A stretch of DNA of 64,000 bases. Source: Maribacter sp. MJ134 (lineage in GTDB: Bacteria; Bacteroidota; Bacteroidia; Flavobacteriales; Flavobacteriaceae). This document shows positions 1 to 64,000 of this stretch, piece after piece. A program made the translations under genes and the position numbers. The first letter of the stretch is position 1. Every line of letters begins with the position of its first letter. The stretch lies in NCBI RefSeq assembly GCF_003970695.1, contig NZ_CP034570.1, forward strand, positions 3,224,001-3,288,000, given 5' to 3'. The notes beneath the pieces are model-generated. The model saw only the letters and a list, made by a program, of their open reading frames with translations, made no database searches and had not been told where the DNA came from.

Positions 1-112
1 CCTGTACCTCGGGATTGTTGTTTTCCGCCTCTTGGATATAGGAGTCCAAGGTCTGGGCATTTGCAGCCAAAACCGATAAAAACCCAAGTGCTATTGTCGC
101 TATTCTTTTCAT
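1..112 (-). CDS. TolC-family outer membrane efflux protein, N-terminal part only
   Basis: The first 37 codons of a gene that runs off the left edge of the window. The translation begins MKRIATIALGFLSVLAANAQ, a clean Sec signal peptide, followed by a segment (LDSYIQEAENNNPEVQ) typical of the first helix of TolC/CusC-like channel proteins. The ATG overlaps the stop codon of the upstream CusA-type pump gene by 4 bp (ATGA), so the two are translationally coupled. TolC-family proteins form the outer membrane exit duct of RND pumps, and the order pump then channel is common in Bacteroidota metal efflux operons. The family call rests on the start of the protein plus context. Confidence 0.7.
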   Translation of the reverse strand, partial: MKRIATIALGFLSVLAANAQTLDSYIQEAENNNPEVQ

Positions 113-3100
113 GCGTTTTGTCTTTTAAGTTGCCATTCGCTTTTCCAACTGTACAATACCGGAACGACCAACAGGGTTATAAGGGCGATCAACATACCCC
201 CAAAAGAGGGAATTGCCATGGGGATCATGATGTCGCTTCCCCTTCCCGTTGATGTCAGTACCGGCAACAATGCTAGAATAGTTGTTGCCGTGGTCATCAA
301 GCAAGGGCGTATTCGTTTTTCCCCTGCTTCGACGACCGAAGCTCGAACCGCTTCCAAGGTATCGGGTTTATTTCGGTCAAAAGTCTGGGTCAGGTAGGTG
401 GCCATGACCACCCCGTCATCCGTTGCAATTCCGAAAAGGGCGATAAAGCCTACCCATACGGCCACACTCAAATTGATGGTATGCATCTGGAACAGGTCAC
501 GAAGATTTTCCCCAAAGAAATTGAAGTTGAGGAACCAATCCTGTCCGTAAAACCATATCATCAAAAACCCTCCCGCAAAAGCGACCGCGATTCCCGTGAA
601 TACCATGAACGAGGTCGCTACGGAACGAAACTGGAAATAAAGAATCAGGAAGATGATGACCAAGGCAAGGGGCACGACCACGGACAAGGTTTTTTCAGCC
701 CGTAGTTGATTTTCATAGGTTCCCGTAAATTGATAGTTGATGCCTTTGGGTACTACCAATTCGCCATTGTCGATTTTTTGTTGGATAAGGGCTTGGGCGT
801 TCTCTACCACATTTACTTCCGCAAAACCATCGAGTTTATCAAAAAGCACATAGCCCACCAAGAAAGTATCCTCACTTTTGATGACCTGCGGCCCCTTCTC
901 ATATCGGATGCTGACCAGTTCGCTCAATGGGACCGGACTGCCCTTGGCCACAGGAACATAGATGTTCTTGATATCCGTTGGATTCTCCCTTAGCTCACGT
1001 GGGTAGCGAACACGGACTCCATATCGTTCCCTTCCCTCGACGGTCTGGGTCAGGGTCATCCCTCCAACGGCCACTTCAAGCACCCGTTGTACATCTTCGA
1101 TTTGGATACCGTATCTGGCAAGTGCTTCCCTATTAATATCGATCAAGAGATAAGGTTTGCCAACAATCCTATCGGCAAATACCGCTTCATCCTTAACACC
1201 TTCAGCTTCTTTTAGAATATTTTCCAATTTAAGCCCAAAAGCTTCGATTTGTTTTAAATCTTGACCCTTGACCTTAATGCCCATTGGTGCACGCATTCCT
1301 GTTTGCAGCATGACCAATCTGGTTTCGATAGGCTGTAATTTGGGTGCGGAAGTAACTCCCGGCAATCTCGTTACCCGAACGATTTCATTCCAGATATCAT
1401 CGGGGGACTGTATCTCCGGTCGCCAGTTGCGGTAGTATTCCCCACCGGAATCTGGAACCAGATCCTCCAAACCGATTTCCGAAAACGATTCAATATCGGA
1501 CTCATTATACTCGGATGTAATATCGTCAAGCTGTGTATTCGGGTTCAGGATGAAATTCCCATCATTTAGGGCAAAAAGTCCGTCCTCGTTAACTTTGAAG
1601 CGTTGTCGTTTTCCATCTTTGCTCAACATGTATTCGGACTTGTACTGAATCATGTTCTCGTACATGGACATTGGTGCGGGGTCGAGCGCAGATTCCGTTC
1701 GACCGGCCTTGCCGACCACAGTTTCAATTTCAGGGATGCTGGCAACGGCCATATCCAACTGCTGTAGTACCCTCTTGTTTTCTTCCACTCCGGCATGGGG
1801 AAGGGATGTCGGCATCAATAGAAACGAACCCTCATTGAGTGCTGGCATAAATTCCTTACCCGTATTTTGCATAATAAGTACCCCAAAAACAACGATAGCC
1901 GTTGGAATGGAAAGGAACAATAGTTTGTTGCGCAACGCCCAGCGAAGGATCCTTGTATAATTTTTTCTAAAGAGGATGAAAAACCCTAACAGCCCAAAAC
2001 ATATCAATCCCACAAAAACAAGGTTCATAAAAATGCTGCGGTCAAATCCCAAGGGTCGCCAATAAGTTGCCAAAAGGAATACGATTGAGGTTGCCGAAAT
2101 AACGATGTTTAAAAAAGTGGCCTGTTTGTCGGTTAAGGAAAATCCCCCGAATAATCGTCCGGCCAATTCAGCGTTCTTTAAAGGACGAACTGTTCCGAAG
2201 GCCATAAGCACCAATCCTAACCAATAACCGTAGACCACTGCGATAAGCCCTGCTACAATAAGTAATACGCTGAACACATAGCCCATAATACTTTTGCTTC
2301 GTTTCTTTCTGAACAAAAAGGCGGCAAAAGGCGGGATAAGAAACAGAGCTACGATGATGGAAGCCGTCAACGCAAAGGTCTTGGTAAATGCCAATGGTCG
2401 AAATAATTTCCCCTCGGCCCCTATCATGGTAAACACGGGGATAAAACTGATAATGGTGGTCATCACGGCCGTAAGAATAGCTCCGGACACTTCCGCTGAT
2501 GCGTTATATACAACTGTATTTATAGGAAGCCCATCATCGTTTTCATCAAGGTGTCGAATAATATTTTCGGAAAGGATGACCCCGACGTCTACCATGGTTC
2601 CAATAGCGATGGCGATGCCAGAAAGGGCCACGATGTTGGCATCTACCCCGAAGAGTTTCATGGCGATAAAAACCATGAGAACCGCCACGGGTAAAAGACC
2701 GGAAATCAAGACGGAGGCCCGAAGATTGAATACCATGATGACGATTACCAAAATCGTAATCAGAATCTCCAAGGTCAAGGCCTCATTGAGCGTACCCAAG
2801 GTTTCCTCTATCAGCTCGGTACGGTCATAGAAAGGCACGATGGTCAATTGTGAGATGCTTCCGTCGCTCAGTTCCTTGGATGGAAGTCCCGAACTAAGTT
2901 CCTTTATCTTCTCTTTCACATTGTTGATGACCTCCAAAGGGTTTGCCCCATATCTGGCCACCACAACGCCACCTACGACTTCCGCTCCTTCCTTATCCAG
3001 AATACCACGTCGTACCGCAGGCCCGAGTGAAACGTTCGCAATATCCTTGACACGGATCGAAGTATAATCTTCCGAGGTTACTACCGCATTTTTAATGTCC

Positions 3101-3876
3101 TCCAAGGATTCCACATAGCCAAGACCCCTTACCAAATATTCGGCCTGATTGATTTCCAAGGTCTGTGCGCCAATATCACGGTTGCTGCTTTTTACCGCAT
3201 TGACCACCTGATGAAGTCCTATGTTGTACTGCTTCATCAATTCAGGATCCACATCGATTTGATATTCCTGTACATAACCTCCAATGGAAGCCACCTCGGA
3301 AACCCCACTTGCAGCGGACAGCGCGTATTTTACATAGTAGTCCTGTACGGTTCTCAGCTCCTGTAAATCCCATCCGCCGGTTACATTTCCATCCTTGTCC
3401 CTGCCTTCCAAAGTGTACCAGTAAATTTGACCCAACCCTGTGGCATCTGGGCCTAAAGCCGGATTAACCCCGTCGGGGAGCAAATTGGTCGGAAGCGAGT
3501 TAAGTTTTTCGAGGATACGGCTACGGCTCCAATAGAATTCGACATCTTCTTCAAAAATGATATAGATACTGGAGAAGCCGAACATGGAGGAACTACGTAT
3601 CGTCCGGACCCCCGGAATGCCCAATAACGAAGTGGTCAACGGATAGGAAATCTGGTCCTCTATATCCTGCGGGGAACGCCCTGTCCATTTGGTAAAAACG
3701 ATTTGTTGGTTCTCGCCAATATCTGGGATGGCATCAACGGCAACAGGGTCGCTTGGCAGAATGCCAGTTTCCCAATTGAATGGTGCGTTGACGGTACCCC
3801 ACCCCACAAAGAGAAGCAGCATGAGTACAGCGACTAACTTATTTTCGATAAGAAATTTGATGCCTTTGTTCAGCAT
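109..3876 (-). CDS. cusA: CusA/CzcA-family heavy-metal efflux RND transporter
   Basis: A 1255-residue inner membrane RND pump of the heavy-metal efflux group, driving Cu(I)/Ag(I) or divalent metals out with the proton gradient. Visible features: an N-terminal membrane helix (residues about 14-36), the porter-domain stretch around RSPQDIEDQISYPLTTSLLG (about 67-86), the transmembrane motif GTMVDVGVILSEN with its acidic relay residues, and the C-terminal GIATDDGVVMATYL segment. It is about 200 residues longer than E. coli CusA. The excess includes a block of four or so extra hydrophobic helices (about 520-650) and an acidic insert (about 745-830), both of which I believe also occur in Bacteroidota homologues. 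The small Cys/Met-rich protein upstream favours copper as substrate, but the metal is inferred. Confidence 0.93.
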   Translation of the reverse strand: MLNKGIKFLIENKLVAVLMLLLFVGWGTVNAPFNWETGILPSDPVAVDAIPDIGENQQIVFTKWTGRSPQDIEDQISYPLTTSLLGIPGVRTIRSSSMFGFSSIYIIFEEDVEFYWSRSRILEKLNSLPTNLLPDGVNPALGPDATGLGQIYWYTLEGRDKDGNVTGGWDLQELRTVQDYYVKYALSAASGVSEVASIGGYVQEYQIDVDPELMKQYNIGLHQVVNAVKSSNRDIGAQTLEINQAEYLVRGLGYVESLEDIKNAVVTSEDYTSIRVKDIANVSLGPAVRRGILDKEGAEVVGGVVVARYGANPLEVINNVKEKIKELSSGLPSKELSDGSISQLTIVPFYDRTELIEETLGTLNEALTLEILITILVIVIMVFNLRASVLISGLLPVAVLMVFIAMKLFGVDANIVALSGIAIAIGTMVDVGVILSENIIRHLDENDDGLPINTVVYNASAEVSGAILTAVMTTIISFIPVFTMIGAEGKLFRPLAFTKTFALTASIIVALFLIPPFAAFLFRKKRSKSIMGYVFSVLLIVAGLIAVVYGYWLGLVLMAFGTVRPLKNAELAGRLFGGFSLTDKQATFLNIVISATSIVFLLATYWRPLGFDRSIFMNLVFVGLICFGLLGFFILFRKNYTRILRWALRNKLLFLSIPTAIVVFGVLIMQNTGKEFMPALNEGSFLLMPTSLPHAGVEENKRVLQQLDMAVASIPEIETVVGKAGRTESALDPAPMSMYENMIQYKSEYMLSKDGKRQRFKVNEDGLFALNDGNFILNPNTQLDDITSEYNESDIESFSEIGLEDLVPDSGGEYYRNWRPEIQSPDDIWNEIVRVTRLPGVTSAPKLQPIETRLVMLQTGMRAPMGIKVKGQDLKQIEAFGLKLENILKEAEGVKDEAVFADRIVGKPYLLIDINREALARYGIQIEDVQRVLEVAVGGMTLTQTVEGRERYGVRVRYPRELRENPTDIKNIYVPVAKGSPVPLSELVSIRYEKGPQVIKSEDTFLVGYVLFDKLDGFAEVNVVENAQALIQQKIDNGELVVPKGINYQFTGTYENQLRAEKTLSVVVPLALVIIFLILYFQFRSVATSFMVFTGIAVAFAGGFLMIWFYGQDWFLNFNFFGENLRDLFQMHTINLSVAVWVGFIALFGIATDDGVVMATYLTQTFDRNKPDTLEAVRASVVEAGEKRIRPCLMTTATTILALLPVLTSTGRGSDIMIPMAIPSFGGMLIALITLLVVPVLYSWKSEWQLKRQNA

Positions 3877-3985
3877 AGAAATTGATTATTAAACATTTAG
3901 AAACCGTGTGAATAGAAAACACACGAACAACAGGTTTTGCCCAATACAGCGGTTGCCGTTGGGCTAATTTTCTAAAGTTTAAAAA

Positions 3986-4408
3986 TCAAATGAGGAAAGT
4001 CTGATCTAGGATTTGGACATCCCGTATCAGCGGTGGGGGCGAATAATCCCTAAAGGGAACTACGTTTTCATCAAGCCCTTCAAAGAGGTTTATGTAGGAA
4101 TAAATAAAAGAGGCAACAAACAGTTGTTGGTCAAATGAAAGTTGGTCAAAGGATATTTTCAGATCGTCTTGACCTTCAACAACAACTTCCACGTCTGAAC
4201 AGCAATCCATTTCCATCTCCATCACGGCGCATTCGCTAGAGGATTTTGACATTTCGGCCTTCATCATGCAGGTGTTCACGCTATCGAAAATGCTGAAATC
4301 TACCAAATGGTCGCCACAGTAGTGCATATCCACCGAAAAGGACATGGTGGAGAACAGCACGATAAGTGCCATCGAAAGGGATGCTATTTTGCGAAATGCT
4401 TCTTTCAT
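3986..4408 (-). CDS. HYC_CC_PP-type small secreted metal-associated protein
   Basis: About 140 residues from the chosen ATG at 4408 (MKEAFRKIASLSMALIVLFS), which places a signal peptide or membrane anchor directly at the N terminus; an upstream in-frame start would add 33 residues in front of it. The mature part carries HYCGD, a Cys/Met-rich middle (NTCMMKAEMSKSSSECAVME, then DCCSD) and a late SPPPL motif, the pattern that gives the HYC_CC_PP family its name. Such proteins commonly precede CusA-type pumps in Flavobacteria and are presumed periplasmic metal-binding accessories. It lies 109 bp upstream of cusA on the same strand, so co-transcription is likely. The biochemical role is not established. 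Confidence 0.75.
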   Translation of the reverse strand: MKEAFRKIASLSMALIVLFSTMSFSVDMHYCGDHLVDFSIFDSVNTCMMKAEMSKSSSECAVMEMEMDCCSDVEVVVEGQDDLKISFDQLSFDQQLFVASFIYSYINLFEGLDENVVPFRDYSPPPLIRDVQILDQTFLI

Positions 4409-4827
4409 CTGCTTTGCAAAGGTACAAAATTTCGGAATTTGTTTTTTTGCTTTAATAAAAGTTTGGGTAACGCTATCGAAACACTGACGATAATCTAAAA
4501 TGTTCAAAATAAATTTGTTTCATAAGACTTGATGTTGATTTAACTGCACCCAAAACGAAAGTTTTTAAGAAAATTACTATTTTAAGTTTCTCGAATCCAT
4601 GTCTTTTAAAGCCAGTTTTAGTAAATCTTAGAGCCGCCCAAGAGGAGTGATTTGAGGTATCACATTTTGTGATACCTACTGCATTTACTATGCTAAACAT
4701 CGTACTGATTCCCTCTTTATAGCGCGAAACCCTGTTTTAAGTGTGATTATTAGGAATTTATTTTTCATTTAGTTTCATCTGTTTTCAAGTTTGGAAACAC
4801 CGAAAATCATTTGCTATATTGGGATCT
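4409..4827. other. Intergenic region between efflux operon and HTH gene
   Basis: No convincing gene in this 419-bp AT-rich stretch between divergent genes. Its only clear structure is the palindrome at 4655-4677 listed separately. Promoters for both flanking genes should lie here, but I could not pick a strong Bacteroidota -33/-7 pair with confidence. Confidence 0.5.
4655..4677. promoter_or_regulatory. Operator-like perfect palindrome
   Basis: Two 10-bp arms (AGGTATCACA and TGTGATACCT) form a perfect inverted repeat around a 3-bp TTT centre, the geometry of a site for a dimeric HTH repressor. It lies between the efflux operon (starting 4408, minus strand) and the HTH gene at 4828 (plus strand), so either could be the target. 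It is not followed by a T-run, so a terminator is unlikely. Confidence 0.45.
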
Positions 4828-5109
4828 ATGAATGTTATCTGCATCGAAGAAAAAGCTTTTGATAACCTATTGGATAGGATGTTCAAGTATGTCCGATCCC
4901 AACTGGAAACCAACACAGTCGATAAATGGATCGACAAAAAAGATGCGAAGCGTTTACTGAGAATAAAATCAGATACCACCCTTCAAAAATTGCGGGATGA
5001 AGGCCAGATAAGGTATTCACAACCCGAAAAAAAGCATATCCTTTACGACCGGGATTCCATCAACGCTTATCTTGAGGCGCATGCCATGGAGCCTTTCAAT
5101 ATCAAATAA
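4828..5109 (+). CDS. Excisionase-like helix-turn-helix DNA-binding protein
   Basis: About 93 residues from the ATG at 4828 (an in-frame TTG lies three codons earlier). The N-terminal half is helical and charged; the second half (DAKRLLRIKSDTTLQKLRDE...LYDRDSINAYLE) has the winged-helix layout of the HTH_17/excisionase family in Bacteroidota. The central DKWIDKKDA pattern matches IDKWIKSNEV in the HTH protein at 40736-41023, so the two are relatives carried on neighbouring elements. It precedes mobC/mobB and the integrase of element A, which fits a role in excision or regulation of mobilisation, but no direct function is known. Confidence 0.75.
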   Translation: MNVICIEEKAFDNLLDRMFKYVRSQLETNTVDKWIDKKDAKRLLRIKSDTTLQKLRDEGQIRYSQPEKKHILYDRDSINAYLEAHAMEPFNIK

Positions 5110-5491
5110 TTTCCCTTACCTCAACTGGAGTTCGAAAATCTTCAGTACATACTTTTTCTCATTATGTTTCTTTGAAGAATAAACCCTCAAAAATGGGGTT
5201 TACTTTAACCAAAGTATCATTACATATCCTTTAATTAGGACATCGACTTGTTCTGCCATGTTCCTGCGGAAGTTCAAAAATATTCCACTCCAAGACTTCC
5301 CGAACGAACCGCTTCGCCGGTTCGCATTCGGGGCCTTTCCGTTCCAGATTTTCGAACCCCCTCGTCACCGCGTAAAAACCCAAGCGGCGAAAAAGCCGCT
5401 TGCCTTTTCCTCCCCCTACCCACAAATATTTTGGATATTTCCCAAAATCCGTAGTTTTTTTGACTCCATATTAGACCAGATAATTTACTCG

Positions 5492-5527
5492 ATTGGTCTT
5501 AAATGGTCTCTATTGGTCTTAAATGGT
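5492..5527. repeat. Tandem direct repeat upstream of mobilisation genes
   Basis: The 16-mer ATTGGTCTTAAATGGT occurs at 5492-5507 and 5512-5527, 20 bp apart start to start. Tandem sites of this size near mobilisation or excision genes often bind accessory DNA-binding proteins. The protein involved here is unknown; the HTH protein at 4828 is a candidate. Confidence 0.5.
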
Positions 5528-5585
5528 TTTACGACTTAAAATATTGATAATTAGACTATTATAATTCAATTTCATGTATTATATT

Positions 5586-5650
5586 TATCCACGTAGGTGG
5601 ATAGCAAGTGATGTTTTGCGCACCGCAAAAACGCCTACTTCTGACGAAGT
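5586..5650. other. Candidate origin of transfer (oriT) of element A
   Basis: Directly upstream of mobC lie two adjacent inverted repeats: TATCCAC/GTGGATA (5586-5592 and 5597-5603) and TTTTGCG/CGCAAAA (5614-5620 and 5624-5630). Mobilisation origins usually sit next to mobC and the relaxase gene and contain such hairpins beside the nick site. The nick position cannot be read from sequence alone. Confidence 0.4.
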
Positions 5651-5676
5651 GAAAAACGATAAAATCGGTTTAATAA

Positions 5677-6066
5677 ATGGCTAGTAACAAAGGTGGTAGA
5701 AAACGTCTCGGGGACAAGAAAAGGGAGCATGCCATAACGCTCAGGTTCAACGGTACGGAACTGGAAAAAGTGAAGAGCATCCTTCAATCCTATAATCTCG
5801 ATTTTGGAAAAAGGGGAACGGTCGGCCCTTTTCTAAGAAAGCTCATTTTGAACGGAAAAACTACAAAGGAAAAACGTATTCCCGATGGCTTCTCGAACCT
5901 CAGTTACCAGATCAATAAGATAGGCACCAACATCAATCAACTCGTCAAGGTTGCCAACTACAAGAACATACGTAGCCCGAACGCTAACCTTGAAAGGGAA
6001 ATCAAAAAAGCTAGTCAACTAATGCTCGAATTGATAGAAACAATCAACACCAAAAACCAAAAATGA
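5677..6066 (+). CDS. mobC: MobC-family relaxosome accessory protein
   Basis: 129 residues. A basic N terminus (KGGRKRLGDKKREHAITLRF) resembles a ribbon-helix-helix DNA-binding start, followed by the MobC-type segment NLSYQINKIGTNINQLVKVAN near residues 75-95, which is the family hallmark. MobC proteins help the relaxase bind and open oriT. The gene overlaps the relaxase gene by 4 bp (ATGA), the standard coupled arrangement of mobilisation modules in Bacteroidota. Confidence 0.9.
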   Translation: MASNKGGRKRLGDKKREHAITLRFNGTELEKVKSILQSYNLDFGKRGTVGPFLRKLILNGKTTKEKRIPDGFSNLSYQINKIGTNINQLVKVANYKNIRSPNANLEREIKKASQLMLELIETINTKNQK

Positions 6067-8348
6067 TAGCAAGGGTACTTTATCGGAAAAGTGTACAGGG
6101 CGTGCTGAAGTATGTCTTGGGCAAAGAAGAAAGTACCGTACTCGGTTTTCAGAATACCTATTCCGATACGGATACCAACATGAAGTTTTTCGGTAGGGTG
6201 TTGTACCATCTTGGCAATCGGCACGATTCCGAAAAACGGTATGCGCATATTTCACTTAATCTTCCCCGTGGCGAGAACTTGAACGACAGGGAGTTTTTTG
6301 AACTCTCCAAAAAGTATATGGAACACATGGGCTATGGCGAACAGCCCTATGTCGTTATCCGTCATCACGATACCAAACACGAGCATGTGCATATCGTCTC
6401 GTCCACCATCAAGGAAGACTGTTTGCAGATCAACCTTTCCAATGATATCAGGAGGAGCATAGCGACCCAGAAATACCTCGAAAAAGAGTTCGATCTTTCC
6501 CCATCTCCCGATACAAAGCAGACCAAGGAACTTCCGAAATACGAAATGCCCGAATTCCGGAACCGGGACATTAACGGGGTCAGGTTCTATATACAGGACA
6601 TCGTAAACAACACCATACAGAAGTACAAGGTGCGAAGTTTTAAGGAACTTGAAGAACGCCTTAAAGACCATCATATTGAGGTAAAGACGGTCGAGCGAAA
6701 TGGAAGGCTAGGAGTATCCTATGGAGTCGCAGTAAAGGATGGATACAAATCGAGGTTCATCAACGGCTATACCGTGCATCCACAGTTGAGCGGGCCAAAA
6801 CTGCAAAAGGTCTTCGAGCAGAACCAAAGCTCGAAACTATTGCCGATGGTCAAAAGACGACTGGAAAAACAACTGCAAACCACTTACGAACTATTCAAGA
6901 CGATAGACCCCGAACATCTGCCCGACATTCTGGAATCCTATCAAAAACTGGATTGCAAGGTCGATTATGATGAGGAAGAAAAAGCAGTTGACTTTACCAT
7001 TTATGACAAATCTGGCTATGTCCTGAAGGCCAAAGAAATAGCGACCCGTATCGGAATCCGAAAGAACCCCGAAAAGTTCAAGACCGAAAACACCGAGATG
7101 GATGCAGAAAGTAAACAGCTGAAACTGGAGCTTCAAAAATGCATCAAGGAAGCCTATGAAGAGACTTATCAAAATTCGGGAAGAAAACTACTTTTCTCCG
7201 AACATATCGATAGGCTAAGTGTAAAACCATTGGTCAAGGAAATAACAAGATCGGAACGTTTTCTATTTCTAAAAAAGTACCTGTATATCGATAACAGAAG
7301 AATGGGCAATATGCTACAGGAACAGTACGATATTGTAAAGGACAAGCTATCCGTTAAGGAATCTGTCAAGGAAGAACAGCAATTAATAAGGAAGGCCGAA
7401 CTTATAATACAGGCTAGCGACAAGCGGTTATTCGATACGCCAAACCAACGAAAAATCCTTTTCGAGCTAGTTCGAAGCCTCGGCACCGATTACGGTAGGG
7501 GCATGCTCCGATTTTCGAATTCCCATCGACATCAAGTAAAACTAAACTTGGGCCAAATACAGTTGCCCAAGCAAATCGACTTTTACGCTTCCCCAAGCTT
7601 TATCAGGGAAAACGAAAAAATATTGGACGGACTTTTGAACGACAGAACAGAAAAAGAGATCAGCCCAAGTCCGACGGCGATATTCCTGCCCTTGATGTTC
7701 CCGAACCTTTACGGGGCCATGGCACAGAAATACAGGCAACGGTTCGAATGGTTGAGCTTGAAGTCATATCACAAATATGCAGAACGCATGCAGATATCCT
7801 TCGAGAAATCTCCGAAGGATTATGTAGAGTTCTTCAATGCCAAAGGCTTCTACTTTGAGAAAAGGGAGGATAGGCTTTGCATCGGTTCGATATATTCCAA
7901 GTATCCGGTAAGCGTTCCGATTTCACCAAAAACACAGGCCTATCTGGAATCATCGACCGACTTGAACAGGGTTTTAGGCGGGCAAACAAAAATCTTGGCA
8001 AACATCGAGACATCCGGACGGAATAATCTGAAAAGTCTTTGGGCGGGTCATTTGGTGGAGACAGGGCAATATAAGAAGGCGGCCTATCTCTTCGTATTGG
8101 ACGGGGTAAGACCGAATCTCCCATTGCAGCAATTGGAAGATCATATGCAGAACGGGTTGAAGGAAGCCTTGGTTACTATCTCCCAAAAGCAAGTGAGCAG
8201 AAAACAGGCGCATCTACTTCGAAAAGGTGTATACGCACTTGGCAATATGTTGGGAAGCAATAGTTTTAGAGAAGAAGAAATGTTCAACGGCTTTAAGGAT
8301 GAATTGACCGATTACTCAAAATATAAAGGCAAGTGGCTTTCGATGTGA
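6063..8348 (+). CDS. mobB: MobB-type relaxase / mobilisation nuclease
   Basis: 761-residue relaxase of the MOBP-like group common in Bacteroidota. It nicks DNA at oriT and covalently leads the strand into the recipient. The histidine cluster H101-H102-D103-x2-H106-x-H108-x-H110 is the metal-binding three-histidine motif; a candidate catalytic Tyr lies at residue 17 (GVLKYVLGKE). The region after about residue 280 is long, charged and not recognisable to me. Translation is coupled to mobC. It belongs to element A, which has its own integrase but no conjugation genes in this window, so transfer may depend on a helper such as element B. Confidence 0.9.
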   Translation: MIARVLYRKSVQGVLKYVLGKEESTVLGFQNTYSDTDTNMKFFGRVLYHLGNRHDSEKRYAHISLNLPRGENLNDREFFELSKKYMEHMGYGEQPYVVIRHHDTKHEHVHIVSSTIKEDCLQINLSNDIRRSIATQKYLEKEFDLSPSPDTKQTKELPKYEMPEFRNRDINGVRFYIQDIVNNTIQKYKVRSFKELEERLKDHHIEVKTVERNGRLGVSYGVAVKDGYKSRFINGYTVHPQLSGPKLQKVFEQNQSSKLLPMVKRRLEKQLQTTYELFKTIDPEHLPDILESYQKLDCKVDYDEEEKAVDFTIYDKSGYVLKAKEIATRIGIRKNPEKFKTENTEMDAESKQLKLELQKCIKEAYEETYQNSGRKLLFSEHIDRLSVKPLVKEITRSERFLFLKKYLYIDNRRMGNMLQEQYDIVKDKLSVKESVKEEQQLIRKAELIIQASDKRLFDTPNQRKILFELVRSLGTDYGRGMLRFSNSHRHQVKLNLGQIQLPKQIDFYASPSFIRENEKILDGLLNDRTEKEISPSPTAIFLPLMFPNLYGAMAQKYRQRFEWLSLKSYHKYAERMQISFEKSPKDYVEFFNAKGFYFEKREDRLCIGSIYSKYPVSVPISPKTQAYLESSTDLNRVLGGQTKILANIETSGRNNLKSLWAGHLVETGQYKKAAYLFVLDGVRPNLPLQQLEDHMQNGLKEALVTISQKQVSRKQAHLLRKGVYALGNMLGSNSFREEEMFNGFKDELTDYSKYKGKWLSM

Positions 8349-8610
8349 ATCCCAAAGGGAATTCGTTCAAAGAATTTAGCACCCTAAAGGATGCTTTTTG
8401 TGGATAGGGAGAGAAAAGAGATGGTGTGCCGAGCCAAGTTCGGTTTGCGCCCTACGGAGTTTCTTCTTTACGCTTACCTGTCGGGACGCTAAAGAAACTC
8501 CGCAGGATCCACGCGCAGGTAAGTTATGGTAAGATTTGGGGTAGGACGAAAAACGGTTCCAAGAAGTATGTTGATGGAATTTTAACCTGATTTACGAAAC
8601 TTTAATAGAC
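8349..8610. other. Non-coding region with large inverted repeats
   Basis: No gene seen. An 11-bp perfect inverted repeat (CGGAGTTTCTT at 8455-8465, AAGAAACTCCG at 8492-8502) could form a stem with a 26-nt loop. Just after it, 8513-8540 is one arm of a long inverted repeat whose partner lies beyond the integrase at 10213-10240. Confidence 0.5.
8513..8540. repeat. Left arm of 28-bp distant inverted repeat
   Basis: The 28-mer at 8513-8540 (starting GCGCAGGTAAGTTATGG) is the reverse complement of 10213-10240 with one mismatch. The arms flank integrase A and the first tRNA core. Both copies also have GCAGGATCC nearby. The two arms belong to different elements if the core marks the boundary, which suggests a related end or transfer sequence shared by elements A and B. 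Confidence 0.75.
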
Positions 8611-9852
8611 TTATTTTTCCGATAGTTGACCAAAAATTTCATCTTGGTACTCGTCCATTTTGCTTTTTCTCAAATTAGCCAGATATGCTTGGGTAGTGCC
8701 AATACGTTTATGTCCGAGCATTTGAGAGATGGCGGTTAATGGTATTCCCATATCATCCGCTCCTGACGCGAAGGTGTGACGAGCCGCATAGCTTGTCACT
8801 TTTTCTTCTATTCCCGCTTTTTTTGCTATTTTTTTGAGGTTTTTATTATAGCGTTCCCTTGCCCAAACTATTTTTTCATATTGCTTTATGGGGTTATCGT
8901 CTTTGACAATGTCCAATATGTAGTCCGATTTCTTTTTTCCTTCTGTGAAATAATCAAGAAGGGGTTTTAATTCGTCATGGATTTTGATATTGTAGGGTTC
9001 ATCCGTTTTTTGTCTAGTGTATCGGATACGGCCGTCAATGATATTCGATAATTTCAAATGTGCTAAATCAACAAAGGACATCCCATTGAGTAGAAAGCTC
9101 ATCATAAAAATATTCCTGTCACGGAAAAGAGTGGTGTCTTCGTCCAGTTCCAATACCGCAATTTTACGAATAGCATCTATCGTCAATGCTCGTTTTTCGG
9201 GTTTGCCGCTTCGTATGACGTAGTCATTAAAAGCATATCCCTCTTTGTCGGCTATACCAGCTTTGATAGCTTTGTTGTTAATGGATCGAATGGTGCGCAT
9301 ATAAGCACTTAGACCACCTAACTTGTTGCCCTTCGCCAAATGATATCTTTCAAAGCGATTTAGAAAATCTAAATTCAACTCATCAAATGTAAAATCTTTG
9401 TCGTTTCTAAAATTCTTGATTACGTTCAAAGTAAATCGATATATTTTAGCATTCCCGATGCGATTTGATTCAATAAAGCCTTTTATTAGTTGTTCCGTAA
9501 ATTGATAAAAGGTCGTAGAGTTGTTTTTTTGAGTCAAATGATTACGGAGTTCCGAAATACTCATGTATTTCAATTTTCCTTTGTCTTCCCACTTGGTCAA
9601 TATGTCGACCATTTGGGCCATTTTTTTCTGAAGCAAATTATTAAGACGGGACGGCGAGTCCGTTCCTTTATAGGTAGTTTTTATTTTTTGCCTCTTTTGA
9701 TCCCATTCAGAAATAGCCAATTGATGCCCTGTTGCAATGCTTGTAGTTTTTCGATTATGGGTCAAACGAAAAATTAAAGGGAATTTTTTGGTATTTTTAC
9801 GCCTAGTATCTAAAGAAAGTTTAATGTATGTGGGCATTTCCGTAGATTTCAT
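8611..9852 (-). CDS. Tyrosine site-specific integrase of element A
   Basis: About 413 residues from the ATG at 9852; the longer frame to 9966 adds an unlikely 38-residue leader that overlaps the arm-type repeats. The N terminus (PTYIKLSLDTRRKNTKKFPL) is the Bacteroidota integrase arm-binding domain, followed by a SAM-like core-binding domain and a catalytic domain ending with ARHTFAS, MLGHKRIGTTQAYL and the Tyr nucleophile. The position normally holding catalytic Arg I reads LLNGMSF, with Asn in place of Arg, recalling the IntDOT group in which Arg I is also missing. It reads away from the core at 9977, as expected for an element-end integrase. Confidence 0.93.
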   Translation of the reverse strand: MKSTEMPTYIKLSLDTRRKNTKKFPLIFRLTHNRKTTSIATGHQLAISEWDQKRQKIKTTYKGTDSPSRLNNLLQKKMAQMVDILTKWEDKGKLKYMSISELRNHLTQKNNSTTFYQFTEQLIKGFIESNRIGNAKIYRFTLNVIKNFRNDKDFTFDELNLDFLNRFERYHLAKGNKLGGLSAYMRTIRSINNKAIKAGIADKEGYAFNDYVIRSGKPEKRALTIDAIRKIAVLELDEDTTLFRDRNIFMMSFLLNGMSFVDLAHLKLSNIIDGRIRYTRQKTDEPYNIKIHDELKPLLDYFTEGKKKSDYILDIVKDDNPIKQYEKIVWARERYNKNLKKIAKKAGIEEKVTSYAARHTFASGADDMGIPLTAISQMLGHKRIGTTQAYLANLRKSKMDEYQDEIFGQLSEK

Positions 9853-9873
9853 TTGCACGCAGATTGCACGCAG
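9853..9873. promoter_or_regulatory. Paired arm-type integrase sites, element A
   Basis: TTGCACGCAG occurs twice (9853-9862 and 9864-9873), 11 bp apart, about one helical turn, immediately upstream of the integrase start and about 100 bp from the tRNA core. The same layout with a different tail sequence recurs at both ends of element B. The pattern is what is expected for arm-binding sites of a tyrosine integrase; binding is inferred. Confidence 0.55.
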
Positions 9874-9976
9874 AAATTGTATTATTATGGTTTTAAATGT
9901 ATTTAAATATACAAAAATATTCTTGAAAAGCCTATAAATAGGCCATATTAAACCATTTGAATACAAATGTTACCTT

Positions 9977-10029
9977 GCTGGCAGGCAAGAGGTCACCGGT
10001 TCGAATCCGGTATTCTCCACCAGTAAATA
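9977..10029 (+). repeat. Attachment core 1: tRNA 3'-end fragment, A/B junction
   Basis: A 53-bp sequence identical to 57474-57526. It reads as the 3' part of a tRNA gene: anticodon loop remnant CTGGCAG, stem GCAAG, variable loop, T-arm ACCGG-TTCGAAT-CCGGT, acceptor ATTCTCC, A and CCA, plus 7 bp beyond. The GGC in the loop suggests tRNA-Ala(GGC). No 5' tRNA half lies upstream, so it is not a functional gene. As a duplicated core it marks the junction between element A and element B. Confidence 0.85.
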
Positions 10030-10032
10030 CAG

Positions 10033-10058
10033 GCCTTCACAGATGTGAGGGCTTTTTT
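10033..10058 (+). terminator. Intrinsic terminator after attachment core
   Basis: Stem GCCTTCACA/TGTGAGGGC (one G-T pair) with a 2-nt gap, followed by six T. It sits just after the tRNA core, so in an element inserted directly behind the chromosomal tRNA it would end the tRNA transcript. A comparable hairpin follows the second core. Confidence 0.75.
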
Positions 10059-10069
10059 GGTTTTAAAAA

Positions 10070-10090
10070 TTGCACACTTTTTGCACACTT
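10070..10090. promoter_or_regulatory. Paired arm-type sites, left end of element B
   Basis: TTGCACACTT at 10070-10079 and again at 10081-10090, with an 11-bp period. The identical pair in the same orientation lies at the right end of element B (57341-57361). Matching pairs at both ends support their assignment as arm sites for integrase B and support the element boundaries. Confidence 0.6.
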
Positions 10091-10737
10091 TCTTGTTTAT
10101 TTTCAAACTTTAACATTTGCAAAGTCATTTAGTATCATTCTTAATCATTTTCTATTGGAAACTGGTATTTGATTGTACATATTGAATTTCTGACTTTCGT
10201 AGTATTTCTTTTCCCAAATCTTACCATAACTTATCTGCGCAGGATCCTCTTGGGTTTTTGTAGTATTCAGGTTGATAAGCGTTAATCAAAAACCCAATAG
10301 GGCGCATACTACCTTTCTTCTGAATTACCGTTCAGCACATTCCCCTACATTCCGTAAACTCCATTTCGGTGAATAAGCTTCACTCCAAAATCTTGGACAC
10401 GATTATGGATTTAAGTACCTCCTTTAATAATTTTAGAAAACCCAAGAAGAATTTGCTAACCGAATAAATCTCCAAAAAATCCAAAATCAAGTCCGCTGGA
10501 TAGGAATTTCCTTGTTTGCATTTTGTTCTGTTTCAAGAGGATTTGAAATTTCAATATGTATGGTGTTCGAAGTACTTCACGACCCGCCACCTTACCCCTT
10601 TTTTTGATAGCAAATAAACAACATTCGTTTTTGGACAGCGGCATAAACCAGGCTCGTGCCTCGCTCTTATTTATACGCCTTACCAACCCCGAATATTGAA
10701 AGTCCGGGGCAACAAAAAAAGGTAACGCGACGGCTCT
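10091..10737. other. Non-coding left end of element B
   Basis: About 650 bp with no supported gene. It contains the right arm of the 28-bp inverted repeat (10213-10240) and a nested hairpin: TTGGGTTTTTG (10250-10260) pairs with CAAAAACCCAA (10287-10297), with an inner TTGAT/ATCAA. An open frame on the minus strand (10456-10686) has no recognisable domain and I do not call it. Confidence 0.5.
10213..10240. repeat. Right arm of 28-bp distant inverted repeat
   Basis: Reverse complement, with one mismatch, of 8513-8540. It lies in the left end of element B, upstream of a hairpin-rich stretch. Confidence 0.75.
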
Positions 10738-10875
10738 ATGGGAAGTAAATCGAAAACGGAAATAATGAAATCATATCAAATCCTCAAAAATGAAACAGAA
10801 CAAAAGTTAAAAAACAAAAAAGAGGAAAACGCTCTAAATATAATAAGTAAATCGATTTTAAAGGCTGACCGATAG
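10738..10875 (+). CDS. Possible small Lys/Glu-rich protein
   Basis: A 45-codon frame starting at ATG 10738 and ending at TAG 10873-10875, 38 bp before ssb. The product is highly charged and helical-looking (MGSKSKTEIMKSYQIL at the start), with no recognisable domain. Position just ahead of the ssb-radC group and uninterrupted coding make it plausible, but length and low complexity leave real doubt. Confidence 0.3.
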   Translation: MGSKSKTEIMKSYQILKNETEQKLKNKKEENALNIISKSILKADR

Positions 10876-10913
10876 TCGGGCAGTTCTTAGTATTAATTCT
10901 AAATTTTTCAATT

Positions 10914-11267
10914 ATGAGTACCATTAAAAACAAAGTTCAGTTAATCGGCAATGTGGGAAACAATCCCGAAATGACGGTTTTAGAAAGCGGTAAAAAAGTA
11001 ATCCGATTTTCATTGGCCACCAATGAGAACTACAAGAACGGAAAAGGCGAGAAGGTGCAAAGTACGGACTGGCACAATATCGTAGCATGGGGCAAAACAG
11101 CCGAAATCGTGGAAAAGTATGCCGTCAAGGGCAAACAAATTGCTATAGATGGTAAATTAACAACTCGAAATTATGAAACCAAGGAAGGCGAGAAGCGCTA
11201 TATAACCGAAGTGGTTATTAATGAAGTCATGTTATTGGGTTCCAATTCTGAAAATAAAGTAGCCTAA
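10914..11267 (+). CDS. ssb: Single-stranded DNA-binding protein
   Basis: 117 residues, an OB-fold SSB: the N terminus (KNKVQLIGNVGNNPEMTVLE), the WHNIVAWGKTAEIVEKYAVKG block (about 51-71) and the GKLTTRNYETKEGEKRYITE strand are all present. It lacks the long acidic tail of chromosomal SSB, which is usual for plasmid and ICE copies. It probably coats the transferred strand after entry and stands first in the mobile-element maintenance group with radC. Confidence 0.95.
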   Translation: MSTIKNKVQLIGNVGNNPEMTVLESGKKVIRFSLATNENYKNGKGEKVQSTDWHNIVAWGKTAEIVEKYAVKGKQIAIDGKLTTRNYETKEGEKRYITEVVINEVMLLGSNSENKVA

Positions 11268-11290
11268 TTCGCAAACGGTTTAAAATCAAA

Positions 11291-11326
11291 GAGGGCATCT
11301 CTCGCAAAAGTTCTGCCCTCTTTTTT
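11291..11326 (+). terminator. Terminator downstream of ssb
   Basis: GAGGGCA/TGCCCTC stem (11291-11297 and 11314-11320) followed by six T. It separates ssb from the radC-like gene. Confidence 0.75.
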
Positions 11327-11354
11327 AATACCCATAATCCTAAAATTATACGTA

Positions 11355-11804
11355 ATGAAAGACAAAGTTAACGAAATACGAATAAGCTATAAAGAACGCA
11401 TCCCTTGTCATTTTTGGACAAAGATAAATTCCTCGAAAGACGCTGCTGATTTGCTGTTCGAAAATTGGGACAAACAGACCATTCAAGTACATGAATCCTT
11501 TAAGGTCATACTCTTGAACAACAGCAATAAAGTGAAGGGTATCTATCAACTTTCCAAAGGTGGAATTACCTCAACAATAATAGATATACGAATCTTGTTC
11601 GCAGTGGTTTTAAAATCATTATCCGTGGCGATCATTTTGACCCATAATCATCCCAGTGGAACATTGAAAGCTAGTCAGGCCGATAAGGACATCACGGAGA
11701 AAATTAAAAAGGCCGGCGAACTTCTGGACATTAAAGTATTAGATCATTTGATTATGGTACCTAATGGCGACTACTACAGTTTTGCGGATAACGGGTTGAT
11801 GTAA
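11355..11804 (+). CDS. RadC-like JAB-domain protein
   Basis: 149 residues of the RadC/MPN+ (JAB) family. The metal-binding motif is intact: THNHPSGTLKASQADKD around residues 97-113, with the family signature HxHPSG and the distal Asp. This short form lacks the HhH domain of chromosomal RadC and is very common on Bacteroidota ICEs and plasmids near ssb. The substrate is unknown; a role in processing incoming DNA or in countering host defence is often suggested but unproven. Confidence 0.9.
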   Translation: MKDKVNEIRISYKERIPCHFWTKINSSKDAADLLFENWDKQTIQVHESFKVILLNNSNKVKGIYQLSKGGITSTIIDIRILFAVVLKSLSVAIILTHNHPSGTLKASQADKDITEKIKKAGELLDIKVLDHLIMVPNGDYYSFADNGLM

Positions 11805-11815
11805 GATTAAACGCA

Positions 11816-12034
11816 ATGGACATCAATATAGATATACCGGTACGTCTGAATTTCAATAATCTGGACGGAGATACACAGGAAAAATTGATGGAGCAATCCA
11901 AGAAAGAAGTGACACTAAAATGCGGTACTGAAATGAAAAGGTACGCCCAAGAAAATCATTTGGACTATCAAGAAATTTTGGAAGAGGAGGCCATCAATAA
12001 CCTTTACAATTACAAATTTATGTTCACTATCTAA
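11816..12034 (+). CDS. Conserved-looking small hypothetical protein
   Basis: 72 residues, acidic, starting MDINIDIPVRLNFNNLDGDT, no signal peptide or membrane segment and no domain I recognise. It begins 11 bp after the radC-like stop, so it is likely in the same transcript, and a terminator-like hairpin follows it. Confidence 0.6.
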   Translation: MDINIDIPVRLNFNNLDGDTQEKLMEQSKKEVTLKCGTEMKRYAQENHLDYQEILEEEAINNLYNYKFMFTI

Positions 12035-12057
12035 TGAAAGGAGGTTTTTATCGATCG

Positions 12058-12083
12058 GGGCGACTTGTCAAAGTTGCCCTTTT
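12058..12083 (+). terminator. Terminator after the radC-like operon
   Basis: Stem GGGCGACTT/AAGTTGCCC with one G-T pair and a short loop, followed by TTTT. It lies about 24 bp after the hypothetical gene. Confidence 0.65.
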
Positions 12084-12414
12084 CCTTTTATGGAAATGCA
12101 ACGCTTTCCCATATTCAATATGGATTCCTTAAAAATGAATCTTTCTCATTCTTAAAAAACCGTGTTTCAAGCCTGGTAGTTATAAGAGCCTTTACCTTAA
12201 GGGAAAGGTATTTTTTTTGACCCCTTCGGGGGAAAAAGGAATAGCAAGAGGATAACACGCTAAAGCGGTGTTATAATGTTTGATTTCTTTTTCAATGCAT
12301 TGAAAATGAAATGATTATCGATGATTTAGGCCTTAATTCGGTCTAGGAATAGGTAAAAAGTTTGTTGCAAAACATTCGGCAGGCCCTGAAAACATTAAAA
12401 AAGTTTGTTGTAAA
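12084..12414. other. Candidate oriT region of element B
   Basis: No gene, but an unusual density of symmetric sequence just upstream of the mobilisation genes. Elements seen: CCTTTACC/GGGAAAGG-type hairpin (12189-12208) with a T-run, CCCC-TTCG-GGGG (about 12221-12232), TAACAC/GTGTTA (about 12253-12273), the perfect 18-bp palindrome TTTTCAATG/CATTGAAAA (12289-12306), and a direct repeat AAAAAGTTTGTTG(C/T)AAAA (12355-12372 and about 12398-12414) abutting the bfmA start. Mobilisation origins in Bacteroidota elements usually lie upstream of bfmA/mobA. The nick site is not identifiable by eye. Confidence 0.5.
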
Positions 12415-12981
12415 ATGAAAGTGAAAAACAAATACAAGTATGACTATCTGGCTTTGAACATAAGGGCAAAGGTTGTTGTACGCTTTCGTGCTTTCTCTAA
12501 AAAGGTAGCCCGCTCCCATGCAGAAACCTTGACCGTAATGATGGACTTTTTTGAGTGGCACAACTACTCTCCCCACCAACGCTTTGGCAAAGACGTAATT
12601 GCCGGACAGAAGAAAAACCGCAAGCGAATCGATGCCGTAATCGCCATTATCAAGTCCGTCGAGAAGTCTCAGAACGTTCCCATAATGAATATCGAGGCGA
12701 TGCTGAAATCCCTCTTTAAAGAGGAAATCAAAAAGTACGCTCCCAAATTATTGGAACCGAAAAAGGTTACTAAATCCGAACAAAAATCCATAGCTGAAAA
12801 GAACATAGTTTCAAGAATCGACCATGACCGAACCCATGAAAAATTATCCGAAACTCGGGACCGATTGAAGTATGTTTTGGAACGGGTCGAACTGGTCAGT
12901 AACCGTTTTGGAAAGGACTTTTTAAAATTGGAAATCACTAGGGAAGAACTCGCCCGATTCAAAAGGGGTCTAAAAAATTAG
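12415..12981 (+). CDS. bfmA: BfmA/BtgA-family mobilisation protein
   Basis: 188 residues, basic, matching the BfmA/BtgA family of DNA-binding mobilisation proteins: the opening YDYLALNIRAKVVVRFRAFSKK region and HAETLTVMMDFFEWHNYSPH (about 40-59) resemble a ribbon-helix-helix-like N-terminal domain, followed by a coiled-coil-rich C-terminal half. Family members bind oriT and assist the relaxase. It starts directly behind the direct repeat of the candidate oriT and is followed after 4 bp by the DUF5712 gene. Confidence 0.85.
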   Translation: MKVKNKYKYDYLALNIRAKVVVRFRAFSKKVARSHAETLTVMMDFFEWHNYSPHQRFGKDVIAGQKKNRKRIDAVIAIIKSVEKSQNVPIMNIEAMLKSLFKEEIKKYAPKLLEPKKVTKSEQKSIAEKNIVSRIDHDRTHEKLSETRDRLKYVLERVELVSNRFGKDFLKLEITREELARFKRGLKN

Positions 12982-12985
12982 TCAT

Positions 12986-14005
12986 ATGTATATAGCAATC
13001 ACACCACAGAAACTAGGTCAAAGTTATTCGAACAGTGCAGCGGATTATGTTACCTATCTCGAAAAGGAAAACGAAGGTCTGGAACAAGAAAATCAGAAAC
13101 ATTTTTTTAACCAAACTGAAGACCGGATTTCTCCAGACAAAGTCATTTCGGAAATCGATGCCAATACCGCAAAACTCAAAAAAACCGAACCCAAATTTTA
13201 TTCGATCGTGGTCAGTCCGAGCCAACGCGAACTCAAAAAAATTGTGAATAATACCGAAGCTTTAAAAACCTATACTAGAGAGTTAATGAAGGACTACGCC
13301 AAATCCTTTTATAGAGAGAAACTGGTAACAGTCGATCAGATAAAATATTTCGTCAAAATAGAACACGAACGCACCTATCGGGGTTTTGAAAAAGAAGTGC
13401 TGGAAAATGCCCCCTACCGAAAACAGATTGCCAAATTAAAGAACAATATCCGAAAAGTAGCCCGTGGGGAATTGAAAGGAAACATTAAAAAATTGGAACA
13501 GGAAATCGCTTCTTTGAGAGTTTCAGCACCCTATCAGATTAATGGCCAGATGATTGTGGCCGGAATGAAAAAAGAGGGCAATCAATCCCACATACATATC
13601 ATCGTTAGCCGCAAGGATGTGACCAATACCTTTAGCCTTTCCCCTGGATCGAAGTACAAGGCTTCGGAAGTTGAAATGCATGGTAAGAAGGTACAACGGG
13701 GTTTTCATCGAGATCAGTTCTTCGAAAAGGCCGAAAAGACCTTTGATAGGGTTTTTGGCTATGACCGCAACTTTGTGGAAACCTATACCGCCAAGAAAAC
13801 CTTGATCAAAAATCCCGCTATGTTTCGAATGCTCTTGGGAAACCTGCCCACCAACGAAAAAGCCCTCGCCCTAAAACTACTTTCAAAATCGGGAATGCAC
13901 ATTCCGGCCATTCCAACGAATAAAGTGCAGTTGGCCCTAAAAGTATTTCACAGATTAAGACGGGGAATGCAACGGGCCATCGAATCGGGATCAATAGGAA
14001 TTTAA
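12986..14005 (+). CDS. DUF5712-family relaxase-like mobilisation protein
   Basis: 339 residues. The N terminus (MYIAITPQKLGQSYSNSAAD) and the SHIHIIVSRKD motif near residue 200, with its H-x-H metal-ligand pattern, match DUF5712 proteins, which take the relaxase position between bfmA and the coupling ATPase in Bacteroidota elements. A candidate catalytic Tyr lies at residue 26 or 29 (AADYVTYLEKE). It probably nicks oriT of element B. The relaxase activity is inferred from family context. Confidence 0.8.
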   Translation: MYIAITPQKLGQSYSNSAADYVTYLEKENEGLEQENQKHFFNQTEDRISPDKVISEIDANTAKLKKTEPKFYSIVVSPSQRELKKIVNNTEALKTYTRELMKDYAKSFYREKLVTVDQIKYFVKIEHERTYRGFEKEVLENAPYRKQIAKLKNNIRKVARGELKGNIKKLEQEIASLRVSAPYQINGQMIVAGMKKEGNQSHIHIIVSRKDVTNTFSLSPGSKYKASEVEMHGKKVQRGFHRDQFFEKAEKTFDRVFGYDRNFVETYTAKKTLIKNPAMFRMLLGNLPTNEKALALKLLSKSGMHIPAIPTNKVQLALKVFHRLRRGMQRAIESGSIGI

Positions 14006-14014
14006 ATCAAAGCC

Positions 14015-15607
14015 ATGGAAGAATTAAATTTTAGTAGTGTGATGTTATTAACCCTTCTCTTTGGAAGCGGCCTTTGCTTTCTTTTGGTCCGTTTCATCAA
14101 GGAAGGGTTCTTTATCAATATCCTTTGGATCGGGCTTGGATTGTTTTGGGTTTGGTCAAAGTCCCCAGATGAAAAGCAGTTCCTTTTGGTTCTGCTACTC
14201 ATTGCTTTGCCCTTGTTGTTTGTCAATATTCTCTTTTATGTATTCTTTCCCAAGGAGAGCGAATCGAATACCAATGGTAGGTACCGGGTCAAGCTTCAAG
14301 TCTCAAAAGGGAAACTGCTTTTGGAAAACATCCGTAGGGGTATTGCCATTATCGGAGCAGCGGGAAGTGGCAAAACAGAAAGCGTAGTCTATCCCCTTTT
14401 AAATCATTTTAGCCAGTGGAACTTTAGTGGGGTCATCTATGACTACAAGGATTTTGAGATCACCGAAATGGCCTACCCCTTATTCAGTCAATGTGATATT
14501 CCCTTCTTTATCCTTTCATTCGATACCATTCATTCAAGGGTCAATCCCATTGCGCCAAGATACCTGCCCGACGAGGAAAGTGTCAACGAGCTTTCTAGGG
14601 TATTGGTGGAAAATCTCTTGGAACAAAAGGACAACAATATGAACGCCACTACCCGATTTTTTAATGATGTCGTGGAGGGCTTGGTCGGGGGAATGATATG
14701 GCGTTTGAAAACCGATTTTGAAAAATTTTGTACCCTGCCCCATTTGATCGCCCTATATCAACATCTAAATACGTCACAACTTATTGAGTTCCTATCCGAC
14801 AATGTCACGTCAAAAGCTATGGCGGATGCCTTTATCTGTGGTGTGGATTCCGAACGGCAGACGGCTGGGGTCAAGAGTACTTTGGCCAATGCTTTCAAAA
14901 AGATCAGTACCCAACGTATCTTTATGGCACTTTCTGCAGATGAGGTCGATCTGAACATCAATCACAAGGATAATTTGGCGGTTGTTTCGGTTGTGAATAA
15001 CCCGAAAATCGAAACGTCTCTTTCTCCGGTTATCGCGACCATCATCCATACGATTACGAAACAGATGAGCGTCCGCCATCGTAACCCTTCTTTTCTATTG
15101 ATGGAAGAAGCGGCGACTTTGCGATTGCTAAATATGCACCGTATACCCGCTACCTTACGTAGCTACGATATTACCACGGTCTATGTATTGCAGGATAAGA
15201 TCCAGAATGACATGATTTATGGCCCTATGGCCAGTAAGGCAATTTTGGCCAATCTGTCCTATCAGTTTTTCGGCAAGGCCAATGACCCTGACACCGCCAA
15301 GTACTATGAACGTTTTTTTGAAATCGTCAAGGAGGAGACCAAGAGTGTGAACAAAGGCTATAACCTCAACTTTGATACTCGTGTCACCAAGGGAGAGCGT
15401 GAAGTGGCAAAGACTCGCGCCGACGTTTTCTATGGATTGCAACAAGGTGCTTTTGTGGTTTTGGCAGATGGAAAGGATAAAAAGGTAAAGTTTAAAACAC
15501 CAAAACTTATCAGGCAATTGCCATTACCGGAACGGAATTTAAAGGAAAAACTTCAGGAGAATTTTGAGAAGATTCATCGGGAGGTGAAAGAGGTTCTAAA
15601 AGAATAG
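14015..15607 (+). CDS. Type IV coupling protein (VirD4/TraG-like ATPase)
   Basis: 530 residues. Two N-terminal membrane helices (about 8-26 and 30-75), then a VirD4-like ATPase with Walker A IIGAAGSGKTES (about 113-124) and Walker B SFLLMEEAATL (about 358-368). Coupling proteins deliver the relaxase-DNA complex to the mating channel. The gene follows bfmA and the DUF5712 gene with 9 bp spacing, forming a three-gene mobilisation operon, and it is followed by the hairpin at 15629-15660. Confidence 0.9.
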   Translation: MEELNFSSVMLLTLLFGSGLCFLLVRFIKEGFFINILWIGLGLFWVWSKSPDEKQFLLVLLLIALPLLFVNILFYVFFPKESESNTNGRYRVKLQVSKGKLLLENIRRGIAIIGAAGSGKTESVVYPLLNHFSQWNFSGVIYDYKDFEITEMAYPLFSQCDIPFFILSFDTIHSRVNPIAPRYLPDEESVNELSRVLVENLLEQKDNNMNATTRFFNDVVEGLVGGMIWRLKTDFEKFCTLPHLIALYQHLNTSQLIEFLSDNVTSKAMADAFICGVDSERQTAGVKSTLANAFKKISTQRIFMALSADEVDLNINHKDNLAVVSVVNNPKIETSLSPVIATIIHTITKQMSVRHRNPSFLLMEEAATLRLLNMHRIPATLRSYDITTVYVLQDKIQNDMIYGPMASKAILANLSYQFFGKANDPDTAKYYERFFEIVKEETKSVNKGYNLNFDTRVTKGEREVAKTRADVFYGLQQGAFVVLADGKDKKVKFKTPKLIRQLPLPERNLKEKLQENFEKIHREVKEVLKE

Positions 15608-15974
15608 TATCAAAAAATCAAATTGTACACTCTTTACAAAAGGTGCAATTTGTAAAGAGTTGTCATATTCTTAATATGCTGTTGTATTGTTCAATGTGGA
15701 AAATAAAAAAGGCTCTAATAGAAAAATTGAACTCAAATATCTCCTATTTTAATGGAGTTAATTCTAAAGGAAAATGAAGAATTCTTATCTTGTTTTTATA
15801 GAATTGTTGAATGTTACTTTCTGTGTTTATATAACTTTTTGAGGTTCATGCTGAAGAATATAATCGGTTTTAAGTAGGTCAGACACCATTTACATGAACT
15901 AAAATACCCACAAGTGGCTATTTTTTTATTACACAACATTCTTATCTTTAGTTTAATAACCAAAACATATCAAA
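15608..15974. other. Intergenic region, left border of defence cargo
   Basis: 367 bp with no gene. The hairpin at 15629-15660 ends the mobilisation operon; the rest is AT-rich and should carry the promoter of the lipoprotein gene. Confidence 0.5.
15629..15660. terminator. Hairpin at left border of cargo block
   Basis: Perfect 12-bp arms ACTCTTTACAAA and TTTGTAAAGAGT with an 8-nt loop. It shares its stem sequence with the longer hairpin at 30051-30088, which closes the other side of the cargo block. It probably acts as a terminator for the mobilisation operon, though the T-run is weak. Confidence 0.6.
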
Positions 15975-16412
15975 ATGAAGAAGTCAATTATTTTTTGTTT
16001 TATAATTTTTATGGCAAGTTGCAAGGCCTATGATGTTAAACAAACTGAGCCAATTACTTTAAAAAAGGGAATTGAAGATATTATTAATGCTTTAAATCAT
16101 GCAGGAAATTTAGAGACTACCAAGTATAATGGACTAGTTCCCTCAGAATTTACGGTTGAGTTGAATCTTACCACCTCAGAAAAGGGAACGCAAAATGCAT
16201 CCTTAGAAATTGCACCAGCTTCTGTCATTCCTAAAATTGGGGCAGGGTGGTCGGCTGAAGTCAATAATTCATCAGGAAATAAGCTTACCATCAAATTTCG
16301 TAGCATATTGTTTGCAAAACAGGATGAATTTATGTCAACAAGATCACCGGATTCTATTGTTCAATTTTACCAACGACTTAAGGATTTAAATTGGAATGCC
16401 ACATTAAATTAA
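15975..16412 (+). CDS. Lipoprotein with possible trypco2-like domain
   Basis: 145 residues. The N terminus MKKSIIFCFIIFMASCKAYD is a lipoprotein signal with Cys at residue 16. The mature part (ITLKKGIEDIINALNHAG, then a beta-rich stretch ending SGNKLTIKFRSILF) resembles the small trypsin-co-occurring domain found in bacterial conflict systems; this is a resemblance by eye only. It stands 35 bp upstream of the membrane amidohydrolase gene on the same strand, so the two probably form an operon, and both sit in a block otherwise made of defence genes. Confidence 0.6.
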   Translation: MKKSIIFCFIIFMASCKAYDVKQTEPITLKKGIEDIINALNHAGNLETTKYNGLVPSEFTVELNLTTSEKGTQNASLEIAPASVIPKIGAGWSAEVNNSSGNKLTIKFRSILFAKQDEFMSTRSPDSIVQFYQRLKDLNWNATLN

Positions 16413-16447
16413 AGGTCGCACCCAGTCTAAAATCACAAAACAACTAG

Positions 16448-18193
16448 ATGAACACAAAATCAAAGCATTCATCAGGATTTATTAACGCTCACACCCATAT
16501 TTTTACGAAAGACCATGTGCCCGAACATTTGGCACGTCAATTTGTCCCGGGACCCGTTTATAAATGGTTGAAGACTTCAAAGGTGATTAGTAAGTTGAAA
16601 AAGTACTACGAACCACCTGAGGGCCATTACTCTTATACCCAAAGAAATAAGCGATGGAGTACTTATCAAAATAGAATTGAAATTAAAAGAAACCCAATTT
16701 TAAAATATGGTTTATTGCTTATAAAAATATTAACCTGGGTAGCTTTTGTTTATTACTTTCTTCAAGCAATCAAACCTCTATTTATTCAAACCATTGCGGG
16801 CAAAATTATTTATGGGTACGTCTTAGTTCCGTTTGATTACATCACCTATCCCATAGAAAGCACTTGGAATATTTTAGTATTACTTTTTATAATTGCGCTT
16901 ACTTTTAAATTTGTCCGAAATGGACTTTGGAAAATGCTAAAAAGTAGATTTATTAAAATAGTTGGAAAGGATAGGCTAGAATATTTACTTCGGTTTGAAA
17001 ATCTTTTGCGGTACGCTAATTACAACTCTCAAGGTGGGATTTTTTCAAAACTTACCCAACAATATCCTCCCAATACTCAATTTGTTGTCCTGCCCATGGA
17101 TATGGAATATATGGATGCCGATATAGTTCCTGTTTCCTATCTCAAACAGATGGATGAATTAATAGCTTTAAAAAACATTAGTAAAAATAAAGATGTTCTT
17201 CTTCCTTTTGTTTTTGTTGACCCAAGGCGAATAGAGAAACAAACTGAAATTGACCCATTCTTTAAATATGATGATAGTAGCCCTGACGAAATTAAACTTG
17301 AAAATTGCCGTTTAAAAACATATTTAGATGATGGAGCATGTGGCATAAAAATTTATCCTGCTTTGGGTTATTACCCTTTTGATAAAAAGCTTTTGCCCCT
17401 TTGGTTATATTGTGCGCAGAACGAAATACCTATAACCACCCATTGTTCTGTTGGACCCATTTTTTATCGAGGCGATAAAAAAGTGGAGTGGGATAGACAT
17501 CCCATTTTTGAAGAAGTAATTTCTAATGATGAGAACGGCCAGCCCAAACCCCCTGAAAAATTACGATTACAACAAATTAGGAATATAGATTTTCAGGCCA
17601 ACTTTACCCATCCACTCAACTATACTTGTTTACTAATACCAGAATATTTGAAAAGTCTTCTAGAATTGGAAGAATACCAACATCTTCAATTGCTATTTGG
17701 TTATTCCAAAGAAGGCCTTAAACGAGATTTAAGTAATTTAAAAATAAATTTGGCTCATTATGGAGGATCAGAAAATTGGGACGAATTTTTGGCTAAAGAT
17801 CGCGAGCAAGAAGCAAATGAAATTTTTAATAACCCTACTGTTGGGCTTAACTTAAAAAAGGATCTCTTAAACCTTACGAATCTATATAGGCATTGGCACT
17901 ATACGGAATGGTTTAGCTTAATAAGTTCTATGATAATTGAGTTTGATAATGTTTACACGGACATTAGCTATACTACCCATGAAAACAAATATCTTAATCT
18001 ATTATCTGAAATATTAAATAATCCTGAAATAAAAGATCGGGTGTTGTTTGGAACCGACTTTTATGTGGTTAGCAATCAAAAGACAGAAAAACAATATTGG
18101 ATAGATATGAAAAATATGATGGGAGATGAAAAGTGGAACTCTATTTCATATAAAAATCCCAAACGTTTCTTATATCATAAAGTTTTTAAGTAG
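16448..18193 (+). CDS. Amidohydrolase-family protein with inserted membrane helices
   Basis: 581 residues. A metal-dependent amidohydrolase site is visible in order: H15-T-H17 in GFINAHTHIF, the Lys in CGIKIYPALGYYP, His in ITTHCSVGP, His in INLAHYGG and Asp in VLFGTDFYV. Between the first strand and the rest of the barrel are two long hydrophobic segments (about 87-110 and 118-155) that should anchor it in the inner membrane. The substrate is unknown. Its 3' end overlaps that of the convergent DUF2779 gene by 19 bp. Partnership with the lipoprotein upstream and the defence setting suggest a role in immunity, which is inference. Confidence 0.8.
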   Translation: MNTKSKHSSGFINAHTHIFTKDHVPEHLARQFVPGPVYKWLKTSKVISKLKKYYEPPEGHYSYTQRNKRWSTYQNRIEIKRNPILKYGLLLIKILTWVAFVYYFLQAIKPLFIQTIAGKIIYGYVLVPFDYITYPIESTWNILVLLFIIALTFKFVRNGLWKMLKSRFIKIVGKDRLEYLLRFENLLRYANYNSQGGIFSKLTQQYPPNTQFVVLPMDMEYMDADIVPVSYLKQMDELIALKNISKNKDVLLPFVFVDPRRIEKQTEIDPFFKYDDSSPDEIKLENCRLKTYLDDGACGIKIYPALGYYPFDKKLLPLWLYCAQNEIPITTHCSVGPIFYRGDKKVEWDRHPIFEEVISNDENGQPKPPEKLRLQQIRNIDFQANFTHPLNYTCLLIPEYLKSLLELEEYQHLQLLFGYSKEGLKRDLSNLKINLAHYGGSENWDEFLAKDREQEANEIFNNPTVGLNLKKDLLNLTNLYRHWHYTEWFSLISSMIIEFDNVYTDISYTTHENKYLNLLSEILNNPEIKDRVLFGTDFYVVSNQKTEKQYWIDMKNMMGDEKWNSISYKNPKRFLYHKVFK

Positions 18194-19644
18194 TTGAAAA
18201 TTTCAACCATCGCTAAAGAATCTAATTTACAATATTCCAAAAGGTCTTGGCGTATTTGCTCTTTTTCTTCTTTGTTAGTATCATTAAAAGCAATCTTACC
18301 CCAAGTATCCATAGCCATGGTTCCATCTTTTACTTCAAGGGTATCATAACTTAATTCTGGTACCAAAACAGGAAGTATCTTTTTAATGGATGATGACCCT
18401 TTAAAACGATAATCAACATATTCTTTTTGAAATAGCTTTTCTAAATCAAAGGTATTCTTATTGATATAGGTTAAATATTCTTTAAACCTGGGCATCCATT
18501 CCATCATACGGTCGTTCGCGCTATTTTCGTATGAGGCATGCCATGAAACAAAGGTTCCCTGCTTGTCCGTAAATTGTTCCATTTGTTCTATCATAGTTGA
18601 TGGAAACTCTAAAGTATCGGCTAGATATTCAAAATGGGTCAATTCCCCATTTTCAGATAGGGTGTGCATACTTACTTGAAAAGGAATCTGTTCAAAAGGT
18701 TTGGTACCATTCAGTCTGGGTACTGCAGAACCATAAGCCTCATAATCATAGAAGTGCAAAGGAAACTCAAGTTTGGCCAATGTATTCTGTATTCCTTCTG
18801 TATTAATTATGGCTTTTCCTTGCTCAAATGATTTTAATTGTAGTTTTTGATATGTAGATAATTCAAAATCTTTGGGAATTGTTTTGAAACCTAGTGCGTT
18901 TTGTATCACTAGATTGGTTATCTTTTTTTCTGAAATTCGCTTTAGCTCATAGATTGAAGGGCTTGTAACCCCGGGATTAAAAATCGAAAATGCATCACAA
19001 TGGTTTGTTCTTGTCTTGCAAAGACAAGAACAGCTTTTCAACTCTAAATATTCTTTAGAAAGTAAGTCTATTGCATCGTTTATTTGAGATGTACTTGTAG
19101 AATAAACTTCTGCAACTTCTTGAGTTACTTCTGTTATTGCAAGAAACTCTTTAGGCTTAATTTCGCCTTGCTTTAAATAGTTGCTATTCACATGTATTAC
19201 GCTGCATCTGACAACTGATATCCCATTCTGTTCTAATACATTTTTTTGAAAACAAAGGTCAAAAACGTGATCATGGTTTTTACTACGGCTTACTTTAGAT
19301 GAAGATTTTACCTCATATAAATGCCAAGTATCATTTTCTAATTTCTCCAAAATGTCTATTCGTGCGTATAGGCCTGTTTCTGTTTTAAAAGAGGGTTGTA
19401 AAAAAACCGTAGCATATTGGGCTAATGCTTCTTTGGTTTTCGTGGTTGATAAGAACTCAGGTAGATCAACAGGATTTTCAAATAATGCTGCAGCGTAGGC
19501 CTCTACTTCATAACCTTCTTCGGTTAATTTTTTTAGAAAAAGGGATTGCTCAGCCTCTGGGTAGTCCTCTGGTTTATTTTTCTTGAACCACAAGCTCTCT
19601 GGGCATTGCAGGTAGTGAATAAAGTCGGTCTTAGTTAGCTGCAT
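18175..19644 (-). CDS. DUF2779 protein: Cas4-like nuclease plus DEDD-like domain
   Basis: 489 residues. The N-terminal part (MQLTKTDFIHYLQCPESLWF...RIDILEK...LYEVKSSSKVS) has the PD-(D/E)XK pattern of Cas4/RecB-like nucleases, with a Cys cluster (SCSCLCKTRTNHCDAF, about 208-223) that together with Cys14 could hold an Fe-S cluster. The C-terminal DUF2779 domain (FYDYEAYGS, SWHASYEN, YCKLDSLAMVE) looks like a DnaQ/RNase H-fold exonuclease. It is the last gene of the restriction operon, 16 bp after the DUF5655 gene. It probably degrades DNA as an accessory to the defence operon. Confidence 0.8.
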   Translation of the reverse strand: MQLTKTDFIHYLQCPESLWFKKNKPEDYPEAEQSLFLKKLTEEGYEVEAYAAALFENPVDLPEFLSTTKTKEALAQYATVFLQPSFKTETGLYARIDILEKLENDTWHLYEVKSSSKVSRSKNHDHVFDLCFQKNVLEQNGISVVRCSVIHVNSNYLKQGEIKPKEFLAITEVTQEVAEVYSTSTSQINDAIDLLSKEYLELKSCSCLCKTRTNHCDAFSIFNPGVTSPSIYELKRISEKKITNLVIQNALGFKTIPKDFELSTYQKLQLKSFEQGKAIINTEGIQNTLAKLEFPLHFYDYEAYGSAVPRLNGTKPFEQIPFQVSMHTLSENGELTHFEYLADTLEFPSTMIEQMEQFTDKQGTFVSWHASYENSANDRMMEWMPRFKEYLTYINKNTFDLEKLFQKEYVDYRFKGSSSIKKILPVLVPELSYDTLEVKDGTMAMDTWGKIAFNDTNKEEKEQIRQDLLEYCKLDSLAMVEIFNYLKTL

Positions 19645-19660
19645 GCTGTACGTATAGAAG

Positions 19661-20575
19661 TTACTTTGTCTGAAATTGATATGATTGCTTAATAAGGCTC
19701 ATCAGATAATCTAAATCATCATTTGATTTAATAGCTGCTTCGTAATCACCAATACCCCAATGACCAACATCAGAAACATCTCTAAATAAACCTTTTGGGT
19801 CATCTAATGTGCTTGCCTTTAGGTTAATTCTTACTTTTAATTGTTTTCTTTGAATTTCCAAATCAGTGATGACCCGCTTATTTAATTTGAATCCGATATA
19901 AAACTTTGTAGGTACCATATCAATTTCTCCAAGGTCTAGAATACGGTCTCTTAATTGCGAATATATTTCTCTTGTTTCATCTGTACCTTTATCAAGATGA
20001 TCTTGTTCAGTATAAACTACAATTTCTTTATTAATTTGTTTGGTAATATCATCGTTTGAGGTGATTGTCTTAACACTTGCTTGACTTGAAGACTTATGTT
20101 GATTAAGAACAATTGTATTGTTAGAATATTTTTTGATTTCCCATAATTCAAAGGGTAAATCCTTAAAATCAATGCTTTGTTTTTGAAACAATGTAAATTG
20201 AGGAGAGATAAAAATAACCTTAGATTGGCTCCAATCAACATCTCCCTTCTTTAGTAATTTATTGGTTTGTTCTTGATACTCGAGAATAAAATCTGCTTTG
20301 TTGTTTAAAAGAAGTGATAGGTAGGAGTAACCTTGGTCAATAACCGAATAGCTTTTCCCCTTCTTATATTCAATAATGGTAAAGGATTTACTTTGCTCAT
20401 CGAAGCTTAGTGTGTCTACTCGAAGACCATTTAATTGAAATTCTGATTTGACAAATTCTAAACCAAAAAGAGCAGAGAGGTTGTTTTCTACCAATTTTTG
20501 AATGTCCTTTTCTAATTTGAAAGGAATATTTTTTATTTCTTTTAGCTCGTTCTTTTGTAATTGGTACAAATTCAT
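19661..20575 (-). CDS. PD-(D/E)XK nuclease-like protein with DUF5655 domain
   Basis: 304 residues. The N-terminal half carries a nuclease-like core, LRVDTLSFDEQSKSFTIIEY followed by KKGKS (about 51-75), i.e. the D...E-x-K arrangement. The C-terminal half (about 205-300, IYSQLRDRILDLGEIDMVPT and the GDYEAAIKS segment) matches DUF5655. Such proteins accompany restriction and other defence genes. It lies between the HNH gene (12 bp away) and the DUF2779 gene. Confidence 0.8.
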   Translation of the reverse strand: MNLYQLQKNELKEIKNIPFKLEKDIQKLVENNLSALFGLEFVKSEFQLNGLRVDTLSFDEQSKSFTIIEYKKGKSYSVIDQGYSYLSLLLNNKADFILEYQEQTNKLLKKGDVDWSQSKVIFISPQFTLFQKQSIDFKDLPFELWEIKKYSNNTIVLNQHKSSSQASVKTITSNDDITKQINKEIVVYTEQDHLDKGTDETREIYSQLRDRILDLGEIDMVPTKFYIGFKLNKRVITDLEIQRKQLKVRINLKASTLDDPKGLFRDVSDVGHWGIGDYEAAIKSNDDLDYLMSLIKQSYQFQTK

Positions 20576-20587
20576 CCTTAATTAAGT

Positions 20588-21673
20588 TTATGAGATTTTA
20601 CGAACACACTGATACAATCGTTTTTCGATATTTTCTGATTCTAGAAGAAATTTAAAGTAGCTGTACTTAAGTATTCCCCCTGTCGAATTGGTAATCATGT
20701 ATTTAGCCTCTTTTAATTCTTCCTTTTTGAATGTTTCAAAATCTTCATGTCGCTCCAGTGCTCTTTTAAAACGTTTTTCAAGAATTTCAAACCATGTCGT
20801 TTCGTATTGCTTGATTATAAACTTATATTTCGCATTTAAACGATAGACATCTAACCAAGTTTCTAGTTCTTGGTCAATTTTAGCATTTCTTCTAATTTCT
20901 AGATGCCATTTTACCCTTTTAAGTAGGGTTTTTAAATCGGACTTTTCATATGGTTCTTCCTTAATTATTGAAATATGCAGCGAATCTGGAGTTAATTTTT
21001 CATCGTAGGGGTTGTATGCCCTACGCTTTACTCCTTTGTTATCGTATAAAACATCTAAGTCTTTTTTTTCTTTTGAATTACATTTATGACATGTAGGAAA
21101 TAGTAAATCGAAGTTTATAGATATGAATGGATATTTTGCCTTTGCCAAATAATGATCGTATGCTTCCCTATGTTTATCCTCTGGAGGATCAAACTTTTCT
21201 AAGCCACAAAAAGGACAGATAAATCCTCCATATATAGATTTACTTATTAAATCCTTATAATGCGATTTAACAGAACCAAAATCAGTTTCCATTGCTTTGA
21301 CAAGCGGATATTCATCCCAAAGAGAGGTTAAAAAAGGTTTAAGTATATCTGCCATAGCCGGATGTAAGGCTTCGTAGGGCACTAGATATTTACTATTGTC
21401 GGTGAGGCATTTAATATCGTTATTTACAGTAAAAGCGTCTTTTAACTGTATTTTGGCTGATGACGGAAGGTAGTAGTAAACCACAACTATTTTCTTAAGA
21501 GGCTCTTCTAACCTCTTTTTAGAATCCCTGACAATTTTTTTAAAATCAGGATGAATTAATTTTTCTTCATCATAGATTGCTAAATCTAGTTTGAATATTT
21601 TCTCAAAAACATAACTAATATGCCTATGAAAACCGGTGATTTTATGTGATATTTTATTGTAACTGTAAATCAT
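20588..21673 (-). CDS. HNH-type endonuclease, PtuB-like, partner of AAA ATPase
   Basis: 361 residues. A Zn-type HNH core is visible: ICPFCGLEKFD (about 152), EAYDHYLAK (about 170), then FPTCHKCNSKEKKD (about 188-201). The paired CxxC motifs hold zinc and the DHY supplies the catalytic His. It overlaps the AAA ATPase gene by 20 bp. An AAA ATPase followed by an HNH nuclease is the layout of Septu (PtuA/PtuB) anti-phage systems, and related pairs occur inside restriction operons. The PtuB relationship is inferred from layout and motif. Confidence 0.8.
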   Translation of the reverse strand: MIYSYNKISHKITGFHRHISYVFEKIFKLDLAIYDEEKLIHPDFKKIVRDSKKRLEEPLKKIVVVYYYLPSSAKIQLKDAFTVNNDIKCLTDNSKYLVPYEALHPAMADILKPFLTSLWDEYPLVKAMETDFGSVKSHYKDLISKSIYGGFICPFCGLEKFDPPEDKHREAYDHYLAKAKYPFISINFDLLFPTCHKCNSKEKKDLDVLYDNKGVKRRAYNPYDEKLTPDSLHISIIKEEPYEKSDLKTLLKRVKWHLEIRRNAKIDQELETWLDVYRLNAKYKFIIKQYETTWFEILEKRFKRALERHEDFETFKKEELKEAKYMITNSTGGILKYSYFKFLLESENIEKRLYQCVRKIS

Positions 21674-23339
21674 TGGTTGGTGGTGGCATTAGGTTATCGT
21701 CATCACTATTAAATTCTTCTTCTTTTTCCATTAAATAGCTATACACATCGAATTTCTCAATCGACTCTCCGAATTCTAATAAGCTTCTTTTAACTCTAGC
21801 TATGTCTTCCTTAGTTTGCAAGCTTTCTTTCAATTGAATCAACTTTTCATTGGAAAAATCAGAAATTGAAATATCTCTGTTGAAAATGAGCTCTAATAAA
21901 AAAGTAATCGAACTGCCATGTGTTTGTAATTCAGGATTTGTAAATATTCCATTTTCAAATTTGTAAACATTTTCTTTAAAACTGTCTGAAATAACAAATG
22001 GGGAGTGTGTAGTTAAAATGACTTCTTGTTGCCTCACTCGAGAAACTCGTTTATTACTATCAAATTCTACTCCGGTAATTTTATTTAAAATACTTATCAT
22101 TTTCGCACGCCACATAGGGTTAAAATGTGTATTTGGCTCATCAAAAAGAAAAAGGCAGCCTGGTTCTTCCATCATTAAAACGGACCCAATTACTTGACTA
22201 AATTGATGTTCCCCATCAGAAAGCGATTTGTAAAATATTTCTTTAATTTCATTTTCTGCCCTATCAATAATCTTATCAACAGTTATTTTTTCTATTCTAA
22301 ATATTAGACTTGATGGGTCAACCTTTGGCATCTCGTCTGATAAGTTCAAAGTCTTATGGGCATTCATTATCAATTTACGTGTCATGACAGGAACCGTGTG
22401 TAAATTGAGTGTGTCAAATTCATAAAAGACTTTGAATAGATCAAAAGCATTTTTGAAATGAAATTTAAAAGCTTCTATCGTCGCTTGGTTGACTTTATAA
22501 TCTAATATAACTTTAGATATGAAACCTGTTTTACTTTCTTCTTCATAGTACGTTGTTGCGCATAGTTTTAAACTTTGAAGTTCTTTCTGCAGGCGATAAC
22601 CTAAGGCAACATTTTTATTTTTATAATCAATAAGGTTGAGGGTAATTCTAAAATTGTTGAGACCTTCAACGGCAAGTATATTTTTATAGTAGTCAAGATT
22701 AACCTTCTTAGCTAGCAGCATATTACAAATAAACACCGAGAAATTTGATTCATAATCCATGAAAAACAGGGTGTTTTTCTCCATGGGATTATGGTTTGGT
22801 CCTTTTTGTTTATCACCCTCTAACTGTTTAAAATAATGATATCGAACCTTATGGTATGGATTGCTCAATAACTCATTTTGCCCAGAAGTATACGCGATTA
22901 CCTTTTTAGGTAATATGTCTTTTGTTTCACCTTCCGGCCCAGTATAATCTACTCTCCGAGAATCTTTTTCCTTATTGAAATGTAAAGAAAACTCTGGATG
23001 CTCTCCAAGTTTTTTTGAAATCCTTACTAAATATTGCTCTTCATCTTGATTATGAATACCAGTTTGCACAGAAACATATGGCAAATAATATTCAATAATA
23101 AACCCAAAGCTTTTACCTAGTCTATCTTCTTCAGAAGCAGAAGGCAAATGGTATAATTCTAAATAATAAAAGACTTCAGAGAAGAGCTCAAGAAAATTAG
23201 ATTTTCCACTGCCATTTAAACCTGCAAAAATCTTGGTAGAAAGCTGTTTTGTATCCTTAGAGTTATTAAACTCAAAGCGTTGATTTGGTTTTAAGCTCCG
23301 AAATGAGTTACCTAATATTTCAATGCTCCTTATCCTCAT
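21654..23339 (-). CDS. Restriction-system-associated AAA family ATPase
   Basis: 561 residues, an SMC/OLD-like ABC ATPase: Walker A AGLNGSGKS (39-47), signature-like SLSDGEHQF, Walker B CLFLFDEPNTHFNP (about 393-406) and H-loop ILTTHSPFV. The family is known as an associate of type I restriction operons in Bacteroidota, and by layout it resembles PtuA of Septu. It overlaps hsdS by 4 bp and the HNH gene by 20 bp, so stoichiometric co-expression is likely. It probably senses phage or DNA ends and licenses the HNH nuclease. Confidence 0.85.
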   Translation of the reverse strand: MRIRSIEILGNSFRSLKPNQRFEFNNSKDTKQLSTKIFAGLNGSGKSNFLELFSEVFYYLELYHLPSASEEDRLGKSFGFIIEYYLPYVSVQTGIHNQDEEQYLVRISKKLGEHPEFSLHFNKEKDSRRVDYTGPEGETKDILPKKVIAYTSGQNELLSNPYHKVRYHYFKQLEGDKQKGPNHNPMEKNTLFFMDYESNFSVFICNMLLAKKVNLDYYKNILAVEGLNNFRITLNLIDYKNKNVALGYRLQKELQSLKLCATTYYEEESKTGFISKVILDYKVNQATIEAFKFHFKNAFDLFKVFYEFDTLNLHTVPVMTRKLIMNAHKTLNLSDEMPKVDPSSLIFRIEKITVDKIIDRAENEIKEIFYKSLSDGEHQFSQVIGSVLMMEEPGCLFLFDEPNTHFNPMWRAKMISILNKITGVEFDSNKRVSRVRQQEVILTTHSPFVISDSFKENVYKFENGIFTNPELQTHGSSITFLLELIFNRDISISDFSNEKLIQLKESLQTKEDIARVKRSLLEFGESIEKFDVYSYLMEKEEEFNSDDDNLMPPPTNDLQLQ

Positions 23340-25099
23340 TCAACTATTTTAAAATAGATACCAGAACGCTGATACGCATCTTTTTCTTTAAATACCTTAT
23401 AATCTCTTGCGCTTAGTTTTAAATCGAAATTCTCTTTTTGTGCATCATAAAAAACCTGCTCTAATTTTAAAAATGGGTTTAGATTAGATTGGTTTGACGA
23501 AGTTATTGCAGAAAAAATAAATTTCTTTAAATCTTGGCGCTCATGCAGATATGGTTTCTTTTTAAGCTGTTCGGAGGAATAGTAGCTTATTTCCATTTTA
23601 TGTTCTTCCTCAAAGCACTTAACCAACATTTCCATTGAGAAATGATGTTTTCTAAAACGTTCTTTTATAAGGCCTGCTAAAAACTCTGAACTGACATCTT
23701 CTATTCTAAGTTTCAGGGGTTTGTCTGGGTCAAACTTTTCCCATTTAATGTCTTCCGCTTCCTCATCGGTAATGGGAGGAAGAGTAATTTTATCTTGGTA
23801 CACTATTTTGGATTGTTCTTCGGACTTGTGAACTTCAGGAATATTATTTACTTCTTTTATTATGGAGAACTCCTCCCTTAAAACCACCTTACTCAAATCT
23901 AACTCTCCTTTGAAAGCATCTTGACCTAGACGACCGTAAAGGTTTTGTAGTTGTTTTAAATGTTCTTTTTGTAGTTTTATTAAATCTTCAATTTTATGTA
24001 CTTTAAGCTCGAAGTCCTTTTGCATATCAATAGGTGGTAATACCACTTCAAGGTTGCCTAATATTGTTTGGTTTAGGTTAGTAATATTTGCGCCTCGTCC
24101 TTTACTAAGCATGCGGTTTTTAAAATTTTCATTCTTAAAAAGATAAGTCAAGTAGATAGAATTCAATTTTTCAGATTTTAGCCTAAATCTTATACAAAAC
24201 CCGCTAAAGGTTACATTTTCATCGTTTGGATAAATCGCAATGCACCTACCAACTAATTTTTTGTTACCGTTAGAACGAACAAATACCAAATCTCCATTTT
24301 TAAGAAAATAGTCTTTAGAAGGATATTTAAATACACTAATTGTTGGTAAGGACTCAGTTTTATAAATAGTAGAAAGACTTTTGAACTCGCTTACTCCAAG
24401 ACTTTTAATAATGTGTCCTTTCTCATTCTTTGAAAAGTTTAACCCGTTTTTAAAGTTCCCAAACCGATTAAGCCGTTTTGTTTTCCACCCTTTTTCATTT
24501 TTAACTGGATCTCCAAACATCTCCAAAAAAGTACTCTTCAATAATTCATCTAAAAGAGCAATACTTTCTTTGCGTTTGGCAATGAGTTCTTCACAATCGG
24601 TAAGGACTTGCGCTATGCGTTTTTGATCTTCTAATTTTGGTAAGAAAATTTTAGTTTTTAAGTAATTATCTAGTTTTAAATTAGCAATTCCAGTTGTTTT
24701 GTTTTGAAATCTAAAAGTTTTACCTCTTAAATGATTATTTAAAAGTGCATATAAGAGATATTTTGGAAAGGCTTTGTTAGGGTTAGGTCTTAAAATAGCT
24801 GTGAAATTATTTGTCAAATATGTTCCATTAGCTGGATCTTCAAAATAGACTACTCTACCAACTGGTTTATTTGGAGTGCCTCCAGATTTTTCAATGATAA
24901 TATCACCATCTACAAGGTGTTTTTTAAAAACCTTGTTTTCGTCTATATTTCTTTTAACAATATCTGAAAAATTAATCTTACCAGAATTTGTGAAATTGGT
25001 TGTTCGAATTACAAAAACATCATTGTCCTTTTCAGATGGTTTGCCCCATTCGCCTGATATTTTATCGTTTATTAAGTCTACTATGCTAGAATAATTCAT
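23336..25099 (-). CDS. hsdS: Type I restriction specificity subunit with C-terminal extension
   Basis: 587 residues. Two target recognition domains separated by a conserved helix: LEDQKRIAQVLTDCEELIAK (about 156-175) closes the first half and a second recognition domain follows to about residue 385. Beyond the usual length is an extra domain of about 170 residues (about 415-587) including VSSEFLAGLIKERFRKHHFS and an RSGIYFKIVE end, which I cannot assign. HsdS sets the DNA sequence methylated and cut by the complex. The start overlaps the hsdM stop by 1 bp. Confidence 0.9.
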   Translation of the reverse strand: MNYSSIVDLINDKISGEWGKPSEKDNDVFVIRTTNFTNSGKINFSDIVKRNIDENKVFKKHLVDGDIIIEKSGGTPNKPVGRVVYFEDPANGTYLTNNFTAILRPNPNKAFPKYLLYALLNNHLRGKTFRFQNKTTGIANLKLDNYLKTKIFLPKLEDQKRIAQVLTDCEELIAKRKESIALLDELLKSTFLEMFGDPVKNEKGWKTKRLNRFGNFKNGLNFSKNEKGHIIKSLGVSEFKSLSTIYKTESLPTISVFKYPSKDYFLKNGDLVFVRSNGNKKLVGRCIAIYPNDENVTFSGFCIRFRLKSEKLNSIYLTYLFKNENFKNRMLSKGRGANITNLNQTILGNLEVVLPPIDMQKDFELKVHKIEDLIKLQKEHLKQLQNLYGRLGQDAFKGELDLSKVVLREEFSIIKEVNNIPEVHKSEEQSKIVYQDKITLPPITDEEAEDIKWEKFDPDKPLKLRIEDVSSEFLAGLIKERFRKHHFSMEMLVKCFEEEHKMEISYYSSEQLKKKPYLHERQDLKKFIFSAITSSNQSNLNPFLKLEQVFYDAQKENFDLKLSARDYKVFKEKDAYQRSGIYFKIVE

Positions 25100-26676
25100 T
25101 AAAAGAACTCTTTCAATTCGTTCAACTTCTTAGAGATTTGAGCTTCCAAACCATTTTCTCCCATCAGTTTTTCTAAAATTACCTCGGGTTCTTCATATTC
25201 AATTTCTTCATATACTTCTTCTTTATAACGTGAAAAACTTAGGTCGTAGCCTTCTGAAACAATTTCCTTTTTAGGTACGGTAAAATAGTTGCGTTTCCTA
25301 TCATTTTCAGACACCGGCTTTGCACTCTTATATTTAATGACAATATCTTGCAAGTCTCCATAACCTTCTAATTTGGCCCGTTTGTCATCTAAACTATAAC
25401 CATCACTTTGCATATCGTAGAACCAAACATTTTCTGTTTCACCGCCTTTGGTAAATATCAATAATGCTGTACTTACACCTGCATAGGGCTTAAAAACACC
25501 GCTAGGAGCCGTTATGACTGCTTTTAATTCACTCTTTTCAATCATTAATTTACGGGCTTCCTTAAATGCTTTTCCGCTTCCAAAAAGCACGCCTTGGGGC
25601 ACAACAATACCGGCAGTTCCACCCATACGTAACATTTGGTAAATACGTTCAATAAAAAGCAGTTCAGTCTTCGTTGTACCTAGTTGCAAACTTTCGTTGA
25701 TATCACCTTTATCTATATTGCCAGTAAAAGGTGGGTTGGCCAAGACCACATCGTATTGGCTACTTTCATTATAGCTTTTACTCAGTGTATCGGTATAATC
25801 TATTTGTGGGCTTTCAATACCGTGCATCATCAAGTTCATAAGTCCTAAGCGCACCATGGTTTGGTCAATATCATAGCCTTGTAGGCTTTGATCTAAAATT
25901 TCTTTAGTTTTCTCATTAAATCTAGAAGCCTTGCTAGATCGTATAAATCCGTCTTCATCGGTCTCTCGAGAACCTTTCTTTTTATCTAATTGTGTAACTA
26001 GATATTGATAAGCATCCAATAAAAAACCACCTGTACCACAGGCTGGGTCTACAATACGGTTACCCAATTTTGGAGAAACCAATTCTACTAATAATTTTAT
26101 AATATGGCGAGGAGTTCTAAACTGTCCGTTTTTACCGGCGCTGGCAATTTCACTCAATAAATATTCGTAAACATCCCCCTGGATATCCTGAAAATCTTGC
26201 CCTTTTTCAGAGGCATCTCTTTCCATCTCATCATAGATCTCATCAATAATCTTTACAGCTTCAACCAATAAAGAAGGTTTAGGAATGATAAAGACAGCAT
26301 TCCGCATGTGTTTTACAAATGGGGAATCATCTGTATCCAAAGTTTTTATAAATGGAAAAACATATTGTTGTACCCTTTGCAACATTTCTTCTGCGGGCAA
26401 TCTTTTAAACTCACTCCAACGTAATTGCTGCTTTTCAATTTTTAAGTCACTATTAGGTAATTGAAACTCTCCTTTAAAACGGGAAGTGAAAGGGTCGCCT
26501 GTAAATTCTGCCCTTGATTGTGCATCAGTATCGTTTTCATCTAATTTCTTCATAAAGAGCAAATAAGTAATCTGCTCAATAGCGGTTAAAGGGTTAGAGA
26601 TACCCCCACTCCAGAACTTGTTCCAGAGTTCTTGAATTTGTGATTTGATTATCGGGTTATGTTGTAACAGGCTCAT
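25099..26676 (-). CDS. hsdM: Type I restriction N6-adenine methyltransferase subunit
   Basis: 525 residues. The helical N-terminal HsdM domain (SQIQELWNKFWSGGISNPLT) is followed by the methyltransferase with SAM-binding motif DPACGTGGFLLDAY (about 212-225) and catalytic NPPF (about 313-316). The length is normal. It overlaps the 126-residue gene upstream by 4 bp and hsdS by 1 bp. Confidence 0.95.
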   Translation of the reverse strand: MSLLQHNPIIKSQIQELWNKFWSGGISNPLTAIEQITYLLFMKKLDENDTDAQSRAEFTGDPFTSRFKGEFQLPNSDLKIEKQQLRWSEFKRLPAEEMLQRVQQYVFPFIKTLDTDDSPFVKHMRNAVFIIPKPSLLVEAVKIIDEIYDEMERDASEKGQDFQDIQGDVYEYLLSEIASAGKNGQFRTPRHIIKLLVELVSPKLGNRIVDPACGTGGFLLDAYQYLVTQLDKKKGSRETDEDGFIRSSKASRFNEKTKEILDQSLQGYDIDQTMVRLGLMNLMMHGIESPQIDYTDTLSKSYNESSQYDVVLANPPFTGNIDKGDINESLQLGTTKTELLFIERIYQMLRMGGTAGIVVPQGVLFGSGKAFKEARKLMIEKSELKAVITAPSGVFKPYAGVSTALLIFTKGGETENVWFYDMQSDGYSLDDKRAKLEGYGDLQDIVIKYKSAKPVSENDRKRNYFTVPKKEIVSEGYDLSFSRYKEEVYEEIEYEEPEVILEKLMGENGLEAQISKKLNELKEFF

Positions 26677-27053
26677 TTAAAATCGTTTTCAAAATTTTTG
26701 AAGTTTTCTTTATCTAGCCAAAACTCATAGCACTTGGCAATCACCCCATTTTCCCATTCCTTATCTTTTTTTAGGTCCTCCCAATTTTTCCCTAACAAAT
26801 CAGCACACAATTTATAAAAGCCATCGCCCTGCTCTCTTTGGCCATTTTTATGTGTTACCAGTGCACTTAACAAAGGTCTTCCTTTTTCGAATTCATGAGC
26901 AGATATATTGCCTAACCATTCACCAACCAAACTACGATGATAATCATTGGAGAAATCAAGTCCAAGCATTAACACGTCATTCACTTGGGAATAACTTCTA
27001 GTGGTACGAAGTCTTGCCAATTCTATCAAATGTTTTCTTATATCCTTTTCCAT
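26673..27053 (-). CDS. Small conserved protein of restriction operon
   Basis: 126 residues, no signal peptide. The sequence LARLRTTRSYSQVNDVLMLG and NISAHEFEKGRPLLSALVTH do not match a domain I can name. It is wedged between hsdR and hsdM with 1-bp and 4-bp overlaps, so it is an integral operon member, plausibly an assembly or regulatory factor of the type I complex. No function is assigned. Confidence 0.7.
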   Translation of the reverse strand: MEKDIRKHLIELARLRTTRSYSQVNDVLMLGLDFSNDYHRSLVGEWLGNISAHEFEKGRPLLSALVTHKNGQREQGDGFYKLCADLLGKNWEDLKKDKEWENGVIAKCYEFWLDKENFKNFENDFK

Positions 27054-29830
27054 TATGCTACTAATTGTTCGGTTAGGGTTACGATTTCCTTAATTTCTTT
27101 TGGGTTAAATACACCTTGTATTCCTTTCGGATGGATAACGGTAAACGGGGCTTCCAATAAATTACGTTTATGAATTTGGCCACGTTCGATGATATAATCC
27201 CGTAAAAGGTTTAAAAATTCAATTTGTCTTGTGCTCAGCGTTGTATGCTCCTGAATAAAATCGGCTACTTTTTTACTTACGGTGGCATCAAAACTTTCCA
27301 GTATTTCAATGCCCAAAATATGCTTTATAAATTGCAGGAAACTGGCGCGTTGATTTTTATATACTTTTTGTAACAGGGCTTCGGTAATATGTGGATCTTC
27401 TAAATACAGTTCTTCGGCCAGTTGGTCTGCTTCTTCCGGAGAGACATCCGCACCATTTTTTATTTTTTGGAGGATGGGGTTTCGGTCGAGTATTTCAGCA
27501 ATCTTTTGTTCCACCATTTCGCGATAGCGCGAAATACTGACCGATTCGTGCTGTGGGCCGAATTCGATAAACTCCTTGGTGGTTACGATATCGGATAAAT
27601 TTAACTGATCCATTCCGTTCCCCACAGGGCGGCGGTCGATATAGCGCATCAAGGGCGCCAGTTTTTCGGACAGTATATCAAATTCGGTATCGTTGACTAT
27701 CGCCCAATACTTGTTTGACAAAACTTGATTGATATAGGAGGTATGTTTAGCTACTGTATTTACGGATTGCGGCAGCATTGACACCTGTTCCTGAATGTTT
27801 TCCTTTAGAATTTCCAACCGTTCGGCATTATCTTCCAAATGCACCAAAGAGGTTTCCAAAACATCTTTTTCAAAACGCATAGCCTTAAAAACCACCTGCG
27901 AAACCGTTCGGAACAAGGGTAAAATAATTTTCCGTAAAAACTCAAAACTTTTAGCATCCAGCCCTTCCCAAAACTCGGCTTTTCTGGCCTTGAATAGGGC
28001 AGATTGCGCGTCTTGGATTGCAACAGAATCTTGAGGTAATTTTTTTAGCTGTGTTCTGAACAATTCAATTTCTTTCAAGGCGATGTCAATTTCATCAAGT
28101 TCTAGCGCAAGTTCTATTTTATCAATACGCAGACTTGCAAAGCGAACCGGTAAAGGTACTTGTGGTTTATTCTCCACCCCTTTCGGGTTTAGTTTAAAGT
28201 ATTCGAAGTTATCCCAACAGTCCAGAATTCGAAAAACGTCTTTTTCAACACACCAAGGTTTCATATCGGTAGGTTCTAACAAACGCGTACCACGCCCGAT
28301 CATTTGCCAAAACTTGGTATAGGAGAATACAGGTTTCGCAAAGACCAAATTAACGAGTTCGCGAATATCGATACCCGTATCAAGCATATCCACACTTATC
28401 GCCACTCTGGGCATGTTGTTCAGTTTGAATTGGTCCAACAAGCCTCCCTTACCATACACTCTAGGGTCATCGGACACTAAAACTTTAGACAGTTCTCCGT
28501 TATATTCTGGATAAAGCTTATCGAATATCTCTTCTACTTGCCGCGCTTGTTGAATCGATTGGCAGAAAAAGATGCTTTTACCCGGTAGTACTCCATTGGG
28601 GTCTTTAATGGATTCTTCCATAAACTCGCGAACGATCAACGCATTCGTCCCTCGGTTCCGCACGGATTTCTCCAGCTGTGTACCTTCGTAGTTGATTTCT
28701 TCAATATCACGGCCTTCGTGCAATAATTTCTTTTGGTCTTCCAAAGAAACCGTACGCTTACTAATACCTTCATCTTGAAATTTGGTATGAATTTTCATCA
28801 CCTCAAAATTGCATAGATAGGGTGGAATGTTGTTTACCGCTTCTTCATAGGAATAAGCAAAGGTTGGCAGGCCATTTTCGCATTCAAACAGTTGAAAAGT
28901 ATTGTGATCGATGACATCCGTCGGAGTCGCTGTAAGTCCTAATGTAATTGTATTGAAATAGTTCAACACCTCTTGGTAGGTGTTGTATACGGAACGATGA
29001 CTTTCATCAATTACAATTAAATCGAAAAAATGGGGAGACAAGGAATTCTCTTCATCCTTTACAATATTGAGCATAGTAGGATAGGTAGAAACATAAATTC
29101 TTCTATCCGTCGCAATAGACTTTTCACCACGTTTGGGCCAAGTAGGCTCGTTCGGTAAATGCTCTCTGAATGCTTCAAGTGCTTGCTCGCGCAATGCAAT
29201 TCTGTCTACTAAAAACAGAACCCGCTCCGCCCAACTGGCACGCATTAATGCATCTGTCAATGCGATACAAGTTCTGGTTTTACCTGTTCCGGTAGCCATA
29301 ACTAAAAGAAACTTTGTGCGTTTCTTTTCAATGGCCTCCATTACCGCGCGAATAGCTTGTATTTGGTAATCTCTTCCTGCTATGATAGTATTGATTAATT
29401 CAGCTGCAAGTGGTTTTCTTCGTTTTCTAATAAAATCGTAACGCTCTAAATCATCACGAGTAGGAAACCCAATGATTTTTTTAGGAGGGTAGTTATTGAC
29501 ATCCCAAAAGTAGATGTCCAATCCGTTGGTGTAAAAACAGAATGGTAAAACACCTGTTTCTTGTTCAATTCTTTCGCAATACTGTTTTGCTTGTTCTCTT
29601 CCTAATTCTGCATCTTTCGAAGTTCTCTTTGCCTCTAGAACAGCTAGTGCCTTGCCGTCTTTACCCAAAAGAACATAATCACTAAACGCATTATTATAAT
29701 CTGGCGAAGGTTCTTTTGCTTTCGAAATCACCGAATATTCCTCAACAACCTGAGTATAGTCATTGACATTCCATCCTGCTGTTTTGAGGTGGTTATCAAT
29801 TAATTCTATACGTGTTTGTTTTTCGTTCAA
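27053..29830 (-). CDS. hsdR: Type I restriction endonuclease and translocase subunit
   Basis: 925 residues of the EcoEI/EcoR124-like R subunit group. The N-terminal nuclease domain contains AFSDYVLLGKDGKALAVLEAK (about 48-68), the D...E-x-K site. Helicase motifs follow: Walker A VMATGTGKTR (about 177-186), LIVIDESHRS, LTATPTD and the C-terminal QMIGRGTRL. A long helical tail with the EcoEI_R_C-type region ends the protein. It translocates DNA and cuts unmodified targets. It is the first gene of the eight-gene minus-strand operon ending with DUF2779. Confidence 0.95.
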   Translation of the reverse strand: MNEKQTRIELIDNHLKTAGWNVNDYTQVVEEYSVISKAKEPSPDYNNAFSDYVLLGKDGKALAVLEAKRTSKDAELGREQAKQYCERIEQETGVLPFCFYTNGLDIYFWDVNNYPPKKIIGFPTRDDLERYDFIRKRRKPLAAELINTIIAGRDYQIQAIRAVMEAIEKKRTKFLLVMATGTGKTRTCIALTDALMRASWAERVLFLVDRIALREQALEAFREHLPNEPTWPKRGEKSIATDRRIYVSTYPTMLNIVKDEENSLSPHFFDLIVIDESHRSVYNTYQEVLNYFNTITLGLTATPTDVIDHNTFQLFECENGLPTFAYSYEEAVNNIPPYLCNFEVMKIHTKFQDEGISKRTVSLEDQKKLLHEGRDIEEINYEGTQLEKSVRNRGTNALIVREFMEESIKDPNGVLPGKSIFFCQSIQQARQVEEIFDKLYPEYNGELSKVLVSDDPRVYGKGGLLDQFKLNNMPRVAISVDMLDTGIDIRELVNLVFAKPVFSYTKFWQMIGRGTRLLEPTDMKPWCVEKDVFRILDCWDNFEYFKLNPKGVENKPQVPLPVRFASLRIDKIELALELDEIDIALKEIELFRTQLKKLPQDSVAIQDAQSALFKARKAEFWEGLDAKSFEFLRKIILPLFRTVSQVVFKAMRFEKDVLETSLVHLEDNAERLEILKENIQEQVSMLPQSVNTVAKHTSYINQVLSNKYWAIVNDTEFDILSEKLAPLMRYIDRRPVGNGMDQLNLSDIVTTKEFIEFGPQHESVSISRYREMVEQKIAEILDRNPILQKIKNGADVSPEEADQLAEELYLEDPHITEALLQKVYKNQRASFLQFIKHILGIEILESFDATVSKKVADFIQEHTTLSTRQIEFLNLLRDYIIERGQIHKRNLLEAPFTVIHPKGIQGVFNPKEIKEIVTLTEQLVA

Positions 29831-29854
29831 GAAAGTCTTTGGTTGGTGCTCTTG

Positions 29855-29885
29855 TAAAAATAGGACTACTTTTTAGATATACAAA
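29855..29885 (-). promoter_or_regulatory. Predicted promoter of the restriction operon
   Basis: On the minus strand, TTTG (complement of 29882-29885) is followed after 19 bp by TATTTTTA (complement of 29855-29862), close to the Bacteroidota TTTG-N19-TAnnTTTG promoter. It ends 25 bp before the hsdR start codon. Confidence 0.45.
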
Positions 29886-30050
29886 GAAGAAGATATACTG
29901 TTCAGTAATGTGTTGAATATAATGATAAGACTCGATATTTTGTTATTGAAGATAGTCCCAACCTCTGTTTTTTATAACTCTTTACATTACGCCTCTTGCA
30001 CATGGTTTTTGATTACAGATGAACCTCTTTGGAATACACATCAAAAAAAC

Positions 30051-30088
30051 AAAACTCTTTACAAAATCCGCTTTTTGTAAAGAGTTTT
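30051..30088. terminator. Long bidirectional hairpin at right border of cargo block
   Basis: Perfect 16-bp arms AAAACTCTTTACAAAA and TTTTGTAAAGAGTTTT with a 6-nt loop; both strands end the stem in T-runs, so it can terminate transcription in either direction. The stem matches the hairpin at 15629-15660, on the other side of the defence cargo. Confidence 0.75.
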
Positions 30089-30120
30089 AAAAAGGTGGTT
30101 AAATCGTTCTAGTAATACTT

Positions 30121-30459
30121 TCAATATTTTCTTTTTGTATAGTATTCTATATGAAACTGCTTTAAAGGAAAAGAAAACCTATAATCATGTTTGGGTTCGT
30201 CCATAAAACAAAAGAGCAATAAGCCTTTAAATCGTATGGCATCGTATTTGTGCATGATCGAAATCTGCCCAGTATTAGAAATAACCATAGTACAATCTTC
30301 GATTATTTCATCTGTCCATTCCATTCCCTGATCATCCATGGCCGTATGAACCCTCTTTAGTATTCCTTCCGGTAAATACTTCTTGATAGTCAACCCTTCG
30401 ATCAAGTCTAGTTTTCGCATTCCAATATGAATGGTCCTAACATCTGTGTTCTTTTTCAT
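30121..30459 (-). CDS. Hypothetical protein of ICE backbone
   Basis: 112 residues, starting MKKNTDVRTIHIGMRKLDLI, cytoplasmic, no recognised domain. It overlaps the 88-residue gene upstream by 4 bp and ends just before the bidirectional hairpin. The pair lies between cargo and conjugation genes and may be element regulators; this is a guess from position. Confidence 0.6.
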   Translation of the reverse strand: MKKNTDVRTIHIGMRKLDLIEGLTIKKYLPEGILKRVHTAMDDQGMEWTDEIIEDCTMVISNTGQISIMHKYDAIRFKGLLLFCFMDEPKHDYRFSFPLKQFHIEYYTKRKY

Positions 30460-30722
30460 TTGACTTTTACCCTAATCCATCCACATTCGGGAAGTTCATA
30501 TTTATCGACTTCCATAATGGTATGAACTCCTTTTTTGGGGTATCTATATTTTAGCTTGGTTCCGTGCTCGTTGGCCTCCAAAAAGAATTGATTCAGACGT
30601 CTTGGCTTGTTGAGCTTCCTGTTCCAACAGTTATGGTTTAAGGTATTTTCGCCTATCTCCCGTAAAAGGGTGGTTATTGCAAATCGGTCATTATTTCTGA
30701 AAACAATATTGTGGACAAACAT
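30456..30722 (-). CDS. Hypothetical protein of ICE backbone
   Basis: 88 residues, basic, start MFVHNIVFRNNDRFAITTLL, no recognised domain. It is transcribed divergently from the SRAP gene across a 114-bp gap with an inverted repeat and is coupled by a 4-bp overlap to the next gene. Confidence 0.6.
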   Translation of the reverse strand: MFVHNIVFRNNDRFAITTLLREIGENTLNHNCWNRKLNKPRRLNQFFLEANEHGTKLKYRYPKKGVHTIMEVDKYELPECGWIRVKVK

Positions 30723-30725
30723 AAA

Positions 30726-30759
30726 TTGGATATATTCCTATAATATGGAAATATTCCAA
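30726..30759. promoter_or_regulatory. Imperfect inverted repeat between divergent genes
   Basis: TTGGATATATTCC (30726-30738) and GGAAATATTCCAA (30747-30759) are complementary apart from two positions. Placement between the minus-strand hypothetical pair and the plus-strand SRAP gene suits a shared operator. Confidence 0.4.
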
Positions 30760-30836
30760 ATTTATTAATGATTTTTTATACTTTTAAAACTTTAACAATT
30801 TTCAGTAAATTGAAATTTAAATAAACACGATTTGTT

Positions 30837-31610
30837 ATGTGCTACAGTACGAGAGCTACAAGAAAGGTCAGAGAGCTAGAGGATTATTATGAAATTGAAA
30901 GACTGTTAGGGGAACAGGAAGAAAAAGAATACGAACTTATATACAATCATGCCAACGGCTGGGCACACCCCAATATGTGGATTCTTCCCCAACAGCGAAA
31001 GGGTCATATGATACCTGCAAAATGGGGCATTATGCCTTCTACCTCCGAAGGTGCTGATTACAAAGAATATTTTAAGAAAAACCGTGTGGCCTATGGCGGA
31101 TTAAATCTCAGATCTGAGGATGTTTTCGATCATTATATGTACAGCAACAATGTTTTTACCAAACGCTGCATAATTCCCGTAGATGGTTTTTTCGAGCCGC
31201 ATACGACCCCGGTAAAAGTCAAAGGAAAGCCTTTTAAGGTTCCTTTCTACTTTGGAAGAACCGAGGATAAACCGATGAACATGGCAGGTATTTACAATGT
31301 GACCAAAGATAAAATGGTCACATTCTCCATTTTTACGAAAAAGGCGACCCCCCTGTTCGAGGAAATACATAATCAACCTAGCAATAAACATGGCGATTAT
31401 AGAAGGCCGGTGGTTCTTGAGGACAGCGAAGCCGAATACTGGCTAGAGGACGGCCATGACAAAGACGACCTGATCGATATTTTGGACAACGATCTGCCGG
31501 ACTATGAATTTAAAACTTGGCCCATCAGCAAAGACCTGCATAAGGCCGATAGCGATAGACCGGACATCATCGAGAAGGTGGAGTACGAAGAATTGGCAAT
31601 CGATTTTTGA
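30837..31610 (+). CDS. SRAP/HMCES-family (YedK-like) abasic-site protein
   Basis: 257 residues. The invariant catalytic Cys follows the initiator Met (MCYSTRATRK), and the other active-site elements are visible: GGLNLRSED (the NARSE-like Asn/Arg), VDGFFEPH with the key Glu, and HNQPSNKH near residue 180 at the place of the conserved His. YedK/HMCES forms a covalent link to abasic sites in single-stranded DNA. On an ICE it may protect the transferred strand. It is transcribed against the conjugation genes, ending 15 bp from the traN stop. Confidence 0.9.
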   Translation: MCYSTRATRKVRELEDYYEIERLLGEQEEKEYELIYNHANGWAHPNMWILPQQRKGHMIPAKWGIMPSTSEGADYKEYFKKNRVAYGGLNLRSEDVFDHYMYSNNVFTKRCIIPVDGFFEPHTTPVKVKGKPFKVPFYFGRTEDKPMNMAGIYNVTKDKMVTFSIFTKKATPLFEEIHNQPSNKHGDYRRPVVLEDSEAEYWLEDGHDKDDLIDILDNDLPDYEFKTWPISKDLHKADSDRPDIIEKVEYEELAIDF

Positions 31611-31625
31611 TCCTACTCGATTTAC

Positions 31626-32450
31626 TTATAATCTTCTTCTAAGTATCAATTCCCGATTCCCTTTTAATTCTTTTAGGCTCAGTTGTAGTTTTTCATTATC
31701 ACCCAAAGTAAATTTCGGTAGTACATAAACAAACCTGGAAGTTTCCGCATGCCTTGTTTTCTTAGGCATTTTATAAACATATTGAGGCTTAAGCGGTACG
31801 GATTGATAGGAAGCTCTGCGTTTCTCATTACCGATGACCATCGCTACTTTCAGATAGTCAATGTCAAAATCAATGCCCGTTTCGTTCTTAATCTCGAACT
31901 GCATAAAGACCAAATCCTCGAAATAGACCATATTCTTAATGGCCAATGAAACACCTTCTTTTCTCTTGAAAATATTCTTTCGTTCCGGTTGTTTGAGCAT
32001 TGCTTCTGATGATTCTACCAAAAACGCTTTTGGGTATTGTTTGTGTACGACCATATTGGAATCCAGTTTTACGGTATCGCGAATGACGAGAGACTCCCTT
32101 TGATGCTCATGCCCGATACTTTCTGAAAAGGAAACAAAACGGTTAAGCTCCTTCAATGAATCGGCATACTTGACGATGTATGAATATACCTTACCATCGA
32201 TGGTAACTACTAGAAGATTGCTTTGATTTCCTTTGGTCGCCTTTAAAAGCCCCAAGGGTTGAGCGCGCTCCCTATTGTAACTGAAGACAAAGTTATTTGC
32301 ACCGACGATTCCCTGACGGATGTTCGCAGGGAAGAAAAGGGCCAGGTTCATTTTTTCATTGGCATAAATGGTATCAAGTTTCTTTGTCTTCTGACCAAAA
32401 CTTGAAAGAAATGTCATAAGAGTCATAATTGTTACTGTACTTGTTTTCAT
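31626..32450 (-). CDS. traN: Conjugative transfer protein TraN (DUF4138)
   Basis: About 274 residues from ATG 32450, which starts a signal peptide (MKTSTVTIMTLMTFLSSFGQ); the frame can begin 9 codons earlier. The beta-rich body (IYANEKMNLALFFPANIRQG, NFVFSYNRERAQPLGLLKAT) is typical of Bacteroidota TraN, a VirB9-like outer membrane complex component. Last gene of the traE-traN operon. Confidence 0.85.
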   Translation of the reverse strand: MKTSTVTIMTLMTFLSSFGQKTKKLDTIYANEKMNLALFFPANIRQGIVGANNFVFSYNRERAQPLGLLKATKGNQSNLLVVTIDGKVYSYIVKYADSLKELNRFVSFSESIGHEHQRESLVIRDTVKLDSNMVVHKQYPKAFLVESSEAMLKQPERKNIFKRKEGVSLAIKNMVYFEDLVFMQFEIKNETGIDFDIDYLKVAMVIGNEKRRASYQSVPLKPQYVYKMPKKTRHAETSRFVYVLPKFTLGDNEKLQLSLKELKGNRELILRRRL

Positions 32451-32486
32451 AATTATTTTTTTAGAATTAACACCCATTATGGGCTT

Positions 32487-33425
32487 TCATAGCTTCGGTT
32501 TTAAAATGAGTTTGTAATTATTGTTGACCGTAACCCTGACGTTACGATTATTGCGTTGGAACACTTTTTTCACTCCACTTACCCCAGTATTGACCGCCCC
32601 TGAAACATCCGGAACGCCTGGAATATTGAATTCTGCAATCGCATCGCCCAAGACCTCGTTGAACACATCGCCACGGAAACTGTTTCGTATGTAAATGCCT
32701 TCCAATCCGTCAGCATTATCATAGGCCTTTAGCTTCAGCGGAATTCCCTCTATATTTTCCACATTCAGGATGACCCGGTTAGGCCGGAACTTTACGATTC
32801 CGTAGAGCAGCGTGTTTTTTTTGATCTCCAAACCTTGAAGGGTCGTGTTTTGGGTTACACGCATTTGAAGTCGGTCATTGACCTTTATGGTCTGTTCCCC
32901 ATCGATTTCGACTATCAAAGACTCGCCAGTGCCATCCGCCAAAACCTGGGGACTGACCGCAAAGAACAATTGATGCTCCAAGCCCATCTCCTTTAGAGAC
33001 GAGATAGTATCCTTTGTATCGATGACCTCACTTTTCTTTCTTCGCTTTTTACGTAATGGTTTTCGTTTTCCCGAAGCTGCGGAATCCTGTGAATAATCTA
33101 TACGACCGATACGATATATACTATCCACGATGCGCTGTTTCTTTTTGTCCAAAAGGTCTTCATCGTATATTCCCGATTCATCCAAGAAACGTTCGTCATA
33201 AATACTGGGGGCAATTCGTTCCCTTTCATTTTTTATGGCATCCACCGCAACTTTTTTTGAAGAATACATATTCTTGCCCTCTTCCAGTTCGGGAACTAAG
33301 GTTTGTTGGAGTTCGTTGGCACTTTCATCATCCGCACCCAAAATAAAAACTGAATAACCGATAATGAATAAGATGACCACTCCGATGACCGCCGCAAACA
33401 CAATTTTCTTTTTATCTATTTTCAT
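32487..33425 (-). CDS. traM: Conjugative transfer protein TraM
   Basis: 312 residues: one N-terminal membrane helix (KKIVFAAVIGVVILFIIGYS, about 5-24), a charged linker, and a C-terminal beta domain (LEIKKNTLLYGIVKFRPNRV) like VirB10. It spans the envelope within the mating channel. Followed by traN after 36 bp. Confidence 0.85.
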   Translation of the reverse strand: MKIDKKKIVFAAVIGVVILFIIGYSVFILGADDESANELQQTLVPELEEGKNMYSSKKVAVDAIKNERERIAPSIYDERFLDESGIYDEDLLDKKKQRIVDSIYRIGRIDYSQDSAASGKRKPLRKKRRKKSEVIDTKDTISSLKEMGLEHQLFFAVSPQVLADGTGESLIVEIDGEQTIKVNDRLQMRVTQNTTLQGLEIKKNTLLYGIVKFRPNRVILNVENIEGIPLKLKAYDNADGLEGIYIRNSFRGDVFNEVLGDAIAEFNIPGVPDVSGAVNTGVSGVKKVFQRNNRNVRVTVNNNYKLILKPKL

Positions 33426-33445
33426 AGCTCGTTTTTAAGTTCAAT

Positions 33446-34060
33446 TCACTCCTGTTCTTTTATCTTCTTTAGGGAATTCTCGAAATAATCGGTAATGAGC
33501 AATCCATGTGTGTTCTTGGGATAGTTTCGGTCTACGGTAATAAGACCACCTGTTGAGACCATTTCATAGCGGTCGATTACAGACCCTCTGTTGATTTCAA
33601 AAACGGTTATAGTTTTAAAGCGATAGGGTTCGGCCCTTAAATCCACTTGTGATTCAACACTCAATACTTTTTGGACCAAAGAATATTGCAATATCCGATT
33701 ATAGACCCCATCGGCCTTTTTCTGGCGATAGACATTGTCGACCGTGCTGTTTCCAAGCCAAAGTGCCTTTTCAAGATTGCTTTCATAGTTGCTGTCATCG
33801 ATTCCGTAGAAGTATTCATGGAACAGTTGCAGATGCGACAATGCCTCGACCTGAAGATTTTCCTTTTGGGATACGAGCTTCAGCGGAATAATAGAACCGT
33901 CGGTGTTTACGGCAAAGGCACTATCCATGGCTTTTTGGTACATATTGAATACCATAACTCCCGAGAAAACAGAGGATAGCAGTGCGGTAACCGTAACCAC
34001 AATGGTTATATAGCGGTTCAGCTTCAGTACATCGTATATATTTTTATAGGGTAGTTTCAT
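33446..34060 (-). CDS. traK: Conjugative transfer protein TraK
   Basis: 204 residues with one N-terminal membrane helix (about 15-37) and a periplasmic domain, matching TraK, the VirB8-like assembly factor of Bacteroidota conjugation systems. It lies between traJ and traM, the canonical order. Confidence 0.85.
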   Translation of the reverse strand: MKLPYKNIYDVLKLNRYITIVVTVTALLSSVFSGVMVFNMYQKAMDSAFAVNTDGSIIPLKLVSQKENLQVEALSHLQLFHEYFYGIDDSNYESNLEKALWLGNSTVDNVYRQKKADGVYNRILQYSLVQKVLSVESQVDLRAEPYRFKTITVFEINRGSVIDRYEMVSTGGLITVDRNYPKNTHGLLITDYFENSLKKIKEQE

Positions 34061-34088
34061 TTTATTATTTTTTAAGGGGCCTATGACC

Positions 34089-34931
34089 CTATTGTGTAAA
34101 AAGCCTAAGTGTAAATGTGGTTGCCCGCTTATACAATTTGAATTTCAAAAAGACTATAAACCCGATGGTAGCTGCCTCGACTAATATCTTTATGGTAGTA
34201 TTGCCGGTCGGACCTCCCCAAAGGTTGGTCCAGAAATTGGCATTGATTTCTGAATAGAGTTGGTTCACGAAAATGTTAACCAGAAAGAATGCAGGCACCA
34301 ACATATAGACAGCCGCATATAGCTTGAAAAAGGTGTATGCCATTGACCGGAACTTTTCAAAAACGGCCAAACTGATGACCAATGGAAAAAAGGCCTGCAT
34401 AATGCCTAAGAGAAAGTACCGCTCTGCCAAGAACAGTGGATAGATAAATAGGTCTATCATCCAAAGTACAAGGCCAATGAAAAAGCTGAACATCTTTATC
34501 CCGAATACCGGAGTCACCAATGCTTCGTATAACATGGCCCAAGCTTTTTTGGCCGCGTCGAATGCCCCGACATCTTCCTCAATGGGAATGTCCTTTAGCT
34601 GCAAGGGAATTAGGGCGGGTGCCGTGTCCCGATACTGCCCTTCAACAGCGACCAAAATCCCATCGAAAAAACCAAGTATTTGGGTCGAGAAAATGACCAG
34701 CAGTACGATAACAAAGTTCTTTGCCAGATCCCCTGGCGAAAGTCCCCAAGAATACCCTTCTTTATTGGCGAGGCCCTCATTGTATTTTTTCAGGATATTA
34801 ACCAAAAAGAAAAGCACGGCCAAGACCTTGATACCACGAATGGTATAGGTGGAGAAATCGGTGCCTTTGATTGTCTCAAAGACCGCGTCCACATATTCAA
34901 GGCCAATACCCAAGAAAATTATCAGTTCCAT
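34089..34931 (-). CDS. traJ: Conjugative transfer protein TraJ (VirB6-like)
   Basis: 280 residues, polytopic, with about six hydrophobic helices (for example VLAVLFFLVNIL, FVIVLLVIFSTQILG, FFIGLVLWMIDLFIYPLFL). Segment FPLVISLAVFEKFRSMAYTF is typical of TraJ/VirB6 channel proteins. It starts 4 bp after the traI stop. Confidence 0.85.
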   Translation of the reverse strand: MELIIFLGIGLEYVDAVFETIKGTDFSTYTIRGIKVLAVLFFLVNILKKYNEGLANKEGYSWGLSPGDLAKNFVIVLLVIFSTQILGFFDGILVAVEGQYRDTAPALIPLQLKDIPIEEDVGAFDAAKKAWAMLYEALVTPVFGIKMFSFFIGLVLWMIDLFIYPLFLAERYFLLGIMQAFFPLVISLAVFEKFRSMAYTFFKLYAAVYMLVPAFFLVNIFVNQLYSEINANFWTNLWGGPTGNTTIKILVEAATIGFIVFLKFKLYKRATTFTLRLFTQ

Positions 34932-34934
34932 TTT

Positions 34935-35516
34935 CTAATAGTTCGTTTTTCTATTGTTGATTTTGTCCTGCATCTCCCTGAAGGCGATGATGTCGCGATA
35001 CCTTTGTGTCTTGCGCTCGATCTCGGATACCATTTCCTGAGATTCCCGTTGATGCGCTCGAATAGCTTTCATTCGTTCCCCATCGGTCAATTTCAAATGG
35101 TCGCTGGACAGGATTTCATTGATGAATTCCAAGTCCTCTGTGGCTTGGTCCAAAATAGCATTGAAAGAGTCCGATATTCGGGTAACTTCATCAGCTTGTA
35201 TATAGGGGGAGTTAAGGATATCCCTTAAATCTCCTTGAACCATATTATACAGGCGTTTGTTGTTTCGAATGAGCTCTTCCACTGCTTTTAGCTTTTCAAT
35301 GGCAGCACTGACTTTCTCAATGTTCTCTTTTTGCTTTTTTAGAAACTTCATCGTCTTAATAATGTTGGAGGTCTGCTTTCCAGCCTCTAACAGTTGTTTG
35401 GCAAAAGAGATAAAGTTGATATTGTCATAAACAGGCATTCCTTGGGCGGAGCCATTAGCTCCCATTGTTATGATTAAGATTGCGGTTAGTATTATTTTAT
35501 TGATTCCAATTTTCAT
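34935..35516 (-). CDS. traI: Conjugal transfer protein, TraI/VirB5-like
   Basis: 193 residues with a signal peptide (MKIGINKIILTAILIITMGA) and a long helical body with coiled-coil character (KFLKKQKENIEKVSAAIEKL). Position between the VirB4-like ATPase and traJ, and the helical secreted profile, fit TraI of Bacteroidota, a VirB5-like periplasmic component. Confidence 0.75.
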   Translation of the reverse strand: MKIGINKIILTAILIITMGANGSAQGMPVYDNINFISFAKQLLEAGKQTSNIIKTMKFLKKQKENIEKVSAAIEKLKAVEELIRNNKRLYNMVQGDLRDILNSPYIQADEVTRISDSFNAILDQATEDLEFINEILSSDHLKLTDGERMKAIRAHQRESQEMVSEIERKTQRYRDIIAFREMQDKINNRKTNY

Positions 35517-35578
35517 GATTTCTGGGTTTTGTGAAGTCGAATATTCTTGACTTCTTGTTAAACTTTTTTCTATTGTGA

Positions 35579-37987
35579 CTATGCGGCTTTAAGCCGTGAA
35601 AATTCTTTAATTGCCAATTCCATATCACTATGCTTTTTAAAAAGGGCCATTATGGTCTCGTTGTCGGAGCCGTCGGTGAGGTAGGCCGCAAATACTTCTG
35701 GCGGCACTTCCAATCGAAAGATGTTACTTTCCTTACCGATCTTGATGAACATCTCGGTATACTTCCGCTCCCCTGTCAAATCGTTCTTAATGGATTTGAG
35801 CTGATTTAAGTCGTGGCTTGAAAGATTGAGTCTCTTAATAAGCTCGTCATAGCCTTTTTCGTTGTTCAGGCTATAAATAACCTGGGTGTTTTCGAGGATA
35901 CTGGCGGAGGTGGAATTGTCCGGTAATTGATTTATGGATTGTAAAATGATGCCGATTGCACCTTCTTGCTTTCGGATAGCCTGATAGTAGAATTCCACAC
36001 TCTCCAGTACATTGGGAAATTTGAGTTGCTTGGCAAACTCATCGAAAAGGATGATGCCCTTTTCTTCCTTGTTCCTCCAAATAGTCCGTTGGATAGCGGT
36101 CTTGATGAGCTTGAGCATTACCGACAGGATTTCTTTGTTGTCCTTTACCTCGTCCAGTTCGAATACGATGAGCCTTTTGTCCTCAATTTTATAGGATTGG
36201 TCTTCGCTCATCTCAAAGAGGAAACTGTACAATCCACCTTCCACATATTCGGATAGGATGTGCAAAAAGTTGGTAATATTGAAATAGGCCTTATCAATTC
36301 CCAACATTTCCAAAAGTTGTTCCCGATTATTTCGGATAAACCCGTAAAAGCTCTCCAACGAATGGGCATTGGAAACGGTTTTGTAGTAATGCTGAAGGAT
36401 TTTTTTTAGGGATACGGATTGTGCCTTGGTCACTTTGAGGTCCGATGCGATAAGCTCGAACAGGAATACGGATAGGTCTTCCAACCGTTCAGGGGTGACA
36501 TCGTCACCATTTGTTATAAAAAATGGATTTATTCCGAGATTTTGACCACTTTCATAACGCAGTACAGTATACTGTTCAGGGTATAACTGAGCGAACTTGG
36601 TATATGAACCCCCGAGATCGATGATGACCAGACGGACGTTCATTTCGAAATACTGACGAAGGATGTTATTGGCCAGAAATGATTTTCCTTCCCCGGTCGG
36701 TGCGAAAATGGCAAAGTTCCGAGCCTTGATTCGTTTCTTCTTCTCATCCCAGACATCTTTCAATACGGGAATATTATGCTCCCGGTCATTGAAGATGATA
36801 CCGGTTTTGTCCGACTTATAATTCGTGTTGTTGATCAGCATGCAAAGTCCATGCTTCAAATCGGTTACATATAGGTCCTCGTTGGAAAAATTGGACGAGA
36901 AACAGCAATAACTATTGAGAAAATAGTTTTTTCGTTCCTCGCTGCTTGGGTAATAGGGAACGATATCCAATTCCTTGAATTCGGTCTTGATCTTGGATGC
37001 GATTTTTTCAAGCTGTTTTTCATCCTTGTGCCAGTAGATAACATTTAAGTGTCCACGAATAATCCTGGAACTATCATCATTGTTAATCTGGTCTTGGATG
37101 TATTGGATTTTCTTCAGGACCACTTTGTTTTGTGAACCGAAGTTGGAGCTCTTGTTCAGTTCCTCGATTTTCTTGTCCAACAGTTTGCGCCATTTTTGCT
37201 TATCGTCCAGATAGATAATCTGGTTGACCATATGACTTTCATTCAAGGAAAGTCCAAGACCGTCGATGAACCCTTGATGGAAGATAAAGTCGTCGGACGT
37301 AAAGCGTTCGTTGATCTTACTGGTCTGTACCTTTTCACCGAAACAACTTTCGCTGTTCACGGTCAGTACATCAAAATGGTGTTCTCCAATCTGGATGTTC
37401 TTTTTTCCAAGTTCGATTGCTGTATCGAATCCGTCATTATAGCCATTGAAGTAGTCCGAACTCATCGAAATGATTTCATGGCTCTTGAGCGGTATCAATG
37501 AAATCTTCCTCCCGTTATTGATAAAAGAAACCGAATCGTTGACCGCAGCTTTGAAGCGCTGCAGATTCTCTTGTAAAACCTCTGGGATTTTCGCATCCAC
37601 CTTTTTGAAAGGGTTAACATATTTCGGATTGTTGAGCTGCTTATTCTTGGTTAGGGTAAAGAACAGATATCCATGATGTTCCATGTGCTGCCGTCCCTTG
37701 AAATAATCATGGGTAGCCTTCGAAAGAAAGGTATCATTGGGCAGGTTTTCTGAAGTGAAAGATCTCTTGAAGTAGATGTCCTGTTTATGTACAACGGTAC
37801 CTACGGGTAAGGATTTGATAGCTTGAAACCAATTGCCGTGCATATCCTCAAAGTCCTTTTCCGAAAGGGAATAGATTTCGGGAAGTTCTACACGATAACA
37901 GGCCACGATATTCCCATTGTTTGAGAATATCAAATGGTCCTTGATGTCCGTTATCGGATGATATTTAGAGATATTGATTTTCGACAT
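35579..37987 (-). CDS. traG: TraG conjugation system ATPase (VirB4-like)
   Basis: 802 residues. Walker A IFAPTGEGKSFL (about 430-441) and Walker B GIILFDEFAKQL (about 648-659) define the VirB4-like motor; the N-terminal half is the TraG domain (ITDIKDHLIFSNNGNIVACY at about 13-32). It energises assembly of the mating channel. It overlaps traF by 23 bp. Confidence 0.92.
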   Translation of the reverse strand: MSKINISKYHPITDIKDHLIFSNNGNIVACYRVELPEIYSLSEKDFEDMHGNWFQAIKSLPVGTVVHKQDIYFKRSFTSENLPNDTFLSKATHDYFKGRQHMEHHGYLFFTLTKNKQLNNPKYVNPFKKVDAKIPEVLQENLQRFKAAVNDSVSFINNGRKISLIPLKSHEIISMSSDYFNGYNDGFDTAIELGKKNIQIGEHHFDVLTVNSESCFGEKVQTSKINERFTSDDFIFHQGFIDGLGLSLNESHMVNQIIYLDDKQKWRKLLDKKIEELNKSSNFGSQNKVVLKKIQYIQDQINNDDSSRIIRGHLNVIYWHKDEKQLEKIASKIKTEFKELDIVPYYPSSEERKNYFLNSYCCFSSNFSNEDLYVTDLKHGLCMLINNTNYKSDKTGIIFNDREHNIPVLKDVWDEKKKRIKARNFAIFAPTGEGKSFLANNILRQYFEMNVRLVIIDLGGSYTKFAQLYPEQYTVLRYESGQNLGINPFFITNGDDVTPERLEDLSVFLFELIASDLKVTKAQSVSLKKILQHYYKTVSNAHSLESFYGFIRNNREQLLEMLGIDKAYFNITNFLHILSEYVEGGLYSFLFEMSEDQSYKIEDKRLIVFELDEVKDNKEILSVMLKLIKTAIQRTIWRNKEEKGIILFDEFAKQLKFPNVLESVEFYYQAIRKQEGAIGIILQSINQLPDNSTSASILENTQVIYSLNNEKGYDELIKRLNLSSHDLNQLKSIKNDLTGERKYTEMFIKIGKESNIFRLEVPPEVFAAYLTDGSDNETIMALFKKHSDMELAIKEFSRLKAA

Positions 37988-38258
37988 GGTTCAGGATATT
38001 ATCTTTTTTATTGCTGATACTTTTAGGGAATACTCTTCGAACATTTAAGAGTCGGGTACTACTGCTCATTTTGTTGAGCCCGATAAAGAGGCAAGCATTC
38101 CAAATAAACAGTGAGAGGACAATCATCAGGCTAAAAGAAAAGATGATGACCAATAACGAGGCTACGACAGACACAATCAAAAGGGCAAAGAGCGATATGG
38201 GCAGACCCCATATCAATGCTCCTTTGCGAATATTCCGGTAAACCTCATATGTTTTCAT
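37965..38258 (-). CDS. traF: Conjugative transfer protein TraF (DUF4133)
   Basis: 97 residues: EVYRNIRKGALIWGLPISLF at the N terminus, then a double membrane segment, the usual TraF/DUF4133 pattern (VirB3-like). It is placed between traE and traG. Confidence 0.85.
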   Translation of the reverse strand: MKTYEVYRNIRKGALIWGLPISLFALLIVSVVASLLVIIFSFSLMIVLSLFIWNACLFIGLNKMSSSTRLLNVRRVFPKSISNKKDNILNHVENQYL

Positions 38259-38297
38259 AGTCTTTTTAAATCAAATCCCGCGATGCGGGTCATTACA

Positions 38298-38585
38298 TTA
38301 CACGACTATTGAAATGAGGTAGGTAAAAATGCCGACCACGGCACCTGCTATAAGTACAAATACAAGTACCCTGGTAATACCTTTTTTGAGGTCCGCGTTC
38401 TCCCCAAAGAAGTGACCCGCATTAAATAGGAAACCAATTAGAAAGATGACCCCAAGGATAATGGGAAAGATGGCACGGATAGTATCCGATACATCGTTTA
38501 CGGAATCCTCGATTCCACCGACCTGTGCGTAACTGGCAAGGCTCATTAAAAGCATTGCCAGCGTTAGACTTTTAGCTTTTCTCAT
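38298..38585 (-). CDS. traE: Conjugative transfer protein TraE (DUF4134)
   Basis: 95 residues: signal-like helix (MRKAKSLTLAMLLMSLASYA), then two membrane helices, matching DUF4134/TraE, a VirB2-like pilin or channel subunit. First gene of the transfer operon. Confidence 0.85.
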   Translation of the reverse strand: MRKAKSLTLAMLLMSLASYAQVGGIEDSVNDVSDTIRAIFPIILGVIFLIGFLFNAGHFFGENADLKKGITRVLVFVLIAGAVVGIFTYLISIVV

Positions 38586-38775
38586 AACTGATAATTTTAA
38601 GGTCGAAACGATTCCGGCCTGTGATTAATTATTATGAAATGTAGAAGTGGAATGAACTTTTTGCCGAAGGATTCCTAAAAATTAACTAGGAATAGCGTTA
38701 ATTTTTGATGGAAGTTTATGGTTTTGGAAGATTCGTTGAATATTGCTCAATGAAGAATCTGAAAATCATGAATCG

Positions 38776-39390
38776 ATGAAGGCAAGAATAGTCGTTCTTA
38801 TTTGTGGATTGATGCTAAGCAACAACAAAACTATAGGGCAAACCATACAAACAGGGCGCAAAGTTGTTGTTCTTGATGCCGGGCATGGGGGAAGCGATTC
38901 AGGTACTGTTTCCGAAGGTGGGCTTCAGGAAAAGGATGTTGTTCTAGACATTGTCCGGTATATGATAGCTTGGAACAAAAGTTTATTGGAATCCAAATAT
39001 GACATCTATTTGACAAGGAGAAAGGATACCTTGATTTCATTGACTGATAGAACCAAGCTCGTCAAACATCTAAAACCTGATGTTTTCATTTCGCTGCATT
39101 GTAATCATTTAAATGATACTAACATACAAGGTGCAGAAATCTATACCTATGATAGTAATGAATTATCTCTGTTGTATGCGAAAATAATTTTGAATGAGCT
39201 AAATCAGGACCTTGGTTTTAAGACTAGAAAACCTAAACAGGGCAATTTTCAGGTTTTAAGGGAAACAAAAGAGCACTGTCCTGCGCTTCTATTAGAGCTT
39301 GGGTATTTGTCCAATTCAAGTGAGTCCTACTATTTAAATGACAGCCAAAACAGGAAGGCATTGGCTTTATCCATATTAATGTCCATTTAA
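38776..39390 (+). CDS. N-acetylmuramoyl-L-alanine amidase (Amidase_3)
   Basis: About 204 residues from ATG 38776, which starts a signal peptide (MKARIVVLICGLMLS); an earlier in-frame TTG is less likely. The Zn amidase_3 motifs are intact: VVVLDAGHGGSDSG (His ligand), EKDVVLDIV (Glu), FISLHCNH (His) and LLELGYLSN with the catalytic Glu. The enzyme cuts peptidoglycan cross-strands. Divergent from traE, it probably opens the wall for assembly of the mating apparatus. Confidence 0.9.
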   Translation: MKARIVVLICGLMLSNNKTIGQTIQTGRKVVVLDAGHGGSDSGTVSEGGLQEKDVVLDIVRYMIAWNKSLLESKYDIYLTRRKDTLISLTDRTKLVKHLKPDVFISLHCNHLNDTNIQGAEIYTYDSNELSLLYAKIILNELNQDLGFKTRKPKQGNFQVLRETKEHCPALLLELGYLSNSSESYYLNDSQNRKALALSILMSI

Positions 39391-39399
39391 ATAAGAGTT

Positions 39400-39495
39400 A
39401 TGAGAGAACTATGGTTTGAAGCTATAGGTAATATCAAAAGTATTGTGGTCTTAGTCTATAAGGAGGTATCTGAAGTTATTCGAAATTGTAATTAG
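39400..39495 (+). CDS. Possible 31-residue peptide after amidase
   Basis: ATG at 39400, 10 bp after the amidase stop, TAG at 39493-39495. The product MRELWFEAIGNIKSIVVLVY... is amphipathic. Spacing suggests it could be translated with the amidase, but nothing else supports it. Confidence 0.22.
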   Translation: MRELWFEAIGNIKSIVVLVYKEVSEVIRNCN

Positions 39496-39602
39496 TAAAT
39501 CATTTTCAATTTAGAAGTCGTCAAAACGTAAATAAATGATATGATTTTGACGACTTACTTTAAATAAAAAATCCTTATTTGTTTAGTGAAATTATAAAAT
39601 AT

Positions 39603-40739
39603 TTATGCACTAAGTTTAGCCGCAGAGGTTGATCGGTTCAAATTGAGAGATACCCATAATAAAGGATGTTCGCTCGCCGAATCTCTTTCCTGTTGAATTG
39701 ATTCATAGGTTTCCCAAATCGGTCTTTTTGTAGGCCACATGGCTTTACGGTTCATTCCGCTCCCGCTTACTTTCGAAAATAGTCCAGGCGATGCAAGTAA
39801 ATAGTCATGCTGTTCAACATTTACCCCTTTTCGATATGCACCCATTCTATAGTATCCGGTATCCATTCCGGTATCCAGTTCGGCCTCAAAATTTGATAAT
39901 TCTGAAATGTTTATCATATCCGTATTAAAAATTGGAGAAATAGACTTAGAGTACCTTGGTGCATTTAAGGTTCCTAGAACCATAATATAATCGTTTCCTT
40001 CTAGTCGTAATTTTTCATATTCCTCCGAAACCAGTTTTGCTTGTCGGGTTCTTTTCTCAATATTTTCTTTTACTGAATCAGATGAGAGTTGAACACATAG
40101 AATATAAATGAATTGACCTTTAGGCGTTTCCACTTTATAGGATTGAAGGTCATTTGTGAAAAGGAAACTTCCATCAATGTCCCTTTCACTAGAGAACGAT
40201 TGTATAGCTCTGATTCGATAACCATCCTTTAGCATAATACCCATACCTAAACCATTTCCACCATTTCCATCAAGATGTATTATTTCTCTATAACCTAGTT
40301 CTAGTTTCTCCTTATAGATTAACTCGTTCAGTTTGATAAGAGACGCTCTACTTTCAACCTCTTGTAGCAAAAGAACTTCGGGATTATTGTCTGAAATGAC
40401 CTTGATTTTATTGGCCAAAGCTTTGAGTGGAATAGGAACAGTGCATGTGTTTTCCTTCGCCTGCCAATCATCACTAATTATACCGGTCTTAGAAACGGAT
40501 TCAGATTTGTTAAAGAAATCAGACTCTATGGTTTTAGTGCTTCCTCGTGCTAAATTGTGAAGTCTCATTAAGTAAGCTAATTCGCGCATTCTTAAAAAGT
40601 CCTGATCTTTTCGGTATTGTTTCCCAAGCAAGCTTTCAAATTCGTCTTTCCAACGCTCGAATTTTTGTTCGTATTCCATATTGACCAAGTCAATATGCCG
40701 ATAGAAAATGTTTTGGATATTATATGTTGCTATTTTCAT
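39603..40739 (-). CDS. Endonuclease/exonuclease/phosphatase-fold protein, degenerate site
   Basis: 378 residues of the EEP (DNase I-like) superfamily. The N terminus MKIATYNIQNIF and the metal-ligand motif LLLQEVES (about 121-128) are normal. Two other catalytic motifs are altered: the expected His in the NxH strand reads ILCVQLSS, and the GD(F/L)N motif reads LGTLNAP with Thr instead of Asp; the final SDH is ASEH. So the fold is clear but nuclease activity is doubtful. The start overlaps the stop of the HTH gene by 4 bp. Confidence 0.75.
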   Translation of the reverse strand: MKIATYNIQNIFYRHIDLVNMEYEQKFERWKDEFESLLGKQYRKDQDFLRMRELAYLMRLHNLARGSTKTIESDFFNKSESVSKTGIISDDWQAKENTCTVPIPLKALANKIKVISDNNPEVLLLQEVESRASLIKLNELIYKEKLELGYREIIHLDGNGGNGLGMGIMLKDGYRIRAIQSFSSERDIDGSFLFTNDLQSYKVETPKGQFIYILCVQLSSDSVKENIEKRTRQAKLVSEEYEKLRLEGNDYIMVLGTLNAPRYSKSISPIFNTDMINISELSNFEAELDTGMDTGYYRMGAYRKGVNVEQHDYLLASPGLFSKVSGSGMNRKAMWPTKRPIWETYESIQQERDSASEHPLLWVSLNLNRSTSAAKLSA

Positions 40740-41023
40740 GCCGCTCTTTTTTTAAAGTCTACTTCATTGTTCTCTAGGATTTCATTGATTTTTTCTTCAT
40801 CATAGAAAATTATCCCTCCTAGCTTTGTAAAGGGAATAGTGCCATTGATTCTGAAATTTTGCAGTGTTCCGGGGCTGATGTCGAGTTTCTGCATGACTTC
40901 ATTGGATTTTATCCATTTGTCAATAGTGACCTTTTCATATTTTATAAGAAGTTGCTTGAATTCTACTAAAAGCTCTTCTTTGAACAGATTTAAATCTTCC
41001 GAAGTAATTATGTTTGTTGGCAT
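40736..41023 (-). CDS. Excisionase-like HTH DNA-binding protein
   Basis: 95 residues. HTH_17-like layout: IDKWIKSNEVMQKLDISPGT followed by NFRINGTIPFTKLGGIIFYD, with an N-terminal helix, and clearly related to the protein at 4828-5109. These small proteins often act as excision or transfer regulators. It is coupled to the EEP gene and divergent from the exporter operon; the palindrome at 41113-41133 is a candidate binding site. Confidence 0.75.
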   Translation of the reverse strand: MPTNIITSEDLNLFKEELLVEFKQLLIKYEKVTIDKWIKSNEVMQKLDISPGTLQNFRINGTIPFTKLGGIIFYDEEKINEILENNEVDFKKRAA

Positions 41024-41112
41024 AGTGTTAATTTTAGAGGATATTACATATCAATTTAAATACTTTGGTTTCAATACAAATTTGGTTGATACTGATGGAA
41101 TAATTTCACAAG

Positions 41113-41133
41113 TTTCACCCAAGTTGGGTGAAA
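41113..41133. promoter_or_regulatory. Perfect 21-bp palindrome, candidate operator
   Basis: TTTCACCCAA and TTGGGTGAAA arms around a single G, about 90 bp upstream of the HTH gene start and about 200 bp upstream of the exporter gene. No T-run follows, so operator is favoured over terminator. Confidence 0.5.
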
Positions 41134-41267
41134 TTTTAACATTTTAAATTAATATAAACACCGTCAAGAAAGAATTGAATGGGGTTTCGATATTTCAACA
41201 AAATAAAATAAAACAAAAATCTATTAGAAGTTTTGAATTAGTGTATTACACCGAGGATTTGTGCGAA

Positions 41268-41298
41268 AAATAGCAGTATTCTTGTAGGTCTGCTATTT
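41268..41298 (+). promoter_or_regulatory. Leader hairpin upstream of exporter operon
   Basis: AAATAGCAG (41268-41276) pairs with CTGCTATTT (41290-41298), with T and A runs at the ends. It lies 38 bp before the exporter start codon, so it could act as an attenuator or mRNA-stability element. Confidence 0.35.
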
Positions 41299-41336
41299 TG
41301 ATATATATTTAGAAAGCTAATTCCAACCATTAACCA

Positions 41337-43523
41337 ATGTTAAGAAAGTCTTTTCCAAATTTTAGACAGTTGGATTCTATGGACTGTGGGCCTACCTGTC
41401 TTAAAATTATTGCTAAATATTATGGAAAAGAGGTTTCCTTAGAATCTTTAAGAAGACATTCTCATATTGATAGAGAGGGAGTTTCACTTGCAGGAATTAA
41501 AGAGGCGGCCCAAACAATTGGATTCGAAACTTTTTCATTTTTTGTCTCCTGGAAGGATTTGGAAACTAAGGTTAACCTGCCATGTATAGTCCACTGGGAG
41601 GGCAATCACTTTCTTACTGTATATAAAATTGGTAGGTCTAAAGTATACGTATCCGACCCGGCCAGAGGTAAATATGATTTAAACTTTCTAGAGTTTAAGA
41701 AAAAATGGAATAGCGAGGGCGAAAAAGGGGTAGTTATGACTTTAGAGCCAACACATGATTTTCTTAATAAGAATGTAGGTAAAAAGGGTAAATATTTACT
41801 GCAAATAATAAGGCATTTTCTCAATTTTGAAGGTCTTTTAAGTCAATTAATATTAGGTTTATTAGTATCCTCAATTATTCAACTTGCTTTGCCATTTTTT
41901 ACCCAAAGTATTGTTGATTATGGCATCGAGTATGAGGATTTGGGATTCATTCAAATTCTTTTAATTTGTCAAGTTTTTCTGATATTAATTCAAGGCTTAA
42001 TTGAGATTTTTAGGGATTGGATTCTTCTCCATATTTCGATGCGTGTCAATATTAGAATGATGTCCGATTACCTTACAAAACTTATACTCTTGCCAGTTTC
42101 TTTTTTTACAAGAAGAGGTGTTGGTGATTTAGTTAAAAGAATTAATGATAATGAGAGAATAGAAGAATTTTTAACCAATGGGTCTTTAACTTTTTTATTT
42201 GACATACTCAACGTATTTCTTTTCGGTTTAGTTCTTATTTTCTACAGCAAATTAATATTTGGAGTATTCTTCTTTGGTTCTCTTGTATATGTGTTGTGGT
42301 CGTTGTCATTTATGAAAAAGAAGGCTCTTTTAGATGAAGACTATTTTAAAGCCAGTGCTAAGAACCAATCAAAAATTTTGGAACTAATTTATGGAATAGA
42401 AGATATAAAAGTCAATGGGTCACAAGAAAGAAGAAAAAAAGAATGGTATGAAACACAATTGAAGTTATTTAAGGTAACGTCCTCGAATCTACGAATAAGC
42501 CATATGCAGATGAATGGCGCACAAATTTTAAATGAATTAAAGAACATTGTAATTGTATTTGTATCTGCATATTCAGTAATTGAGGGTACTTTTAGTTTAG
42601 GAGTAATGCTAGCCATTCAATTTATAATAGGACAACTAAATGTGCCATTGAATAATATGATGAGTTTTTTATTGGATTACCAAAAAGCTGAACTATCTGC
42701 AAGTAGATTATATGAGGTATACCAAGAGAAACCTGAAGAATTTTACAAGGAAAATGATTTAAAAGCAGACCATGATTCTATTATCTTTAGAAATGTTTCC
42801 TTTAGGTATGGACCACCCGGAACACCTTATGCTTTAAAAAATGTTTCCCTATCAATACCAAGAGGTAAGGTGACGGCGATTGTAGGGCATAGCGGTTCTG
42901 GGAAATCTACCTTATTTAGGCTTTTATTGAACTTTTATCCCCCAACTGAGGGCAGTATATATGTAGGTAATCATAGTTTAAATGATTTAAGCATAAAAAA
43001 ATGGCGTCAACTTTGCGGCGTTGTCTTACAGGAAGGAAGGCTTTTTGACGATACCATCGAAAGAAATATTACCGAATCAAAATCAGAACAACCAACAAAC
43101 TTAAAAGAATTAAAAAAAGCTATTAAATATTCCATGCTCGAAGATTTTGTTGAAAATCTTCCATACAAACTTAGAACCAAAGTTGGTAATAATGGGATTC
43201 GTTTGAGCGGTGGCGAAAAGCAAAGAATTTTAATAGCAAGGTCAATATATAAGAATCCAAATTATTTTTTTTTAGATGAACCAACCAGTTCTTTGGATTC
43301 AATTAATGAAACGAATATTCTCAAAAATTTAGAGTCTTTTTATAAAAACAAGACTGTGGTCATAATTGCACATAGGTTATCTACAATTAGAAATGCAGAC
43401 AATATTATAGTTTTAGATAGCGGAAAATTAGTCGAAGAAGGAAATCATAAATCGCTGATTAAGAACAAGTCAGTATATTGGGAATTAGTACAAAATCAAA
43501 TGGATTATTTTGAAAATATCTAA
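41337..43523 (+). CDS. Peptidase C39-containing ABC exporter
   Basis: 728 residues. An N-terminal C39 leader peptidase with full triad, Cys17 (SMDCGPTCL), His91 (EGNHFLTV) and Asp107 (VSDPARG), a six-helix membrane domain (about 165-450), and an ATPase with Walker A GHSGSGKST (about 518), signature LSGGEKQ and Walker B FFLDEPTSS (about 643). Such exporters cut double-glycine leaders and export the mature peptide. The natural substrate nearby is the GG-leader peptide at 46567. First gene of the operon with hlyD. Confidence 0.95.
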   Translation: MLRKSFPNFRQLDSMDCGPTCLKIIAKYYGKEVSLESLRRHSHIDREGVSLAGIKEAAQTIGFETFSFFVSWKDLETKVNLPCIVHWEGNHFLTVYKIGRSKVYVSDPARGKYDLNFLEFKKKWNSEGEKGVVMTLEPTHDFLNKNVGKKGKYLLQIIRHFLNFEGLLSQLILGLLVSSIIQLALPFFTQSIVDYGIEYEDLGFIQILLICQVFLILIQGLIEIFRDWILLHISMRVNIRMMSDYLTKLILLPVSFFTRRGVGDLVKRINDNERIEEFLTNGSLTFLFDILNVFLFGLVLIFYSKLIFGVFFFGSLVYVLWSLSFMKKKALLDEDYFKASAKNQSKILELIYGIEDIKVNGSQERRKKEWYETQLKLFKVTSSNLRISHMQMNGAQILNELKNIVIVFVSAYSVIEGTFSLGVMLAIQFIIGQLNVPLNNMMSFLLDYQKAELSASRLYEVYQEKPEEFYKENDLKADHDSIIFRNVSFRYGPPGTPYALKNVSLSIPRGKVTAIVGHSGSGKSTLFRLLLNFYPPTEGSIYVGNHSLNDLSIKKWRQLCGVVLQEGRLFDDTIERNITESKSEQPTNLKELKKAIKYSMLEDFVENLPYKLRTKVGNNGIRLSGGEKQRILIARSIYKNPNYFFLDEPTSSLDSINETNILKNLESFYKNKTVVIIAHRLSTIRNADNIIVLDSGKLVEEGNHKSLIKNKSVYWELVQNQMDYFENI

Positions 43524-44805
43524 CTACAAAAATTTTGAAGATTCTTTTTTAAGTCGTCCTCCCGGTTGGATGTTAAGGTGGGGGACATTGTTTACGTTTC
43601 TTTTTTTCTTTCTGATTTTTGTCTTTGCCGGAATCTTCAGATATAATGAAATTTTAGATGCAGAAATTCTTGTAACCAGTGAGAACCCTCCAATTGATTT
43701 GTTTAGCAGAAAAAGTGGAAGATTAGTATATAAGAATTTTGAATCGGGAAAGAATGTACATGAAAACGAAATTCTTGCAGTAATAGAAAATTCGTCAAAT
43801 TATCAGGATATCTTCTACTTAAAAGAAAAATTACAAAACGATATAGTATTGTTCAGTACTGTAGAAAAATTGTTTCAGGAATTCCCAAGTAATCTTGAAT
43901 TGGAGACAGATATACACTATTCTTATCAAAGTTTTTTAAAAGCGTTTGAAGAATATTTATTGTTTTTAAACCTTAAAGAAGACAGCCTTACAAGTGATAA
44001 TTTAAAGTCTAGAATTCTTAAATTGAAAAAACAACTAGAGATAAAACAGGGACGTTCAGTTTCGGCTAGTCGAAATTATTGGTTGTCAAATGAAAAGTAT
44101 AAAAGACAACTCGGACTTTTTAAAAAGGGAGTTATTTCCAAACAAGAATTGGATGAATTTGAACAGCAGTTAATTATCTCTAAAAATGATGTAAGTCAAA
44201 TTGAAGAACAGATAGAAGTATTGAAAGCGGATACACTTAGTCTAAAAAATCTCAGTCAAGAATCATTAAATAAAAATTATTCAAATAGTTCTAGCCTTAA
44301 TTCTGAACTACAACTAACAAGACAAGAATTAAAGAGCAAAATAGAGCAATGGGAGAATATTTACACACTTAAGACTCCTGTTTCTGGAAAAGTAACGGTT
44401 TTTGATATTTGGAAAAATCACCAAAATGTTAATGAAGGAGAGCACATAATAACTATAGTACCGGAGAGTGGAAATTTGCTTATAGGAAAATGTAAAGTTC
44501 CAGTTATGAATTCCGCAAAACTTAGACTAGGTCAAAAAGTTATTATAAAACTAGATAATTATCCATTCCACGAATGGGGACATTTATGGGGGACTGTAAA
44601 TGCCATTTCGGAAACTCCTAAAAAGGGAGAAGAGGTTTATTATTCCGTTTATGTTTCCATTCCAGATTTGACCACATCCTTTGGAAAGGAAATAGAATTT
44701 AGACAGGAAATGTTAGGCCAAGCAAAAATAATTCTTGAGGAAGTATCACTTTTAAGGAGAATATTTTACGGAGCTAGAAATATTTGGGAAAATATTCAGC
44801 AATAG
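43510..44805 (+). CDS. HlyD-family membrane fusion protein
   Basis: 431 residues from a TTG start that overlaps the exporter stop by 14 bp; the first ATG (43570) would remove the cytosolic tail preceding the membrane helix (TLFTFLFFFLIFVFAGIFRY, about 25-44). Then a lipoyl-like half, a long coiled coil (about 95-285) and the second barrel half with KTPVSGKVTVFDIWKN. It bridges the ABC exporter and an outer membrane channel, which is not encoded nearby. Confidence 0.88.
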   Translation: MKISNYKNFEDSFLSRPPGWMLRWGTLFTFLFFFLIFVFAGIFRYNEILDAEILVTSENPPIDLFSRKSGRLVYKNFESGKNVHENEILAVIENSSNYQDIFYLKEKLQNDIVLFSTVEKLFQEFPSNLELETDIHYSYQSFLKAFEEYLLFLNLKEDSLTSDNLKSRILKLKKQLEIKQGRSVSASRNYWLSNEKYKRQLGLFKKGVISKQELDEFEQQLIISKNDVSQIEEQIEVLKADTLSLKNLSQESLNKNYSNSSSLNSELQLTRQELKSKIEQWENIYTLKTPVSGKVTVFDIWKNHQNVNEGEHIITIVPESGNLLIGKCKVPVMNSAKLRLGQKVIIKLDNYPFHEWGHLWGTVNAISETPKKGEEVYYSVYVSIPDLTTSFGKEIEFRQEMLGQAKIILEEVSLLRRIFYGARNIWENIQQ

Positions 44806-44826
44806 TTTTTTGTTAAAAAATCATCG

Positions 44827-46494
44827 ATGAAATATAAAAGAGTGTTGATTGTTTTACTTGTTGTTTTGAACAATTCTTTTCTATACTCAAAACAGGACTC
44901 TGTTTCTCTTGATATGAATTCAAGTTATGATTCTCTTAGAGATTTAGAAGATAAGTTGTTTTCAAATAATGATTTTGATTCAATTAGAAACGTGCTAAAT
45001 GTTCATTTAAAAAAAGCTAAATCTGAAAATAATTTAGAGGAGTTATCATGGGCGTATTACTATTTTATGTTCTTCGAAGAGGATGAGAAAGCGATTATAT
45101 ACGCCGATTCAGCAATAACAATTTCAGAAAAGGAAATTAATTATTTATTGCCTGGCACTGCTTATTATATGAAAGGCTTAATTTATTACGAAAATGGGAA
45201 GATAGATTCTAGTCTTTCCAATTTAATAAAGTCATATGATTTATCCAAAATAACTAAAAATTATGAGCAAACAGTTGATTGCCTGAATGGTATAGCATCA
45301 ATAAAAGTTAGTTATGGCGAAGAAAAACAGGCATTAAAACTACATAAAGAAGCACTTATCTATTTGGCAAATAATAATAAAAGTATAAGAAGTGCAGACT
45401 ATACAAGATTGGTCACAATGGAAAATCTAGCAAAAGGATATTTGGAGATTGGATATTTAGACTCTGCAAGGACTACCACAAAAGATGCAATCATATTGGC
45501 AGAAAAAATAAATGAAAAGGAACTTTTAAATAGCCTAAGCATTTTTAGAGCTCAAATAAATTACTATGATAATAAATTTTTAGTCGCTAGAGACACTCTG
45601 CAAAAATATGTTGAAACAATGCCCGAAATGTCCAAGGCTGATATATACTATTATTTGGGAAATATTGAGGAAAAATTACAAAACCAAACAGGTAAGCTTG
45701 CCTATTTTAAAAAAATAGATTCAATTATTGGAAGCGAATTAAAAAGCTTGGATAATGTAAAGGATATATATCAAACATTACTATCGGATGCTATAAATCA
45801 AAATGATAAAGAAAGAGAACTAGAATATTTAAAAAAACTGATTCATTACGATAGTATCCAATTTAATAGGTATAAAAATGTCAGAAATATCGGTAAATCA
45901 CAATTTGATTTACCGAAACTCCAAAACCTTAAATCCGAATTGGAAGTTAAAATAAACCGTGAAAAGCTCCTCAAAAAATGGCTTATCCTTCTTTTAGCAG
46001 CTTTCTTAGTGCTTATCTCACTTCTTATTTATAGAAATAGAATTATTGAAATTAGATTAAAATCTGTATTATCAAAAAGAATAGTACCGAAAATATCGAA
46101 TAACATAATTCGAAACGATTTAGATTTAGATGAACATATTTATTATAATATAACTACTGGTCTGGAGCAATGGGAAGAGAAAAAGGGCTTTTTGGATAAG
46201 GAAATGACTTTGCAAAAGCTTTCGAAAATACTTGATACTAACAGTACTTATCTAAGTAGGATCGTAAATGTAACTAAGGAACAAAATTTTTCGAGTTATC
46301 TCAAAGATTTAAGAATTACGTACGCTATAAATTTTTTAAAGGAGAATCCTGAATTCATAGGCACTAAATCAAATATCGTTCTTGCAGAATATTTTGGATT
46401 TAATTCTTTAGATGTTTTTACGCGGGCATTAAAAGAAAAAATTGGTTTGACTCCTTATATGTTTCTAAAAGGAATAAAATCTCGCAATTTATAA
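44827..46494 (+). CDS. TPR-containing AraC-type membrane regulator
   Basis: 555 residues: signal peptide (MKYKRVLIVLLVVLNNSFLY), about six tetratricopeptide repeats in the periplasm (about 50-360), one membrane helix (KKWLILLLAAFLVLISLLIY, about 383-402) and a C-terminal AraC HTH (about 455-552, LSKILDTNSTYLSRIVN and NIVLAEYFGFNSLDVFTRAL). This architecture senses an external signal and acts on DNA directly. Placed between exporter and precursor peptide, it is likely to control peptide production, possibly in response to the peptide itself. Confidence 0.85.
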   Translation: MKYKRVLIVLLVVLNNSFLYSKQDSVSLDMNSSYDSLRDLEDKLFSNNDFDSIRNVLNVHLKKAKSENNLEELSWAYYYFMFFEEDEKAIIYADSAITISEKEINYLLPGTAYYMKGLIYYENGKIDSSLSNLIKSYDLSKITKNYEQTVDCLNGIASIKVSYGEEKQALKLHKEALIYLANNNKSIRSADYTRLVTMENLAKGYLEIGYLDSARTTTKDAIILAEKINEKELLNSLSIFRAQINYYDNKFLVARDTLQKYVETMPEMSKADIYYYLGNIEEKLQNQTGKLAYFKKIDSIIGSELKSLDNVKDIYQTLLSDAINQNDKERELEYLKKLIHYDSIQFNRYKNVRNIGKSQFDLPKLQNLKSELEVKINREKLLKKWLILLLAAFLVLISLLIYRNRIIEIRLKSVLSKRIVPKISNNIIRNDLDLDEHIYYNITTGLEQWEEKKGFLDKEMTLQKLSKILDTNSTYLSRIVNVTKEQNFSSYLKDLRITYAINFLKENPEFIGTKSNIVLAEYFGFNSLDVFTRALKEKIGLTPYMFLKGIKSRNL

Positions 46495-46566
46495 ATTGCA
46501 GAATCTAAATGAATCAAATTTTAATTCAAATCATTAAATTACTGACAATATTAAAAACCTTGAATT

Positions 46567-46710
46567 ATGAAACAAATGAAAACACATTTTGAAAATTCTG
46601 AAATTACGAATTTATCAATGATTAAAGGAGGTGGGGATGGTGGCCCAATTGATCCTAAGAAAATGCCTAAAAGGCCTCCCAGTCCTGTACCACCTAGAAA
46701 AAAGAAATAG
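46567..46710 (+). CDS. GG-leader precursor of a cationic proline-rich peptide
   Basis: 47 codons, starting at ATG 46567. The leader HFENSEITNLSMIKGG (residues 7-22) has the hydrophobic spacing and GG end of C39-processed leaders. Cutting after GG would give a 25-residue product starting GDGGPIDPKK with seven Pro and nine Lys/Arg, and no Cys, Ser/Thr clusters or Trp for crosslinks. The tail KRPPSPVPPRKKK resembles proline-rich antimicrobial peptides. It lies between the regulator and the prolyl oligopeptidase gene. Bacteriocin or signal role is inferred. Confidence 0.7.
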   Translation: MKQMKTHFENSEITNLSMIKGGGDGGPIDPKKMPKRPPSPVPPRKKK

Positions 46711-46770
46711 TCCACTTAATGGTATATTAATTAGCCCTATCAATTTGATAGGGTTTCTTATATTTGAAGT

Positions 46771-48918
46771 ATGAAACACCCCTATTTCTCTCTGTTAATA
46801 ATAGTCTTTCTTTACAACTGTGAAAAACAAAAAACCTTTGACTATCCAGAGACAAACAACATTGTTGAAAGCATCACAAATTTTGATATAACTTACACTA
46901 ATAACTTTTCAAATCTTGAAAACTTCAAAAGTGAAGAATCTAAGAATTGGTTTACAATTCAGGATTCGATTGCTGAACAATATTTTCTTAATAACCCTAA
47001 ATATGGAGAATTAAAAGAACACCACGAGTCCCTATATTATAGAGAATATGATTACGCATATGATCTTAAATATGATGAAAATAGTAACGTTTATTTTCTA
47101 ACCTATATATATGAAGGAGATAATCCCATATTAAATTTAATTAAAAAATCCACCTTAACAAATACTGAAAAAAGCATATACAAATCTATTAATTACAAGG
47201 ATGGAACATATGATATAGAATATTATAAACCATCTTACGATGGGTCAAAATTGGCCCTGGCTTTTGGCAAAGAAGACGTCTTTTTTAATGAAATCGTTAT
47301 TTTGGATACCTCTACTGGTAAAATTGTTGGTAACCCCATCCTTAATACAAAACCGAATAAGGCAGGTGGTATAATCTGGTCTCCAGACAATGAGTCCATA
47401 CTTTTTATCAAATATCCAGATTTGAACAATGAGAATAGCGATAGAAATAGCTATACAGCATATGTAAACACTAATTCTAATGAACACAAAACTATTCCAA
47501 TTTTTAAGAATAAATCAAATAATTTAAATTTCAGTGAGGAATATTATCCGGTTCCTGTTTTTAGATCCGAACAGAGTAATTATTTGTTTACCTATATTGG
47601 TAATGCTTCAAATCACTGGGATTGTTATTACATAACTGCAGATGATTTTTTTAGTAATAATTTAAATTGGAAATTATTATTTCAAGAGCAAGACCAAGTA
47701 TTATATGATTATGGAATAGAAAAAGACCACAAGTATTATTATAAAAGAATAAATAATAATGTCCTTGAATTGTGCTACACAAACCTAAAGAACCCCGACT
47801 TTAAGAATCCTATTGTTATATATAAAAGTTCAGGAGGCGAGCAACTACAAAACTTTAAGGTAACATCAGGCGGTATATATTTTTCTGTATCCAATAATGG
47901 TGTATCTGAAAAATTATATAAAGCCAATGATGACGGTTTCAAAAAGAAGATTCCTCTTCCTAAAGTGACTGGAGAAATTTCTTTTGATTTCAGATCACCC
48001 TACCAAAGTGATTTATGGGTAAATCTATCTTCTTGGTCTGCTAACCCTTTTAGATACAAGGTACAGGAAGACACTTTGATTTTAGATAAGCTAGGGATGC
48101 TCGCTGAATATCCAGAGTTTGACAATATTGTTACTGAGATTATTGAGGTAGAATCACATGATGGAGAGTTAGTTCCTTTAAGTATTATAAAAAATAAGGA
48201 TTTCAAAAAAACTAATAATACCAAAGCAATTATTACAGCTTATGGGGCATATGGGTTTCTGGAAAAACCTTGGTTTCATCCATCTATTGCGGACTTTGTA
48301 AAATCTGGAAACATATATGTTACCGCACATGTACGGGGTGGGGGTGAAAAAGGACCTGATTGGCACGAACAAGGAATGAAATCTTTGAAGGAAAATTCAT
48401 GGAAAGACTTAATCAATTGTAGCGAATTTTTATTGCAAAATAGTTTTGTAGATAAGGGTAATCTGGCTCTAAACGTCAATAGTGCAGGTGGTATTGCAGG
48501 TGCAATGGCAGTTAATAGTAGACCGGACCTATACAAAGTATTTACAGGATTTTTACCGTCATTGAATCCAATAAGAATCGAGTCAATGAAAGATTTTGAT
48601 GATTCTGATAATATATTTGAGTTTGGAACTGTGAAAGAGGAGCAGAGTTACAAAGATTTATTGAAAATGGATCCTGTTGTAAATTTTTCTTCAGGAATTA
48701 AATATCCTAGCACATATATCATTATTGGTTTTAATGATTATTTAGTACCTCCATCAGATGGCGGGAAACTTATTGCTCTCTTACAATCTTCAACTGAAAA
48801 TCATGAAAAACCTTATTTGCTTGATGTTAAGATTAATGCAGAACATGACATTGACTGGTTAGAAGATTATTCAAGAATGCTGTTTTTTACTATTAACGAA
48901 CTTGACAGAGAATATTAG
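46771..48918 (+). CDS. Prolyl oligopeptidase-family lipoprotein (S9)
   Basis: 715 residues. N-terminal lipoprotein signal (MKHPYFSLLIIVFLYNC, Cys17), a seven-bladed propeller region (about 60-430) and a C-terminal alpha/beta hydrolase with RGGGEKGPDWHEQG and the triad Ser571 (NVNSAGGIAG), Asp656 (GFNDYLVPP) and His692 (INAEHDIDW). Such enzymes cleave after proline in short peptides. Being a surface or periplasmic lipoprotein encoded 60 bp after a proline-rich peptide, it could mature or inactivate that peptide. Confidence 0.88.
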   Translation: MKHPYFSLLIIVFLYNCEKQKTFDYPETNNIVESITNFDITYTNNFSNLENFKSEESKNWFTIQDSIAEQYFLNNPKYGELKEHHESLYYREYDYAYDLKYDENSNVYFLTYIYEGDNPILNLIKKSTLTNTEKSIYKSINYKDGTYDIEYYKPSYDGSKLALAFGKEDVFFNEIVILDTSTGKIVGNPILNTKPNKAGGIIWSPDNESILFIKYPDLNNENSDRNSYTAYVNTNSNEHKTIPIFKNKSNNLNFSEEYYPVPVFRSEQSNYLFTYIGNASNHWDCYYITADDFFSNNLNWKLLFQEQDQVLYDYGIEKDHKYYYKRINNNVLELCYTNLKNPDFKNPIVIYKSSGGEQLQNFKVTSGGIYFSVSNNGVSEKLYKANDDGFKKKIPLPKVTGEISFDFRSPYQSDLWVNLSSWSANPFRYKVQEDTLILDKLGMLAEYPEFDNIVTEIIEVESHDGELVPLSIIKNKDFKKTNNTKAIITAYGAYGFLEKPWFHPSIADFVKSGNIYVTAHVRGGGEKGPDWHEQGMKSLKENSWKDLINCSEFLLQNSFVDKGNLALNVNSAGGIAGAMAVNSRPDLYKVFTGFLPSLNPIRIESMKDFDDSDNIFEFGTVKEEQSYKDLLKMDPVVNFSSGIKYPSTYIIIGFNDYLVPPSDGGKLIALLQSSTENHEKPYLLDVKINAEHDIDWLEDYSRMLFFTINELDREY

Positions 48919-49736
48919 ACTTCTAGAGAATCCATCGAATTTAAAATAGCACTTTCCAATTCGTTCAAGAACTTCGCTTTGCTCTTTTTTCTTGACCTAA
49001 TTTCATTATAAATTCTATAAACATCACCAACTTTAATATTAAAGGTGGATTGTAAGGCTTGAGTAATTTGTTTAATCCCAATATTGCCATTGTTTATTAC
49101 CCTTGCACTGTGCAAAGCATATATTAGCTCTACCAAAGAGGTTTTAGAAGACGTCCATTTTATATTTTTATTTGAATTCGTCAAAACCTTTCTAGAAAAT
49201 TTCTGCTCATTTTGTAAAAAAGAGAGTATTTTTTTATTAGCCATAATCTTTGCTAACAGCCTGTCCTTAGGTGTATTAAAATTAGGATCTAATATTTCAA
49301 GTTCTTGATTCTTACATATTAAATAATCAAGATGGCCTCGAGTAAAATAAAATTCGTCTAAATAATTTCTTCCGGTCTCTACATATTGAATAAACTCAAA
49401 ATGTTTTAGAAAGAATTTATTAATAACACCAATTTTTTCATTTAAAAAGTTATGCTTGTAATCATCGGTCAATAATGAAAGCTTAGAATTTATTTCGTAA
49501 ACTTCAGAATAATAAAGTAGTGAAGTAAGTACTACCTGTTTATCATTCTTAAAAAACTTTATTTCCTCCTCAATAGAGTCAAAGCCGGAAGCGATAATCT
49601 CTGTTTTCTTTTCTGAAAGAAACTTACTCGAAAGCCTTACAACTTGTTCACATGTATTTTGTATATCTAGGTGCCGTTCTTCAATATTCAAGACTTGCTT
49701 CTCAAATTTTTCTATAGAATTTATTCTCTTCTTCAT
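48915..49736 (-). CDS. rteC: RteC-domain transfer regulator
   Basis: About 273 residues from ATG 49736 (MKKRINSIEKFEKQVLNIEE); an upstream in-frame start adds 10 residues. All-helical protein with the RteC C-terminal segment (SKTSLVELIYALHSARVINN, VGDVYRIYNEIRSRKKSKAK). In CTnDOT, RteC activates excision genes by binding an inverted repeat. Its 3' end overlaps that of the prolyl oligopeptidase gene by 4 bp, and it is divergent from the small HTH gene at 50048. Confidence 0.85.
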   Translation of the reverse strand: MKKRINSIEKFEKQVLNIEERHLDIQNTCEQVVRLSSKFLSEKKTEIIASGFDSIEEEIKFFKNDKQVVLTSLLYYSEVYEINSKLSLLTDDYKHNFLNEKIGVINKFFLKHFEFIQYVETGRNYLDEFYFTRGHLDYLICKNQELEILDPNFNTPKDRLLAKIMANKKILSFLQNEQKFSRKVLTNSNKNIKWTSSKTSLVELIYALHSARVINNGNIGIKQITQALQSTFNIKVGDVYRIYNEIRSRKKSKAKFLNELESAILNSMDSLEV

Positions 49737-50047
49737 ATCCAAGTATATTAAAAGAGGAAAGCTCACTTTGGGAAACCAACACTATAAATGTCAAAAAAAA
49801 CTATAAAATATAAAAAGATGATTTTCAGTGTTTTATAAATAGAATGATTTTTTGGAATTATTTACAACCTAGATTTCTGCGGAAAGCCTTTTGTTAAACA
49901 TAATTCCAAATCAATTCAAACATTGGTAAATAAAAGTCACTATTTATAAATGACGATTGCAATTTATAAATAGCGTTTTTTTTTGATAGAATACTAAATA
50001 AGTAATGAGCATTTTCGTAATCGAACTTAAATATTCTCAGCTTATTT
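49737..50047. other. Divergent control region between rteC and HTH gene
   Basis: 311 bp, very AT-rich, no gene. TTTATAAATAG occurs three times: at 49832-49842, and as the two arms of the inverted repeat at 49940-49973. Confidence 0.55.
49940..49973. promoter_or_regulatory. Operator-like inverted repeat near rteC
   Basis: CTATTTATAAAT (49940-49951) and ATTTATAAATAG (49962-49973) are perfect complements 10 bp apart, and a further half-site lies at 49832-49842. RteC of CTnDOT binds an inverted repeat, so this is a candidate site for RteC or for the HTH protein. Confidence 0.5.
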
Positions 50048-50335
50048 ATGTCTATTTCCATCAAAAATCTAGAGCGCCTACAACAACTTCACCTACTTAT
50101 TGAAGATGAGCAAACAGGCTCCCCTAAGGAACTTGCGAGAAGAATGTACATAAGTGAAAGGTTGGTTTATAATTTGATAGATCGTTTAAAGGATTATAAG
50201 GCGAGCATATGTTACGACAGAAGTCGAAAAACTTATTATTACTACGATGATTTTCGGTTTACCGTGAATATATCTGTATTAATAGTCAGCAAGAATGAAA
50301 CCACTGAAATTTTTGACGGAAGTTATTTAAAGTAA
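50048..50335 (+). CDS. Small HTH-domain protein
   Basis: 95 residues. An HTH_11-like winged helix: LERLQQLHLLIEDEQTGSPK and ELARRMYISERLVYNLIDRL, then YYDDFRFTVNI. Proteins like this stand next to peptide-precursor genes in many Bacteroidota. It lies 252 bp upstream of the first EMGW precursor and is a likely regulator of it. Confidence 0.8.
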   Translation: MSISIKNLERLQQLHLLIEDEQTGSPKELARRMYISERLVYNLIDRLKDYKASICYDRSRKTYYYYDDFRFTVNISVLIVSKNETTEIFDGSYLK

Positions 50336-50586
50336 ATTTTTTTGTCAGAATTCATATATGTTTTTGGGTATATTTTTTTGATAAAACTACAAATGAAGCT
50401 CTCGTAAAGAATGATTTTTTGGCACATTTTATCTTGTAGATTTTCATGGATAGATTTAACAAAAAGCTCTACTGCAAGGTTAGTGCAGTGAGAGATAATA
50501 TGTTTGCGAATATAAAATAGATTACCGTTAGAGATAACGATACAAATCGTAAAAGGAAATTATTGGAATAGTGTAAACGTAAAATT
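50336..50586. other. Upstream region of first EMGW precursor
   Basis: 251 bp, no gene. It contains a 15-mer (AGAATGATTTTTTGG, 50408-50422) also present at 49841-49855, and the conserved hairpin at 50471-50490. Confidence 0.45.
50471..50490 (+). promoter_or_regulatory. Conserved hairpin upstream of precursor 1
   Basis: ACTGCAAGGTTAGTGCAGTG: the CTGCA/TGCAG stem is repeated as ACTGCAAGGATTATGCAGTG at 54076-54095, upstream of the broken precursor. Conserved loop and stem suggest a shared control element. Confidence 0.45.
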
Positions 50587-50721
50587 ATGAAAAAAGAGAA
50601 TGAAGTATTAAAAAATTTTCAAATAGAGGAGCTTGAAAAAAGATTTGAAATGGGCTGGGGACGTAGGCTTGAGTTACTTCTAGAAGATGCATGCGAGTGT
50701 GAACTTCCAGATCAAAAATAA
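50587..50721 (+). CDS. EMGW-family precursor peptide 1
   Basis: 44 codons. It opens MKKENEVLKNFQIEELEKRF and continues EMGW, then a 20-residue variable tail GRRLELLLEDACECELPDQK containing two Cys. No signal peptide and no GG motif. The N-terminal 24 residues are shared with the peptides at 54337 and 54629, while the tails differ, the signature of a leader plus variable core. It immediately precedes the isoprenoid-synthase fusion gene. Confidence 0.75.
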   Translation: MKKENEVLKNFQIEELEKRFEMGWGRRLELLLEDACECELPDQK

Positions 50722-50934
50722 GTTTTTGAATACGATGGGCAGTCAGATTAATCTGAATCAAAGTTGCTACAATTAGTGAATTTCTAACTGTAAACTGTGA
50801 TAATATATCTTTTGTTTTTGCCTAAAATGGAATTTTTCTGATTTAAGGAATCATTAAAAACGTCAATAAGTGGTTGTCCAAACTGATAAAATTAAGACGA
50901 CTAAATTTTAAATTCTTTGTAAAATTTTAAATTT

Positions 50935-52830
50935 ATGATAGATATAAATTCGTTAGTAAAAGAAGATAGCTCACCGGTTTTTTATCAAAACTACCCGCGA
51001 TTATTCGCTAAGTATTTTACAGACATTAACCCGGAAGTAATAAATCAATTATCGAAAGCTGGTTATTTTTATTACCATTCCACATTATTGACCGACTCCT
51101 TAATCGATGATAAAGAGTTTGCCAATTTTCCAATGATAACTCTTTTGCAAGAAGAAACGATTAAAATGCTGACTTCGGTTTATGGGAAGGACTCGGATTT
51201 TTGGAAATATTGGAATCAAAGAAGACAAGAGTATTTCACAGCAGTAAAAATTGAGAAAAAACTTGATTACGATTCAAATATAAGCTTGACCGAATATGAG
51301 GATTTAGCTGATAAAAAAGCGGCTTTCGGTAAGGTGGCTATCGATTGTTTATATCTGCTTTCGAATAAAGCAGATGATGAACTATATCGGCTTTTGTTAA
51401 AATCACATTACTATTTTTCAGTTGGGTTTCAATTATATGACGATGTTAAGGATTTTAAGGAAGATTTTGAAAAAGGACAATTCAATTGGGCACTTTATCA
51501 ACAGAGGAATGAGAATTACCATGACAAATACAAGGGCGACATTAGAACCCTGAACAAGCTACTTTTTATTAACGGTATGGGACCAAAAATCATGACTCAA
51601 TCAATATCATACTTTAAAAAAGCTATTAAAATCATAGAAGATTTAAAAGGAGATAGTGAATGGAAAGAAGTGATTTTTGAAATGAAACAGACCATTGAAA
51701 GTTATCTTGATATTACCGTGGGTTATATTAAAACGATTGAGAGAAGAATAGAAATAAAGGATAACAAATATGGATTATACAACTTCTTTAACTACGATAA
51801 TGTTCAAAACAAAATGGTAAAGAATGCTCTTCATTATTTGAAAGACTGTTATTTGAAAAATTATTCTGATTTAAAGCATATCATGTATTTAAGTAATCAA
51901 GAAGGCTTTGAGAATTATGACCAGGTACACGTCTCAGACGTTTTTCAGAGAGCTATGTTAAATGATTGTTTGATGGATGTTTGTAAGGAGTATAAGGTTA
52001 ATGTTGCTGACTTTTTCGATTTTGAATGTGACTATTTAATTGGGCAACGAAATCCAGATGCTATAGGAGCTTGGTCCTATTTCCCCAAGGTAAAAGAAAT
52101 TGCTGCTGATATTGATGACCTTGGGCAAATAATGCAACTATTTATCAAGTCAGGTAATAGAAAGCATATAGCAAATTACTGCCAAAATGCAATCGATTTA
52201 ACCTTATCTGATAGGGTAACGGAATCGGGTGGTATTGAAACTTGGATTGTGCCAAAACAAAATAGAAATGTTTTACAAGAGAAACAAGAAAATTTCAACT
52301 CTACAAAATGGGGAAAAGGTCCAGACGTAGAAGTGGTCGCAAATTTTGTTTACGCGCTTTCCATCTATGATTCAACTCAATATGAATCAACAATTAAAAA
52401 TGCAATATCGTTCATTTTAGAAAATCAAAATCATTTAGGATTTTGGGAAAGTAGATGGTACTATGGTAACTTTTATGGTACCTATGTATGTCTGAGATTG
52501 CTGAATGAATATGATGAGCAACATTCGATTTATATTCAAAAAGGATTGGAATATATTTTAGAGGAACAAAATCTGGATGGGGGTTTTTCTATGTTAGATA
52601 GCGGTAAGTCAGATGCCCTTACAACTGCTTTCGCCCTACTGTCTCTAAAGTTATTTTTTAGTAAAGACCACAAATCTGTTGTAAGGGCAATTGATTATCT
52701 CAAAACAAATCAACACCCTAGTGGTTATTGGGAAGCTATTAATTTCATAAAACCCAAAGCCCAAGAGCCTTATAAAAGTAAAACGATAACGACAGCATTT
52801 GTCATTAAAGCATTATGTAATGTCAACTAA
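50935..52830 (+). CDS. Class I isoprenoid-synthase domain fused to squalene-cyclase-like repeats
   Basis: 631 residues. The N-terminal all-helical domain has both acidic motifs of trans-isoprenyl diphosphate synthases: D54-x3-D58-D59 (LTDSLIDD) and D169-D170-x2-D173 with E176-D177 (QLYDDVKDFKED). The C-terminal region (about 460-630) has prenyltransferase/squalene-oxidase repeats: GFWESRWYYGNFYGTYVCLR, QNLDGGFS and HPSGYWEA. I see no DxDD acid motif of class II cyclases there. The stop overlaps the next gene by 11 bp. It probably binds an isoprenoid diphosphate; transfer to a precursor Trp is hypothesised. Confidence 0.8.
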   Translation: MIDINSLVKEDSSPVFYQNYPRLFAKYFTDINPEVINQLSKAGYFYYHSTLLTDSLIDDKEFANFPMITLLQEETIKMLTSVYGKDSDFWKYWNQRRQEYFTAVKIEKKLDYDSNISLTEYEDLADKKAAFGKVAIDCLYLLSNKADDELYRLLLKSHYYFSVGFQLYDDVKDFKEDFEKGQFNWALYQQRNENYHDKYKGDIRTLNKLLFINGMGPKIMTQSISYFKKAIKIIEDLKGDSEWKEVIFEMKQTIESYLDITVGYIKTIERRIEIKDNKYGLYNFFNYDNVQNKMVKNALHYLKDCYLKNYSDLKHIMYLSNQEGFENYDQVHVSDVFQRAMLNDCLMDVCKEYKVNVADFFDFECDYLIGQRNPDAIGAWSYFPKVKEIAADIDDLGQIMQLFIKSGNRKHIANYCQNAIDLTLSDRVTESGGIETWIVPKQNRNVLQEKQENFNSTKWGKGPDVEVVANFVYALSIYDSTQYESTIKNAISFILENQNHLGFWESRWYYGNFYGTYVCLRLLNEYDEQHSIYIQKGLEYILEEQNLDGGFSMLDSGKSDALTTAFALLSLKLFFSKDHKSVVRAIDYLKTNQHPSGYWEAINFIKPKAQEPYKSKTITTAFVIKALCNVN

Positions 52831-54031
52831 TTATAGTGATTTAATACCCGTGCTTTCAGATGATGTAGAATATAACAGACTCACAGAAAACGAATTTATT
52901 TTAAGCAATAGGACACACCGACACTATTTAAAAATAAATAATAAAGTGTACAATTTATTATGCCAGGTAGATGGTAAAAAGACCTTAAATGAACTTTCAC
53001 AATCTTTTTTTGATTCCTTTGGAGAAAAAATAAATGTAGTTACAATTCACGACTTACTCTACGAAAAACTTTCTATGTATGGTATTTTGGAAGGTATGAC
53101 TGAAAAAATCAAAGGGTATGAAAAACCATCCTATTTGAATTTAAGTTTTATCATTTTCCCAGAAAAGATCGTTCATAAGCTTACAAGTAAACTGCACTTC
53201 TTATTCGAAAGAAAATATGTGATTTTAATTCTTTGTCTATCGACAGCAATCATATCATCATTGTTGTTTTTTAATTATAGCCTTTTTGAGTCATTTAATC
53301 TTCAGAATAGCATGATTTATTTTTTTTCTGTAATGGCCTCAAGTGTCACGTTTCACGAGTTAGGACATGCTACTGCGGCCAGTTATTACGGTGCTAAACA
53401 TGGCGGTATCGGTGGAGGATTTTATTTGTTTACTCCTGTCTATTATGCAGATGTCACCGATATTTGGCGATTAAGCAAAAGACAGCGTATTATCGTGAAC
53501 ATATCGGGCATGTATTTTGAACTTGTTTTTTGTTCTATTTTATGTCTAATAGCTTTTTTATTGGGAAACAACATATTATTACTTGTCGCAATTACGGTTT
53601 GTTTATACACTTTATTTAATCTCAACCCTTTTTTGAGGAGTGACGGCTATTGGGTGTTGTCTGACTTAACGAATAAGCCGAATCTGTTCTTTCATTCAGC
53701 TAATAAAGTAAAGGATATTTTTAAATTCATTTTTCTTAGAAAACGTATTCAATGGAAGGTCAAAGATGTATTTCTCTTTGCCTATGGCTCTGTGAGTTTC
53801 GTTTTTATAGGCCTATTTCTATATTATGTCTTAATTGAAAACCCTAATTCCTTGCTTGATTTTCCCAAAAATGCCTATAACTTTTTAAGGAGTCTTTTTG
53901 ATCCTAGTTCTGAATTTTCATTGATCAAATACGGAGAATTAATCGTCCCTCTAATGTTCTACTCGCTTATCATAAAGCTCTGTTTTGGTTCTATTCGGAA
54001 GCAAATTGCAAAAATGAAACTATTATCCTAA
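52820..54031 (+). CDS. PqqD-like/M50 membrane metalloprotease
   Basis: 403 residues from ATG 52820, overlapping the previous stop by 11 bp; an in-frame TTG lies 7 codons earlier. The N-terminal 95 residues (LSDDVEYNRLTENEFILSNR...DGKKTLNELSQSF) have the PqqD-like fold used to bind peptide leaders. Then a membrane-embedded M50/S2P protease: H179-E180-L-G-H183 in FHELGHATAAS and D275 in NPFLRSDGYW are the zinc ligands. About six to seven membrane helices. It most likely recognises the EMGW leaders and cuts or exports the modified peptide. Confidence 0.85.
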   Translation: MSTNYSDLIPVLSDDVEYNRLTENEFILSNRTHRHYLKINNKVYNLLCQVDGKKTLNELSQSFFDSFGEKINVVTIHDLLYEKLSMYGILEGMTEKIKGYEKPSYLNLSFIIFPEKIVHKLTSKLHFLFERKYVILILCLSTAIISSLLFFNYSLFESFNLQNSMIYFFSVMASSVTFHELGHATAASYYGAKHGGIGGGFYLFTPVYYADVTDIWRLSKRQRIIVNISGMYFELVFCSILCLIAFLLGNNILLLVAITVCLYTLFNLNPFLRSDGYWVLSDLTNKPNLFFHSANKVKDIFKFIFLRKRIQWKVKDVFLFAYGSVSFVFIGLFLYYVLIENPNSLLDFPKNAYNFLRSLFDPSSEFSLIKYGELIVPLMFYSLIIKLCFGSIRKQIAKMKLLS

Positions 54032-54144
54032 TCAGTAAAGACTACAATTTCTAAATTACTTATATAAAAATTGTAACTGCAAGGATTATGCAGTGGCTGC
54101 AGTTACATTTACGTTAGTAATTAAGTACAATAAAAGAAATATTT
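54032..54144. other. Intergenic segment with repeated hairpin
   Basis: Contains the hairpin ACTGCAAGGATTATGCAGTG (54076-54095), a second copy of the element upstream of precursor 1. An outer TAACTGCA/TGCAGTTA pairing (about 54074-54105) may extend it. No gene. Confidence 0.45.
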
Positions 54145-54233
54145 ATGAACGATAAATAGTAAATCAATTTGAAATTGAAGAATTGGAAAAAAGATTTGTA
54201 ATGGGTTGGGGAAGAAAAAAAGGTCGGTGGTGA
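54145..54233 (+). pseudogene. Broken EMGW precursor (frameshifted paralogue)
   Basis: From ATG 54145 the frame meets TAG after four codons. One frame over, the sequence reads VNQFEIEELEKRFVMGWGRK and ends KGRW-stop at 54231-54233, unmistakably the precursor family with VMGW for EMGW. A single missing base around 54157 would explain the break. It has the upstream hairpin of the family. Confidence 0.65.
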
Positions 54234-54336
54234 CTACCAATTATCTGATAAGCCAATTAACGAATGGTAAATGACTCAGGATTGAAAAGTTTGTAATTAA
54301 GGTGAAAAATCTAATTAACGGTTAAAACTAAATATA

Positions 54337-54474
54337 ATGAAACAACAAAACAAAGTACTAGTTAACTTTCAAGTAGAAGAACTTGAAAAGCGTTTTGAGA
54401 TGGGTTGGAAGGCTAAAGCTTTGGTATCGGCAAAGGACAGGGCTGACCTTGAAGCATATGGTGAGATTGAATAA
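54337..54474 (+). CDS. EMGW-family precursor peptide 2
   Basis: 45 codons. Opens MKQQNKVLVNFQVEELEKRF, then EMGW, then a charged tail of 21 residues (KAKALVSAKD..., ending YGEIE) without Cys. Leader nearly identical to precursor 1. No signal peptide. Confidence 0.75.
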   Translation: MKQQNKVLVNFQVEELEKRFEMGWKAKALVSAKDRADLEAYGEIE

Positions 54475-54628
54475 TAAATACCTCGACTAAAGTTTAATTT
54501 AAAGGCGAGAGGACCATTGAAAGCAAACTGATATAATACAGGATAACAATTGACTTAAACATTTACAAAAAGGAAAAAGCTGATGCCTACATAAAGAAGG
54601 TTTTTTATTAATAATTAATTTTAGTAAT

Positions 54629-54772
54629 ATGCAAAACGAAGTTTTGGAAATTTTTGAGGTTGAAGCCTTAGAAAAGCGCTATGAGATGGGCTGGATTAAA
54701 TCAGCTGAAATCAATGGCAAAGTAACAAGCGATGGCAAAATGGAGGCTGGATTCAAATTAGGAATCAAATAG
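54629..54772 (+). CDS. EMGW-family precursor peptide 3
   Basis: 47 codons. Opens MQNEVLEIFEVEALEKRYEM, then GW, then a 25-residue tail (IKSAEINGKVTSDGKM..., ending FKLGIK). The leader keeps the FxVExLEKR(F/Y)EMGW pattern. It is 69 bp upstream of the carboxypeptidase-like domain protein. Confidence 0.75.
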   Translation: MQNEVLEIFEVEALEKRYEMGWIKSAEINGKVTSDGKMEAGFKLGIK

Positions 54773-54841
54773 TTTCAGTTTAGTTTAACAATGACGGGGA
54801 ATTACTTCGATAATTCACCGTCATTAAATTAATAAATTGTT

Positions 54842-56014
54842 ATGAAGATGAAATTCTTTTTTTATTTAGCCTTTGCTTTTCATCTTGGAATTTTCAGCCA
54901 AACAAAAGATTTGGTAGTATTAAACTCCGAGACTAGCGAAGGTCTTGATTTAGTAAACGTTTTTTACCCGAAACTAAATGAAGGTTCAATTACTAATGCT
55001 AGCGGAAAAGTTAGAATTGAATTAAGAAAGGATTCGTTGACTTTTAGCCATATCAACTATTCTTCGAGCAGGGTATCATATGAAAATTTATCTACTATTG
55101 ATACTATTTATTTAGTTCCCAAAGAAAATACACTCAGCGAAGTGATTGTGACTAATTTTGATTTGAAAAAAAAATTGAGAACTACCTTTGAGAATTATAG
55201 CAAATATTACCCTACTCTGGCAATAACTAATGAGAGTACTTATAAGGAAGTATATAGAACAAACAATAAATTGGCGAGACTTATACAAGTGCAGTTAAAA
55301 TGGTGGCACAAAGACTATAAATACAATTTTAAAAAGAACTTGAATAAGCAAAGTGAATTTAGTTTAGTTGAAATAGATTATTCTAAAATCTCTAATGATT
55401 CTACTCTGTCAAAAGCAGGATTTATTGAAAATAAAAGCCTTGTCCCAACATTTCATCTAAACTACTATATTTTATATCTCTTGGATTATTGTAATGAAAT
55501 TTATATTGATAAGTTAATTAAGAACGAAAATTCCACTAAAGTTATTTTCACCTCAGACGTTTTTGATAATAATGAAAAAATAGCTTCGTTAAACAAAAGT
55601 GAATTGATTTTTGATGAAAAGGGTGCTATTATTTACCTCAAATTTATCCTTGATTATAATAATTTTTCATACGAAGAATATTCCGAAAGAAAGCGGACAA
55701 AATATACCGGACAGACACAACGGCAAATTATGGAGTTGAACTTCAAACAGATTAATAACAGTATTTATAATTTAAGCTCTTACAAATCTCAGTTATTAGG
55801 CACTATAAGTTATTCTGGAAACACTGATTCTTTTGATATCAGACAGGAATTATTTATAACCAAAAGCTATAAAAGTAAATCAATAAAAAACTCAGAAATA
55901 ATAGACCTTGAAAAGCCATTTTACGAAAATATAACTAGTTATAAAAATTTAGAAAATAAAATACTATTGACTTCTGAAGAACTTGAATTTATTAATGATA
56001 GCATTAATAAATAA
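54842..56014 (+). CDS. Secreted protein with CarboxypepD_reg-like domain
   Basis: 390 residues. Signal peptide (MKMKFFFYLAFAFHLGIFSQ), then a beta-sandwich regulatory domain (about 22-100: VVLNSETSEGLDLVNVFYPK, NEGSITNASGKVRIE, FSHINYSSSRV) as found at the N terminus of TonB-dependent receptors and other Bacteroidota surface proteins. The rest (about 110-390) is beta-rich without a barrel. Following the precursors, it could be a receptor-linked or immunity protein of the peptide system. Confidence 0.7.
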   Translation: MKMKFFFYLAFAFHLGIFSQTKDLVVLNSETSEGLDLVNVFYPKLNEGSITNASGKVRIELRKDSLTFSHINYSSSRVSYENLSTIDTIYLVPKENTLSEVIVTNFDLKKKLRTTFENYSKYYPTLAITNESTYKEVYRTNNKLARLIQVQLKWWHKDYKYNFKKNLNKQSEFSLVEIDYSKISNDSTLSKAGFIENKSLVPTFHLNYYILYLLDYCNEIYIDKLIKNENSTKVIFTSDVFDNNEKIASLNKSELIFDEKGAIIYLKFILDYNNFSYEEYSERKRTKYTGQTQRQIMELNFKQINNSIYNLSSYKSQLLGTISYSGNTDSFDIRQELFITKSYKSKSIKNSEIIDLEKPFYENITSYKNLENKILLTSEELEFINDSINK

Positions 56015-56050
56015 TCTAGACCTCACACATTTAGTGGGACAGTGTCAATG

Positions 56051-57304
56051 TTAGGCAACAATCCATTCATTGGCTTCATCCAAAATTTTATTCTCAAAAC
56101 TTTTTAGGTAAACTTCGGTGGTACGCATAGAATTATGACCAAGCCCCTCGCGTATAACTTCTGTCGAAACACCAAGGTATTTGGCGATGGTAGCCCAAGA
56201 GTGACGTATCGTATAGGTAGTAAATTTTTCTTCAATACCTGCATCATTTGCAATGATTTTTAGCCGTTCATTCACACGTCTGCGAATAGATTTATATTTT
56301 TCATAATGCTCTGTACTTCCATCATAGTTAATAGGAAACAGATAATCCTCTTTATTCTTACCTAAAGTATAATGGTCTAAAATCGCTGAAAGTTCAACAG
56401 TTATTTTAACCGAAAGCGGATCACCTGTTTTACTTCTCCCGTAATATAGCCTGTCACCTTCGATATTTTTCAATTTTAGTTTGACCAAATCTATTAAGTT
56501 CATACCTCTACAGTTAAACATGATTAAAATATAATTTTTGGCATGCCAAAGGATAGAATCTTTGGGGTAGCGTAAATTTCTTATTTCCAAAAAGTTGTTT
56601 TTAGATGTAGCTCTTTTTTTGGTCGTTTTACTAGAAGGTATTTTGTACTTTAAAAAAGGGTTTCTCATGGGTACAAATTCATCCTCTTCGATGGCTTTGT
56701 TATAAAGTGCCCGTATACCTCTCATATAGGAATTGATCGTGCCCGGTTTATTTCCCCTAGCTACAAAATCCACTTCATAATCCTGCAGAAGGCTTACAGT
56801 TATCTCATCAAGCCGAATATCCTTGGTGTTATTGAACTTTAAAAACCTTTTTATACAGCTATCATACCACTCGGCGGTGGAGGGAGAGTTCATCCGTCGC
56901 TTTCTGTTTATGATTTTGGTTCCGCACTCCAATAACGTTGTTCCGTTATTTATTCTATGTCTTTCAGGTGTATCGATTACACTATCCCAAGAAAGCTTGA
57001 TTTCCTTAACAAGATAATCCACATCGATTTTTGAAATATCACTCCCAAAGCTTTTAATTTTTTTCTTGGCAAGATGCAATTTATCGTGAAGTTCGTCTTC
57101 GATTGAATCGTAATCTTTGTATTTGTTAGAGGGATCTGATTTTTTCAATCGACCATTTCTATCATCCCATCCATTTATGGAAGTAGACAAACCAAGAGCT
57201 ATAAATCGAGTTTTCCTATGATGAACACGAAGAGCAATAGGAAAAGTACCATCTTTCCTTTTGGAGTTATTTCTAGTATCTAAAGTCAGTCTTACAACGG
57301 CCAT
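56051..57304 (-). CDS. Tyrosine site-specific integrase of element B
   Basis: 417 residues. N-terminal arm-binding domain (MAVVRLTLDTRNNSKRKDGT), SAM-like core-binding domain, catalytic domain with Arg I in FNCRGMNLIDL, Lys in YYGRSKTGDP, YTIRHSWAT (Arg II, His), GLGHNSMRTTEVYL with His and the Tyr nucleophile. In contrast to integrase A, Arg I is present. It lies 170 bp from the core at 57474, at the right end of element B, reading inward. Confidence 0.95.
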   Translation of the reverse strand: MAVVRLTLDTRNNSKRKDGTFPIALRVHHRKTRFIALGLSTSINGWDDRNGRLKKSDPSNKYKDYDSIEDELHDKLHLAKKKIKSFGSDISKIDVDYLVKEIKLSWDSVIDTPERHRINNGTTLLECGTKIINRKRRMNSPSTAEWYDSCIKRFLKFNNTKDIRLDEITVSLLQDYEVDFVARGNKPGTINSYMRGIRALYNKAIEEDEFVPMRNPFLKYKIPSSKTTKKRATSKNNFLEIRNLRYPKDSILWHAKNYILIMFNCRGMNLIDLVKLKLKNIEGDRLYYGRSKTGDPLSVKITVELSAILDHYTLGKNKEDYLFPINYDGSTEHYEKYKSIRRRVNERLKIIANDAGIEEKFTTYTIRHSWATIAKYLGVSTEVIREGLGHNSMRTTEVYLKSFENKILDEANEWIVA

Positions 57305-57340
57305 TTTAAGGTCTAATCTTGTAAGAAGTTAGGAAAAAAA

Positions 57341-57361
57341 TTGCACACTTTTTGCACACTT
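57341..57361. promoter_or_regulatory. Paired arm-type sites, right end of element B
   Basis: TTGCACACTT at 57341-57350 and 57352-57361, 11-bp period, identical to the pair at 10070-10090 and just upstream of the integrase start. Confidence 0.6.
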
Positions 57362-57473
57362 TTTCTTGAAATCAAACGAAATCATATGATTTCAAAAAAT
57401 ATTATATTTTGTAAATAATTGAAAATCAATAATATATAAAATATTCTGAATTTAGTTGAATGTGAAATTCAAG

Positions 57474-57526
57474 GCTGGCAGGCAAGAGGTCACCGGTTCG
57501 AATCCGGTATTCTCCACCAGTAAATA
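57474..57526 (+). repeat. Attachment core 2: tRNA 3'-end fragment, right end of element B
   Basis: The second copy of the 53-bp core at 9977-10029, identical throughout. The distance between the copies gives an element of about 47.5 kb. As with copy 1 there is no 5' tRNA half upstream. Confidence 0.88.
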
Positions 57527-57530
57527 TAGA

Positions 57531-57565
57531 GGTTTCAAGAGTTTTCCTTTTGGAGCCTTTTTTAT
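57531..57565 (+). terminator. Terminator after second core
   Basis: GGTTTCAA pairs with TTGGAGCC (two G-T pairs) across a 10-15-nt loop and is followed by six or more T. It has a different sequence from the terminator after core 1 but the same position. Confidence 0.65.
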
Positions 57566-57585
57566 TTGCACTCAATTTGCACTCA
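57566..57585. promoter_or_regulatory. Third-type paired arm sites right of core 2
   Basis: TTGCACTCA at 57566-57574 and 57577-57585 (11-bp period), 40 bp after the core end; the element B pair is 41 bp after core 1. Same architecture, different tail, suggesting the left end of a third element. Confidence 0.5.
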
Positions 57586-57758
57586 TTTTTTGGCTTTTTA
57601 TGGTCTTATTTGTATCGATTTAATTACATGGCTAGAAAGAGCGTTACCGGATTATATTTATTAATCATTTTAGAATAAAGTGTTGTCCAGCTTTGGTGCG
57701 ACTTGTACAAGGAATGGATTAATCCTAAATGTCTAACACTAAGAATCTAGGAAATGGC

Positions 57759-60700
57759 GTTTCAATCCTAGTTTCTAAATGGATAGGTATTTAAGTACCG
57801 CTATGAACGGTGAAGAGTTGGCTAAGAAAAGTTTCAATCCTAGTTTCTAAATGGATAGGTATTTAAGCTTTAGTCCATCATATTGCCCGTATTTATCATT
57901 CCAGTTTCAATCCTAGTTTCTAAATGGATAGGTATTTAAGAAGGCAGAATGCCACGTAGGTATGGAGGAACAGGCCAGTTTCAATCCTAGTTTCTAAATG
58001 GATAGGTATTTAAGATCCTACCACAGGGTCTATGCTCAAAGGTGTGGATGGTTTCAATCCTAGTTTCTAAATGGATAGGTATTTAAGAGTCGCGCAAGGA
58101 TAAAATGGAATCCTCACAATATGTGTTTCAATCCTAGTTTCTAAATGGATAGGTATTTAAGTGCAGGCCTATTTCCCTAAACCGCTAATCAATACCAGTT
58201 TCAATCCTAGTTTCTAAATGGATAGGTATTTAAGGCAATTTGGTGCGCGTTATAGATACGGCGATAAGCAGTTTCAATCCTAGTTTCTAAATGGATAGGT
58301 ATTTAAGCAAAACCGCTTTAATGTTGGGTGAAAGTCAATTGTGTTTCAATCCTAGTTTCTAAATGGATAGGTATTTAAGAACCAATTTAAACAGCAGCGG
58401 GGAAGGAAGTTTAGGTTTCAATCCTAGTTTCTAAATGGATAGGTATTTAAGATTGGTTGCAACGTGTAGATGTATGCCACGTTGCGAGTTTCAATCCTAG
58501 TTTCTAAATGGATAGGTATTTAAGATTATTTCCTAATAACCATAAACCCGGACAAAAATTTGTTTCAATCCTAGTTTCTAAATGGATAGGTATTTAAGTA
58601 GGAAAAAATAATCCCTTAATGGTCAATTCATATCTGTTTCAATCCTAGTTTCTAAATGGATAGGTATTTAAGCATAAGCCTTTGCGTTTATCCCTGTTCC
58701 TGCCATCGTGTTTCAATCCTAGTTTCTAAATGGATAGGTATTTAAGAAGCTAAAACAAACAAAAGATGAATAAATTACTTTTGTTTCAATCCTAGTTTCT
58801 AAATGGATAGGTATTTAAGACCATTTTTCCCAAAGATGTGTTTCGATGAAAGGTTGTTTCAATCCTAGTTTCTAAATGGATAGGTATTTAAGTAGCACCG
58901 TCACCGTGACTTGTGCCAATAAGATTCTGTTTCAATCCTAGTTTCTAAATGGATAGGTATTTAAGTAGCACCGTCACCGTGACTTGTGCCAATAAGATTC
59001 TGTTTCAATCCTAGTTTCTAAATGGATAGGTATTTAAGATATATTATAATCCGATATCTTGAAGTAGTTCATTGTTTCAATCCTAGTTTCTAAATGGATA
59101 GGTATTTAAGCCCCAGAACATTTTATTGTCGCCAAAGAACTTTTTGTTTCAATCCTAGTTTCTAAATGGATAGGTATTTAAGAATTCTTACTGGACTAAG
59201 TGAATATATAGAGAAATTGTTTCAATCCTAGTTTCTAAATGGATAGGTATTTAAGTACTTACCAAAGGTTTACCTAGTATAATTATTTATTGTTTCAATC
59301 CTAGTTTCTAAATGGATAGGTATTTAAGGATTTCAAGATTATCGACAAGCCTAAAGATTTCATAGTTTCAATCCTAGTTTCTAAATGGATAGGTATTTAA
59401 GTAACCTTACGGGGAACTATAAAAACCTGAAAAGCATGTTTCAATCCTAGTTTCTAAATGGATAGGTATTTAAGTGAATCTATTCTCGATGGAAAAATAA
59501 TTTTTGATATGTTTCAATCCTAGTTTCTAAATGGATAGGTATTTAAGCCCGGACGGAATTACAACCATAGACGAATTTAAAAGTTTCAATCCTAGTTTCT
59601 AAATGGATAGGTATTTAAGAAAAATAGAAATGCTTTGAATTACTATGCTTTGGTGTTTCAATCCTAGTTTCTAAATGGATAGGTATTTAAGTTATTGGCG
59701 GTGCGGTTGCCGCAACCGGTTTGGCCTGTTTCAATCCTAGTTTCTAAATGGATAGGTATTTAAGTTTAATGTTTATTCAAACAATGATAGCTGATGCAGC
59801 GTTTCAATCCTAGTTTCTAAATGGATAGGTATTTAAGCTTGCTATGCTCATGGTTGTTTGTTTTTTACCCCCGTGTTTCAATCCTAGTTTCTAAATGGAT
59901 AGGTATTTAAGTGTATTGTTAGGTATTGCTCTAGCTATTGGAAGTGAGTTTCAATCCTAGTTTCTAAATGGATAGGTATTTAAGATCCTACCACAGGGTC
60001 TATACTCAAAGGTGTAGATGGTTTCAATCCTAGTTTCTAAATGGATAGGTATTTAAGCGTTTACCGCTTTTCTGTCTGAAAATCCATTTATAGGTTTCAA
60101 TCCTAGTTTCTAAATGGATAGGTATTTAAGATTTGGATTCATTAAATTATAGCGTATACCATAATGGGTTTCAATCCTAGTTTCTAAATGGATAGGTATT
60201 TAAGTTGGGGTCAAATAGAGGAAATGGCCAAAACTGCTCGTTTCAATCCTAGTTTCTAAATGGATAGGTATTTAAGTGTATTTCCATTACTAATCATATG
60301 TCCTTCGTCAACGTTTCAATCCTAGTTTCTAAATGGATAGGTATTTAAGCGCTTGTGTCCCAAGAGGTAGAAAGGCTTCAAGCCAGTTTCAATCCTAGTT
60401 TCTAAATGGATAGGTATTTAAGTTTCGGAAAAGACCTTCTCTCCGGTTTCAATCTCAGTTTCAATCCTAGTTTCTAAATGGATAGGTATTTAAGTTTGAC
60501 CTTGTTCACCGCAATTGCCAAGGCATCAGCGTTTCAATCCTAGTTTCTAAATGGATAGGTATTTAAGATTAATCCTGTTTTCATGGTATGCTCTCTATTA
60601 AATGTTTCAATCCTAGTTTCTAAATGGATAGGTATTTAAGAAAAATGTTCTTGATTACCAAAAAGACCAGGGTCATGTTTCAATCCTAGTTTCTAAATGG

Positions 60701-63117
60701 ATAGGTATTTAAGCGTTTACCGCTTTTCTGTCTGAAAATCCATTTATAGGTTTCAATCCTAGTTTCTAAATGGATAGGTATTTAAGCACGCCAGAGGAAC
60801 GTCTAAAGATATTCGAGGGGGTGTTTCAATCCTAGTTTCTAAATGGATAGGTATTTAAGATCCACCCGGATACCTTTTCGTTGACATTCATACCTGTTTC
60901 AATCCTAGTTTCTAAATGGATAGGTATTTAAGAAGCTAAAGGTAATACGTTTTGTCTACGACCAATTAAGTTTCAATCCTAGTTTCTAAATGGATAGGTA
61001 TTTAAGAAGGCCGCGTACAATCTTAAGGTAATGGCCTACAAGTTTCAATCCTAGTTTCTAAATGGATAGGTATTTAAGCGGCATTCAGGAAGCTATTGGT
61101 ATGATCGATAGAATGTTTCAATCCTAGTTTCTAAATGGATAGGTATTTAAGCTTAAAAATATGATGCAGAAATTAATTTGCTTTTTGTTTCAATCCTAGT
61201 TTCTAAATGGATAGGTATTTAAGCTTCAATACGTGCGTTCACATATTCCTCAGTCTCCTGTTTCAATCCTAGTTTCTAAATGGATAGGTATTTAAGTAGT
61301 GTATGCCTATGAAGTTCTGCTGCGTATATTTGTTTCAATCCTAGTTTCTAAATGGATAGGTATTTAAGCCAAACCTTCGTAGTTGTTTCTTTCATCTTTG
61401 CCTTGTTTCAATCCTAGTTTCTAAATGGATAGGTATTTAAGCAACTCCTCGGTTGTTGGCTCTGCCGAATCGATTATGTTTCAATCCTAGTTTCTAAATG
61501 GATAGGTATTTAAGAGTGACCTATTCGGAGGGGGATTTCAAAGCCTTACTGTTTCAATCCTAGTTTCTAAATGGATAGGTATTTAAGCCGGTTATTTCAA
61601 AGACATCAGAAGAAGCTTTTTCGTTTCAATCCTAGTTTCTAAATGGATAGGTATTTAAGTTCAAAAGCACGATTGTAAAGTAAGTTTATTCTCGTGTTTC
61701 AATCCTAGTTTCTAAATGGATAGGTATTTAAGCGTTAGGGTACGCAGCCTGCAAGACCTGAAGGGAAAGTTTCAATCCTAGTTTCTAAATGGATAGGTAT
61801 TTAAGCAAAACAAAGCATAGCGTTTCAGAAAAAGTTTTTAGTTTCAATCCTAGTTTCTAAATGGATAGGTATTTAAGCTTTTTATGCTCGTCGGGTATTA
61901 TGACCCTTTCGCTGTTTCAATCCTAGTTTCTAAATGGATAGGTATTTAAGCACCAGATGAATGGTGTAATAAGTTTATCGATTACTGTTTCAATCCTAGT
62001 TTCTAAATGGATAGGTATTTAAGCTTTATAGAGAATACAAAAGGTGATCTAGTTATAACGTTTCAATCCTAGTTTCTAAATGGATAGGTATTTAAGATGA
62101 TAGTGGTAGACCCCACGACCGTAGCTGCTTTGTTTCAATCCTAGTTTCTAAATGGATAGGTATTTAAGACGTATGTCCATAATTAGCGTCAGCCATTCCA
62201 TCAAGTTTCAATCCTAGTTTCTAAATGGATAGGTATTTAAGAATTTGGAAAAAACTGGATATAGCCACAGGATGTGGGTTTCAATCCTAGTTTCTAAATG
62301 GATAGGTATTTAAGGGAGATTGTTAAAATCAAGAACATTGGAGATAATAAGTTTCAATCCTAGTTTCTAAATGGATAGGTATTTAAGATCTCCAATGCCA
62401 CTTTTAAGTTATGGGCTTTCGTTGTTTCAATCCTAGTTTCTAAATGGATAGGTATTTAAGCGTAGTGTATGCCTATGAAGTTCTGCTGCGTATACTTGTT
62501 TCAATCCTAGTTTCTAAATGGATAGGTATTTAAGCGTAGATGCGGATGGTAACGTTGTGTTCGGGCGTAAGTTTCAATCCTAGTTTCTAAATGGATAGGT
62601 ATTTAAGAGGATGTGGTAAATTTTTTATCAATGATATCCTTCGTTTCAATCCTAGTTTCTAAATGGATAGGTATTTAAGAACGTCATATTTATAGGTGTC
62701 GGTTCTTGTAATGAGTTTCAATCCTAGTTTCTAAATGGATAGGTATTTAAGATAAACGAATCTTTTTGAAAAAGAATCGTTCTGTTTGTTTCAATCCTAG
62801 TTTCTAAATGGATAGGTATTTAAGCCGAAAATTGAGTTATAATTTCTTAATCCAAAAACATGTTTCAATCCTAGTTTCTAAATGGATAGGTATTTAAGAT
62901 AGACTATTTTAAGCGCATTAAGCCAGCCGGCACGTTTCAATCCTAGTTTCTAAATGGATAGGTATTTAAGTCTTTGTACCGTTAGATAAGGTACTTACCG
63001 CATTGATGTTTCAATCCTAGTTTCTAAATGGATAGGTATTTAAGAACAATATCCCGTTTTTGATTTACTTTTAAGAGCCTGTTTCAATCCTAGTTTCTAA
63101 ATGGATAGGTATTTAAG
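57759..63117 (-). CRISPR. CRISPR array, 74 repeats of 37 bp, type I-B-like
   Basis: By manual count, 74 repeats and 73 spacers of about 35-37 bp (period about 73). The repeat on the plus strand starts GTTTCAATCCTAGTTTC and ends GGATAGGTATTTAAG; on the minus strand it ends ATTGAAAC, the typical 8-nt crRNA 5' handle, so the array is probably transcribed leftward with its leader by cas4. Repeats look uniform, including the leftmost one. Some spacers are repeated exactly (58893-58928 and 58966-59001; 60058-60093 and 60714-60749) or with a few changes (58015-58050 and 59985-60020; 61297-61331 and 62461-62497). Confidence 0.97.
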
Positions 63118-63269
63118 CCGATATGAGCCCTAAATACAATGTTTACAGTAACTTCAAACGTTTTTTCAACTTTTTCTTTCCTGTTTTTCAATACGTCAAA
63201 GAACGCTTCATATGGGTTTTTTGGGTAATTTCCGTATTGGCAACCGCCCGTTATTGTTGACATAAGCAT
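63090..63269 (-). CDS. Possible short ORF in the CRISPR leader
   Basis: 59 codons starting at 63269 (second ATG at 63263) and reading into the first repeat, where TAG ends it. Product begins MLMSTITGGCQYGNYPKNPY, then EAFFDVLKNRKEKVEKTFEV. It looks more protein-like than random, but it occupies the expected leader, and ends within a repeat. It may be a truncated gene fragment or chance. Confidence 0.2.
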   Translation of the reverse strand: MLMSTITGGCQYGNYPKNPYEAFFDVLKNRKEKVEKTFEVTVNIVFRAHIGLNTYPFRN

Positions 63270-63310
63270 TATTTTTCAAAAAGATGAATATAAATTAATA
63301 CCCGGAAAAC
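63118..63310 (-). promoter_or_regulatory. Presumed CRISPR leader
   Basis: 193 bp between the last repeat and cas4, on the side expected for the leader if the array is read on the minus strand. It should contain the array promoter and the integration signals for new spacers. No cas1 or cas2 fits here. Confidence 0.5.
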
Positions 63311-63886
63311 CTACTTTGTACAGATATTCCGATACGTACAATTTAAGCATCTTTTTTTAAATTTTGTTGCCTTTGGAAATTTGTTTCCGTCTATTATTTT
63401 AAGCATTTCCCCAGTGCTTTGCCTTACTTTACTCTTAGCATTTTCATCTATAGGAACCTCCACCAATTTGTTCCTACTTCTGGTATACACCAAGAAACCC
63501 TTATTGACCGGTTTGTTGTAGGTGTCCTCGATTAAAATCGCATAGCAATAGAGCTGTTGGGCATAGGTTTCAAAAATACGGTCTTTCCAAAGAGCGAACT
63601 TATAATCCAAGGGAGCGTAACTACCATCTTCCAGTTCCAACACTTCATCCACCTTGCCCCTTAAATAATCATTGCCCAAATACATATCCGTCCATTTGCG
63701 GGTCACGCCAATTTTTTTGCGCAGATACTCTTTGTTGCGTTCCAATTTTTCATCATGGATTTCCCTACCTCGTTCTACCTTAAAGTATTTAACCTCATTC
63801 TGCGGTATTCGTAGCACATATTCAAAATAGGTATACCGTGGACAATACAGGTATTCAATGATCTGGGAGGGGTAGAAGCTTTGCAT
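63311..63886 (-). CDS. cas4: Cas4 nuclease
   Basis: 191 residues. Fe-S ligands Cys15 (YLYCPRYTYF) and Cys180, Cys183, Cys189 (RCLNCTYRNIC), with the nuclease site VDEVLELEDGSYAPLDYKFA (D...D-Y-K) in between: the Cas4/RecB-like fold. Cas4 trims prespacers and helps choose PAM-linked ends. Cas4 is typical of types I-A/B/C/D and matches the I-B-like repeat. Its start is 4 bp from the stop of the preceding gene. Confidence 0.92.
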   Translation of the reverse strand: MQSFYPSQIIEYLYCPRYTYFEYVLRIPQNEVKYFKVERGREIHDEKLERNKEYLRKKIGVTRKWTDMYLGNDYLRGKVDEVLELEDGSYAPLDYKFALWKDRIFETYAQQLYCYAILIEDTYNKPVNKGFLVYTRSRNKLVEVPIDENAKSKVRQSTGEMLKIIDGNKFPKATKFKKRCLNCTYRNICTK

Positions 63887-63890
63887 TACC

Positions 63891-64000
<110 letters not shown>

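What the first reader, a model, noticed from the sequence alone, without database searches (positions are those of the whole stretch)
50587..54772. Candidate new peptide-modification system: EMGW precursors with an isoprenoid-synthase/cyclase fusion and a PqqD-M50 protease
Seen: three intact short ORFs share LEKR(F/Y)EMGW with an invariant Trp and have variable tails; between them lie a protein with both acidic motifs of isoprenyl diphosphate synthases plus squalene-cyclase-like repeats, and a protease with an N-terminal PqqD-like domain. Known: ComQ, an isoprenyl-synthase-fold enzyme, prenylates a Trp of the ComX peptide in Bacillus; PqqD domains bind RiPP leaders. Inferred: the Trp of EMGW, or a tail residue, is prenylated, and the cyclase-like domain may fold the attached chain, followed by leader removal by the M50 protease. 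I know of no described class with this set.
Basis: partly seen in the sequence, partly recalled or inferred. Interest (0 to 1): 0.95.

Follow-up and report, generated by a model that had tools for sequence, protein, structure and literature searches.

The report
Peptide prenylating and terpene-cyclising gene cluster
A probable mobile element in a Bacteroidota genome carries genes for small peptides whose fixed tryptophan is most likely given a ring-shaped terpene by one two-part enzyme and then cut free by a membrane protease; this enzyme type is already described, but its wider family seems to include unstudied members that may act on tyrosine instead.

Summary
Three intact EMGW peptides flank an isoprenyl-synthase/squalene-cyclase fusion and an M50 protease with an N-terminal leader-binding (PqqD-like) fold; a broken fourth copy lies at 54150-54215. 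The set is conserved: in one 395-genome sample the 10 genomes with a clear prenyltransferase-domain match all carry a matching precursor, against 1 of the other 385. In 26 of 26 distinct precursors beside DxDD-type fusions, a Trp sits 3-8 residues after the LExRxE leader motif. A 2026 review (PMC13290415) says that ChrPC, a fused trans-IDS-like prenyltransferase and cyclase, prenylates a peptide Trp with C10-C20 donors and cyclises the chain (Hubrich et al. 2024, not held here). I file this as a new member of that kind; ChrPC's own sequence could not be compared. The new element lies outside the window: of 19 distinct precursors beside cyclase-free relatives, 17 have Tyr at exactly +4 and no Trp within 8 residues, predicting a Trp-to-Tyr switch. 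The review says that all characterised enzymes of this type target Trp. Nothing here shows the modification itself.

The parts
50587..50721 (+). precursor peptide 1 (44 aa, ...ELEKRFEMGW..., Trp at +3 after LExRxE)
   Evidence: precursor profile E 2.5e-16; the profile contains this row
50935..52830 (+). fusion maturase: P domain (about residues 14-276, trans-isoprenyl diphosphate synthase fold, D54xxxD58 and D169DxxDxxxD177) and C domain (about 293-627, class II terpene cyclase toroid, D392IDD395)
   Evidence: (pLDDT 90.2)
52820..54031 (+). M50 (site-2-type) metalloprotease with N-terminal RRE/PqqD-like domain; H179ExGH183 and N269P...D275G
   Evidence: (pLDDT 87.2)
54150..54215 (+). degenerate fourth precursor copy (LEKRFVMGW, stop codon inside); described only
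   Evidence: E 9.2e-6, 1 TAA
54337..54474 (+). precursor peptide 2 (45 aa)
54629..54772 (+). precursor peptide 3 (47 aa)
54842..56014 (+). CarboxypepD_reg-like protein (390 aa), recurrent in the cluster (9 of 17 loci); role unknown
   Evidence: (PF13715 E 1.6e-7, 31.7 of 32.2 bits)

Best explanation
A RiPP cluster of the ChrPC type. The three precursors are recognised through the leader motif F-x-(V/I)-E-x-L-E-K-R. The P domain transfers an isoprenyl chain (C10-C20 by analogy with ChrPC), supplied by the cell's ordinary prenyl diphosphate synthases, onto the Trp 3 residues after the leader motif. The C domain protonates and cyclises the attached chain through its DIDD motif. The terpene-anchored peptide is then delivered by the RRE domain of the M50 protease to its membrane-embedded HExGH site, which cuts leader from core, possibly with export. 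Shown here: the genes, their conserved association, the fixed Trp, the predicted folds and the catalytic motifs. Inferred: every chemical step, the chain length, the order of steps, the cut site and the export.
For: (1) Association: of 395 phylum genomes the fusion query hit 16; 10 have a clear P-domain match and all 10 carry a precursor-profile match, as does 1 of the other 385 (Fisher p 4.8e-19). Left out of the 10: five genomes matched only in the toroid part, and G393, with a weak match in the P-domain region (E 1.6e-4) and no precursor; counting it gives p 5e-18. Six of the 10 helped to build the profile; with the other four alone p is 5e-9. Of 17 loci with a DxDD-type fusion (window and L038-L053), 16 have the PqqD-M50 gene (not L046) and 14 have a precursor (not L038, L046, L047). 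(2) Trp: 26 of 26 distinct precursors beside DxDD-type fusions have Trp at +3 to +8 (13 at +3, 9 at +4); shuffled cores give 9.6 on average, at most 19 in 2000 shuffles. (3) Fold: model pLDDT 90.2; C domain matches monodomain cyclases (8pak_A TMt 0.75, MstE 0.69-0.71), P domain matches octaprenyl diphosphate synthase (3wjo_B TMt 0.68, E 2.4e-5). (4) D54, D58, Q166, D169, D170, D173, D177, D392, D394, D395 are invariant in 16 aligned fusions. (5) Two prenyl synthase matches over the Pfam cut-off elsewhere in the genome, so the fusion is hardly the housekeeping enzyme. (6) Precedents: ChrPC (PMC13290415 section 2.4); the M50 protease EpeP in epipeptide maturation (PMC10885120, passages).
Against: No chemistry was tested and no modified peptide is known. 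ChrPC's sequence and the primary paper were not available, so kinship with ChrPC rests on architecture, on its name and on a 55%-identical Chryseobacterium defluvii fusion. The Gln upstream of the second Asp motif, which the review ties to Trp recognition, is also kept in the Tyr-associated relatives, so here it does not discriminate. L047 has fusion, protease and radical SAM enzyme but no precursor that I could find. L046 shows neither protease nor precursor in its 4.1 kb upstream, where its near relative L045 has both; its contig ends just after the fusion. For the second set of fusions (DxDS/T), 10 of 14 precursors have Trp in the first 8 positions, but shuffles reach 11 (mean 4.9), so there the position alone is not beyond chance. 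The precedent EpeP was not fully required: the cited review says its deletion did not abolish the product. The cut site of this protease is unknown.
Confidence: 0.8

Rival explanations
1. The P domain prenylates the peptide Trp, but the C domain no longer cyclises: it is a docking or chain-holding domain, so the product is a linear prenyl-Trp peptide of ComX type.
For: Family members without the C domain exist beside EMGW precursors (L091, L092), so the C domain is dispensable for whatever the P domain does. In a second set of fusions the motif is DxDS/T rather than DxDD.
Against: DxDD and a surrounding set of residues are invariant in all 16 aligned DxDD-type fusions down to 27% identity; the domain resembles monodomain cyclases; the review states that ChrPC's C domain facilitates cyclisation.
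Confidence: 0.1
2. The fusion is a free terpene synthase (makes and cyclises a prenyl diphosphate), and the peptides and protease form a neighbouring, separate peptide system.
For: Both domains are also found in ordinary terpene pathways. A P450-like gene (my reading) lies in one relative's cluster (L031).
Against: 10 of 10 clear P-domain genomes in the 395-genome sample have adjacent precursors and the precursor profile hits only 1 further genome; acceptor residue and enzyme architecture co-vary; no terpene-tailoring family recurs in 3 or more of the 23 loci compared.
Confidence: 0.05
3. The conserved Trp belongs to the protease or leader recognition signal; the modified residue lies in the variable tail.
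For: Tails vary and often hold Cys, Tyr or Lys; the Trp directly follows the leader motif; the cut site is unknown. In the Flavobacteriales Tyr cores, Phe +1 and Thr +2 are as invariant as Tyr +4 (15 of 15).
Against: The Trp position drifts from +3 to +8 and moves to +19/+20 in one clade, as an acceptor could but a cleavage motif hardly would; in the alignment of 23 precursors of DxDD-type fusions the Trp is the only invariant residue after the leader motif; the review says characterised trans-IDS-like peptide prenyltransferases target Trp.
Confidence: 0.05

Closest known systems
ChrPC (fused prenyltransferase-cyclase RiPP maturase, by its name probably from Chryseobacterium; Hubrich et al. 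2024, Chem 10:3224; seen only as reference 26 and through PMC13290415 section 2.4)
   [quoted passage not shown] Trp acceptor.
   Different: ChrPC's sequence, precursor and accessory genes could not be compared. The window copy probably lies on a mobile element, with three precursors, one degenerate copy and a PqqD-M50 protease; whether the chr cluster has the protease is not known to me.
NctPC (fused ABBA-fold prenyltransferase and MstE-like cyclase; PMC13290415 section 2.3, passage)
   Same: Geranylgeranylates Trp, then cyclises; C domain of monodomain-cyclase type.
   [quoted passage not shown] here it is the isoprenyl-synthase fold.
ComQ and PalQ (trans-IDS-like Trp prenyltransferases; PMC10853753 section 5 part 1 of 2 and section 12; PMC13290415 section 2.4)
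   Same: Isoprenyl-synthase fold acting on a peptide Trp.
   Different: No cyclase domain is described; PalX has a nitrile-hydratase-type leader and C-terminal Trp; the pal cluster is given as three genes (histidine kinase PalP, PalX, PalQ), without an M50 protease.
EpeP/YydH-type epipeptide and daptide M50 proteases (NF058609, NF041824)
   Same: M50 RiPP protease family; EpeP is precedent for maturation and proposed export (PMC10885120, passages).
   Different: Scores far below both curated cut-offs (71.1 of 225 and 121.2 of 300 bits).

Membership tests
ChrPC-type fused prenyltransferase-cyclase RiPP maturase | N-terminal domain of isoprenyl-synthase (trans-IDS-like) fold | tested here: met
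   AlphaFold2 model pLDDT 90.2; 3wjo_B TMt 0.68, E 2.4e-5
ChrPC-type fused prenyltransferase-cyclase RiPP maturase | first and second Asp-rich motifs | tested here: met
   D54xxxD58 (reduced form) and DDxxDxxxD invariant in 16 fusions
ChrPC-type fused prenyltransferase-cyclase RiPP maturase | C-terminal class II terpene-cyclase domain with DxDD | tested here: met
   PF13243 E 2.8e-20; 8pak and MstE hits; DIDD 392-395
ChrPC-type fused prenyltransferase-cyclase RiPP maturase | adjacent precursor with a conserved Trp | tested here: met
   3 of 3 intact window precursors; 26 of 26 distinct precursors of DxDD-type fusions
ChrPC-type fused prenyltransferase-cyclase RiPP maturase | prenylates peptide Trp and cyclises the chain | not testable with these tools
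   needs expression and mass spectrometry/NMR
ChrPC-type fused prenyltransferase-cyclase RiPP maturase | sequence kinship with ChrPC itself | not testable with these tools
   primary paper not held; nearest named proxy is the Chryseobacterium defluvii fusion, 55% identical
polyprenyl synthetase (PF00348) | score over gathering cut-off | tested here: not met
   16.7 of 27 bits
squalene-hopene cyclase (TIGR01507) | score over equivalog cut-off | tested here: not met
   46.5 of 431.1 bits
daptide metalloprotease (NF041824) | score over equivalog cut-off | tested here: not met
   121.2 of 300 bits
YydH/LiaK epipeptide metalloprotease (NF058609) | score over equivalog cut-off | tested here: not met
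   71.1 of 225 bits
M50 site-2-type protease with RiPP recognition element | HExxH, NPxxxxDG and winged-helix N-terminal domain | tested here: met
   H179 E180 G182 H183 N269 P270 D275 G276 invariant in 16; SpoIVFB and TbiB1 are the top fold hits, though all E are above 0.001; Pfam M50 score 21.8 of 27.2 bits
ComQ (IPR033965) | profile match to the ComQ family | not tested
   InterPro not on hand; no ComQ profile appeared among the Pfam or NCBIfam matches

The most novel reading that the evidence does not exclude
The window enzyme is one branch of a larger Bacteroidota family of leader-guided peptide prenyltransferases in which the leader motif LExRxE acts as a ruler and the acceptor has switched. 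Enzymes fused to a cyclase act mostly on Trp at +3/+4 (or on a Trp near the C-terminus in one clade with DxDS/T cyclases), while the cyclase-free enzymes of two lineages act on Tyr at exactly +4. That would be the first trans-IDS-like peptide prenyltransferases for tyrosine. A third branch adds a radical SAM enzyme working beside the terpene-bearing Trp, where Cys follows within two residues.
Probability: 0.4. Interest if true: 0.7.

Novelty: new member of a known kind. Interest (0 to 1): 0.5.

Why it matters
Terpene-bearing ribosomal peptides are a very recent class with, in the review I could read, two fused enzymes named (ChrPC, NctPC). This cluster adds a compact example with three natural cores, plus a family-wide alignment that predicts the modified residue, the leader signal and a likely leader protease. 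The Tyr-associated, cyclase-free relatives make the question of how these enzymes choose their acceptor directly testable by swapping cores and enzymes. Lipidated, ring-bearing peptides are of interest as membrane-active compounds.

Tried and rejected
Rejected: 'new class' (the review describes the same architecture). Daptide or epipeptide membership of the protease (far below cut-offs). The Gln upstream of the second Asp motif as a marker of the acceptor: kept in 41 of 44 enzymes, the 12 Tyr-associated ones included, and replaced by Cys in the three with C-terminal Trp. Led nowhere: viral contigs (no relative); a plain-text search for EMGW (967 papers, the 20 listed unrelated); word searches for papers on such peptides or on ChrPC (no primary paper held; the review was found through); a search of the same 395 genomes with the cyclase-free profile (9 genomes, no new lineage, and it missed G297, which has the fusion); PqqD/daptide literature. 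The statement that the Tyr switch is not in print rests only in this open-access library; the 2024 primary paper could not be read. DxDTT as a known class II variant is recalled and comes from no call; the one paper searched for it does not use the term.

Weak points of the counts: relatives are not independent; 11 of the 12 Tyr-associated enzymes form one clade and the tree's well-supported branches force only one origin of the Tyr label (quick tree with long branches). In the 15 Flavobacteriales Tyr cores Phe +1 and Thr +2 are invariant too. Small ORFs were picked by the leader motif, so the motif's presence is by selection; Trp and Tyr were not part of the selection, except that one search also looked for EMG(W/F/Y) forms and for MG(W/F/Y). 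The precursor profile (A4) was built partly from genomes in the same sample. L041 has both a DxDD and a DxDS fusion; its three precursors are counted with the DxDD set. In the radical SAM comparison, L074 and L075 count as without it on only about 1.5 kb of flank.
Full report
What is there. Three short ORFs (50587-50721, 54337-54474, 54629-54772) share F-x-(V/I)-E-(E/A)-L-E-K-R-(F/Y)-E-M-G-W and differ in their tails. The 631-residue protein (50935-52830) has a C-terminal half that matches squalene-hopene cyclase domains (PF13243, E 2.8e-20) and an N-terminal half that only faintly resembles polyprenyl synthetases (16.7 bits, cut-off 27). The next gene, whose ATG at 52820 overlaps the end of the fusion, matches M50 peptidases weakly in Pfam, and daptide and epipeptide proteases with better E-values but far below their cut-offs. 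A fourth leader at 54150-54215 is broken by a stop. The gene at 54842-56014 belongs to the recurrent set too.

Structure. AlphaFold2 on an alignment of 16 gives pLDDT 90.2 for the fusion. Foldseek matches its C domain to monodomain class II cyclases (8pak_A, TMt 0.75; MstE, 0.69-0.71) and its P domain to octaprenyl diphosphate synthase (3wjo_B, TMt 0.68, rmsd 3.5). The Asp residues of both motifs (D54, D58; D169, D170, D173, D177) and of the cyclase motif D392-I-D394-D395 are invariant across the 16. The protease model (pLDDT 87.2) has an N-terminal domain that pairs with the leader-binding TbiB1 of lasso peptides and a body that pairs with SpoIVFB, with probability near 1 but no E below 0.001. 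Its HExGH and NP...DG residues are invariant in 16.

Conservation of the set. A named-genome scan found 18 related loci; L054 and L055 match only the cyclase part. Of the window and the 16 loci with a DxDD-type fusion (L038-L053), 16 of 17 have the PqqD-M50 gene, 9 of 17 the CarboxypepD_reg-like protein and 8 of 17 a radical SAM protein (families of examples). Precursors were found in 14 of 17. The misses: L038 begins at the fusion; L046 has neither protease nor precursor in 4.1 kb upstream and ends after the fusion; L047 is a true miss. In a sample of 395 genomes of the phylum the fusion query hit 16: 10 have a clear P-domain match, five match only toroid repeats, and G393 has a weak match in the P-domain region (E 1.6e-4). 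A precursor profile run on the same 395 hit 11: those 10, with the peptide next to the enzyme, and G328. Fisher p is 4.8e-19, 5e-18 with G393 counted and 5e-9 on the four genomes that did not help to build the profile. G328's peptide has the leader but no such enzyme that I recognise within about 9 kb. Denser samples: 15 of 173 genomes of the Chryseobacterium defluvii genus and 12 of 397 of the window's family have a match at E 1e-20 or better.

The acceptor. I tabulated 59 distinct precursors. Beside DxDD-type fusions, 26 of 26 have Trp at +3 to +8 after LExRxE (13 at +3, 9 at +4), in 24 of them the only Trp of the core; shuffled cores give 9.6 on average, at most 19. Beside fusions with a DxDS/T motif, 10 of 14 have it at +3 or +4 (shuffles: mean 4.9, maximum 11, so weak by itself), and 4 (L031, L061, two of L062) have it at +19/+20, near the C-terminus. 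Beside enzymes with the P domain alone, 2 of 19 have Trp at +3 (L091, L092); the other 17 have no Trp within 8 residues but Tyr at exactly +4 (shuffles: mean 0.9, maximum 6), mostly as FTFYC or FTCYC. These 17 come from 11 loci of one Flavobacteriales clade, in whose cores F +1 and T +2 are invariant too, and from the distant L034, which shares the Tyr but not these two. On a quick tree the Tyr label needs two changes, but well-supported branches force only one. This co-variation of architecture and acceptor is the strongest sign that the residue after the leader is the one modified, and it suggests an unreported Tyr branch.

A second regularity. In clusters with a radical SAM protein, Cys follows the Trp within two residues in 7 of 7 precursors, against 2 of 19 without (Fisher p 5e-5, relatedness not corrected; L074 and L075 were seen with only 1.5 kb of flank). 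A radical SAM step beside the terpene-bearing Trp is a guess.

How it most likely works. Leader recognised through LExRxE; prenyl chain from the housekeeping diphosphates (two other synthase genes over the Pfam cut-off in the genome) moved to Trp by the P domain; chain cyclised by the C domain; leader cut by the membrane protease, to which a terpene anchor would bring the substrate. EpeP, an M50 protease, is precedent for maturation and proposed export of an epipeptide, although its deletion did not abolish the product (PMC10885120, passages). Only genes, conservation, predicted folds and motifs are shown.

What is known. The 2026 review PMC13290415 (outline, section 2.4 in full, passages, and part 1 of 4 of the reference list) names ChrPC, a trans-IDS-like P domain that modifies an internal Trp with C10-C20 donors and a C domain that facilitates cyclisation, and NctPC, a fusion with a different prenyltransferase fold. 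It states that all characterised trans-IDS-like enzymes target Trp. The primary paper (Hubrich et al. 2024) is not held. The window cluster is therefore best filed as a new member of that kind; the nearest named relative on hand is the Chryseobacterium defluvii cluster (L042, fusion 55% identical, six precursors).

Setting. RteC and, by my reading of the ORFs, conjugation proteins and an integrase place the cluster on a probable integrative conjugative element.

Noticed in passing
L063-L070, L072, L083, L084, L034: P-domain-only enzymes beside precursors with Tyr at exactly +4 after the leader motif and no Trp within 8 residues, followed by a PqqD-M50-like gene by my reading (L034's protease by BLAST): possible tyrosine prenylation.
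   Followed up: partly
L043, L045, L048, L049, L051, L052, L053: Radical SAM maturase in the cluster goes with Cys within two residues after the conserved Trp (7 of 7 against 2 of 19).
   Followed up: partly
L031, L061, L062: Precursors ending in or near ...(I/V)CW; their fusions have DxDS cyclase motifs and Cys in place of the Gln upstream of the second Asp motif.
   Followed up: no
window 41337-48918: A second peptide cluster by my reading of the ORFs: C39-peptidase-type ABC transporter, HlyD-like protein, TPR regulator, a GG-leader peptide (46567-46710) and a prolyl oligopeptidase (PF00326).
   Followed up: no
window 32487-37987, 48915-49766, 56051-57304: Conjugation-type proteins and integrase (my reading) and RteC (PF09357, E 2.2e-60): the cluster is probably cargo of an integrative conjugative element.
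   Followed up: no
L086 6614-9543: In genome G457 the fusion gene is split by a 305-aa ORF that reads like an insertion element, while G555 and G450 carry a closely similar unbroken copy.
   Followed up: no
L041 5894-12346: Two tandem fusions (one DxDD, one DxDS), three precursors and an M50 protease with an extra MauE-like domain (PF07291).
   Followed up: no
L030 8270-11096, L054 6162-9056: Stand-alone cyclase-type domain beside two proteins that read like PhyH dioxygenases and a very large protein; no precursor that I recognised.
   Followed up: no
window 54629-54772; L050, L074, L075, L092: A recurrent core type, (M/L)GW-x-K-x-x-E-(V/I)...ending in short alternating basic and hydrophobic residues, shared across genera, unlike the diverse other cores (sequences).
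   Followed up: no
L123 8867-9004 (G328): A peptide with the same leader (SVEKLEERYEM) but no Trp and no prenyltransferase-like gene that I recognised within about 9 kb.
   Followed up: partly
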